Shown piece by piece: positions 1-37,125 of a stretch of DNA of 37,125 nucleotides (position 1 is its first letter; every line of letters begins with the position of its first letter). Source of the DNA: a virus. The stretch lies in IMG/VR virus record IMGVR_UViG_3300027985_000690, positions 1 through 37,125 of that record; one strand, written 5' to 3'. A program made the position numbers and the translations under genes. The notes below the pieces were generated by a model that had not been told where the DNA came from, ran no database searches, and worked only from the letters and a program-made list of their open reading frames with translations.

Positions 1-28
1 GCATCAAGGCGGCCAAAGGAGATGGACG

Positions 29-346
29 ATGAACAGCGACTGGATGAGCGAGTGCACCCTGGGGGAGCAGAGGACCGAGCCGAACGACTCCTCGGAGTGG
101 TGGTCGGTGGATGAGGACGGAGACCCGCTGCTTCTCCGCCGAGAAGATGACGGGACCTGGCAGGAGTACTTCGACCCCGATGCACCGAAGGACGGCGCCG
201 AGCGCATGCGCACCGGGGACTACTCGCCGCGCTGGCGCGTCGTGCGCTGGGCCGGAGAAGAGTACGTTCCGCCAGCCGACTGCAACTGCCACCTCGCTGC
301 GCCCTGCTACCGGTGCCTAGAGGCCATGGACGGTTTCGAGCTGTGA
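29..346 (+). CDS. Small acidic phage protein of unknown function
   Basis: A 105-residue protein I do not recognise. It starts at ATG 29 with a good Shine-Dalgarno (AAAGGAG, about 8 bases upstream). It is acidic and Trp-rich in its first half. The C-terminal end carries a Cys cluster, CNC followed by CYRC, which could bind a metal. Its stop overlaps the GTG start of the next gene (GTGA), so the two are probably translationally coupled. It opens the early/accessory gene run. Identity as a real gene is supported by the ribosome binding site and the coupling; the function is unknown. Confidence 0.75.
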   Translation: MNSDWMSECTLGEQRTEPNDSSEWWSVDEDGDPLLLRREDDGTWQEYFDPDAPKDGAERMRTGDYSPRWRVVRWAGEEYVPPADCNCHLAAPCYRCLEAMDGFEL

Positions 347-927
347 GCCACGGCCGCCGCTGGCCCCTGCCAGTAGCAGAGCAAGCCGCCGAGGACCTGA
401 TCGCTTTACTGCGGCCGCACTGCGAGCGGATCCAAGCCGCTGGCAGCGTCCGCCGCCGGTGCGACACCGTGGGCGATCTCGAGATCGTGTTGCAGCCAAG
501 GTTTGCTCCGTTGGCCGTGCAAGGCGATCTCTTTGGGCCTGAGAGCTCTACGCTGGTCAATCTGGCCTGGGCCGAGCTAGACCGACTGACCAAAGCCGGC
601 CGGCTGCCTGCTCCAGTCCGTGGCGGCGAGCGGTATCGATGCTATCCCGAGACCGCCGACTGCCCTCAGGTGGACGTGTTCGCCGTGTTAGACCCGGGGC
701 AGTGGGGGCCGATCCTGGCCATCCGCACGGGGCCTGCGAGGTACAGCGGCGGGCTAATGGCGGGCTTGAAGCGGTACGGGCTGCGCATGGACGGGGGATG
801 GTTGTGCGACGGCCGGGGCCGCATCCACTGTGAAAGCGAAGAGACGTTTTTGCTTGCGCACTGCCGGGAGCCGGAGTATAGGTTGGACCCAAGGAACAGG
901 CAACAGCGGCAAGCCTACTGGACGTAG
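343..927 (+). CDS. DNA polymerase X-like nucleotidyltransferase
   Basis: A 194-residue protein of the DNA polymerase beta (family X) nucleotidyltransferase superfamily. The fingerprint is GSVRRR at residues 34-39, then GDLEIV at 44-49 and VDVF around 110-113. These correspond to the GSxxR...GDxD...D metal-binding palm motifs. The second carboxylate of the first pair is Glu (D-x-E) rather than Asp. Further on come an RTGPA segment and a C-terminal EE...LDPRNR region, as in phage Pol X-like proteins. It lacks the HhH and PHP domains of full-length bacterial PolX, so it is a minimal catalytic core. The start is GTG 343, which overlaps the previous stop. Likely role is gap filling or nucleotide transfer during phage DNA metabolism; this is inferred from the fold only. 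Confidence 0.8.
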   Translation: MSHGRRWPLPVAEQAAEDLIALLRPHCERIQAAGSVRRRCDTVGDLEIVLQPRFAPLAVQGDLFGPESSTLVNLAWAELDRLTKAGRLPAPVRGGERYRCYPETADCPQVDVFAVLDPGQWGPILAIRTGPARYSGGLMAGLKRYGLRMDGGWLCDGRGRIHCESEETFLLAHCREPEYRLDPRNRQQRQAYWT

Positions 928-949
928 GCAAGCCAGTGGAGCAAACGCG

Positions 950-1165
950 ATGATCAACGTGACGTTGGCGCTAGCAGCAAGCGGCGACAGGTGCCAGTCT
1001 GGCAGCAAGCAGTGCAACTTCATTGAGCATGAGATTACCCTCTCGGGGCTTCATCCTCGCTGCGGTCTGTTTGGGCGTGCGCTGCGGTCTGACCCTAGCG
1101 GCACCAAAGATATCCGTCGCTGCTCCAGTTGCATGGCGCTGGAACAGAGGCCCGTCAATGCCTGA
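950..1165 (+). CDS. Small Cys-rich protein
   Basis: A 71-residue protein starting at ATG 950, without a strong Shine-Dalgarno. It holds six Cys residues, including a C-terminal CSSC, and a conserved-looking LHPRCGLFGR segment, suggesting a small metal-binding fold. Its last codons overlap the ATG of the next gene (ATGCCTGA), and this dense packing supports it being a real gene. I cannot assign a function. Confidence 0.6.
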   Translation: MINVTLALAASGDRCQSGSKQCNFIEHEITLSGLHPRCGLFGRALRSDPSGTKDIRRCSSCMALEQRPVNA

Positions 1166-1346
1166 CCAGACAAACCTCCCGCTGCGCGACCTCCTGCTTG
1201 CACTTGGCCTGCGGCACCGCGTGCCAGAGTCGCCCGGCGCCGGCGTCTACACCAGGGAGATCATGCAGGGCGATGTGGTGGTCTTCACCGGCACCTCGCA
1301 GCAGGTCGTTGACTGGCTCCGAGAGACCGGGAGGATCGACTGGTGA
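1158..1346 (+). CDS. Small hypothetical protein
   Basis: A 62-residue protein starting MPDQ. The start codon lies inside the end of the previous gene (ATGCCTGA: the ATG of this gene and the TGA of the upstream one share 8 bases), and its own stop overlaps the next GTG start. The C-terminal half reads as a compact alpha/beta fold (VVVFTGTSQQVVDWL). No family recognised. The gene lies in a chain of overlapping genes that are probably co-transcribed. Confidence 0.65.
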   Translation: MPDQTNLPLRDLLLALGLRHRVPESPGAGVYTREIMQGDVVVFTGTSQQVVDWLRETGRIDW

Positions 1347-1549
1347 GCGACAAGTGGGGCGGCCTCACCATGGGCCAGGTCATGGCGATCCACGATCGCC
1401 ATGGGCGGATCCGCTGTCCGGTCTGCGGCGCCTTCGCCACGCTCGCAGAACTCACTGGCCAACCGGCGCACGTCCAGTGCGGCGAAGTGCGGCTCGCTTG
1501 CGTCCCGATCTGCCGGCGATGCAGGGCCAAGGAGAACGACGATGCCTGA
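1343..1549 (+). CDS. Small putative zinc-ribbon protein
   Basis: A 68-residue protein starting at GTG 1343, which overlaps the previous stop by four bases. It has CPVCG in the middle and a C-terminal CRRC, with two more Cys between them. This four-to-six Cys layout is typical of small zinc-binding proteins. Its end overlaps the ATG of the next gene through the same ATGCCTGA junction seen at 1158. Function unknown; nucleic-acid or protein contact through a zinc knuckle is a guess from the Cys spacing. Confidence 0.65.
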   Translation: MSDKWGGLTMGQVMAIHDRHGRIRCPVCGAFATLAELTGQPAHVQCGEVRLACVPICRRCRAKENDDA

Positions 1550-2330
1550 CGCATTTGACGCCGCCAAGCTCCACGGGCGCATTGACGAACTTGCCAAACT
1601 GGAAGACGGGTGGGACAGCTACGGCGCCACGGCGCTGGACCCGACGGCGATCCAGCGGGCGCACGACTTCGTGACCGCTCTTGAGCCCTTTGCTTCGGAG
1701 ATCCTGGCGCCGTGGATCGGCCCGAGCAGCGGCGGATCCGTCGAGATCTTGCTGGACGCAGACGAGGATGGGAGCCGGACAATCGAGATCGGAGCGCAGC
1801 CCGACTGCAGCCCACTCGGCCCATACGACATGCTGGACGCGTGGAGCGCTCCGGGCGTTGATGACGTGACAGATGGCCTCAGCCTTGACCGCGTTGTGGC
1901 GGAGTTCGTTGCCTTCTGCCGGGAGTGTTTTCCACGAAGTACAACGATGCCTGACCAGCCCCGCCCCACCGGCGACGGCCTCGATGTGACCGGACTGCTG
2001 CTGGCCCAACTAGACCGGGGCCAGGCAGACTGCGAGATCCTGGCGCTGGACTCTCACCCGACGCTAGCCCGCCTGCGCCTGGACACGCCACGGGGGATCC
2101 TGGACTGCGCCGGGGTTGCCATCGTGCTGGCCCGGGCGCTGTCTGTGCACCGAGGCGTTCCGCTGCCCGAGATCATGCGGGAGCGCCAGGCCACCGGGGT
2201 TGAGCACTACGGCGACACGCTGCGGCTATTCAACGGCCGGGACGTGCCCAAGGACGCGCACGAAGAGGCTTGCGATCTTGGGCAGTACCTGCTACAAATG
2301 GCACTAGAGGCGTTGGAGGCCAGCAAGTGA
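1542..2330 (+). CDS. Two-part hypothetical protein, apparent fusion of two genes
   Basis: A 262-residue protein with two distinct halves. Residues 1-135 include the DGWDSYGA signature near residues 20-30, seen in many small phage and bacterial proteins of unknown function. Residue 136 is an in-frame Met (ATG 1947) beginning MPDQ, and the DNA around it repeats the ACGATGCCTGAC junction found at the true start 1542. The second half (about 127 residues) has no family I recognise. It looks as if two neighbouring genes have been joined by loss of the first gene's stop, or the second half may be translated separately from 1947. The stop overlaps the GTG of the next gene. Confidence 0.65.
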   Translation: MPDAFDAAKLHGRIDELAKLEDGWDSYGATALDPTAIQRAHDFVTALEPFASEILAPWIGPSSGGSVEILLDADEDGSRTIEIGAQPDCSPLGPYDMLDAWSAPGVDDVTDGLSLDRVVAEFVAFCRECFPRSTTMPDQPRPTGDGLDVTGLLLAQLDRGQADCEILALDSHPTLARLRLDTPRGILDCAGVAIVLARALSVHRGVPLPEIMRERQATGVEHYGDTLRLFNGRDVPKDAHEEACDLGQYLLQMALEALEASK

Positions 2331-2623
2331 GTGACTCTAACAGGAAGGCGACAACATGGCGAAAGCTGCTGGCCAAAGAAATGGAGCATGGAGAAACGGC
2401 GATCGCTCTTTTGGTTGGCAACGAACTGCGGCACGGGTCCGAGGCGTGGCAGTCGCCGGAGCTTGACGCTAGGTTTTTCGTTCATTTGCCTTGGCAAGCC
2501 GTGCCGTTCATGCTCTGGACAGATCGCTCTGTCTATTACGGGGTTGGCTACGACAACTTGGCGTCGGTTGAGTCCGTGCCAAGAACGCCAACTGCGTTCT
2601 GGATTGGCATGGCTGGGTGCTAG
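2327..2623 (+). CDS. Small hypothetical protein
   Basis: A 98-residue protein starting at GTG 2327, coupled to the previous gene by a GTGA overlap. It contains ELRHGSEAW and an aromatic-rich C-terminal half (MLWTDRSVYYGVGY), suggesting a globular beta-rich protein. It has no transmembrane or Cys motifs and I do not recognise the family. Its end overlaps the start of the next small gene. Confidence 0.65.
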   Translation: MSDSNRKATTWRKLLAKEMEHGETAIALLVGNELRHGSEAWQSPELDARFFVHLPWQAVPFMLWTDRSVYYGVGYDNLASVESVPRTPTAFWIGMAGC

Positions 2624-2814
2624 CAGTGAAGCCCACCCGCTTGTGCCTAGTCTCCGGCCGCCAGTGCCCGCACGCTGTCGTCTGCGTCCCGTGCGAGCAT
2701 GCCTACTGCGATCTGTACGCCGAGCCGATCTATCTGCGGCGGATGCCTAACGGCGTGCTTGTGTTCGTGCGGTGTTGGCCGTGCGTGTGGAGGAAGTACA
2801 GTGCGACCCCGTGA
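2617..2814 (+). CDS. Small Cys-rich protein
   Basis: A protein of 62-65 residues. GTG 2617 overlaps the upstream stop, and GTG 2626 is an alternative start. It has eight Cys residues, including CPHAVVCVPC, CEHAYC overlapping it, and a C-terminal CWPC, which strongly suggests one or two bound zinc ions. It overlaps the next gene by 14 bases. Function unknown; it belongs to the series of small CxxC proteins in this early region. Confidence 0.6.
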   Translation: MLAVKPTRLCLVSGRQCPHAVVCVPCEHAYCDLYAEPIYLRRMPNGVLVFVRCWPCVWRKYSATP

Positions 2815-3154
2815 GACTATGACCGTATCGCTGCCGGCTGGCACAATCGCCAGGCTTGCCCAGTTTGGCGCCGCTATGCCCGAGGCTGTCATAGGCCTTG
2901 GGACTCCAGAGCGAGCCGCTCGCCTGCTGATCCTGCGTGGTCTGGATGCCCTAGCGCTGCGCCCGGTGCCTCGCCCGTCGCCGGCTACCTACGCCGAGAC
3001 CGTGAGGGAGATCCGGGCCATGGCCGCCGCAGGCGTGAGCCAGCGCAAGATCGCCGCCGCTCTGGACGCCGCCGGGCTTAGGTCCCGCCGGGGCGGACGC
3101 TGGGACCAGGCCGCAGTCTCTCGCGTGTTGGCCAAGGCCGCCCGTGAGGGGTGA
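2801..3154 (+). CDS. Putative DNA-binding protein with recombinase-like helix-turn-helix
   Basis: A 117-residue protein. GTG 2801 is chosen because GGAGGAAG lies just upstream; ATG 2819 is an alternative. The first 50 residues (MTVSLPAG...ERAARLLILRGL) resemble a small helical or ribbon-helix-helix-like unit. Residues 66-115 match the pattern of the recombinase-associated domain of serine recombinases: IRAMAAAGVSQRKIAAALDAAG, then a basic RSRRGGRW turn and a final helix. There is no catalytic serine resolvase domain, so a transcription regulator or DNA-binding accessory protein is more likely than a recombinase. Its position among early genes fits a regulatory role; this is inference. Confidence 0.6.
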   Translation: MRPRETMTVSLPAGTIARLAQFGAAMPEAVIGLGTPERAARLLILRGLDALALRPVPRPSPATYAETVREIRAMAAAGVSQRKIAAALDAAGLRSRRGGRWDQAAVSRVLAKAAREG

Positions 3155-3350
3155 CGACGGGCCACACTGCGACCGCTGCGGGGCGGTGGACCAAGTTATG
3201 TGCTTGACACCGCCGGATTTGCATGGTAGGGCTTGGAGACTGTGCACGGGGTGCATGGTTGACTGGGCGTGCTGGACCATGAGCCAGCGAATAGGAGTGG
3301 AAGATGGCAGGGAACAATTCAGACCCGTTCGGCATGATGGGCGGAGATAG
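3144..3350 (+). CDS. Small putative zinc-ribbon protein
   Basis: A 68-residue protein starting at GTG 3144, overlapping the previous gene by 11 bases. CDRC near residue 9 and CTGC near residue 34 form a CxxC...CxxC pair about 25 residues apart, typical of a zinc ribbon. The C-terminus overlaps the following gene by 47 bases in another frame, which is unusually long for this region, so the true end may carry little function. Role unknown. Confidence 0.55.
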   Translation: MRGDDGPHCDRCGAVDQVMCLTPPDLHGRAWRLCTGCMVDWACWTMSQRIGVEDGREQFRPVRHDGRR

Positions 3351-3957
3351 CGGGACCTGGGTCTATGTGCTAGGCAGGGACTTCGTTGCCGTGAGCCGCT
3401 CTGCTCTTGACTCGGAACGAAGCGGTCGGGAGAAGGCGATGGCCGAGTTGGCCGCCGAGCGCAAGGCCCACGAGGCCACCAAGGCCGATCTCGCCGCCAT
3501 GAAGGCCGCAAGAGACCAAGACCGCCAGGAGTGGCAAGAGGCCAACAACGAAGCCTCAACCGTGCGCGACATCCTGGAGCAGGCTCTTGGGGTCCCACGC
3601 TACCAGTATCGGTTCAGGCTCTCGGAGCTGGCCAGGATGCTGTCGGACTCCGACAAGGCGGCCAAGGAAGAGCGAGACGCCGCAAGGCAAGCCAAGCAAG
3701 ACATGCGGGCCGGAAATGCCGCTGCAAACGCCAGGCTGGCCAAGATGGGCGAAGCGCTGGAGAAGGCCTTGGGGCTGGACCCCGCCGAGCCGCACGAACT
3801 GGACGCCATGGTGGGAGAACTGATCGAGGGCTACAAAGAGAGGACACGCCTTGTCTTGACGTTGCAGAAGGAACTGCAGCGGGCCCAAAGCGAAGCGCTA
3901 AACATGAAGCGGGCGATCTGCAATCTCGTGAACTCGCTACCAACCGAAGCCTTCTAG
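3304..3957 (+). CDS. Coiled-coil protein of unknown function
   Basis: A 217-residue protein with ATG 3304 preceded by GGAGTGGAAG. After a Gly-rich N-terminus (FGMMGGDSG) and a short VYVLGRDFVAVSR strand, most of the protein (about residues 35-80 and 105-210) is rich in Ala, Glu, Lys and Arg, with heptad-like spacing. It is probably a long coiled coil broken by a segment around LGVPRYQYRF. No enzymatic motif is present. It lies between the small zinc proteins and the methyltransferase, and could be a scaffold or DNA-associated factor. No family assignment made. Confidence 0.7.
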   Translation: MAGNNSDPFGMMGGDSGTWVYVLGRDFVAVSRSALDSERSGREKAMAELAAERKAHEATKADLAAMKAARDQDRQEWQEANNEASTVRDILEQALGVPRYQYRFRLSELARMLSDSDKAAKEERDAARQAKQDMRAGNAAANARLAKMGEALEKALGLDPAEPHELDAMVGELIEGYKERTRLVLTLQKELQRAQSEALNMKRAICNLVNSLPTEAF

Positions 3958-3970
3958 CCAAGGAGCCCCA

Positions 3971-4288
3971 ATGCCCGACCAGCCCCGACACCAGTGCCAG
4001 TGCGGCAGCGCAGACCTCGCCCGAGTAGTGGCCGACCTGTCCGAGCGGGTCTATGCGCTGGAGGCCGAAAGACCTGCGGTCCGCCCGGACGACGACGAAA
4101 ACGCCAGGCTGCGCGAAACCGCAGATCGCTTTGTCTGTGCCCTGAAAGAAGAGCAAGACAGGGTAGGCAGGCTTGGCGCCCACAACATCCGCCTACACGA
4201 CGCCATCCGCAAGTCCGCCGACCTACTGCGCAAGCACCAGGCAGACTTTGACGCGCTGCTGCTGGCCCACGATCTGGAGCCCAGGTGA
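3971..4288 (+). CDS. Small coiled-coil protein
   Basis: A 105-residue protein starting MPDQPRH at ATG 3971 with AGGAG upstream. The N-terminus has a CQCGS motif. The remainder is a predicted helical coiled coil (LSERVYALEAE, then ENARLRETADRF and DRVGRLGAHNIRL). Its stop overlaps the GTG of the methyltransferase gene, so the two are probably coupled. Function unknown. Confidence 0.65.
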   Translation: MPDQPRHQCQCGSADLARVVADLSERVYALEAERPAVRPDDDENARLRETADRFVCALKEEQDRVGRLGAHNIRLHDAIRKSADLLRKHQADFDALLLAHDLEPR

Positions 4289-5370
4289 GCTTCACAATCC
4301 ACTGCGGAGACTGCCTCGACGTGCTGCCGACTCTGGAGCCAGGAAGCGTCGACCTGATTTTGACCGACCCGCCATACTACCGGGTCAAGGGCGACGACTG
4401 GGATCGGCAGTGGCCGACCGCAGCCGCCTTCATCAACTGGCTCGGGAAGGTAGCCGACGAGTTCAAGAGGGTGCTGTCGCCGTCGGGATCGCTGTATCTC
4501 TTCGCCTCGGTCGAAATGGCGGCCCGGGTCGAGTGCATGCTGGCCGAGCGGTTTGAGGTGTTGAACTCGATCCGGTGGGTCAAGCCGTCCAGCATGGCAA
4601 ACCGGTCGCACAAGGCCGACCTGCGCCGCTACTTCTCTTCGTCTGAGGCGGTCATCTTCTGCGAGCAGAGAGGCGCAGACTCCATGGCGCTGGGCGAGTC
4701 TGGCTATGCTGCCCAGTGTGAGCGCCTGCGGGGCTTCGTGTTCGAGCCGCTGCGGGCCTACCTGGACGGGGAGCGCGTGCGGGCGGGGGTCGACAAGGTG
4801 GCCTGCAACGTTGCCTGCGGCTTCTCCGCGACGCCGGGTGGCATGGCGGCGCGGCACTACTTCAGCCGGTCGCAGTGGTGGCTCCCGACGCCAGGGCACT
4901 ACGAGGCGCTCCGTCAACTCTTCAATGCCAGCGGCGGCGAGTACCTGCGGCGGGAGTACGAGCACCTGCGGCGGGAGTACGAGCACCTGCGGCGGGAGTA
5001 CGAGCACCTGCGGCGCGAGTACGAGGACCTGCGGCGGCCGTTCACGGTGAGCGCCGATGTGCCCTACACCGACGCATGGACCTTCGAGACGGTCGGAGCC
5101 TACCCCGGCAAGCACCCCTGCGAGAAGCCACAGGCGCTGCTCAGGCATGCAATCCTGGCGTCCAGTCGGCCCGGTGACCTCGTGCTTGACGCCTTCGCTG
5201 GCGGCGGAAGCTGCGGCCGTGCGGCGCTTGCTGAGGGCCGGCGCTTCGTCGGCATCGAGAAGGATCCGCACTGGGCAGAGGTGGCCCGTGCGGCGTGCGA
5301 GAGGCCCCACGTTCGGCAGTCTTTGCGCAAGTCAGCGGCCACAAGCCCCGCTCAAGGCTCCCTGTTCTAG
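4285..5370 (+). CDS. Beta-class DNA methyltransferase (N6-adenine or N4-cytosine)
   Basis: A 361-residue S-adenosylmethionine-dependent DNA methyltransferase. The catalytic motif IV TDPPYY is at residues 27-32 and the SAM-binding motif I DAFAGGG is near residue 302. This is the order of the beta group, which includes CcrM-like enzymes. DPPY is most often seen in N6-adenine enzymes. A target-recognition region lies between the motifs, interrupted at residues 219-251 by tandem EYEHLRR repeats. The start is GTG 4285, overlapping the previous stop. No restriction endonuclease is adjacent, so it is an orphan enzyme, plausibly protecting phage DNA or marking it for regulation. Target sequence unknown; GATC is very frequent in this window, which makes it a candidate. 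Confidence 0.9.
   Translation: MSFTIHCGDCLDVLPTLEPGSVDLILTDPPYYRVKGDDWDRQWPTAAAFINWLGKVADEFKRVLSPSGSLYLFASVEMAARVECMLAERFEVLNSIRWVKPSSMANRSHKADLRRYFSSSEAVIFCEQRGADSMALGESGYAAQCERLRGFVFEPLRAYLDGERVRAGVDKVACNVACGFSATPGGMAARHYFSRSQWWLPTPGHYEALRQLFNASGGEYLRREYEHLRREYEHLRREYEHLRREYEDLRRPFTVSADVPYTDAWTFETVGAYPGKHPCEKPQALLRHAILASSRPGDLVLDAFAGGGSCGRAALAEGRRFVGIEKDPHWAEVARAACERPHVRQSLRKSAATSPAQGSLF
4939..5037 (+). repeat. 21-bp in-frame tandem repeat inside the methyltransferase
   Basis: Four consecutive 21-bp units begin at 4954, 4975, 4996 and 5017, each coding for the heptapeptide EYEHLRR (the last reads EYEDLRR). They are preceded by a shortened 15-bp unit (EYLRR) at 4939-4953. Units 1 and 2 are identical, and unit 3 differs by one base at its end. 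The array is followed directly by PF, the usual end of this repeat in related methyltransferases. It predicts a charged helix and is prone to copy-number change without breaking the frame. Confidence 0.95.
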
Positions 5371-5386
5371 CCCCTCGCAGATTCCC

Positions 5387-5415
5387 CGGACAGCCATCAA
5401 GATCCATGCCATACT
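5387..5415 (+). promoter_or_regulatory. Candidate promoter of the packaging/head operon
   Basis: CGGACA at 5387-5392 and CATACT at 5410-5415 are separated by 17 bases and match the sigma70 boxes 4 of 6 each. Start ATG 5422 lies where transcription would begin, and no Shine-Dalgarno is present, so the small-terminase mRNA could be leaderless. The boxes are weak, and this is the only sizeable gap upstream of the late genes. Confidence 0.3.
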
Positions 5416-5421
5416 GTCGGC

Positions 5422-5883
5422 ATGAGCCAAGCCCGCCCCACGCCTAGGGATCTTCTCACGCTGGATCAGGAAGTCCAGGCAGTCGAGATGCGCAAGGCCG
5501 GATCCAGCTACACCGAGATCGGCGCCGCCCTCGGCTGTTCGTCTGCGACCGCTGCGGCCCGGGTCCGCTCTGCGATCGCTCGGGCTCGTGAGGCCCTGGC
5601 AGAGACGGCAGAGGAGATCGTCTTTCTCGACTGCGCCCGCCTAGACGAAATGCTGGCAGGACTCATGCCAGCCGTCAAGGACGGTGACCCTGCGGCCGTC
5701 CGTGCGGCCCTCGGCGTCATGGAGCGGCGGGCCAAGATGCTCTCGCTTGACGGCGCCCTGCGGGTCCAAGTGTCCGGCGGGCTGGCCGTGCAAGAGCTGA
5801 GCCAAGAGGAGCTTGATGCGCAGATCGCACGATATGCCGCAGTTCTCGCCGCTGGAGCTCATGCGGGAGGCGGCGATTCGTGA
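5422..5883 (+). CDS. terS: Terminase small subunit
   Basis: A 153-residue protein directly upstream of, and overlapping, the large terminase. A helix-turn-helix is visible at about residues 25-55 (SYTEIGAALGCSSATAAARVRSAI), the DNA-recognition part of small terminases. It is followed by helical oligomerisation segments around residues 60-115 and a C-terminal tail likely to contact the large subunit. It would recognise the packaging site and recruit TerL. The start is ATG 5422, without a Shine-Dalgarno but just downstream of a promoter-like sequence. Assignment rests on position plus the helix-turn-helix. Confidence 0.75.
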   Translation: MSQARPTPRDLLTLDQEVQAVEMRKAGSSYTEIGAALGCSSATAAARVRSAIARAREALAETAEEIVFLDCARLDEMLAGLMPAVKDGDPAAVRAALGVMERRAKMLSLDGALRVQVSGGLAVQELSQEELDAQIARYAAVLAAGAHAGGGDS

Positions 5884-7324
5884 GGCTCGGCGCAATCTCC
5901 TAGCCTTCACGCTGTTTACCCACGGCAAGTACCATGCCAACTGGCATCATCGGCTGGTTGCGGACAAGCTCGACGGCGTGATCTCTGGCTCTGTGCCTCG
6001 GCTCATTCTTTGCATGCCGCCCGGCCACGGCAAGACTGAGCTGGCCTCGATCCGGCTCCCGGCCATGGATCTCGGGGTCAACCCTTCGGACCGCATCATC
6101 GCCTGCTCTTGGGGCCAGGGCCTCGCAACGAAGATCTCCCGGCAAGTCAAGCAAGTGCTCCTGGGCGAGCAATATCGCTTGGCTTTCCCTGGAACGTCTC
6201 TCAACCCAAAGCACGTTGCCACGGACGAACGCCAGACGGCGCGCAACACTTCGGACGAATGGGAGATCGTGGGGACCGGCGGCAGTTACCTTGCCCGGGG
6301 CGTTGGCGGCGGCATTGCTGGGCAGCGGTTCGATCTCGGAATCGTTGACGATCCGTTCCGAAACGTAGATGACGCCTACTCGCTGGCGTCTCGTGATCGG
6401 GTCTGGGACTGGTTCAACTCCGACTTTCGGACAAGAACCGTGCCAACTTCTCGGATCGTGCTGATTATGACCCGCTGGCACGACGACGACCTAGTGGCCC
6501 GGCTCTTGCACGAGGCGGCGACGCACCGGGGCGCTGAGCAGTGGGAACTAGTGGAGCTGCGCTGCATCGCAGAAGAGGAGCGCGACGACGACCCCCGCCA
6601 GCCCGGCGAGGTCCTTTGGCCTGAGTTCTTCTCGCTGGACCGTGCGGAGGCCCTGCGCGAGTCGGACCCGGCAACCTTTGCCAGCCTGTATCAGCAGCGC
6701 CCCGCACCGGACGGCGGATATGATTGCCAGCTCTCGTGGCTGGAGCGTGAGTGGGACTCGCTGCCTTCCGTGCCCGGTGAGTGGCGGATCTCTTGGGACC
6801 TGCGCAACGGCGGCAAGGGAAAGAAGACCAGCGAGGCGGTCGGGCTTGTGTTCTTCCGCCCGTACCGTGCGCAGGGCGAGATCTACCTAGTCGACCGAGT
6901 AGCCGGGCGCTGGGAGTATCCCGAAGAGGAGCAAAGGTTTATCGAGCTTTGCCGCCGCTACCCGCAGGCGACGGAGAAACGAGTCGAGAACAAGGCAGAC
7001 GGCCGGGTGCTGATTCCCCGCCTTCGCTCGCTCATCCCCGGGATCGTTGCCTGGGAGCCCGGGGTGGCAGACAAGCGGGCCCGCTTCCGGCGCATCCTGC
7101 CCCTCCTGCGGGCGGGCAACCTGATCCTGCCGTCGCCCCGGGTCGCTCCCTGGGTCCACGCCTACCGCAATGCGCTTGGCACGTTTCCTGCTGGGGCCAC
7201 GGATGACGACGTGGACGCCACAAGCCAGGGCCTGGAAGGGTGGGAGGTCGGACAACCTGGGCGAACGGTGGTAGGCTATGAGCCTATCCGCAGCACGGGC
7301 GGCAGCCTGTCGGGGGTCTGGTAG
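5816..7324 (+). CDS. terL: Terminase large subunit (ATPase/nuclease)
   Basis: A 502-residue DNA-packaging motor. Walker A MPPGHGKTE is at residues 67-75 and the Walker B-like LGIVDDPF lies near residue 175. An MTRWHDDDL segment, typical of phage terminases, is near residue 221. The C-terminal half is the RNase H-like nuclease: ISWDLR supplies the first acid, ENKADG the middle, and DDDVDATSQ the last acids. ATG 5816 is chosen because GAGGAG precedes it, and it overlaps the small-subunit gene by 68 bases; ATG 5834 is an alternative. It cleaves concatemers and translocates DNA through the portal encoded next. The stop shares one base with the portal GTG (TAGTG). Confidence 0.95.
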   Translation: MRRSHDMPQFSPLELMREAAIREARRNLLAFTLFTHGKYHANWHHRLVADKLDGVISGSVPRLILCMPPGHGKTELASIRLPAMDLGVNPSDRIIACSWGQGLATKISRQVKQVLLGEQYRLAFPGTSLNPKHVATDERQTARNTSDEWEIVGTGGSYLARGVGGGIAGQRFDLGIVDDPFRNVDDAYSLASRDRVWDWFNSDFRTRTVPTSRIVLIMTRWHDDDLVARLLHEAATHRGAEQWELVELRCIAEEERDDDPRQPGEVLWPEFFSLDRAEALRESDPATFASLYQQRPAPDGGYDCQLSWLEREWDSLPSVPGEWRISWDLRNGGKGKKTSEAVGLVFFRPYRAQGEIYLVDRVAGRWEYPEEEQRFIELCRRYPQATEKRVENKADGRVLIPRLRSLIPGIVAWEPGVADKRARFRRILPLLRAGNLILPSPRVAPWVHAYRNALGTFPAGATDDDVDATSQGLEGWEVGQPGRTVVGYEPIRSTGGSLSGVW

Positions 7325-9636
7325 TGGCATCATTCCTGCAACGGCTTTTCGGCCGCACTGAGGCCTCCGAGATCGCCCCGCCGCCGGCCGCACCGCTGGA
7401 CGCCGAAGACCGCAAGGCCCTGGCGACCGTAGACTGCGAGGCGGATCGCTCGGACTACACCTACTCCACCAGCGGCGCCGCCCCGACCCCGGCCCGGATC
7501 GCCTCGGCCATTCGGCGGGCAGACGACGGAGAGATCGGCCCGCTGTCCGAGATCGTGAGCCAGATCTTGGAGCGCGACTGGCAGGCGGCGGCGGTCGTCA
7601 ACACCCGCACCCTGGCCGTGCTTGGGCTGCGGCGGGAGGTATCGGACACCGAGGACCCCGAGATCGCTGATGCCGTGCGGGATATGTTGGACGGGCTGGG
7701 TTGGCGTGGCGACCCCGAGGCGCTGGACTTCGGCGGGGTGCTGTCCGCCTTGCTCGGCGCCATCGTCCACCCGCTTTCGGCGTGCGAGATCGTCTGGACC
7801 ATCAACGGCGGGCGGGCAGAGATCGCAGGCGTCTACCACCGGCCGACCAAGAGATTCCGCTACAATACCGGCAACATGGCAAGCGGCGAGCTTGGCGATC
7901 TGCGGCTGGTAAGCCCTGCGGACACGGTTGGGCAGCCCCTCCGTCCGGGCAAGTGGATCGTGCACCGGTCGGCGTCGGGCTACACCATGCGGCACAGAGC
8001 CGGGATCGGGCGGCTCCTGCTGTGGTCGCACCTCTTCAAGACGATCATCTTTCGGGATTGGGTCGTGTATATGGAGGTCTACGGCCAGCCGCTGCGGATC
8101 GGGCGCTACTCTCCGGCCAGCACAACGGCAGACAGGCAGGCTTTGCGCCAGGCCCTCGCCTCGCTTGGCACGGATGCTGCAGCGATCCTGTCGGACCAGA
8201 CAAACATCGAGTTTCAGGAAGCCAACCGGGGCGACAGTGGGGACTCCTACGCTGCCTTTGTGGAATACATCGACCGCCAGATCGCTAGGGCCGTGCTGGG
8301 TCACGAGGGCTCCAGCAGCTCCACTTCGGGCAGGCTGGGCGGCGAGGATGAGGCGGCCGCCGTTCGGCAAGACATTCTGGAGGCCGACGCCGCAGCACTT
8401 GCCGACATTGTGACGCGGCAGTTGATCGCCCCGTTCGTCCGTTTCAACTTCGGCCCGGACGCTGAGATCCCAATGCTCCGGCTCGTGTCGGAGGAGTCCG
8501 AAGACCTGGACAAGTTGGCCGACCGTGTCAAGGTTCTCGCAGTTGACGCCGGCCTGCCGATCCCAGTGGCCTGGGTCTACGATCGCTTCGGGATCCCGGC
8601 CCCCGAGGGTGACGAGCCCGTGCTAGAGCGGCCCCCGTCCGGCGGCGGCGGTGGCATGCCGTTTGCAGAAGCATCGCACGGCCAGGGCTGCTGCGGGCAT
8701 GCCAAGACTGGCACACTGTTTGCCGCAGAGGATGACGACGCACTGGACCTGATCGATCGCCAAGAGGACGCCATGGTGGAGCAGGCGGTCGCCAAGGCGA
8801 GGCCGCTACACCGCGAGGTTGCCCGCCCTTTTGTTGACGGCGTCGAGAGGTCTAGCACATACGGGCAGGCCCTCGACGCGGTGCGGCAGGCGCAGGCGGA
8901 CACCGAGGCGCTAGCGGCGCTCTTGGCGGACGTGCAGATCTCAGCCAACGTCATCGGAGCCGCGCAGGTTCTAGCCGAGACCGGGCTGGGCGAGGCGGCG
9001 GGGACCGTGCGGATCTGGCCGGCGCAGGAGGCGATTGACTGGCTCGCCAAGCGCACGCCTATTGACCATGCGGCCTATCAGGCGCTCAGCTCGGCGCAGA
9101 AGACCCGGGCTTTTTCTCTGGCCAGACACGAGGCCGATGGCGCCCGCCAGGCGGTCTTTGACGCTCTCAACAAGGCACTGGCGGACGGGCAATCTTTCGG
9201 GACTTTCCAGCGTGCTTACCGCGAGATCGCTCGCTCTGAGGAGTTCATGCCCACGTCGTCGGCGCACTTGGAGACGGTCTACCGAAACGGCGTGAGCCGA
9301 GGGCTGAGCGTCGGGAGGCACCAGCAAATGACGACCCCGGCCGTTGTCGCACTGCGGCCCTACTGGCAGTACCGGACGGTTGGGGACGGCTCCGTGAGGC
9401 CGGAACACCAGGAGTTGAATGGCCTGGTCTACCCCGCAGACCACCCGTTCTGGGGCACCTACGGCCCGCCCAACGGGCACCGCTGCCGCTGCCGAATCGT
9501 GACCCTGAGCCAGCGCCAGGTGGACCAGCGGGGCTTGACCGTCCAGACGCAGATTGACGACAGCCTGCCCCGCCCGCCGGAGGGCTGGGACGTAGCGCCC
9601 TGGGTGGACCCAGGCAGCGAGGAGGGCTTGCAATGA
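7324..9636 (+). CDS. Portal protein fused to Mu F-type head morphogenesis domain
   Basis: A 770-residue protein joining two proteins that are separate in phage Mu. Residues 1 to about 430 match a DUF935/Mu gp29-type portal, with the characteristic HEGSSSSTSGRLGGEDEAAAV segment in the clip/wing region. After a Gly-rich linker (PSGGGGGMPF) and a helical stretch, residues from about 580 to the end match the Phage_Mu_F domain. That domain includes RPYWQYRTVGDGSVRPEH, GLVYPADHPFW and GHRCRCRI. The portal forms the ring at the head vertex through which DNA passes; the Mu F-like part is a minor head component needed for assembly. The start GTG 7324 overlaps the terL stop. Confidence 0.9.
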   Translation: MASFLQRLFGRTEASEIAPPPAAPLDAEDRKALATVDCEADRSDYTYSTSGAAPTPARIASAIRRADDGEIGPLSEIVSQILERDWQAAAVVNTRTLAVLGLRREVSDTEDPEIADAVRDMLDGLGWRGDPEALDFGGVLSALLGAIVHPLSACEIVWTINGGRAEIAGVYHRPTKRFRYNTGNMASGELGDLRLVSPADTVGQPLRPGKWIVHRSASGYTMRHRAGIGRLLLWSHLFKTIIFRDWVVYMEVYGQPLRIGRYSPASTTADRQALRQALASLGTDAAAILSDQTNIEFQEANRGDSGDSYAAFVEYIDRQIARAVLGHEGSSSSTSGRLGGEDEAAAVRQDILEADAAALADIVTRQLIAPFVRFNFGPDAEIPMLRLVSEESEDLDKLADRVKVLAVDAGLPIPVAWVYDRFGIPAPEGDEPVLERPPSGGGGGMPFAEASHGQGCCGHAKTGTLFAAEDDDALDLIDRQEDAMVEQAVAKARPLHREVARPFVDGVERSSTYGQALDAVRQAQADTEALAALLADVQISANVIGAAQVLAETGLGEAAGTVRIWPAQEAIDWLAKRTPIDHAAYQALSSAQKTRAFSLARHEADGARQAVFDALNKALADGQSFGTFQRAYREIARSEEFMPTSSAHLETVYRNGVSRGLSVGRHQQMTTPAVVALRPYWQYRTVGDGSVRPEHQELNGLVYPADHPFWGTYGPPNGHRCRCRIVTLSQRQVDQRGLTVQTQIDDSLPRPPEGWDVAPWVDPGSEEGLQ

Positions 9637-10769
9637 GCAGCGATCGTGAGGTGTTGACTGCCAGGGCGACCGCTGGCGTGAGTCTTGCAGACCCCATGCA
9701 GGCTGGTCCGGGCGAGCCCATGCGGCCGACCTTCCGCCTGATCTCGGCGGGGGTTCCGCTGCGGACTTCGCCCCCTATCGTGATCGGGGAGCAGGCGCTA
9801 CGTGAGGCGCTGCCGTTGTTCCAGCCCGGCGTGGACGTGTACGGCATGGCGGACTCCGTGCCCGTGCGCATGGACCACGAGCGGGACTCGGACAAGGTGA
9901 TCGGCCGGATTTCCGCCGCCCGCTGGGTGGAGGCCACCGCCGAGATCCCTGCCGGCATCGAGGGCGATCTCGAGATCGACCCCGTGCTGGGCGCCAAGGT
10001 CATCCGAGCGCTGGAGCTTCGGTACCTCCGTTCGGGCAGCGTCTCGATCGAGTACCAGTACATGGTCGAGTTCACGCCCGATGACGAGGCCGTGATCGTT
10101 GTGACGGGGATCTCCCGTGTTCGTGAGTTCTCTATCGTCGACTCGGGGGCGGACCCATACGCCCGCCGGCTCGACGCGCAGGAGGGTGGGATGAGTGACG
10201 ACGTGCAGGCCGCCGCAGGGGTGGAGGCCAATACCACTGCCGTTGCCGATGAAGTGGCCGCAGTCGAAGACTTGGCAGCGCCGCCGGCCGATGAGTTTTT
10301 GCCGCCCGAGCCCGGCCCTCTGGAGCAACTGGCCGCCGATTTCAACTGCGAGCCCGAGATCGCTGCGGTCGCCGCCAAGGTCGGGCAGGCTTTTGACACG
10401 CTGGAGGTCAGCCTGGCCACCGCTGAGCGCGCCCTGGCAGAGACCAGCGCCAAGCTGGCCGCCGCCGAGGCCCGGGTTGCTGAGCTTGAAGGCAAGATTC
10501 GTGCCGACAAGAAGCGTGCCATGCTGACAGACGCCCTGCGATCTGGTAGCATTGAGCCGTGGGAAATGGAAGGGCTGAGCGAACTCAGCGACGCCGTTCT
10601 TTCGGTGTACCTGGGCAAGCGCAAGCCCCGCTCCGCTGTCCCGCTCGGCGTGGACGCTGCCCCCGTGGCCAGCGATCTCGCCGCTCCTGGGCCCGAGGTG
10701 ACCGAGCACCAGCGCAAGGTGGCTGGCAAGCTTGGCATTGATGAGAAGGTCTTTGTGCGGACGGTCTAA
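9633..10769 (+). CDS. Prohead protease with C-terminal scaffold (Mu gpI-like)
   Basis: A 378-residue protein coupled to the portal gene by ATGA. Residues 1-180 look like a phage prohead protease: VRMDHERDSDKVIGRI holds the likely catalytic His, LRSGSVSIEYQ the likely Ser, and VREFSIVDSGADPYARR closes the domain. From about residue 187 the sequence is acidic and then a long coiled coil (TAERALAETSAKLAAAEARVAEL). It ends in a basic hook with EHQRKVAGKLGIDEKVF, as in Mu-type scaffolds. It would shape the prohead and then digest the scaffold. An internal start at 10191 probably makes the scaffold alone. Confidence 0.85.
   Translation: MSSDREVLTARATAGVSLADPMQAGPGEPMRPTFRLISAGVPLRTSPPIVIGEQALREALPLFQPGVDVYGMADSVPVRMDHERDSDKVIGRISAARWVEATAEIPAGIEGDLEIDPVLGAKVIRALELRYLRSGSVSIEYQYMVEFTPDDEAVIVVTGISRVREFSIVDSGADPYARRLDAQEGGMSDDVQAAAGVEANTTAVADEVAAVEDLAAPPADEFLPPEPGPLEQLAADFNCEPEIAAVAAKVGQAFDTLEVSLATAERALAETSAKLAAAEARVAELEGKIRADKKRAMLTDALRSGSIEPWEMEGLSELSDAVLSVYLGKRKPRSAVPLGVDAAPVASDLAAPGPEVTEHQRKVAGKLGIDEKVFVRTV
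10191..10769 (+). CDS. Nested scaffold protein from an internal start (Mu gpZ-like)
   Basis: An in-frame ATG at 10191, codon 187 of the protease gene, is preceded by GGAGGGTGGG at 10181-10190, one of the best Shine-Dalgarno sequences in the window. It lies exactly at the boundary between the protease domain and the coiled-coil scaffold. Translation from it gives a 192-residue scaffold sharing the C-terminus of the full protein. Phage Mu (I and Z) and lambda (C and Nu3) use this nested protease/scaffold arrangement. Expression from this start is inferred. Confidence 0.65.
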   Translation: MSDDVQAAAGVEANTTAVADEVAAVEDLAAPPADEFLPPEPGPLEQLAADFNCEPEIAAVAAKVGQAFDTLEVSLATAERALAETSAKLAAAEARVAELEGKIRADKKRAMLTDALRSGSIEPWEMEGLSELSDAVLSVYLGKRKPRSAVPLGVDAAPVASDLAAPGPEVTEHQRKVAGKLGIDEKVFVRTV

Positions 10770-10791
10770 CCGCCACCGCTAGGAGGGGAGA

Positions 10792-11748
10792 ATGGCTGCT
10801 GCCACCAGTGATCGTGAGTTTCTCCAGGCGGATGGCATCCGTACCGCGTACGGAATCGCCGCCGCCACCCAGCTCTACAACGGGATCATGGTCGCCAATG
10901 TTGGCGGATATGCCGTTGCAGCTACCGACGCCGTTGGCCGCCCGGTTCTCGGCTTCGTCGACGACGGCGGGGACCTTGACAACAGCGCGGGGCTGGCTGC
11001 TGCGCTGGACGTGCAGGTGGTCCACAACCGGGCGTGCTGGATGGACAACGATACCGTCAACCCGGTAGTCGTTGGCGACGTTGGCAAGTCCTGCTACGTC
11101 GAAGACAACAAGACCGTTCGCACCTTCACGACCGGCACCGCCAACAGCCGGGCCGGCCGCGTGCTGCAACTCGACTCGAGCAAGGGCGTGCTGGTCTACT
11201 TTGACGGCGGCAACGGCGAGGCGGCCGAGGACTTCGAGATCGCTGATGATCTGGTTGTCGGCGACGACGCTGCGATCGGTGGCGACCTGACCGTGACTGG
11301 CGGCGCAGCGCTGGACGGCGGAGCAACTGTCGGCGCCGGCCTGGCGGTCATTGGCGACGGCGATCTGATCGTCGGCGTTGCTGTCGGCGCCTTTGACCTG
11401 ACCATGAAGCTCGGGGATGCCGCCGGTGCGCAGGTCTTCGAGATCGTTGACTCGGCCTCTGCGCAGGTCTTTGAGGTGAACAGCGACGGAGACACCACGA
11501 TCGCTGGCGACCTGACCGTGACCGGCGCTGCTGACATCTCCGGCGGGGCCCAGGTGCCCTACGCCGAGGCGGCCCTCGGTGCGGCCCCCTCCCAGGCCCA
11601 GATGGTCGCCGCATTCGGCGCTGGCGTGGACGGCCAGATCGGCATCTACGAGGACACCACGGGCGGGGCCAAGCAGCCCTACCTCTGTGCCTTCACCACG
11701 GACGGCGGCGGCTGGTGGCAGCTCGCTCTCACGGCGGTCGGCGCCTAG
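10792..11748 (+). CDS. Head decoration/fibre protein
   Basis: A 318-residue protein between scaffold and major capsid, the usual place for a head-stabilising or decoration protein. It starts at ATG 10792 with a strong AGGAGGGGAG. The N-terminal 130 residues resemble a DUF2190/gpD-like small head protein. After residue 145 there are repeated GDLTVTG units (AIGGDLTVTGGA, then TIAGDLTVTGAA) embedded in Gly/Asp-rich sequence, as in trimeric beta-helical fibres. A C-terminal segment (IGIYEDTTGG...WWQLALT) follows. A decoration base carrying a short fibre is a reasonable reading; the exact role is inferred. Confidence 0.65.
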   Translation: MAAATSDREFLQADGIRTAYGIAAATQLYNGIMVANVGGYAVAATDAVGRPVLGFVDDGGDLDNSAGLAAALDVQVVHNRACWMDNDTVNPVVVGDVGKSCYVEDNKTVRTFTTGTANSRAGRVLQLDSSKGVLVYFDGGNGEAAEDFEIADDLVVGDDAAIGGDLTVTGGAALDGGATVGAGLAVIGDGDLIVGVAVGAFDLTMKLGDAAGAQVFEIVDSASAQVFEVNSDGDTTIAGDLTVTGAADISGGAQVPYAEAALGAAPSQAQMVAAFGAGVDGQIGIYEDTTGGAKQPYLCAFTTDGGGWWQLALTAVGA

Positions 11749-11763
11749 CATCTAGGACCATGA

Positions 11764-11791
11764 GCCCGGGGCTGTACTGACGGCCCCGGGC
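11764..11791 (+). promoter_or_regulatory. Perfect hairpin just upstream of the major capsid gene
   Basis: Arms GCCCGGGGC (11764-11772) and GCCCCGGGC (11783-11791) form a perfect 9-bp GC stem with a 10-base loop. It ends immediately before the Shine-Dalgarno AGGAG of the capsid gene (ATG 11805). With no T-run it is more likely an mRNA-stabilising or processing structure than a terminator. Confidence 0.65.
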
Positions 11792-11804
11792 AGGAGAACA
11801 AAAG

Positions 11805-12713
11805 ATGAGCATTTCCAACGCCGAGAAGCTCCGTGACGCCGCCGTTGGCTTTCAAGAGCTCTTCCGGGAGCGCTTCTCTGCGCTGATCGGGTCCTCGCTG
11901 TCCGAAATGGCGTGCATGCGTGCGAACAGCGCTGGCTCTGAAGAGGTCTACGCCTGGCTTGCCGAACTGCCCGCCGTGAAGGAGTGGGTTGATGAGCGGC
12001 AGGTCGCCAACATGCGGGCCGAGGGCTACACCCTCCGCAACCTCAAGTGGGAGTCCACGATCTCCGTCGGCGCCGATGAGATCGAAGACGACAAGCTGGA
12101 TATCATCAAGCCCCGCGTGAGCAACCTGGCCGAGCAGGCGGCTGCGCACTACGACCGGCTGATGACTCAGCGCCTTGTCGCTGGCTTCACCGATCTCTGC
12201 TACGACGGGCAAGCCCTGATCTCCGCTGCCCACCCCCGTGCGGACGGTGGCGCTGCGCAGTCCAACACCCTTGGAGCGGTAGACCTGACCGCTGCCAATT
12301 TCAACACGGCGTGGTCGCGCATGGCCTCGTTTGTGGACGATCACGGGCAGCCTCTGGGCATCGTGCCCACGCACCTCATGTATGGCCCCGCCAAGCGGGC
12401 GCAGGCCATGTCGATCCTGGTCGCCAACGACGTGAGCGACGGCACCACGACCGTCAGCAACATCAACCGGGGCGTGGTCCAGGGAATCATGAATCCCTAT
12501 ATCACTGGCAATTCCTGGTACTTGATGTCGCTCGATCGCTCGGTCAAGCCTTTGATCCTCCAGGTGCGCCAGTCGCCCGAGTTTGTGGCCATGGATGACC
12601 CGACTCGTTCGGATGAGGCGTTCATGCGGGATCGCTACCTCTACGGCGTGAAGGCTCGCCACAACGTCGGCTATGGCATGTGGCAGCTCATCGTCGGCAG
12701 TTCCGGGGCGTAG
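11805..12713 (+). CDS. Major capsid protein, Mu gpT-like
   Basis: A 302-residue protein matching the Mu-like major head subunit family in length and sequence pattern. Diagnostic segments are EMACMRANSAGSEEVYAWL, LPAVKEWVDERQV, LRNLKWESTISVGADEIEDD and a C-terminal RHNVGYGMWQLI. It forms the icosahedral shell and adopts the HK97 fold. The gene sits after the protease/scaffold and decoration genes, with AGGAG before ATG 11805. It is flanked by strong hairpins on both sides (11764-11791 and 12721-12798), which fits high, separately controlled expression. Confidence 0.92.
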   Translation: MSISNAEKLRDAAVGFQELFRERFSALIGSSLSEMACMRANSAGSEEVYAWLAELPAVKEWVDERQVANMRAEGYTLRNLKWESTISVGADEIEDDKLDIIKPRVSNLAEQAAAHYDRLMTQRLVAGFTDLCYDGQALISAAHPRADGGAAQSNTLGAVDLTAANFNTAWSRMASFVDDHGQPLGIVPTHLMYGPAKRAQAMSILVANDVSDGTTTVSNINRGVVQGIMNPYITGNSWYLMSLDRSVKPLILQVRQSPEFVAMDDPTRSDEAFMRDRYLYGVKARHNVGYGMWQLIVGSSGA

Positions 12714-12720
12714 TCCAAGC

Positions 12721-12748
12721 GGGGGCCCTGCCTAGCGGTGGGGCCCCC
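12721..12748 (+). terminator. Strong GC hairpin after the capsid gene
   Basis: GGGGGCCC (12721-12728) pairs perfectly with GGGCCCCC (12741-12748) around a 12-base loop, 8 bases after the capsid stop. Only TTCT follows, so it would be a weak intrinsic terminator, possibly partial, or a 3' stabilising structure for the capsid mRNA. Confidence 0.6.
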
Positions 12749-12755
12749 TTCTGCG

Positions 12756-12798
12756 CCTGAGCTTGGCTCAGGATGGCCCCTGGCTGTGACCTGGGGCC
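12756..12798 (+). terminator. Two further tandem hairpins in the capsid-connector gap
   Basis: CCTGAGC-TTG-GCTCAGG at 12756-12772 is a perfect 7-bp stem with a 3-base loop. GGCCCC at 12775-12780 pairs with GGGGCC at 12793-12798. With the hairpin at 12721 they make three successive structures in a 170-base gap. The remaining bases to 12883 hold only the Shine-Dalgarno GAGGAGG of the next gene and no gene. Confidence 0.5.
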
Positions 12799-12883
12799 TC
12801 TGACCCCGCCTAGTGGGCGTCTCGGGCAAGCTGCCCGGGTGGCGGTGCGATTCCGTCCGGGGTGTCCAAAGAGGAGGTGCGGC

Positions 12884-13321
12884 ATGGCGGCGCGCTACAT
12901 CGACCCGGCCGATCTCCTGTCGGTCCTGCCCGACTACCTGCGGTTGCAGCTACTCGACGACAACCGGGACGGCACGGAAGAAGCCGGCCTGGCCAGCAAG
13001 ATCGTGAGCGATGCGGCCGATGAAGTCGACATGTATTTTGCCGCCGCAGGCTACACGGTCCCGATCGTGTCGCCGCCGCCGGCAGCTACCGTCCTGACTC
13101 AGCGTGTCGCCAGGTATATCGCTCACTTTCGGCTGAGCACCGTGACCCCCGAGATCGCAGAGCAGTACCGGATTGACCGGGAAATGCTGACTGCGATCGC
13201 CACCCGCCGGATCTCCGTGGGATCCACGCCGCTGCCGCCCGAGGCCGAGGAAACGGCGGGCGCCGCAGAGTTCGTTGGGCCAACCCGCACGTTCTCTCGC
13301 ACGACGCTGGTAGGCTTCTAG
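12884..13321 (+). CDS. Head-tail connector protein, Mu gp36-like (DUF1320)
   Basis: A 145-residue protein of the DUF1320/Mu gp36 type: MAARYIDPADLLSVLP at the N-terminus, a helical core with DEVDMYFAAAGYTVP, then VLTQRVARYIAHFRL. It would sit below the portal and join the head to the neck. ATG 12884 follows GAGGAGG. It is the first gene after the capsid hairpins, so its transcription depends on read-through or on a start in that gap. The C-terminal FVGPTRTFSRTTLVGF is typical of the family. Confidence 0.8.
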   Translation: MAARYIDPADLLSVLPDYLRLQLLDDNRDGTEEAGLASKIVSDAADEVDMYFAAAGYTVPIVSPPPAATVLTQRVARYIAHFRLSTVTPEIAEQYRIDREMLTAIATRRISVGSTPLPPEAEETAGAAEFVGPTRTFSRTTLVGF

Positions 13322-13322
13322 C

Positions 13323-13820
13323 ATGGCCGGCGCCGGGCTCAATGTGGCCGTGGACTCAGAAGAGGTACAGCGCCACCTGCGCGGGATCGCTAGGAGAATG
13401 CGGAGCATGGAGCCGGCAATGGCCGTGGTGGAGGAAGTCCTGGCGACGGCCGTAGATGACAATTTCCAGGAGCAGGGCCAAAGGGGCGGGCGGCAGCAGT
13501 GGGCAGATCTCAAGGATGAGACGTGGGAGCGCAGGCGCGAGGGCCGGGGCCGAGGGCAGGGCAAGATCCTCACGGACACCGGCGCCCTATCCCGGTCCGC
13601 TCAGGCCGGGCGCAGGCACGACAGGCGCAGCGCTGAGGTCGGCACGGATCTTGAATATGCCGCAACGCACCAGTTTGGGGACCCCAGGCGCAACATCCCC
13701 GCCCGGCCGTTCCTGTTCGTGACAGACGAAGACGTGCAAGAGATCGCAGACACCATCGCCGACTACATCGACTTGGGCAAGCGGGGCATGCTCGCTGCGC
13801 AAAAGTCAAGGGTTACTTGA
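13323..13820 (+). CDS. Virion morphogenesis/tail completion protein, Mu gpG-like
   Basis: A 165-residue protein of the phage virion morphogenesis (Phage_tail_S, Mu gpG) family. Supporting segments are ILTDTGALSRS, then VGTDLEYAATHQFG and NIPARPFLFVTDED, the conserved core of the family. It acts at the head-tail junction or in tail completion. The start is ATG 13323, one base after the upstream TAG. Its stop shares a base with the next ATG (TGATG), indicating coupling. Confidence 0.85.
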   Translation: MAGAGLNVAVDSEEVQRHLRGIARRMRSMEPAMAVVEEVLATAVDDNFQEQGQRGGRQQWADLKDETWERRREGRGRGQGKILTDTGALSRSAQAGRRHDRRSAEVGTDLEYAATHQFGDPRRNIPARPFLFVTDEDVQEIADTIADYIDLGKRGMLAAQKSRVT

Positions 13821-14320
13821 TGAGCATCCAAGCGATCCACGCTGCCGTTGCCGCCGTTGTCGCTGGCGTCGTCGGCGCCCCCCGGGTCCACACTGGCGCC
13901 AGAGTGCTGCGAGACGCTGGCACGTTCAAGTCCTTGTTCTGGGACACTTCGCTGCGCACGGGCAGGGTGCACGGCTGGGTTGTTGACTCGGACGGCGTCC
14001 CGGTCGAGTCCGCGATCGGAACGTCCAGCACCGGCGTTGCCTTGCGATCGCATAGCGTGACGGTCACCGGCTACTATCAGGTTGACGACGCCCAGACCGG
14101 AACCACGGGCACGACGACGACGGAGCTTTGGGCGCTCACTGACTCGATCTGCGCAGCCTTGCGGACGGCGATCCACACGTCTAGCCCGCTTGGCGGCGCC
14201 GTCATGAACGCCAGCCTTCCGACCGTTCGCCTCTTCGGACGGGAGGTCGTGCATGGTGTAGACTGCCATACAGTGATCATCGATCTCGCAGCGATCGAGC
14301 GGGTGCGCATCACCCCCTAG
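13820..14320 (+). CDS. Probable tail terminator/neck protein
   Basis: A 166-residue protein between the completion protein and the tail tube, where Mu-like phages encode gp37-type (DUF1834-like) or tail-terminator proteins. Features are an N-terminal helix (AIHAAVAAVVAGVVG), a VHGWVVDSDG strand region, a VTVTGYYQVDDAQTGTTGTTTTE region and a helical TDSICAALRTAI. It probably forms the ring capping the tail tube. The family assignment rests mainly on position and fold pattern. Confidence 0.6.
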   Translation: MSIQAIHAAVAAVVAGVVGAPRVHTGARVLRDAGTFKSLFWDTSLRTGRVHGWVVDSDGVPVESAIGTSSTGVALRSHSVTVTGYYQVDDAQTGTTGTTTTELWALTDSICAALRTAIHTSSPLGGAVMNASLPTVRLFGREVVHGVDCHTVIIDLAAIERVRITP

Positions 14321-14329
14321 GAGGTAGAC

Positions 14330-15388
14330 GTGGGAGCCGTCCAGATTGACCAGATCCAGGTAGTCCAGGCGACCACTGAGGCCGTCTATGGCACGATTCC
14401 TGCTCTTGCCGCCACGGATGCGCACATCTGTTTTGACGTGGAGGTCGGGCAGCAGTCGGAGCTGATCAGCAAGCGCGTTCGCAGCAACCTCGCCGCTCCC
14501 ATGCGGGCTGGGGTCGTTGGCGAACGGAGCCAGACGCTTGCGCTGAGCCAGCACATCCGGGGCTATGGCGGCGGCGCCATGGACGCCAATACCAAGTATC
14601 CGGCCTACCATGCTTTTTTGCAGGCGTGCGGGTTTGTCGCCAGTTGGAACGCAGGCACCTGGACCTACAAGCCAGCCGACCGCTATTCGTCCAGCCCGAG
14701 CCTTGGCGCTCACGTGTACATGCACGACACCCGGTACCAGATCCCGGGCGCCCGTGGCAACGCCGTCATCACTGTTGTGCCTGGGCAGCCGGCCGTGATC
14801 GCCTATAACTTCATGGGCTTGGCCAGCGACCCGACCGACCAGAGCGGAGCGATCCCGGCGCCCGACTACGACACCGGCACCACGGGCTACATCGACATGG
14901 CGCCCCCGATCTGCAACGGCGTCACGCTGGCGTTTGACCCCTACGGCGACGCGCCTGCGGCCGACGAAGGCGGGCATATCGAGTCGGTCACGATCGATCT
15001 CCGAAACATCGTGAGCATGGGCAAGAGTTCCACGATCGGATCCTACGGCGTCGGGGCGGTGCGCATTCTGGCCCGTGGCAGCGGCGACGACAACGGCGCC
15101 ATTTGCACGATCGAAGTGGAGGCCCCGGACCCGGCTAGCGCTGGCGGCGTGGTTGGCTTCTGGGATCGCTACTACGCCCAAGAGATCGACTACACGGCCG
15201 CCGATCTCTCTCTGGTCGTCGGAACCGGCGCAGGCAACGTGACAACGATCCAACTCGGCGGCGTCTACATCCGCAGCATGACCCCCACCGTGCTGGACGG
15301 CGGGCGGCGTGGCTACACGGTGGAGCTTGGGATCCTGCGCACCGCTACGGCCACCACCGAAGACGACATCGTGATCACTTGCGTCTAG
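14330..15388 (+). CDS. Tail tube (major tail) protein
   Basis: A 352-residue protein starting at GTG 14330 with AGGAGGT upstream. The N-terminus VQATTEAVYGTIPALAATDAH is typical of tail tube proteins of this size class, and the C-terminal third (WDRYYAQEIDYTAADLSL through RRGYTVELGI) reads as beta-sandwich sequence. It lies directly before the overlapping chaperone genes and tape measure, the standard order in siphoviruses. It would polymerise into the inner tube around the tape measure. Confidence 0.75.
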   Translation: MGAVQIDQIQVVQATTEAVYGTIPALAATDAHICFDVEVGQQSELISKRVRSNLAAPMRAGVVGERSQTLALSQHIRGYGGGAMDANTKYPAYHAFLQACGFVASWNAGTWTYKPADRYSSSPSLGAHVYMHDTRYQIPGARGNAVITVVPGQPAVIAYNFMGLASDPTDQSGAIPAPDYDTGTTGYIDMAPPICNGVTLAFDPYGDAPAADEGGHIESVTIDLRNIVSMGKSSTIGSYGVGAVRILARGSGDDNGAICTIEVEAPDPASAGGVVGFWDRYYAQEIDYTAADLSLVVGTGAGNVTTIQLGGVYIRSMTPTVLDGGRRGYTVELGILRTATATTEDDIVITCV

Positions 15389-15399
15389 GAGTCGACACT

Positions 15400-15807
15400 A
15401 TGGGCGATCTGTACGTCACCAACAAGCGATGGACCCTTGAAATCCCGGAGGCCCCCGGGCTGCGCTTTGTGCTGCGTCCGCCCTCCGCTGGAGCCATGGC
15501 CGAGGCCCTGTCTGCCAGCGCTCGCAAAGTCGTTGGCGAAGACGGGCGCGAACGGTCCGAGCTTGACGGGGCGCAGTACAACTTCCGCATTGTGGCCCCT
15601 GCGATTGTGGACGTGGAGGGCCTGGGCGAGGAAGACGACTCTGGCGAGATCGTGCCGATCGTCTGGCGCGAGTTGGACGCCGGGCAGCGCCTCGACGCCG
15701 TGCGGCGGCTGAGCCCGTGGCTCTGGACCCGCCTCCACGCCGCCGTGTCTGAGCGCACCGAGCTGTCCCCGGAGGGTGTCTCTCTCTGCGCTCAGGATGG
15801 CCGCTGA
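15400..15807 (+). CDS. Tail assembly chaperone, short form (lambda gpG-like)
   Basis: A 135-residue protein between the tail tube and the tape measure. This is the position of the tail assembly chaperone, which binds the tape measure during tail building. ATG 15400 follows TAGGAG. The sequence (KRWTLEIPEAPGLRFVLRPP, then WRELDAGQRLDAVRRLSPWLW) fits a small alpha/beta chaperone but shows no diagnostic motif. Its last 31 bases overlap the next reading frame and contain a TCTCTCTCT tract suited to -2 frameshifting, so a fraction of ribosomes may make a longer fusion. Confidence 0.7.
   Translation: MGDLYVTNKRWTLEIPEAPGLRFVLRPPSAGAMAEALSASARKVVGEDGRERSELDGAQYNFRIVAPAIVDVEGLGEEDDSGEIVPIVWRELDAGQRLDAVRRLSPWLWTRLHAAVSERTELSPEGVSLCAQDGR
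15779..15787 (+). other. Candidate -2 ribosomal frameshift site
   Basis: The tract TCTCTCTCT is read in the chaperone frame as GTC TCT CTC TGC. Shifting TCT (15781) and CTC (15784) back by two bases places both tRNAs on identical codons (TCT at 15779, CTC at 15782), so re-pairing is perfect. Translation then continues at 15785 in the frame of the next gene to its stop at 16189, giving a fusion of about 263 residues. Use of the site is inferred. Confidence 0.55.
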
Positions 15808-16189
15808 GCTAGTCGCAGACGACTCCGGCACCTACGACTGCGCCGGCTGCTCAGAGTACATACAGAGGCGCCGGGGCTGCTCCAGGCATGGGTGGCCCCG
15901 GCCCCGCACTCCGTCCGGGCAGATCGTCGGCGGCAGCGGCCAAGTGGAGTTCTTTCACGACTGCGTTGCAAACCTCGTGCCACCGTGGGCGCTGAGCTAC
16001 GCACGGGCCTACCAGTGGCACCGGAGCGGCGGCCAGTTTTTGCCGGGCTCGCCTAGCACTTGGCCGGCGATCTACGCCCAAGCGCTGGGTGTGCTATCCT
16101 CTGCTGTGGCCGAGATCGAGGACCGGCGGCGACGGAAGGCGTCGAAAGGCGGTGACGGCCAGACGGGCAAGCGGACGTTTGGGAGGTAG
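15797..16189 (+). CDS. Tail assembly chaperone extension (GT-like second part)
   Basis: A 130-residue frame from ATG 15797; GTG 15776 is also in frame. It is in the -2/+1 frame relative to the preceding gene and overlaps its end. It contains CAGC...C near the start, perhaps a zinc site, then WALSYARAYQWHRSGGQF and a basic tail. In many siphoviruses and in Mu the second part is made only as an extension by frameshifting. The weak ribosome binding site here, with AGG touching the ATG, supports that. It could also be translated alone. Confidence 0.65.
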   Translation: MAAELVADDSGTYDCAGCSEYIQRRRGCSRHGWPRPRTPSGQIVGGSGQVEFFHDCVANLVPPWALSYARAYQWHRSGGQFLPGSPSTWPAIYAQALGVLSSAVAEIEDRRRRKASKGGDGQTGKRTFGR

Positions 16190-16191
16190 CG

Positions 16192-18579
16192 GTGCCGGAC
16201 AGCGTAGTCAAGATCGCCGTTACCGCAGAGGACGCTGCCAGCCCCAAACTGGACGCAGTTGCCAAATCCGTCCAAAAGGTGGACGAAGCGTCAGCCAAAG
16301 GCGCAAAGTCTACCGAGGCGCTTGGCAAGAGCTTTGCAGCAACAAGCAAGTATGCGAGCTTGCTTGGAAGCGGCGTAAAGCTGCTTGCCGCCAACATTGG
16401 CCCCACCGCTCTGGTAGGCGCATTCACCGCCGCTGTCAAGTCTGCAATTGATCTAGGCCGGGCAATGTCCCGGGTGTCTACGCTGATCCCTGGACAATCT
16501 GCGCTGCTCGAACGGCTTGGAGACAGCGCACGCAGGCTGTCGCAGGCCTACGCACTGGCCGCCACGGACGTTGCAGCCGGCACGTTTCAGGCGATCTCCG
16601 CTGGCGTCTCTGCGGGCGAGGCTGCCCGGTTCATGGAGACCGCAGCGCAGTCGGCCACCGCTGGCTTTGCCACCATGGAGGAGACCGTTAGCGGGCTCAC
16701 CACGGTGCTTAATGCCTACGGGCTGCGCACGACGGAGGCGGCAAAGGTTAGCGACGCGTTCTTTGCGGCCAACAAGCTCGGCGTCACTACGTCCAGAGAG
16801 TTGGGGGCCTCGCTCGGGCAGGTTGTCGGCGTGGCCGCCTCGCTCAATGTCGGCTATGAGGAGTTGCTGTCCGCTACCGTTGCATTGACCAAGGGCGGGA
16901 TCTCGACCGCCGAAAGCATGACCGGCCTGCGGGCAATCCTGGCGTCCGTGCTTTCGCCCGCCGAAGATGCGCAGGTAGCGGCCCGTGAGCTTGGGATCAC
17001 TTGGGATGCCACAGTCGCAAAGACCGAGGGCCTAACCGGCATCATTGACCGTTTGCGCATTGCTCAGGAGCGCGGCGGCGAGGAAATGGTCGCGCGCCTA
17101 GTGCCCCGTGTCGAGGCGCTAAGCAAGGCGTTTGTGCTGATCTCCGAGACCGGCGGGCGGGATTTTGCCGCCACGCTTGACGAGATCACGAAGAAGTCGG
17201 GACAGACGGCCGAGGCGCTGGCAGAAGTCGAGAAGTCCGCCAGTTTCCGCTTTGACCGGGCACTGGCCAGGATCAAGACTGGCGCCACCGAGCTTGGCAG
17301 CGTCACCTTGCCCGCCCTTGCAGTAGCGGCGGACTTCGCTGGCCAGACCACAAAGCAGTGGGCAGAGGGGCTGAATGTCCTAGACATTTCGAGCCGCTCG
17401 GCATACGAAAACTTCATCATTCTCAATCGCCAGTTTACGCCGCTAGGCGCCACCGTCTCGGCGTTGATGAACGGCTATGAGTCGCTGACCGGGCGCACGA
17501 TAGACCTGTCCACGTCCACCGAGCAACTGCGCGAACAAACGCAAGCGCTGGGCGACACGCTGGGCAGCCTGTTTGGCCGTGGCGTTGCCGCCGCGGCAAG
17601 CGGGCTGCAAGAACTGGCGGCCAGGCACGACGAGATCCTTGGGCGCAAGGGGCAACTGGGAGAAGAAGCCAAGCGATCCGCCGATGCCATGAACGTCATG
17701 GCGGCGTCTGCGACGGCTTCGGCCGCCGCAATGGAGCGCCTGCGACGCGAGCGGGACCTGGCGATCGGGCAGCAACTCCAGCTCATTGACCTGGAAATGG
17801 AGGGCCTGGCGCAGGAGCAAGCGGGCGCCGCAGGCTTCACGCCGACCGGGGCTGGCGTCGCACCAGAACCCGCCCCGGATCTTGGCGCAATTGGCGGGCT
17901 CGGCGAGGCCGTCAAGGGGTCGTTTGACGCCAACGCCGCGCCGGAAAGCACGTTCGGAAGCCTGGTTGAAGATGCACTGTCGCTTGTCGGAATCTCGTTT
18001 GACGGCTACATCGGCCAGATCAACGAGGCGGAAAAGGCAAATCAGGAGTTCGCTGAGTCGCTGCGTGAGATCGGGTTCGCAATGTCGGACGTTGCGGGAC
18101 CGTTTGCTAGCGCCATGGTCACGGCCATTGAGTCCGTTGTGGACGGCGAGCAGTCGTTTGCTAGTGCCATGGCCGGCATGGCCCGGTCTTTCCTGCGTTC
18201 GATCGGCTCTCAGGCAACGGCCAAGGCGGCGTATGCGTTTGCCGAGGGCCTGTTCCTCTTGTCCCAGAAGCGCTACGATGATGCCGGCCTGGCGTTCCTG
18301 AGCGCAACAAAGTTTGGCCTTGTCGCAGGCGCAAGCTACGCGGCAAGCACGGCGTTTGCAGGCGGTGGCGGCGGCGGCGGCCGTCGAGTCTCCGCAGCGG
18401 ACGGCGGCTCCCGCTCCGTCGCCCAGCCTGCAGCCCAGGCCAGCCAGCAGGCCACCCAGCCCGTGACGGAAGTGTTCAATATCACCGTGCAGGGCTCGCT
18501 GGTGCGGGAGCGCGACCTAGGCCGCTACGTCGATGAGGCCACCCGAGACGCCCGCCGCAGTGGCGCGAGCAGGAGCTAG
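16192..18579 (+). CDS. Tail tape measure protein
   Basis: A 795-residue protein, one of the two longest structural genes. GTG 16192 follows GGAGG. The TP901-type tape-measure core lies around residues 100-330, with ETAAQSATAGFATMEETVSG, a VTTSRELGASLGQVVGVAAS stretch and TKGGISTAESMTGLRAILAS. Hydrophobic segments lie near residues 55-85 and again after 690. A Gly-rich stretch precedes the C-terminus. It fixes tail length and passes into the host envelope on injection. At about 1.5 angstrom per residue, 795 residues predict a tail near 120 nm. Confidence 0.93.
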   Translation: MPDSVVKIAVTAEDAASPKLDAVAKSVQKVDEASAKGAKSTEALGKSFAATSKYASLLGSGVKLLAANIGPTALVGAFTAAVKSAIDLGRAMSRVSTLIPGQSALLERLGDSARRLSQAYALAATDVAAGTFQAISAGVSAGEAARFMETAAQSATAGFATMEETVSGLTTVLNAYGLRTTEAAKVSDAFFAANKLGVTTSRELGASLGQVVGVAASLNVGYEELLSATVALTKGGISTAESMTGLRAILASVLSPAEDAQVAARELGITWDATVAKTEGLTGIIDRLRIAQERGGEEMVARLVPRVEALSKAFVLISETGGRDFAATLDEITKKSGQTAEALAEVEKSASFRFDRALARIKTGATELGSVTLPALAVAADFAGQTTKQWAEGLNVLDISSRSAYENFIILNRQFTPLGATVSALMNGYESLTGRTIDLSTSTEQLREQTQALGDTLGSLFGRGVAAAASGLQELAARHDEILGRKGQLGEEAKRSADAMNVMAASATASAAAMERLRRERDLAIGQQLQLIDLEMEGLAQEQAGAAGFTPTGAGVAPEPAPDLGAIGGLGEAVKGSFDANAAPESTFGSLVEDALSLVGISFDGYIGQINEAEKANQEFAESLREIGFAMSDVAGPFASAMVTAIESVVDGEQSFASAMAGMARSFLRSIGSQATAKAAYAFAEGLFLLSQKRYDDAGLAFLSATKFGLVAGASYAASTAFAGGGGGGGRRVSAADGGSRSVAQPAAQASQQATQPVTEVFNITVQGSLVRERDLGRYVDEATRDARRSGASRS

Positions 18580-18580
18580 C

Positions 18581-19393
18581 ATGCCGGCCGGCACCATCCC
18601 GTTTCTCGCCTGGCAGATTGTGATTGAAACCGGGGTCAACGACGACCTTGTGTTTGACGAAAACGGCGGTCTGCTTGGGCCATGGACCTGCACGATCCCG
18701 CCCGGGACCTACTACTGGGGCGTGAATGCCGGCGACGGCGAGTTTAGCGCAGCCGTCGAAACTGCCATCAATCTGATCATTGGCCCGACGAACAACTACC
18801 TGTTCACGCCAAACCTGTTGACTGGCGCGTTGGATTTCCAGGCCGACGGCGGCGGGGTCAACAGCCGGCTCTTGTTCGGCTCGGCTGGCACGACCCTTGA
18901 CCCGGCGGTCCTTGGATGCAACGCTGCAACGAAAACGCTAGTCGGCGGGCCTGTTTACACGGCCACGAGCGACTTTCAGATCGGCCGGGCATGGTTTCCT
19001 GAGCAGATCTATGTTGACGACTCCGAGGATCTGCCGGTCTACACGTCAAGCCAGCGGACGATCATGGACGGGTCTACCGTCACGGCGCTCTGGGGCGAGT
19101 ACCGGACCCGCGAGATCACGATCGACGTTCTGCCGGCCAACAAGGTCTTCTCGGGCGACGAACGGGCAGGGCACGCGCAAGAGGCGTGGCTGGCGCAGGT
19201 TGCTGGGCAAGAGCGGCCGAGCGCATGGATTGCCACGGGCGAGACCTTTGCTTTCGTCCCTGACTACTCCGTGCCCACAACCTACGGCCTGTACAAGCCC
19301 ATGGGCCGGGACTGGATCTCGACCCAGCCGTTTGCGACCTCCGTGCCCGGCCTGAGGCGCTACGATCTCTCAATCCCCATGGTGCTTGTCTAG
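18581..19393 (+). CDS. Distal tail protein (minor tail)
   Basis: A 270-residue protein directly after the tape measure, where distal tail (Dit-like) or minor tail proteins are encoded. ATG 18581 follows AGGAG. The sequence is beta-rich with aromatic clusters (GPWTCTIPPGTYYWG, IGRAWFPEQIY) and ends RRYDLSIPMVLV. No catalytic motif is seen. It probably forms part of the ring that joins the tube to the tip hub. Family not recognised beyond position. Confidence 0.55.
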   Translation: MPAGTIPFLAWQIVIETGVNDDLVFDENGGLLGPWTCTIPPGTYYWGVNAGDGEFSAAVETAINLIIGPTNNYLFTPNLLTGALDFQADGGGVNSRLLFGSAGTTLDPAVLGCNAATKTLVGGPVYTATSDFQIGRAWFPEQIYVDDSEDLPVYTSSQRTIMDGSTVTALWGEYRTREITIDVLPANKVFSGDERAGHAQEAWLAQVAGQERPSAWIATGETFAFVPDYSVPTTYGLYKPMGRDWISTQPFATSVPGLRRYDLSIPMVLV

Positions 19394-19405
19394 CCCGGAG
19401 GCCCC

Positions 19406-21841
19406 ATGCCCAGCACCTATACCGCCGAGCTGGCCCGCAAGGCAAGCGGCTGGATTCTGTATGCCACCGTGGAGGGCTGGGGGCGCCGTGTAGGGGCCGT
19501 TGGGTCTGCCCTGCAAGGAGCGTACCGGCTAGCCACGCGAGACCCTTACAGCCTCGGCTGCACGGCGATAGAGGCAGATCCATACCTGCCGTGCTTGGAC
19601 TCGCCCGGCTATGTGCTGGACGAATCGATCGACGTTCGCGAAGGCAAGACTTCGTCGGGAACGCTGGCCCTGCATGCAGCGGATATGCCAGTGCGGGAGC
19701 GGGGCCTGGCAGCGCACGGATGGGGCGACGGGACGATCACGGATCTCATTGCGATCTCTGGCCCGGCGCACGCCTCGCACGCTGCGACCGGGGGCGTCTG
19801 GAAGCTGGCAGCGGACCTTAGCGCCGTCGCTGTGTCCATGACCCTGGTGTCTACGGCCGGGCTGGCGGCTGGCGATGCGCTCTGGATTGGGTCGGAGGTT
19901 GTCGTCGTGACGGGTTTTGGCGGCCCCGGGGCTGTATCTATTGCCCGGGCCTGCCACGGCACCACGGCCACGGCGCACCGGACGGCGGCAAACGGTGGCG
20001 AGGGCTTTCTGTACGACCGCCCCAAGCACCTGCGATCTCGGGCCGTCTCGCTCTACGCAGCGCTGCGGGACAGCACGACCGGCGAGCTACAGGACCCCGC
20101 CCAGCATCGCCTACTCTGGACCGGCCGGGTGGATGACTGGCGGCTGTCCCAGGATGGGCTGGTCTACGAGATCGCTTGCTCTGGCTCGCTTGGCTACCTG
20201 GACCGGACGATCGGCCGGGGGCAAGTCAGGGGCAAGGTGGCACGAACCTTGCTTGAAGGCGTAAGCCAGACGGATCAGCAGTGGTTCTTTGACCTTGCAC
20301 GGCCGGCGGACCCTGCGGGGACCCTGGGCTCTGGCGTGCCTGACTACCCCTCGGGCGAGTTCTACGCCCGCTTGGGTGACCGGGTCGTTCGTTGCCGTGC
20401 GATCTCGGACGTGACCGGCCTAGCGGCCCGCTTCGTTGTCGAGGCATGGGGCTTGCTGGGCACGGACGCCACCCCGCCAGATTCGAGCGAGACCTTCTGC
20501 GACGTGGTGCTCTCGCACCCCTCGCCCGGCGACGACTCCCCGATCCAACTGTTCACCACGCCAGCCGGCAATCCCGCGACTCATCCGCTTGACCTGTTGC
20601 TGACGATGATCACTAGCACCGGGGCCTATCACGGAGCCGGCGCAAACGGTGACGCAGACAGCCTGCCCGCTGACTGGGGCCTGGGGCGGCTGGTCTCGAC
20701 GATCGACCTGGAGAGCTTCAATCGCCTGCGGTCTCGGCATCTTCCGCTGAGCTACTCTCGGGCCGTGCTGGGCTGGGACGGCAAGGGCGTGCGGGTGCGT
20801 GAGTGGGCAGAAGAGGAGGTCTTCGGGCCGCTGTCCTGGTTCTTCGTGCCCAGTTCGGACGGTCGCCTTGCGGTGGGCGAGATCCGCGACCTGTACCCGC
20901 TGGACAGCCCGGGCACGATCACGACTGCGGACATTGTGATTGACGGCGGCCTGCCCGCCATTCAGGTAGGCGGTGATCTGGGATCCACAACGACGTGGAG
21001 CACCTGGCGCATGGGCTACCTGCCCGGCGACGACGACGATCCGGCCCTCACGATCCGCTATCGGTCGCAGGAAGTGGCCGAGCGAATGCCTCAGGATGAC
21101 AGCGAGATCGCCTGGGACATGACCGCCGTTGACCCGGGCAGTGCGCTGGGCACGATCCATGCCATCGCCGTTTCGACCGCTGAGCGCCGGGCCTTCCCGC
21201 TGCCCGCCGTGACCGTGACCGTGGGCTTGCACAAGGCCGAGCTTGTCTTGACTTCGCCCGTGCTGGTGACGCTGCCCATGGTGCCCAACCCGCTCACTGG
21301 CGAGCGAGGCTTGACCCGAGCCCCGGCCGCAGTGATCGGGCGGGCGATCGACTTTGACGCCGGGACAATCACGCTCCGTTTGCTCCTGCTGCGCGAGTAC
21401 GATACCGGGCACTGGGCGCCCTCGCTGGAGGTCGTGTCCGCAGTCGGCTCGCCCCCTACGATCGACGTGGCGCAGAGCTCCTACAGCAACGCTGCACTCG
21501 GCGGCGGGCTCCCCACGCTAGACGTGGACGCCTTCGCAGTGGGCGATCTGGTCATGCTCGTTGACCAGGACGGGGCGCCGCTCTGTGACAACGCCGTTGC
21601 GATTACTGCCGTCAACTACGTTGGGCCGCCGACGGACTCGATCAACATCTTTGCAGACTTCACGCTGTTGGGGGCCCCTGTTTTGCCCTCCGCAGGAGAT
21701 CGGATTGTGTACGCCCACTGGAACACCGGCGGCACGCCCTCGGCCGTCTGGACTGCTACCATGCAAGAGTCCGTGGCCCAGGCTGACGAGACCACCCAGG
21801 CGCTGCCCGACGGGTCGGCGCCCTACGTCTACGGGGGCTGA
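19406..21841 (+). CDS. Large tail-tip/baseplate hub protein
   Basis: An 811-residue protein, the longest in the window. ATG 19406 follows GGAGG. The N-terminal 100 residues (YTAELARKASGWILYATVEG, then DSPGYVLDESIDVREGKTS) and the long beta-rich body fit a tail hub or central tip protein. A segment near residues 130-205 (VSMTLVSTAGLAAGDALWIG) resembles the small beta domain common in phage tip proteins. The last 60 residues are likely a tip or fibre-attachment region. It follows the distal tail gene and precedes smaller tip components. Function inferred from size and position. Confidence 0.6.
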   Translation: MPSTYTAELARKASGWILYATVEGWGRRVGAVGSALQGAYRLATRDPYSLGCTAIEADPYLPCLDSPGYVLDESIDVREGKTSSGTLALHAADMPVRERGLAAHGWGDGTITDLIAISGPAHASHAATGGVWKLAADLSAVAVSMTLVSTAGLAAGDALWIGSEVVVVTGFGGPGAVSIARACHGTTATAHRTAANGGEGFLYDRPKHLRSRAVSLYAALRDSTTGELQDPAQHRLLWTGRVDDWRLSQDGLVYEIACSGSLGYLDRTIGRGQVRGKVARTLLEGVSQTDQQWFFDLARPADPAGTLGSGVPDYPSGEFYARLGDRVVRCRAISDVTGLAARFVVEAWGLLGTDATPPDSSETFCDVVLSHPSPGDDSPIQLFTTPAGNPATHPLDLLLTMITSTGAYHGAGANGDADSLPADWGLGRLVSTIDLESFNRLRSRHLPLSYSRAVLGWDGKGVRVREWAEEEVFGPLSWFFVPSSDGRLAVGEIRDLYPLDSPGTITTADIVIDGGLPAIQVGGDLGSTTTWSTWRMGYLPGDDDDPALTIRYRSQEVAERMPQDDSEIAWDMTAVDPGSALGTIHAIAVSTAERRAFPLPAVTVTVGLHKAELVLTSPVLVTLPMVPNPLTGERGLTRAPAAVIGRAIDFDAGTITLRLLLLREYDTGHWAPSLEVVSAVGSPPTIDVAQSSYSNAALGGGLPTLDVDAFAVGDLVMLVDQDGAPLCDNAVAITAVNYVGPPTDSINIFADFTLLGAPVLPSAGDRIVYAHWNTGGTPSAVWTATMQESVAQADETTQALPDGSAPYVYGG

Positions 21842-21843
21842 GC

Positions 21844-23340
21844 GTGCCAGATCTTGACTACAGCGTGCCTGCGGCGGCGACCGTTCGGGCGCTTGATTCG
21901 GCCGTCTACGCCAGCGGCGCCGGCTATCCGGCAAGCTCGCACATTGGCGTTCGCATGGCCGAGACCGACCGCTTTCTTGCTGCTAACGTGCGGAGATCGT
22001 TTAGCTATGCGTTCCCGCTTGACGACCCGCCGATCGTGGCGGACTACCACGGGGCGGACCTGGGCGAATGGGACGTTGAGATCGCGCCCGTCACGCGCTG
22101 GTGCCAGTTCACGCTGCGGGTCGACTTGATCGCAGGGTCCACCGGAGCGGCGCCCACAGCAACCTTCGTTCCATATGTGGAGCAGCCCAGCGGCGGCACG
22201 CCCTACCTGCTGCCCGCCAACGCCACCGATCTTGCGGCCCTCACCGTCACCGGCGCTGGCGAGCAGACCGTTGGCCCGTTTCTTGTAGACTGCTCTCCCG
22301 GCCGTGCAAAGATTGGGGTCGTGATCCACAGCGCCATTGACACGGCGCCCACTGCGAAGACCGCCGCAATCCCTGCGCAAACTGGCATCCGTGGAGCGTT
22401 CCGTGGAGCCGCTGCCTTGACTTTCAACACCACAAGCCCGCCGGCCCAGGTGATCACGTTCTACGACGCCGCCGGCAACCTAGTCGGCGGCCCGCACCAA
22501 GTGATCAAGGGCGAGAACGGCGGGACAGACGCGCTGCTTTGGCCAGAGCAGGCGGTGTCACCGGCGGCCGTGAGCTACTCCGTGCAAGAGGTGTTCCAAG
22601 TCAAGATTCTGGGCATCGAATGGGAGGAAGTGCCGCCGACCGTCTTAACCGCTGAGGCATCCTCGGTCAACCCGGCGCAACTCCGGGGGCCGTCCTATGT
22701 GGCGGTGCCCAACGAGGCGGCACACTCCTTGCAGCAATTCCGGGCGGCCTCGCACTGGTTCCTGCTGGCCCAAGACGCACAGCACGTTGTCACTTCGCAC
22801 GGCAGGATTCTCGTGCAAGAACGGTATCTTGACTTGCCAATCCTTGGCGCCGGCTACCCGCTCGCAGAAGTGGCACGCTTCGTGACCGACGACGATCCGT
22901 TGGGCGATGAACTGCTAGTGATCTTGCGGGTGTCCGTCGCCGTGGCAGACTGGTGGCGGCAAGGTGCGCCAGGTAACCGGGACCCGGCTACAATCAACAT
23001 CACGGCGCAGGTGGCCAGCGAAGACACGGCGGGGGCGTTTGTCACGGCCGAGACCGGGATCCTTGACATTGACAAGCAGATGACGGGGGGCGTCTCGTTT
23101 GGCGACGGCGGGCGGGAGGGCCAGCGATCTCGGGCGATGCGGGTTGACTGGCCCTGGCCCAGCTACACGCAGTTGCCCGAGCAAACGTTTGGATTCATCG
23201 TGCACCACCCGGACCTTGCGCTGCCGGCCGCAGGCCGTGTGATCAAGATTCATGCCACCGCCAACTCTCCGATCGGCGGGCCGGTCTCCGCAATCTACCT
23301 CCGAGGCGTCACTGTGCTATCATCCCGCAGGAGTAGATAG
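21844..23340 (+). CDS. Tail tip protein, possibly receptor-binding
   Basis: A 498-residue protein starting at GTG 21844, two bases after the previous stop. The sequence is beta-rich throughout, with a mid-protein Cys-poor region and the segments SFSYAFPLDDPPIVADYHG and QTFGFIVHHPDLALPAAGR. It has no enzymatic motif. Its place among distal tail genes suggests a tip, fibre or receptor-binding role. No family recognised. Confidence 0.55.
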   Translation: MPDLDYSVPAAATVRALDSAVYASGAGYPASSHIGVRMAETDRFLAANVRRSFSYAFPLDDPPIVADYHGADLGEWDVEIAPVTRWCQFTLRVDLIAGSTGAAPTATFVPYVEQPSGGTPYLLPANATDLAALTVTGAGEQTVGPFLVDCSPGRAKIGVVIHSAIDTAPTAKTAAIPAQTGIRGAFRGAAALTFNTTSPPAQVITFYDAAGNLVGGPHQVIKGENGGTDALLWPEQAVSPAAVSYSVQEVFQVKILGIEWEEVPPTVLTAEASSVNPAQLRGPSYVAVPNEAAHSLQQFRAASHWFLLAQDAQHVVTSHGRILVQERYLDLPILGAGYPLAEVARFVTDDDPLGDELLVILRVSVAVADWWRQGAPGNRDPATINITAQVASEDTAGAFVTAETGILDIDKQMTGGVSFGDGGREGQRSRAMRVDWPWPSYTQLPEQTFGFIVHHPDLALPAAGRVIKIHATANSPIGGPVSAIYLRGVTVLSSRRSR

Positions 23341-23352
23341 CGGGGGTGAAGC

Positions 23353-23850
23353 GTGGCGAAAGTGATCCCGGCATCGTGGCCCGAGCCTCTGGCGGCCGTG
23401 GACTACGCCACGCACACCGTCCACACTGACGCCGACACGCAAACGATCGTCGAGTCTCACAATTACGAGTTGGCACACTATGTGCGCGGGCATGTAGGGC
23501 AGACCTGGCCCGTGGGCGTCGTGCAGGATGCGACCGGCGTCGCTACGGCCGTGCTCCGCTACCCTCTCACGCCCCGGGGCCTGGTCACGCAGCTCAGGAT
23601 CTCGGCGCTCTTGCACGCAACGAACGCCGGCACCCTCACGATCGTTGACCTCACGGCGCCGGGCTCCAGCGTAGCGATCGCAGTGCCCGCAGCCGTCGCC
23701 CCCGCCTACTCGGCCGTTACCGGCGTGCTCACGCTCGTGGGCTCGGCCGCCACCACGATTGAGGTGCGGCTCACCGCTGCGAGCGGGGCCGACACGATCG
23801 TTCTCCGGTCCCTGTCTATCACCGATGAGTCGCTGGCCGTGCTGCCATAG
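23353..23850 (+). CDS. Small tail-associated protein
   Basis: A 165-residue protein starting at GTG 23353. It opens VAKVIPASWPEPLAAVDY and is then almost entirely beta/Thr-rich (ISALLHATNAGTLTIVDLTA, VRLTAASGADTIVLRSLSI). It reads as a small jelly-roll-like or beta-sandwich domain, probably a tip accessory protein. It has no signal peptide, unlike the three genes that follow. Function unknown. Confidence 0.6.
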   Translation: MAKVIPASWPEPLAAVDYATHTVHTDADTQTIVESHNYELAHYVRGHVGQTWPVGVVQDATGVATAVLRYPLTPRGLVTQLRISALLHATNAGTLTIVDLTAPGSSVAIAVPAAVAPAYSAVTGVLTLVGSAATTIEVRLTAASGADTIVLRSLSITDESLAVLP

Positions 23851-23859
23851 GGGGCGCAA

Positions 23860-24930
23860 ATGCTCAGGATCCTTGCGGTTTCTCTTGTTCTGGCGTCTGT
23901 CTTGCTTGGTGGCACGGTCCTTGCGCAGGATCTGCCAGAGGCCCGCTGGCGCAGGATCGGCGGGTCGGCGGCAGTCAACGACGCCACGCACCCGATCTAC
24001 ACGGCGCCCAGCACGGGGGCAGTGTCGGACGTGAACCTCTCGCAAGTGGCGGGCGTGGCCGTCTCTGCGGGCGCTGGGGCGGTGGCGGCTGGCACCCAGC
24101 GTGTCACCCTGGCCAGCGACGATCCGGCCGTGGCGGCCCTCGTGACGGTCTCTGGCTGGAGCCTCGGGGCTGCGGCCGTGGATGCCACCACGCTGCGCAC
24201 GGTCGAGGCGTCCAACTCGCTGCTCACGCTGGCTGCTCAGACCATCGCCGGCTGGACGCTCGGCGGCGGACTGGCAGACGCCACCACGCAGCGGGTCTAC
24301 GAGGCCGACGATTCGCTCCTATCCGCTGGCGTCCAGGCGATCGCTGACGCCGTAGCGGCTCCCGGTGGCCCGATCCCGCCTTCGGTTGTGCTGCTCGGCG
24401 GAGACGACGGGATCGCTACTCGGGCGCTGGTCGCAGACACCGCAGGGGCCCTGACCGTGGCGGCGGCGCAGCTTCCGGCCGCGCTCGGGGCGCAGGCTCA
24501 GGCGGACTCGCTGAGCGTCGTGCAGGCCACGGCGGACGTGTGGGAGACCAACCAGACGCAGATCGCTGGCACGGCGGTGGACGTTGGCGCCGGGGCGGAC
24601 TCGGCGGGCTCGCTGCGGGTGGTCGAGGCCAGCCGGGACGGGTCGGCCTACTCTGGCGGGACCGTCACCCAGGGCGCCGGGGACACCACGATCGCTGCCC
24701 GTGCGGCTCGCAAGTGGGCGCTTGTGCAGAATGTTGACGCGGGCGGGGCCCTCTGTGTGGCCCTTGGCGCGACCACGAACGCGTGCGCTGACTGCCACTT
24801 GCTGGACGCAGCGGCGGCCGCTGGCGAGTCCGGCGGCACCTGGCAGATCGGAGACTGGGGCGGGGCGATCTCCGTCTGCGCCCCCGACGCTGGGACCACG
24901 ATCTCGTATCGGGTCACCGAGGCCTACTGA
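23860..24930 (+). CDS. Predicted secreted phage protein with beta repeats
   Basis: A 356-residue protein. The first 22 residues form a clear Sec signal peptide: a basic MLR, a hydrophobic core AVSLVLASVLL, and VLA before Q23. The body is Ala/Thr/Val-rich with repeated DATTLRTVEASNSLL-like and VDVGAGADSAGSLRVVEAS-like units. It ends in a beta-sandwich domain (RKWALVQNVDAGG...YRVTEAY) of the kind often found at the C-terminus of phage fibre or tip proteins. It has four Cys in that last domain. The signal peptide on a tail-region protein is unusual. Its stop overlaps the next ATG (TGATG). Confidence 0.65.
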   Translation: MLRILAVSLVLASVLLGGTVLAQDLPEARWRRIGGSAAVNDATHPIYTAPSTGAVSDVNLSQVAGVAVSAGAGAVAAGTQRVTLASDDPAVAALVTVSGWSLGAAAVDATTLRTVEASNSLLTLAAQTIAGWTLGGGLADATTQRVYEADDSLLSAGVQAIADAVAAPGGPIPPSVVLLGGDDGIATRALVADTAGALTVAAAQLPAALGAQAQADSLSVVQATADVWETNQTQIAGTAVDVGAGADSAGSLRVVEASRDGSAYSGGTVTQGAGDTTIAARAARKWALVQNVDAGGALCVALGATTNACADCHLLDAAAAAGESGGTWQIGDWGGAISVCAPDAGTTISYRVTEAY

Positions 24931-25517
24931 TGCGCCGGGCTACCGCTGGCTGGCTGATGGCCGCTGCGCTGCTCGGCATCTTCGCCATGGCCCAGATCTC
25001 GCAGCCCTTCCCTGCTCGGCTAGACATGCTCGGCGGTGTCCCGACCGTCGATTGGGTCCACCATGAGGTCCACGACGGGCACACGTTTCTGGCTACCGAT
25101 CTGCAGACGATCAACGCCGGAGTGCCCAATCGGACGGTGTGGACGCTGACGACGGCGGCCAATGCCGCCCACACTCTCTGCGCAGTCACAACCAACGGAG
25201 AGGTGGAGATCTACGTCAACAAGTCGCCTACCATCTCTGCGGCCGGCGTTTTGGGCTCCCCGGTCAACTTGAACACGGCGAGTGCGGTTGTCCCAGTTAC
25301 CACCGTGCACCGCAACGTTACGCTGTCGGCGGACGGGACCAAGCACGGAGTCTGGCTTGTCGGTACTTCGGCTCCTGCGTCTCGTGTCGGCGGCGGCGTT
25401 CGTCTCGGGCAGGAGTCGTTGATCGGTCCGTCCAGCACATACGCGGTGATCGCCGTAGCGACGAACAACGGAACCAAGGTGGCGATCGAGTGCTCTTGGT
25501 ACGAGGAGACCCCATGA
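24930..25517 (+). CDS. Predicted secreted protein
   Basis: A 195-residue protein coupled to the previous gene. It has a twin-Arg-like basic start (MRRATAGW), a hydrophobic core (LMAAALLGIFAM) and a likely cleavage after A21 (AMA before Q22). The mature part is beta-rich (NRTVWTLTTAANAAHTLCAV, VEIYVNKSPTISAAG) with two Cys that could form a disulfide. No family recognised. Its stop overlaps the next start (ATGA). It is the second of three consecutive genes with signal peptides. Confidence 0.65.
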   Translation: MRRATAGWLMAAALLGIFAMAQISQPFPARLDMLGGVPTVDWVHHEVHDGHTFLATDLQTINAGVPNRTVWTLTTAANAAHTLCAVTTNGEVEIYVNKSPTISAAGVLGSPVNLNTASAVVPVTTVHRNVTLSADGTKHGVWLVGTSAPASRVGGGVRLGQESLIGPSSTYAVIAVATNNGTKVAIECSWYEETP

Positions 25518-26641
25518 CCGCCCTGCGATCTCTAGTCCTGGCGCTCGCTCTGCTGCTCCCGGTCCCCGCCCTGGCCCAGGGCCTCGGGTGCCCGGGGATC
25601 GCGCAGCCCTGCGGGGCGTCCACGCCGGCCCCCACCGAAGACACCGTCTACACCTACCCCGTCCAGGCGCAGGCCAGCACGGGCGGCTACGGCGGCTCCC
25701 TGGCCTACTCGCTGACGCAGATCGTCCGCTTCCTGGCCGACGACCACCCGACGATCTCGGGCCCCGGCTGGACCGTGGTAGAGGCCCGCAGCGACGGCGG
25801 GCGGGAGATCCCCGCCACCCCCACGGACGTGGACAGCCTGGTCTCGGCGGTCTCGTGGAAGGGCGACGGCTCCGGGCTTGCCGCAGGCGATTGGATCGTG
25901 CTCCGTTCGGCGGCCAGCATCGAGACGGCCGAGCGCTTCATGATGTACCTCGAACAAGACCAGTCCGATCGCGCCTACGTCTGGATGTTCCCGTCGGACA
26001 ACTTCGTCGCCCAGGGAGCCGGCAACCAAAGCCCGCCGACCATCGCAGACGGTCTGCCCGCTGCCCCCGGTGTGGCCCCGGCCAGCCCGGTGAGCTTCTC
26101 GACCTTCGTTGACGGCGGCACCATGCACGTCGCGGCGACGGCTGCGGCGGTCGGCCTGTGGCGAGACCGCACGGCGGCCACCAACATTGACTGGCTCTAC
26201 GTCGGGCAGGTCACCACGCTTGGGGGCCCGGCGGACGCTCGCCCCTTCGTGATCAGCACCAACCCCGGCGTGGTCTACACCGGGATCGCCGGCGGCGTCA
26301 CTTTCGGCACCCGGCTCAGCTACGACGGGACAGCGCTGGTCACGGTCCAGTATACGGACTTCTACAACGCCAGCGCGGTGGGCTACCTGCAGAACACCAC
26401 CATCGGCCCGGACGCCGCCCGGTTCGAGATGCTGGACCAGTGGCTCCAGGTAAGCGTGGCCAGCAACAGCGCCCTTTTCCGGCCCCGGCTGGTCAAGGCG
26501 GTCGCCACCCGGATCGCCACCAAGGACGCCATTGACGCTGACGGCTGGACGGGCGGGGACCCGGACTACGTCTGCATCCGCACGGTGGCCACTGCGGGAT
26601 CGGTCTGCCTGCCGTCCGACGGCGTGACGGCGTGGCCATGA
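25514..26641 (+). CDS. Predicted secreted protein, third of a series
   Basis: A 375-residue protein starting at ATG 25514 by ATGA overlap. The signal peptide is clear: MTALR, hydrophobic LVLALALLLPVP, ALA before Q22. The mature N-terminus has CPGIAQPC and the C-terminus has YVCIRTVATAGSVC, each possibly a disulfide pair. The middle is beta-rich with jelly-roll-like segments. No enzymatic motif. It could be exported by the infected cell, or be a virion protein assembled from a periplasmic pool; neither can be decided here. The next gene begins within its stop (ATGA). Confidence 0.65.
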   Translation: MTALRSLVLALALLLPVPALAQGLGCPGIAQPCGASTPAPTEDTVYTYPVQAQASTGGYGGSLAYSLTQIVRFLADDHPTISGPGWTVVEARSDGGREIPATPTDVDSLVSAVSWKGDGSGLAAGDWIVLRSAASIETAERFMMYLEQDQSDRAYVWMFPSDNFVAQGAGNQSPPTIADGLPAAPGVAPASPVSFSTFVDGGTMHVAATAAAVGLWRDRTAATNIDWLYVGQVTTLGGPADARPFVISTNPGVVYTGIAGGVTFGTRLSYDGTALVTVQYTDFYNASAVGYLQNTTIGPDAARFEMLDQWLQVSVASNSALFRPRLVKAVATRIATKDAIDADGWTGGDPDYVCIRTVATAGSVCLPSDGVTAWP

Positions 26642-27357
26642 GTCCTGCGGACTGCCCCGACGGATCCGGCCCCCTCGGCCTGCCCGACCTCTCCCGCACC
26701 CTGCCCGACGTGCGCAGCGCTGGCGAGGCTGTCGTCGCCTGGGCCCTGGCCCAGTGGGAGCAGGGGATCCGCGACCGGCCCGAGGACTACGACCGGATCA
26801 CCCCCTACCTCCGAGCGGTTGGGGACGCTCGGGACTACCCTGCCCGCAGCAAGGGCCGTGACTATCAGTGGTGCGGCGCCTTCGCTGGGGCCGCCTGGCG
26901 CTCCGTCGGGCTTCACCCCGAGATCGCCCGGGCGCTCTGGCCGTCCACCTACCGGCTGGCGCTCTTTGGGCAGTACCGCACCGACCGCAACATTTGGCCG
27001 TCCGACCGGGTTGCCCTGCCCGGCGGCGAGCGGCTGAGCCTGCGGGATCTCCACGCAGGGGCGCCCCGCTACTGCGAGATCGTGCCGCCCGGGGCTCGCC
27101 CGAGACTGCCGCTACGCCCGGGTGACGTGTGCTGCGTCGGGTCAGTGGACGGGCCATGGTGGGGCTTGCACGTCGTGATCGCTGAGCGGGTCGAGGGGGC
27201 GCACGTCCATACGATCGAGGGCAACGGCGTCGGGGAACTGGGCGCCGGCCTTGGGCGTGGTGAGGGCGTCGTGCGCAATGCCCGCCCGCTGGATACCGTC
27301 CGCCTACACTTGCGCCCCAGCCCTTGGGATCTCGTGACCGACCCGGCGTACATCTAG
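26638..27357 (+). CDS. Endolysin-type peptidase (CHAP/NlpC-P60-like)
   Basis: A 239-residue protein with the layout of a Cys-His peptidase or amidase. YQWCGAFAGAAW holds the likely nucleophile Cys79. GDVCCVGSVDG then leads to WWGLHVVIAER with His178, and HTIEGNG with Asn196 completes the C-H-N pattern. Such enzymes cut peptidoglycan peptides or amide bonds. It starts the lysis cassette: a one-TM protein and a holin-like protein follow within 1.2 kb. There is no signal peptide, so release through a holin is expected. ATG 26638 overlaps the previous stop; GTG 26632 is an alternative. Confidence 0.75.
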   Translation: MSPADCPDGSGPLGLPDLSRTLPDVRSAGEAVVAWALAQWEQGIRDRPEDYDRITPYLRAVGDARDYPARSKGRDYQWCGAFAGAAWRSVGLHPEIARALWPSTYRLALFGQYRTDRNIWPSDRVALPGGERLSLRDLHAGAPRYCEIVPPGARPRLPLRPGDVCCVGSVDGPWWGLHVVIAERVEGAHVHTIEGNGVGELGAGLGRGEGVVRNARPLDTVRLHLRPSPWDLVTDPAYI

Positions 27358-27405
27358 CGCAGCGATGCGGTATACTGAGGCCGCACCATGACGGAGGGGC
27401 GGCCC

Positions 27406-27771
27406 ATGAACGGCGGCACGAACGGTCACGCAGGCTGGCTACAGACGATCTCGGTCGGCCTCGGGATTGCTGCGATCCTTGGGGCTGCGCTTCTCTTCTT
27501 GGGCGATTCCCGCTATTTGCGCCAGGCTCAGGCCCGCCGGACGGTCGCTGAGGTCGTGCAAGCCGAAGGCCAGACCCGGGCCGCCGCTGAATCTGAGGCC
27601 GCCGAAAACCGCCGAGATCACACAGCAATCCAGCGAGAACTTGCAGACCGCCTGGGCCGCATCGAGACCAGCCAACAGACCATGCTAGAGGCCCTCCGCC
27701 GCCTGGAAGACCGCCAGGACCGGGCTGCGGCGACGCAGCGGGCCCCGGCCCGTCGCACGGTGCGGCAGTAG
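27406..27771 (+). CDS. Single-TM protein in the lysis cassette (spanin- or holin-like)
   Basis: A 121-residue protein. ATG 27406 is preferred because GGAGGGG lies 7 bases upstream; ATG 27388 is an alternative. One transmembrane segment is at about residues 15-36 (ISVGLGIAAILGAALLFLG). It is followed by a long charged helical coiled coil (AQARRTVAEVVQAEGQTRAA through LRRLEDRQDRAA) and a basic tail. This N-in, C-out topology with a periplasmic coiled coil resembles an i-spanin, but there is no partner o-spanin lipoprotein. A lysis or membrane-adaptor role is inferred from its neighbours. Confidence 0.6.
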   Translation: MNGGTNGHAGWLQTISVGLGIAAILGAALLFLGDSRYLRQAQARRTVAEVVQAEGQTRAAAESEAAENRRDHTAIQRELADRLGRIETSQQTMLEALRRLEDRQDRAAATQRAPARRTVRQ

Positions 27772-28472
27772 TGCCCTCGCCCACAAAGACGCTCCTTGCC
27801 GGCGACCTGCACATCCCGTGCCACGATCCGGCGGCGGTCGATGCGCTGCTTGCTCGGCTGCGGGCATGGCGGCCGCAACACCTGGTCATCCTTGGCGATC
27901 TGCTAGACTGCGCCACGGTCGGGCGGTGGCCCAAAGCGCCCAGCACGCCGAACCTTGCCGCCGAGATTGAGACCGGACGCAAGATCCTGGCCAAGATCCG
28001 CAAGGCCGCTGGCAGCGCCAGGCTCCAAGTCTGCGAGGGCAACCACGAGTCAAGACTGGCCCGCATGATCTGGACTCGGGCGGCCGGGCTAGACGGGCTC
28101 CCGGGCCTTTCGATCCGTGAGCTGCTAGGGATCTCTGAGGCCGAATGGCTGCCCTATGGCGTGCTTGCTCGGGCCCCTGGCGTCGTCGCCTACCACGGGG
28201 CGCTGGCTCGGGCCAGGGCCGGCACGACTGCACACGGGGAGCTCCAGCGGATCGGCACGGCGGCCCCGGTCCTCGTCACCGGGCATACCCACCGGCTAGC
28301 CCGTGTCTCTCGCACGGACCAGGCTGGGACGTGGGTGGCGTGCGAGGCCGGGTGCCTGGCGGGCGACGGGGCGGCAAGCTACATCATCGGACAGCCAGAC
28401 TGGCAACGGGGCTGGGTCGAGGTCACGACACGGCGGACGGGAGCGCCTGACGTGCGCTGCGTCGCTGTCTAG
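27771..28472 (+). CDS. Calcineurin-like metallophosphoesterase
   Basis: A 233-residue protein with the complete metallophosphoesterase signature in order: GDLH at 11-14, GDLLD at 42-46, GNHE at 90-93, YHG at 141-143 and GHTH at 171-174. These bind two metal ions and hydrolyse phosphoesters; the substrate cannot be read from the sequence. GTG 27771 shares one base with the preceding stop (TAGTG). It lies between the one-TM protein and the holin-like gene, a common insertion point for phage accessory enzymes. It may act on nucleotides, nucleic acid ends or a phosphoprotein. Confidence 0.9.
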   Translation: MPSPTKTLLAGDLHIPCHDPAAVDALLARLRAWRPQHLVILGDLLDCATVGRWPKAPSTPNLAAEIETGRKILAKIRKAAGSARLQVCEGNHESRLARMIWTRAAGLDGLPGLSIRELLGISEAEWLPYGVLARAPGVVAYHGALARARAGTTAHGELQRIGTAAPVLVTGHTHRLARVSRTDQAGTWVACEAGCLAGDGAASYIIGQPDWQRGWVEVTTRRTGAPDVRCVAV

Positions 28473-28481
28473 GAGGGCAAC

Positions 28482-28742
28482 GTGGACGAGCAAAAGAGCG
28501 TCTGGCGGCTAGTCGCTGAGCGAGTGATCTCGCGCAAGTTGGCAGTGTGGGCAGTGGCCTGCGGCCTGCTTCTGGCTGGCATGATCTCTGAGCAGACGTG
28601 GCTCTGGGTGTCTGCGATCTTCGTCGGTGTAGAGGGGGCAGAAAAGCTCGCCCCGCCCGTGATCGCAAGGGCTGTGGCTACGCTGAGGGGGGTCGGCGGC
28701 AAGGAGAAGGGAGCGGAAGGCGAGGCGAAGAACGGGGGCTAG
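28482..28742 (+). CDS. Holin-like membrane protein
   Basis: An 86-residue protein starting at GTG 28482 with AGGAGGG upstream. Two hydrophobic segments, about residues 20-35 (LAVWAVACGLLLAGM) and 38-55 (TWLWVSAIFVGVEGA), are joined by a short turn. A basic, Gly/Lys/Glu-rich C-terminal tail follows. Size, two-TM layout and linkage to an endolysin fit a class II holin. Its stop shares the CTAG at 28739-28742 with the stop of the convergent gene. Confidence 0.7.
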   Translation: MDEQKSVWRLVAERVISRKLAVWAVACGLLLAGMISEQTWLWVSAIFVGVEGAEKLAPPVIARAVATLRGVGGKEKGAEGEAKNGG

Positions 28743-29104
28743 CCAAGCAGCGCAAACCGGCTCGCCAGCTTTCCCAGCGCCCAGCGCTCTTCCGGCCCGG
28801 CCCACTCCAGCACTTGCCGCCACACTCGGCCCAGGTCGTCGTCATCCAGCACGCCCAGGTCGGTCTGCCAGTAGCCCTGCTCGGCCTCGAACGGCAGCAC
28901 CAGCCCGGTTGGGTCCTCTGCGCAGGCGACCGCCACGGCGGCCGGCAGGGATGCGATCGTCGTGCCCAGGCACTCAGGGCAGATCAGGTGCACCTGGTAC
29001 CAGTCCCCGGGCTGCTCCCACGTCGTGTCGATCTCGGGCCACGGGTGCGCAGTCGGGCTGGCTTTGCAGCGGTAGCAGACTCGGCCGGTTGCTTCCGTGA
29101 TCAT
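28739..29104 (-). CDS. Zinc-ribbon hypothetical protein
   Basis: A 121-residue protein, the last gene of the leftward unit. CYRC near residue 10 and CPEC near residue 42 form a zinc-ribbon-like CxxC pair. The C-terminal half is acidic with DDDDLGRVWRQVLEWAGPEERW. The ATG is coupled to the upstream frameshifted gene by ATGA. The stop overlaps that of the holin-like gene on the other strand. Function unknown. Confidence 0.7.
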   Translation of the reverse strand: MITEATGRVCYRCKASPTAHPWPEIDTTWEQPGDWYQVHLICPECLGTTIASLPAAVAVACAEDPTGLVLPFEAEQGYWQTDLGVLDDDDLGRVWRQVLEWAGPEERWALGKLASRFALLG

Positions 29105-29626
29105 CGCTCCCCCCTCATGACCCGCCCGGCCTCGGCCAGGCGTCGGCAGATTTCCTCGTAGCGCTGGCGGGACTGCTCGCCACGGCCTCGCAAGTGGGCG
29201 CTGAGTTGGCGCAGCAACTCGGTCACGACGCCGTGCGGAGTCAGGATGCCGGCGGCCAGGGGCCTCGCGGGCGGAGCAGTGCAAGATCTCGGCATCAAAC
29301 CCGCCGTTGTAGCAGTCCCAAGCGATCCAACCAAGATCCAACTTGGGCCGCTGCTCGACGTAGGCCACTACTGCCCACCCGGCCGTCATCGTATTGCCAC
29401 CGCAGACAATCGACTGCGGCCGCCCTCCAGCTAGCACAACGACACGGTGGCTTACGCCTGGCAGATCGGTGGCCAGCGCATCAAAGGCCGGCGCTACGGC
29501 GTCAAGCGCAGCCTGAATTGCCCGGACTTTTTCCGCTCTGGCAGAGTCCCTGGCAGCGATCTGGGCGTCGTAGCTGCCGGCCAACTCCAGCGCCAAGCTG
29601 GCAACGTTTGCTGGGTCTTCGTGCAT
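29101..29626 (-). pseudogene. Frameshifted paralogue of the gene at 32379-32867
   Basis: From ATG 29626 the frame encodes MHEDPANVASLALELAG and continues to the CSAREA segment, then shifts. One base further on, the correct continuation LAAGILTPHGVVTELLRQL runs to a TGA at 29101, coupled by ATGA to the next gene. The break is at a run of four G (29259-29262 on the plus strand). With one base fewer the junction reads REALAAGIL, matching REALGAGIL of the intact paralogue at 32379-32867. The repaired protein would be 174 residues. Either a real mutation, a programmed shift or a sequencing error. Function of the family unknown. Confidence 0.8.
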
Positions 29627-29650
29627 GGTGTCTCCTGCCCTCCCGGGGCT
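29627..29650 (-). promoter_or_regulatory. Partial copy of the conserved leader hairpin
   Basis: Between the upstream stop and ATG 29626 the leftward sequence reads AGCCCCGGGAGGGCAGGAGA, close to the second hairpin and ribosome binding site of the full leaders at 30657 and 33231. No promoter boxes precede it, so only the translational part is kept. Confidence 0.5.
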
Positions 29651-30022
29651 CTACAGAAGGTCGAACGGGTAAGGAGCCCCGATCTGCCTGCAACACTGGT
29701 ACAGTTCCTTGACTGCTTCGTCAATTGCTTTGCTCACCGCGTCGGTCCTTGCCTCCTCTTTGTCCAGCGCTTTCATGCGCTTTGCAAGAATCCGCCGGTC
29801 TTCTTCTCGCTGTTCTGGGCTCAAAGGGGCCGAAGCGCTAGCGCAAGAGCACTGCCGGCCAAGCCACGAAACCGGCACAGGTCGCTCAAGCGTAGAGCAC
29901 CATGCATACGATCTGTCGTCAACCTCTTTGTAGTAGCCTGGGTACCAGTTCCATTCCTTTTTGTCGCTATACCAGTCTTCGTCATATTCAAGTCGCCACT
30001 CACCATCGACCCAGATTTTCAT
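29651..30022 (-). CDS. Aromatic-rich hypothetical protein
   Basis: A 123-residue protein starting at ATG 30022, coupled to the upstream gene by ATGA. The N-terminal 40 residues are unusually rich in Trp and Tyr (KIWVDGEWRLEYDEDWY, then EWNWYPGYYKEV), followed by a Cys/Ser segment (RQCSCASAS) and a charged helix (EEDRRILAKRMKALDKEEAR) that ends in a helical Cys-containing tail. No family recognised. An upstream in-frame start at 30076 would lengthen it by 18 residues but overlaps more. Confidence 0.65.
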   Translation of the reverse strand: MKIWVDGEWRLEYDEDWYSDKKEWNWYPGYYKEVDDRSYAWCSTLERPVPVSWLGRQCSCASASAPLSPEQREEDRRILAKRMKALDKEEARTDAVSKAIDEAVKELYQCCRQIGAPYPFDLL

Positions 30023-30231
30023 GGCATAACCTCTTGCCAGGACCGTCCGCCGGGCATGCCAATAAACCGAGGACAAGGCAGCCCATGCTTTCGTGCGTAC
30101 TCGCAGACGCGCTTTTGCGCAACCAGCAGATCGTCCAGCCTTTGTTGCTGGATCTTCTGCTTGCGGTCAAGTGCAAAGTCTCGTGTGCGCAAGTCTTCCC
30201 ACGTGAACGGCTTGTCTTCCGCTTTGTCCAT
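30019..30231 (-). CDS. Small basic hypothetical protein
   Basis: A 70-residue protein, ATG 30231, with a GGGAGGGCAG-type ribosome binding site that is a degenerate copy of the conserved leader. The sequence is helical and charged (TWEDLRTRDFALDRKQKIQQQRLDDL) and ends in a short GLPCPRFIGMPGGRSWQ tail. No family recognised. It is followed by an ATGA overlap to the next gene. Confidence 0.65.
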   Translation of the reverse strand: MDKAEDKPFTWEDLRTRDFALDRKQKIQQQRLDDLLVAQKRVCEYARKHGLPCPRFIGMPGGRSWQEVMP

Positions 30232-30301
30232 GTCTGCCCTCCCGGTGCTCTTGCTGCTGTCCAGCGTCCGACTCAGACCCGGATCGCTCCGAGGCTGAGG
30301 C

Positions 30302-30318
30302 GGCCCCTGGACGGGGCC
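30302..30318 (-). terminator. GC hairpin after the small-gene cassette
   Basis: GGCCCC (30302-30307) and GGGGCC (30313-30318) pair with a 5-base loop, 7 bases downstream of the stop at 30325 in the leftward direction. No T-run follows. It may be a weak terminator or 3' stabiliser. The rest of the 93-base gap to 30231 is unassigned except for the ribosome binding site of the next gene. Confidence 0.4.
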
Positions 30319-30324
30319 TAGGTT

Positions 30325-30531
30325 CTAGCGGTCGGCCTGCTCCAGCACGATGCGGCGGCAGGTAGCGACCGCCCGTCGGTTGCCCTGAAGCGCACGTTTG
30401 CAGGTCTGCGCCAGTTCGGAGTCGCCGGCGGCCCCAGCCTCTACCCAGAGCGTCTCGATCTGGCGCTCACTGAAGGCCCACCCGGCCAGGGTGCGGCCCG
30501 ACGGCGGGCGGCTACGCTCAGGCTGTGGCAA
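30325..30531 (-). CDS. Helical frame, probable second part of the preceding gene
   Basis: A 68-residue frame with no good start; TTG 30531 is the only candidate inside it. From FSERQIETLWVEAGAAGDSE onward it shows a helical pattern, with AGDSELAQTCKRALQGN and a final helix. I read it as the natural C-terminal half of the gene begun at 30656, reached by a -1 shift. It may instead be a separate small gene. Confidence 0.45.
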   Translation of the reverse strand: MPQPERSRPPSGRTLAGWAFSERQIETLWVEAGAAGDSELAQTCKRALQGNRRAVATCRRIVLEQADR

Positions 30532-30656
30532 GTCGTGTAGTGCCCAGCCACGTCGTCGTAGACGCTCACGGCGCCGTTGTCGTCGACCTTGATCCGGTAC
30601 TCGGAGCGGGTGAAGGCTGCGAAGGTCTTGCAGGTCATGGTGGTGTAGTTGGCCAT
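30441..30656 (-). CDS. Small protein, first part of a probable frameshifted gene
   Basis: A 71-residue frame from ATG 30656, the first gene after the promoter/leader at 30657-30742. The first 48 residues (MANYTTMTCKTFAAFTRSEY through YDDVAGHYTTCHSLS) look like a compact beta protein of a type common in phages and bacteria. The last 24 residues are Arg/Pro-rich and look like out-of-frame sequence. The frame overlaps 30325-30531, whose C-terminal helices look like the natural continuation, so a one-base loss around 30480-30510 is likely. Function unknown. Confidence 0.6.
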   Translation of the reverse strand: MANYTTMTCKTFAAFTRSEYRIKVDDNGAVSVYDDVAGHYTTCHSLSVAARRRAAPWPGGPSVSARSRRSG

Positions 30657-30742
30657 TGTGTGTCTCCGCCCCTCCCGGGGCTCCGTGGGGCTCGCTGCCC
30701 CGTCGATGAATCCACTATCTCAGATCCGGTCCCGGCCGTCAA
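30657..30742 (-). promoter_or_regulatory. Promoter P2 and conserved structured leader
   Basis: Read leftward: TTGACG (30742-30737), a 17-base spacer, GATAGT (30719-30714), then a 57-base leader to ATG 30656. Thirteen bases TTTTCTTGTTGAC including most of the -35 box are identical to promoter P1. The leader holds GGGGC-AGCGA-GCCCC and GCCCC-GGGA-GGGGC hairpins followed by a GGAG ribosome binding site. It matches the P1 leader at 47 of 57 positions. Confidence 0.8.
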
Positions 30743-30750
30743 CAAGAAAA

Positions 30751-31104
30751 TCACTCGGCGCTGACTTTTCCCCTGCGCCGGCAGGCCGCCTCGCTCGTGG
30801 CCCCGCACTCGGCCAGCGGCAACTCGCAGACCCGGCAGATCGGCGACCAGCCCGGGGCCCGCAGGTAGCGAACGTGCGTTGCTCCGGTGGCCAGGTGCTC
30901 AGCCCGAGTCGCCAGGCGCTCGGAGATCCGCTCCCGCTCTGCTGCGTCGTCTAGCAGGTCCTCGGCCAGGCGAATCGCCTCGATCGAGCGGTCCAGAGCT
31001 GACAGCGTCTCTGCGGACCCTGCGCCCTCCAGTAGGCCCGTGCGCAACGACTCTAGGATCCTGCGCCCGCGCCAAGCGGCCACTGCGGCATGCCGGTTTG
31101 TCAT
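30751..31104 (-). CDS. Hypothetical protein with C-terminal Cys cluster
   Basis: A 117-residue protein coupled by ATGA to the gene upstream. Residues 1-75 are helical and charged (SALDRSIEAIRLAEDLLDDA). The C-terminal 35 residues hold CRVC and two further Cys, plausibly a zinc site. The stop lies only 9 bases before the -35 box of promoter P2. Function unknown. Confidence 0.65.
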   Translation of the reverse strand: MTNRHAAVAAWRGRRILESLRTGLLEGAGSAETLSALDRSIEAIRLAEDLLDDAAERERISERLATRAEHLATGATHVRYLRAPGWSPICRVCELPLAECGATSEAACRRRGKVSAE

Positions 31105-31367
31105 CGCTCCAGATCCCTGGCCCGTCGTACCGCAAGCAGCCTGGCCACCGCTTCATCGTCGGTCAACTGGGCCCCGCACAGCAGTACAAGATCCTTGGCG
31201 GCTGCCCGCAGAACTTCGTGATCGTGCTGGCTTTCGTCGCCGTTGGCGTTTTTGAGCGCTTCGGCCATGTCGTCTCCGTCAAGGTCTGCAAACGACCAAA
31301 GCACTTGGCCCTTGTCACTGCCAAAGACTACCCGCCCTGCACCACGCAAGCAAATCTGATCGCTCAT
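31101..31367 (-). CDS. Small hypothetical protein
   Basis: An 88-residue protein starting at ATG 31367, coupled by ATGA to the transglycosylase-like gene upstream, with GGGGGTGG as ribosome binding site. It starts MSDQICLRGAGRVVFGSDKG, with a QVLWSFADLDGDDMAEAL core and a helical Cys-containing C-terminal half. No family recognised. Confidence 0.65.
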   Translation of the reverse strand: MSDQICLRGAGRVVFGSDKGQVLWSFADLDGDDMAEALKNANGDESQHDHEVLRAAAKDLVLLCGAQLTDDEAVARLLAVRRARDLER

Positions 31368-31852
31368 TTCCACCCCCTGGCCCGTCGTGCAAGCCGCTCC
31401 ACCGTGCGCGAGTATGCGCAGTGGGTCTTGTAGCGCAGGGCTTTGGTCCCGGCCCCGTAGAGGCATAGCGTGCGCCAGCGAGGCCCCGGCCACCGCCGTC
31501 CGAGATAGCGCAGGATCTCGGCCACGGCCCAGACCCCGGCTCGGTCGTCGTGCAGGTCCGCCCGGTCTAGCCCAGCACCGTCCAGCAGCGTGGCCCAGTG
31601 GTCGTGCACGACGGCGCCCAGACCTTCGGCCCCCGTGCGTGGGTTGACCAGCCCTGACCGTAGCCGGCTTTCGTGCCAGAGCAGGGCCCAGAGCTCCGCC
31701 GGCGGCACGCCTGCCCAGTCGGCTGCGGCCACGATCGTCGGCCACTGCGGCGGCGGCTCGGCGGCATCGCAGTCCGTGGCCAGGCAGACCGCTGCGGCCA
31801 TGATGAGGGCCAGGGCAACAGCGGCAAGGCAACACCGGCCAACCCGCACCAT
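31364..31852 (-). CDS. Exported lytic transglycosylase-like protein
   Basis: A 162-residue protein. ATG 31852 overlaps the previous stop (TAATG). A signal peptide or signal anchor occupies residues 9-30 (LAAVALALIMAAAVCLA). The SLT-type core follows, with WALLWHESRLRSG carrying the catalytic Glu61, then NPRTGAEGLGAV in place of the usual GAxGLMQ. A C-terminal segment, LCLYGAGTKALRYKTHCAYSR, is shared with the protein at 36411-37115 and may hold a disulfide. It would cleave the glycan strand of peptidoglycan, in lysis or entry. The endolysin at 26638 is a separate enzyme class. Confidence 0.75.
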   Translation of the reverse strand: MVRVGRCCLAAVALALIMAAAVCLATDCDAAEPPPQWPTIVAAADWAGVPPAELWALLWHESRLRSGLVNPRTGAEGLGAVVHDHWATLLDGAGLDRADLHDDRAGVWAVAEILRYLGRRWPGPRWRTLCLYGAGTKALRYKTHCAYSRTVERLARRARGWK

Positions 31853-32382
31853 TAGCGCCGCCCCTGCATGGCGTCGGCGGCCTCGTCTTTCAGGCACGCC
31901 GCTTCAACGATCTGCTTGACGCAGCGCAGTCTTGCAAGCCGGTTGCCATCCAGCGCCAGATCGCAGACCGTCACCAGCTTTTGCTGGCCTTCCGCCTGGG
32001 CCTTGTCGCGCAGCATGCGGATCGGCGTGTCGAGATCCTTGATCCACTCGGCAGTAACATGCAGTGCCAAGCTCCACACAGGGCTTGCCCCGTAGCGGTC
32101 TTCCAGGTTTGCGCAATCGCGCAGCCGGAACAGAGCGCCAGCAAGATCGCCATCGCGCAAAGCCAAGATCGCTTCGCACCCGATTGTCTTGCCCGTGCCT
32201 ATACGCAGCTCTTCCCTGCGGCGGATCTTGTCTAGCGCAACCTGACCTGCGGTGAATGCGCCAACAGTTTCCCATGGGCTCACGGCGGCTGTCGCAACCT
32301 CTTTGTTGTGCCCGCTGTCTGCGCCGTTCCATGTGTCCATTGCCTTGTGGATAGCGGCTAGCACTTGCTCAATGGTAATCAC
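31852..32382 (-). CDS. Hypothetical helical protein
   Basis: A 176-residue protein coupled by ATGA to the gene upstream. It is largely helical with scattered Cys (TIGCEAILALRDGDLAGALF, RLRDCANLEDRYG, LVTVCDLALDGNRLARLRC). The helix-turn-helix pattern and paired helices resemble a repeat or alpha-solenoid-like fold. No motif identifies a function. Confidence 0.65.
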   Translation of the reverse strand: MITIEQVLAAIHKAMDTWNGADSGHNKEVATAAVSPWETVGAFTAGQVALDKIRRREELRIGTGKTIGCEAILALRDGDLAGALFRLRDCANLEDRYGASPVWSLALHVTAEWIKDLDTPIRMLRDKAQAEGQQKLVTVCDLALDGNRLARLRCVKQIVEAACLKDEAADAMQGRR

Positions 32383-32867
32383 TTCTCCCCCCTCAGCGCC
32401 GCACTAGCGGCCCGCATCCGGCCCAAAATCTCAGCGTACTCGCGGCGCCGGACTTCTGACTGCCCGTGCAGGTGGGCGTCTAGCAGCCCTGCTAGAGTCT
32501 CGGCCAGACCCTCGGCGGTCAAGATGCCTGCGCCCAGCGCCTCACGGGTGCTGCAGTAGCCCATAAGGTAGCGGCCAGGATCTGGCCCGTAGGCGATCAT
32601 GCACAGGCCGGCGTCCGTGAGGTACAGCGCCCACCCCGACCGCAGGCCGGCGCAGTCAACTGTCGGGGTTCCAGACAGCGGCACGCCGTGCAAGGCGTAG
32701 CCGTCGCCCAGGTCAACCCTGGTCGAGATCGCCGCCAGCGCAGGGGATGCGGCGGCGATGAGCAGGTTGCACACGATTTCTTCCTCGGTCCGGCGCTCGT
32801 CGCGGGTCCGGTCCAAGTCTCGCATGCGCATGGCAACCTCGCAGGCCGCTTTGTGCACAAGATCCAT
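32379..32867 (-). CDS. Hypothetical protein, intact paralogue of the 29101-29626 gene
   Basis: A 162-residue protein from ATG 32867. It has an N-terminal charged helix (AMRMRDLDRTRDERRTEEEI), a beta-rich middle (GWALYLTDAGLCMIAYGPDPG) and a C-terminal helical part (REALGAGILTAEGLAETLAG through RRREYAEILGRMRAA). The C-terminal part matches the repaired product of 29101-29626. No family recognised. It is followed by an ATGA overlap. Confidence 0.7.
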   Translation of the reverse strand: MDLVHKAACEVAMRMRDLDRTRDERRTEEEIVCNLLIAAASPALAAISTRVDLGDGYALHGVPLSGTPTVDCAGLRSGWALYLTDAGLCMIAYGPDPGRYLMGYCSTREALGAGILTAEGLAETLAGLLDAHLHGQSEVRRREYAEILGRMRAASAALRGEK

Positions 32868-32900
32868 TGTCTACTCCGTGCTGTTGCTTTGCGGTGTAGT

Positions 32901-32913
32901 CCGCACCGTGCGG
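32901..32913 (-). promoter_or_regulatory. Short perfect inverted repeat in a promoter gap
   Basis: CCGCAC and GTGCGG are separated by one base within the 81-base gap upstream of ATG 32867. Such a compact dyad could be an operator half-site pair or a small hairpin. The gap also holds CGGGCTCGGAGCCG, a second dyad near 32922-32935. No convincing promoter boxes are seen. Confidence 0.35.
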
Positions 32914-32948
32914 GCCCGGAGGCGGCTCCGAGCCCGAGGCGGTGAGGG

Positions 32949-33230
32949 CTACTCCTCCGAGTTGCAGCCGGCGTTGTGGCCGATCCCGGACCAGCAGAAG
33001 CAACCGGTATAGCCGAGATCCCACGCCTCCTCTGCCAGGGTGATCACGCTGCCGTCGGCAAAGAGCCAGCGCTCCTCTCGGTCGGGGCCGATCTCGTCCA
33101 ACTCGCCACCGTACTGGCGCATCGCGTCCACGAGGTCCAAGTCCTCGCCGTTGATCTCGACCGTCCAGGTCATGCCGTCGTTGTGGAAGATCTCGGCGAC
33201 TTGCTCGGCGGTGGTCTTGGTGGTGGTCAT
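32949..33230 (-). CDS. Small acidic hypothetical protein behind promoter P1
   Basis: A 93-residue protein, ATG 33230, the first gene after promoter P1 and its leader. It opens MTTTKTTAEQVAEIFHNDGM, continues with acidic strands (WTVEINGEDLDLVDAMRQYG) and ends with aromatic/Cys sequence (GCFCWSGIGHNAG). Such small proteins under strong promoters are often host-takeover or anti-defence factors, but nothing here shows that. Confidence 0.7.
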   Translation of the reverse strand: MTTTKTTAEQVAEIFHNDGMTWTVEINGEDLDLVDAMRQYGGELDEIGPDREERWLFADGSVITLAEEAWDLGYTGCFCWSGIGHNAGCNSEE

Positions 33231-33316
33231 TGTCGTTCTCCGCCCCTCCCGGGGCTCCATAGGGCTTGCTGCCCCGTCGATGTCTGGACTATGGCAGGCC
33301 CTGGCGCAGGTGTCAA
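33231..33316 (-). promoter_or_regulatory. Promoter P1 and conserved structured leader
   Basis: Read leftward: TTGACA (33316-33311), a 17-base spacer, CATAGT (33293-33288), then a 57-base leader to ATG 33230. The -35 box overlaps the thyX stop codon. The leader holds two tandem hairpins, GGGGC-AGCAA-GCCCT and GCCCC-GGGA-GGGGC, then GGAG as ribosome binding site. It is nearly the same as the leader at 30657. Confidence 0.85.
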
Positions 33317-33927
33317 CAAGAAAATGCAGGCATCCCCGCCAACGCCCACGGGGCCACCGTGCGCAGGTCTGCGGCGATCTGCCCGGCGATGTTGCGGATC
33401 TCTGCCTGGGCGTGGCCGTCCAACCGCAAGCCCAGGAAATGGCGCCAGCTCCGCAAGTTAGCCGTCGCCACGAGTTCCGTGGCCGTGCCGGCAGGCAGCA
33501 CGCACCGGGCGTCTTCTCGGGGCAGCCCAAGCGACAGGAGCAGCTCATACGACCGCTCGGCCGCCTCGTAGATGGCCCCGATCTCTGCAGCGATCTCGGG
33601 GTCTTGCACGCCGAGTGGCAGGACAAATCGAACGCCTGCCGGCGGCTCGGCCGTGTACCTCTGCGAGCGCTGGAGATAGGACGCCATGCGGTGGCGCACG
33701 AGTTGGTGCGAGCACGACCGGGAGCAGACGATCCGATAGGACGCCTGGACGTGCTCTAGCACGCCGTCGTGCCCGGCCAGGACTCGGCGCTCTACCCAGC
33801 GCCCGGGGTCGGCAGAGCGGCGGCCCACCGTGCCCGTGCATGTGCGGGCGAGTTGCTCGATGCGGGCGGCCCAGTCGGCGGGGTCGTCGCCGGGGACGCG
33901 GACGGCGGACGGTTCGATGATGATCAT
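33313..33927 (-). CDS. thyX: FAD-dependent thymidylate synthase
   Basis: A 204-residue flavin-dependent thymidylate synthase, making dTMP from dUMP for phage DNA synthesis. The ThyX motif RHR-x7-S is intact at residues 78-88 (RHRMASYLQRS). LEH with His59 lies upstream, and the C-terminal signature has LPAGTATELVATANLRSW and AQAEIRNIA. The length is close to the usual 200-250 residues. ATG 33927 is coupled by ATGA to the membrane-tailed gene upstream. The promoter of the next unit overlaps its stop. Confidence 0.95.
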   Translation of the reverse strand: MIIIEPSAVRVPGDDPADWAARIEQLARTCTGTVGRRSADPGRWVERRVLAGHDGVLEHVQASYRIVCSRSCSHQLVRHRMASYLQRSQRYTAEPPAGVRFVLPLGVQDPEIAAEIGAIYEAAERSYELLLSLGLPREDARCVLPAGTATELVATANLRSWRHFLGLRLDGHAQAEIRNIAGQIAADLRTVAPWALAGMPAFSC

Positions 33928-34694
33928 GGCAGCACCAACAGCGCAGCAAGCGCTGCGACGAGGGCGACGACAGCCGCCGCAGTGACGATCTCTCTGAGGC
34001 TTGCCCCGGTTGTCGCGTATGGCATGCGCTCCATGCTGTCGCGCAGCAAGAACGCCCGCACCTCGGCCCGCTCCTCTTCGTTGCGGCACTCCGCCAGGAG
34101 CTCCTCCCTCGGCCACGGCGGGGCCTGGCGTCCGTAGCTCTCCAGCATGCGGGCCAGGTGGGCCCGCTCTGCCATCCACAGCATGCGGCGCTCGTGGGGG
34201 TCCTTGGTCGAGCGGAGGGCCTCCCACGGCAGCGGCGACGGCTCAGCGCCATGCCGAACCTCCAGCCCGGCCCGGTCGAGCCACTCGGCGAACCACTCCT
34301 CGCACTGCGCCTTGGCGGCGGCCTCGGTCTCGCCAAAGGCCCAGCGCTGCTCTCCGTCAATGCTCTTGGCTCTCCATACCGCGCCATCGACTTCGCGCGG
34401 CGGAGCGAACACCCAGTACAGGAGCATCCCGCCTCCGGCTCTCGCATGCTGTGCGCCTTCTCCGGCCGCCTCCCAGACCAGACGCCCCAGCCTCCTCGAT
34501 GCCCGGATCTCGCGGATGCGGCGCAGCGCAGCGGCACAATCGTCGGCCCGTGCCTTCGTGACAGTCTCGACGGCGTCGAGGGCCTCGGCAAGCGTGTCGC
34601 GGATCTCGAGCACAGCGCCAGGGAACACAACGGACCAGCGCCCGCCGTCCGCCTCGATGCTAGCCCCGGTGATGAAGTTGAACTCCTCAGCCAT
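33924..34694 (-). CDS. Membrane-tailed paralogue of the 34687-35115 protein
   Basis: A 256-residue protein. Residues 1-148 are a diverged copy of the neighbouring 142-residue protein; both share LAEALDA-ETV, the RIREIRA and GRLVWE segments, and an identical stretch from TEAAAKAQCEEW to LEVRHG. Residues 149-230 form an extra helical, charged region, and a C-terminal transmembrane helix (REIVTAAAVVALVAALAALL) would anchor it in the membrane with the rest in the cytoplasm. It arose by tandem duplication and fusion. Function unknown. The gene overlaps its upstream neighbour by 8 bases. Confidence 0.7.
   Translation of the reverse strand: MAEEFNFITGASIEADGGRWSVVFPGAVLEIRDTLAEALDAVETVTKARADDCAAALRRIREIRASRRLGRLVWEAAGEGAQHARAGGGMLLYWVFAPPREVDGAVWRAKSIDGEQRWAFGETEAAAKAQCEEWFAEWLDRAGLEVRHGAEPSPLPWEALRSTKDPHERRMLWMAERAHLARMLESYGRQAPPWPREELLAECRNEEERAEVRAFLLRDSMERMPYATTGASLREIVTAAAVVALVAALAALLVLP
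34248..34328 (-). repeat. 81-bp direct repeat, copy B
   Basis: This segment of the membrane-tailed gene matches 34690-34770 at 80 of 81 bases (the one difference is at 34257/34699) and codes for the same peptide. The flanking parts of the two genes have diverged much more, so the identity is local. Confidence 0.9.
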
Positions 34695-35115
34695 GCCGCA
34701 CCTCCAGCCCGGCCCGGTCGAGCCACTCGGCGAACCACTCCTCGCACTGCGCCTTGGCGGCGGCCTCGGTCCGGTGCTTGGTCAACTTGCGGGGCCCATC
34801 CACCAACCACTGACCGTTTTCCATGCGCTCCACAGCGAACCGCAGCGCCCCGGCGGCGGGCTCGGCGACCAGAACGCCGTTCTTGCGCCGTTCCCAGACC
34901 AGCCGACCGATCCCCCGCTCGGCCCGGATCTCACGGATGCGCTCCAGCGCCGCGGAGCGCTCGGCCAGCTCGGACCTGAGCACCGTCTCGGCGGCGTCCA
35001 GCGCCTCGGCCAGCGTGGCCTTGGGCGTCACAACGCCGTAGGGGAACGCGCAGAACGCCCCGTCGGCCTCATCGATGACCACCACACCGCCGGGCAGTTC
35101 GTAGTCCTCAGCCAT
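34687..35115 (-). CDS. Hypothetical protein, single-domain paralogue
   Basis: A 142-residue protein overlapping the upstream ASCH-like gene by 8 bases. It opens with a beta-rich half (DYELPGGVVVIDEADGAFCA), has a charged helix around ERSAALERIREIRAERGIG, and a C-terminal half ending in the segment shared identically with the next gene. It lacks the C-terminal extension and membrane helix of that paralogue. Function unknown. Confidence 0.7.
   Translation of the reverse strand: MAEDYELPGGVVVIDEADGAFCAFPYGVVTPKATLAEALDAAETVLRSELAERSAALERIREIRAERGIGRLVWERRKNGVLVAEPAAGALRFAVERMENGQWLVDGPRKLTKHRTEAAAKAQCEEWFAEWLDRAGLEVRHG
34690..34770 (-). repeat. 81-bp direct repeat, copy A
   Basis: The partner of 34248-34328, 442 bases away in the same orientation. 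It covers the start of the downstream gene and the 3' end of the upstream gene, coding for the shared segment from TEAAAKAQ to EVRHG. Confidence 0.9.
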
Positions 35116-35626
35116 GATTCACCTCCACCCCGGCCCACCCGGACCGGCTAGCGATCTCGAACGCCACGCAGCGGAGCCAGGCAGTCCCCTGGCGCTCCAT
35201 CCAGACCTTCGTTGCCCGCAGGATGAGGCGGGCGGCGTCACGGGGCATCTGGACAGATGCGACCCAGCGCGGGTCAAGGGATCCCGCTAACGTTTTCCAG
35301 CTCGCTCGATAGACGTACTCACCGGTCAGCAGGACGGCGTACGCCTCTTTGACCCAGATCAGATCGCCGGGGGCGATTCGAGAGTAGACCCGCCAGAAGA
35401 TTCCCTCATAGTCGTCATCCTGAGGCGCATGCAGGTAGCCAAAGACGAAGTCGCCACCTTCCTGCCAGAGCCCCGGGTCGGCCCAGGCACCAAACAGGTC
35501 CAGCCGGGCCCAGTCGCCGCAGGTCTCGCAGGTCCTCGGCGTCACTGGCCGCCGGTCCTCCCTCTGGCGGCCGTCGAGGATGTCGCGGACGGTGGCGGCG
35601 TTGGCCAGCATGGAGTGGGTCTTCAT
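35108..35626 (-). CDS. ASCH-like domain protein
   Basis: A 172-residue protein. ATG 35626 is coupled by ATGA to the gene upstream. The pattern of phage ASCH-like proteins is present: an RRPVTPR segment and CETC near residue 34, then YSRIAPGDLIWVKEAY, a YVYRASW strand, and VQMPRDAARLILRATKVWMER. ASCH domains have a PUA-like beta barrel and are thought to bind RNA; roles in phages are unclear. The pairing of the GDLIWVKE and MPRDAARLIL blocks makes the family assignment fairly good. Confidence 0.75.
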   Translation of the reverse strand: MKTHSMLANAATVRDILDGRQREDRRPVTPRTCETCGDWARLDLFGAWADPGLWQEGGDFVFGYLHAPQDDDYEGIFWRVYSRIAPGDLIWVKEAYAVLLTGEYVYRASWKTLAGSLDPRWVASVQMPRDAARLILRATKVWMERQGTAWLRCVAFEIASRSGWAGVEVNHG

Positions 35627-35895
35627 CGGTACTCCCCAGCGGCCTGCGCCTTCTCCAGCCCGCCACCTCTGGCAGCCCTGCATCGCTGGTAGCCAGGCAT
35701 GCAACGGCCCTCCAGACAGCCGTCCATCGCCGCCTCCAGCTCGGCCACCCGTTGCTCGAGCTCATGCGCAAGCTGGTGGTACCCGGCCACCTCCGCCTGG
35801 AGCATGGCTATCCGGTCTCTAGCCCACCACCACCCGCGCAGCGCCTGCCACGCCCGGCGCAGTGGCTTCACGATCGCCAGGACGGAGGACAGCAT
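35623..35895 (-). CDS. Small membrane-proximal coiled-coil protein
   Basis: A 90-residue protein; ATG 35895 is chosen, overlapping the upstream gene by 28 bases (an alternative start is at 35949). The N-terminus is amphipathic and hydrophobic (LSSVLAIVKPLRRAWQALRGWWW), then a coiled coil (RIAMLQAEVAGYHQLAHELE) and a Cys-containing basic tail. It may associate with the membrane peripherally. Function unknown. Confidence 0.55.
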   Translation of the reverse strand: MLSSVLAIVKPLRRAWQALRGWWWARDRIAMLQAEVAGYHQLAHELEQRVAELEAAMDGCLEGRCMPGYQRCRAARGGGLEKAQAAGEYR

Positions 35896-36167
35896 GGATC
35901 GGTCCCAATCGCCTCCCCGGCGTAGTAGGTGACATCGACGGACGCCCAAACGCCGAAGCGCTTGACCTCAGTTCCGCCCACTTGTCGCACGCAGACGACC
36001 GTCTCCGTGTCGTCTGCCTTCGACAGCGCACCTCCTGTCCTCTCGTCCTCTTCCTCCGCCCAGGCTTCGGCTGCGTTGTTGGCGCCGGAGAGGCAGGCGT
36101 CCACGACTCGGGCGCTCCCTTCTCCGTCCTCTTCTCTCCAGACCTCCCACCGGATCTTGTCGCTCAT
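35868..36167 (-). CDS. Small hypothetical protein
   Basis: A 99-residue protein, ATG 36167, with AGGTGG upstream, 10 bases after the previous stop. It begins MSDKIRWEVWREEDGEGSAR, continues with an acidic helix (NNAAEAWAEEEDERTGG) and a beta hairpin (VVCVRQVGGTEVKRFGVWAS), suggesting a compact alpha/beta fold. No family recognised. Confidence 0.65.
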   Translation of the reverse strand: MSDKIRWEVWREEDGEGSARVVDACLSGANNAAEAWAEEEDERTGGALSKADDTETVVCVRQVGGTEVKRFGVWASVDVTYYAGEAIGTDPCCPPSWRS

Positions 36168-36177
36168 CTTTTCCACC

Positions 36178-36414
36178 TCACCGCCCGGCGGCGGCGTCGT
36201 TGCCAGCCAAGAAGACCACGGCCTCCAGCGCGTCGATCTGGTCAATCAGCGACTGGGCATGAGCCGCCAACCCCCGCAGCCGGCCATCAATGGGACCAGT
36301 TTCGGAGTCTGAAGCCTGCTCCATGGTGTGCTCCGCAGCGTCTCGTAGCGCCTCGCATGCACGGACAAGCCTGCTGCGCAGCACTGCGATTCGCTTCTCG
36401 ACTTGGTCTTTCAC
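36178..36414 (-). CDS. Small helical protein
   Basis: A 78-residue protein starting at GTG 36414, which overlaps the transglycosylase-like stop by four bases (GTGA). It is almost entirely helical: KDQVEKRIAVLRSRLVRACE, then a second helix LAAHAQSLIDQIDALEAVVF. It is probably a small oligomeric coiled-coil factor. Function unknown. Confidence 0.6.
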   Translation of the reverse strand: MKDQVEKRIAVLRSRLVRACEALRDAAEHTMEQASDSETGPIDGRLRGLAAHAQSLIDQIDALEAVVFLAGNDAAAGR

Positions 36415-37115
36415 GATCTCCCCATCAGCGCCCGGCGGGCGCGCTTGATGTTCTTCTCGACCTGCCGCGAGTAGCCGCAGTCGTGCTTGAAGTTCCTGTC
36501 CTGCAGCCCCACCCCGTAGAGGCAGAGCCACAGCGCCCGGCTGCGGGGCCGGTATCTGGCCCGCTTGCGGGCGAGGACCCACGCCGCCGCCATGTAGCCC
36601 GCCCCGGCCTGCAGCAGGTCCTCGGGCCGCTGAGCGATTCCGGCGTCACGCAGCAGGCGGCCCCAGGTGCGCCAGCGCACCTGTCCGGGGCCCCAGTCCA
36701 ACGGGCGCCCGTGGGCGTCCCTCGCCGTCGACGGGATCAGCCTGGCCTGCGTCTTGTGGCCGGCGACAGCCGCCAGAAGTTCCGCCGGCACCCCGGTCGC
36801 CGCCGACGCCGCCAGGATCGCTGAGCGGTCCCGCCGGATCCGCGCCTCGGCCTGCGGGCTCCAGCGGGCATGCGCCACGGTGGGCAGCAGGAGCAGGGCG
36901 ATGGCGATGGCGAAGGCAGCCCACGCAAGCCCCCATGCGAGCGCACGCCTTGCGGATCCGCGATGCTGGTCCCGCTCCCGCAGAAGGACGCAGGCGAACG
37001 TCGCACCGTGGCCGACGGCGTCGCAACCGCACATCGCGCAACACCCGTCATCGTCGACATGGACGCGCGGCCCGCACTGCGGGCACCACGTCGCCTCATT
37101 GATAGGCCTAGGCAT
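36411..37115 (-). CDS. Membrane-anchored transglycosylase-like protein, catalytic Glu replaced
   Basis: A 234-residue protein at the window edge. Residues 11-31 carry CPQC and CAMCGC, a zinc-ribbon-like unit. One transmembrane segment follows at 58-80 (ALAWGLAWAAFAIAIALLLL), then an SLT-like domain. Where family members have HES, this reads HKT at residues 120-122, so the catalytic Glu is Lys121. GPGQVRWRTWGRLLRDAGIA and a C-terminal LCLYGVGLQDRNFKHDCGYSR follow, the latter shared with the protein at 31364-31852. It may be a non-catalytic peptidoglycan-binding or regulatory relative. No ribosome binding site is visible at ATG 37115, and the true start may be internal. Confidence 0.65.
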   Translation of the reverse strand: MPRPINEATWCPQCGPRVHVDDDGCCAMCGCDAVGHGATFACVLLRERDQHRGSARRALAWGLAWAAFAIAIALLLLPTVAHARWSPQAEARIRRDRSAILAASAATGVPAELLAAVAGHKTQARLIPSTARDAHGRPLDWGPGQVRWRTWGRLLRDAGIAQRPEDLLQAGAGYMAAAWVLARKRARYRPRSRALWLCLYGVGLQDRNFKHDCGYSRQVEKNIKRARRALMGRS

Positions 37116-37125
37116 CGGCGGGGCC

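Follow-up and report, generated by a model that had tools for sequence, protein, structure and literature searches.

A TC-repeat tract as a candidate -2 frameshift site in the overlap of two putative tail chaperone genes of an uncultured virus

Very few systems are documented as using programmed -2 frameshifting, and phage Mu is the sole phage named in a review. Among tail assembly chaperones, Mu is the reported case of -2 shifting (PMC5009743, PMC4378225, PMC2628397), so that the literature supports the precedent given in a first-pass annotation of the locus described here. In lambda G/GT and similar siphophage pairs, a short first frame and a longer fused product are obtained from overlapping genes by a -1 shift on an X_XXY_YYZ heptamer. 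The +1 frame is reached in the Listeria phages PSA, A118 and A500 (CCC_UGA) and in influenza PA-X, where a P-site CCC or UUU re-pairs one base forward.

The window analyzed in this work is an entire virus record of 37,125 bases, a single uncultured virus contig, in which two overlapping reading frames, ORF1 and ORF2, sit between the genes for the major tail protein and the tape measure protein (Table 1). The locus shares with lambda G/GT and similar siphophage pairs the gene order, the overlap, and the combination of a short first frame with a longer potential fused product. The major tail protein is distantly similar (26-28%) to a JP1 protein annotated as tail tube protein and to the proteins found at the same position in S-CBS1 and S-LBS1, and 41% to its counterpart in the collinear contig L122. 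ORF1 has a weak family match to the PHROG tail assembly chaperone phrog_344 (E=0.079), and no family was matched by ORF2. Single-sequence structure models of ORF1 and ORF2 were of low confidence (pLDDT 44 and 50, respectively), too poor for a fold search.

Table 1. Coordinates of the tail genes and of the sequence elements around the ORF1/ORF2 overlap in the window (SD, Shine-Dalgarno pairing energy).
Feature	Position	Strand	SD (kcal/mol)	Remarks
Major tail (tube) protein gene	14330..15388	+	-11.6	GTG start
ORF1, G-like tail assembly chaperone (putative)	15400..15807	+	-6.8	135 aa; position before tape measure gene
ORF2 open frame, T-like region (putative)	15713..16189	+		no usable SD; would be read from 15785 after a -2 shift
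GGAGGG, internal Shine-Dalgarno-like	15771..15776	+		5' of tract
TCTCTCTCT tract, candidate -2 slip site	15779..15787	+		inside ORF1/ORF2 overlap
Zero-frame codons TCT CTC	15781..15786	+		identical re-pairing at 15779-15784
6-bp hairpin GCUCAG/CUGAGC, 8-nt loop	15790..15809 (15790-15795/15804-15809)	+		starts 2 nt after tract
ATG in ORF2 frame	15797..15799	+	-1.9	overlaps ORF1 stop region; possible reinitiation start
Tape measure protein gene	16192..18579	+	-11.6	GTG start; PF10145, 2.8e-30; PHROG tape measure, 3e-47

A codon model trained on the other genes of the same phage assigned ORF1 a coding score of +62 across its 135 codons. ORF2, which is open in the shifted frame across the end of ORF1, scored +19 versus -41 and -40 in the other two frames, and was therefore counted as genuinely coding. 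Its frame is +1, equivalently -2, relative to that of ORF1, the third frame being closed, and the favoured coding frame switches between the segments 15730-15789 and 15766-15825, around the tract TCTCTCTCT.

From the tract on, the zero-frame codons of ORF1 are GTC TCT CTC TGC GCT CAG GAT GGC CGC TGA. When moved two bases back, both TCT (15781-83) and CTC (15784-86) land on identical codons. A -2 shift at this place would join 129 residues of ORF1 to 134 of ORF2, giving a 263-aa product with the junction GVSL-SALRM. The first-pass annotation had located the tract in the overlap of the two chaperone frames, had taken the second frame to be exactly the -2/+1 frame, and had claimed perfect two-site re-pairing and a predicted fusion of about 263 residues running from VSL into SALRM; all of these claims were borne out. 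The predicted tryptic junction peptides are TELSPEGVSLSALR for a -2 shift at the tract and TELSPEGVSLALR for a +1 shift at the tract, the former having one extra residue at the junction (VSLSALR versus VSLALR).

The chance expectation of the tract was assessed at several levels. The 9-mer occurs in two copies in the window versus 0.29 expected from dinucleotide shuffles, and the second copy (15205-15213), within the major tail gene, is out of the tandem -2 register. A -2 shift at this second copy would add just 10 residues before a stop. Across the 6148 codon positions in the genes of this phage, an in-register -2 tandem octamer is found at 15781 and nowhere else. Synonymous-codon resampling of the overlap produced such an octamer in 1.0% of trials (P=0.010), a value whose true significance is weaker because the motif class was picked after the sequence was seen, so that the evidence is moderate. 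Chance also produces in-register CG-repeat octamers: a few GC-rich gene pairs of the -1 type elsewhere have them.

The overlap contains no X_XXY_YYZ heptamer, and the second gene is not in the -1 frame; the locus thus differs from lambda G/GT in both the slip sequence and the direction of the shift. It shares the frame reached with the Listeria phages and PA-X but differs from them in having, within the overlap, no P-site codon able to re-pair one base forward (UUU_C or CCC_N) and no in-frame homopolymer +1 site. The best +1 re-pairings in the overlap keep two of three bases identical, whereas the -2 re-pairing keeps all six over two codons. Since neither a heptamer nor a +1-suited codon is found in the overlap, the TC tract offers the best opportunity for slipping there, and in the right direction.

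As read from Mu's own record, the second frame of gp41 is in the same +1/-2 relation and lies before the tape measure gene, and the slip in Mu likewise relies on a codon that meets an identical one when moved two bases back (GGG on GGGGG). The slip sequences differ, as the run of five G in Mu allows one codon to re-pair identically, whereas the TC repeat of the window involves two adjacent codons, and no Mu-like G-run slip sequence is present in the overlap of the window. A phmmer --max search with ORF1 and ORF2 against the ORFs of Mu (L012) gave no significant match. The head genes of the window resemble those of Mu (PF06074, PF04233); in contrast, the tail of Mu is contractile, whereas the tape measure and major tail proteins of the window resemble siphophage proteins. 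The label "Mu-type" used in the first-pass annotation is therefore unsupported as a statement of kinship, given that ORF1 and ORF2 do not resemble gp41, the tail is siphophage-like and Mu slips on GGGGG. The putative chaperone pair may nevertheless work like that of Mu.

Several other features of the record were observed in passing. The virion module (5813-21841) is mosaic, combining Mu-like portal, MuF and neck genes with the siphophage-like major tail protein and tape measure. A single 770-aa ORF (7324-9636) combines a portal domain (PF06074) with a Mu F-like domain (PF04233); this fusion is apparently common to the collinear contig (L122:3-1193), whereas Mu and related phages have separate genes. 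A 21-bp tandem repeat at 4938-5037 (4.8 copies, 94% matches) encodes a repeated REYEHLR within a probable DNA methyltransferase ORF (4285-5370).

Homologs of ORF1 and ORF2 were found neither in viral contigs, phages, plasmids and the fetched loci nor in the ~1150 bacterial genomes sampled. Viral contigs were searched with ORF1, ORF2, and the major tail, tape measure, MuF and capsid proteins, and genome contigs also with the tape measure; tblastn was applied to phages and plasmids, and HMM and protein searches to the bacterial genomes. These searches recovered a single collinear contig (L122) and otherwise only distant tail relatives; L122 is the nearest and ends inside the major tail protein gene, before the ORF1/ORF2 position. 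Mu-like portals, when aligned, proved too diverse to serve as a query. Weak ORF2 matches in genomes (L195, L198) were rejected as relatives, being read as host rather than phage genes.

For comparison, we collected ~110 loci with related tape measures. Frame counts were restricted to non-redundant pairs whose two parts both had coding support, because automatic calls include spurious pairs in GC-rich loci, and some whole-genome loci on the opposite strand were left out of them. The -1 relation was observed in 57 pairs, and 46 of these have a standard heptamer within the overlap, which validates the approach, since it recovers the shift sites of tail chaperones at the places expected. Where the gene pair of a distant tail relative could be read (S-LBS1, S-CBS1, L140, L143, L152, L156 and L157), it is also in the -1 relation. 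The +1/-2 relation was observed in six other loci, of which five have TTT_CGN and one has GGG_C; none has an in-register dinucleotide tract, and a wider scan agreed for the tract. In-frame TTT_CGN thus occurs in nearly all the other +1/-2 chaperone pairs, within the ORF2-open stretch, at L021:5084, L023:4889, L025:5090, L045:2020, L047:5301 and L115:5145 (and in L027); it stands at the very start of this stretch in L045, L047 and L115, the last of which reads TCC_TTT_CGA. This motif resembles the +1 shift motif of influenza PA-X and may mark a +1 site that recurs among the tail chaperones of phages.

We next consider how ORF2 could be translated in other ways. The most serious competitor, although in our judgment an unlikely one, is that ORF2 is a separate gene reached by reinitiation: ribosomes terminating at TGA (15805-15807) would begin again at ATG 15797, with GGAGGG possibly retaining them, and the tract would be incidental. 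The short distance of this ATG from the ORF1 stop (8 nt upstream) suits such a restart, but no Shine-Dalgarno sequence is found at a working distance from it, its pairing being essentially nil compared with ORF1, the major tail gene and the tape measure gene (Table 1). The other potential start, GTG 15776, abuts GGAGG with zero spacing. ORF2 therefore has no independent ribosome-binding site; other genes of the phage are also without a clear Shine-Dalgarno sequence under the assumed starts and appear weakly led, which counts in favour of reinitiation. It has been proposed that a Shine-Dalgarno sequence just before a gene end keeps ribosomes in place for a coupled restart (PMC5009743), and in some phages (R5C, Me-ZS1) the second chaperone is annotated as its own gene. 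Against this, the overlap is the usual G/GT architecture, in which most of the related -1 pairs counted above carry a slip heptamer, and under reinitiation a perfect in-register tract in the right direction would be a coincidence.

The second competitor, a +1 instead of a -2 shift, for example at TCC_C (15766) or aided by GGAGGG within the tract, would reach the same frame through a different junction, and we consider it quite improbable. In its favour is the spacing of 4 nt between GGAGGG and TCT, close to the reported +1 value of 3 nt, compared with 9-14 nt for -1/backward shifts (PMC5009743). TTT_CGN, a sequence suited to +1 shifting, is found in several related +1/-2 pairs, but the overlap of the window offers no in-frame homopolymer codon, and a +1 move there preserves less pairing than the -2 move, as described above. 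GGAGGG itself, which occurs about once per 2.1 kb here, could be a shift stimulator, an aid to coupled restart, or simply a pair of Glu-Gly codons. A third possibility, that an indel in the record or real variation in repeat length separates what one more TC unit would make a single in-frame gene, is very improbable: the record consists of one contig from an uncultured virus, and the length of a dinucleotide repeat can vary, but tail chaperone loci normally have two overlapping frames and a repeat of 4.5 units is short for slippage.

The most likely arrangement is thus a frameshift-fused chaperone pair, with ORF1 and ORF2 as the putative G and T parts of one tail assembly chaperone. A -2 slip on TCTCTCTCT is the likeliest mechanism, ahead of reinitiation at ATG 15797 and then of a +1 shift, and we hold it with middling confidence. 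Most ribosomes would complete ORF1, whereas in a minority the peptidyl-tRNA on TCT or CTC would slip two bases back onto identical codons; the slipped ribosomes would read on in ORF2 and produce the GT fusion with VSL joined to SALRM. If the roles follow those in lambda, the tape measure protein would be bound by the G part, and the T part would bring in the tail tube subunit. We infer the shift itself, its -2 direction at the tract, its rate and these chaperone functions from the observed gene order, overlap, frame, coding of both parts, re-pairing geometry and lack of an independent ribosome-binding site.

Several observations count for the -2 slip, namely the location, the frame switch, the lack of a Shine-Dalgarno sequence for ORF2, the sole octamer, the lack of an alternative site and the Mu precedent. 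Counted against it are the lack of ORF1/ORF2 homologs in the collections searched, the shuffle-level folding of the downstream RNA, the 4-nt Shine-Dalgarno spacing, the tract-less +1/-2 pairs and the other genes with weak Shine-Dalgarno sequences. With respect to RNA structure, the region downstream of the tract folds no better than its shuffles, and an Rfam search gave no match. In an HIV cassette, -2 shifting gained on -1 shifting when the spacer was shortened (PMC5009743), which is only suggestive for the window.

More tentatively, and on balance somewhat short of even confidence, the pyrimidine dinucleotide repeat (UCUCUCUCU) may be a site dedicated to -2 slipping, with perfect re-pairing of two neighbouring tRNAs, in a tail chaperone unrelated to that of Mu. 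Phage tail genes would then have come to use -2 shifting independently for a second time, with a new class of slip sequence. If this is true, the shift direction at a conserved regulatory step would be shown to be free to change, and the locus would serve as a minimal cassette with which bacterial -2 slippage could be measured. Fusions of this kind would escape gene callers whose only known slip motif is X_XXY_YYZ.
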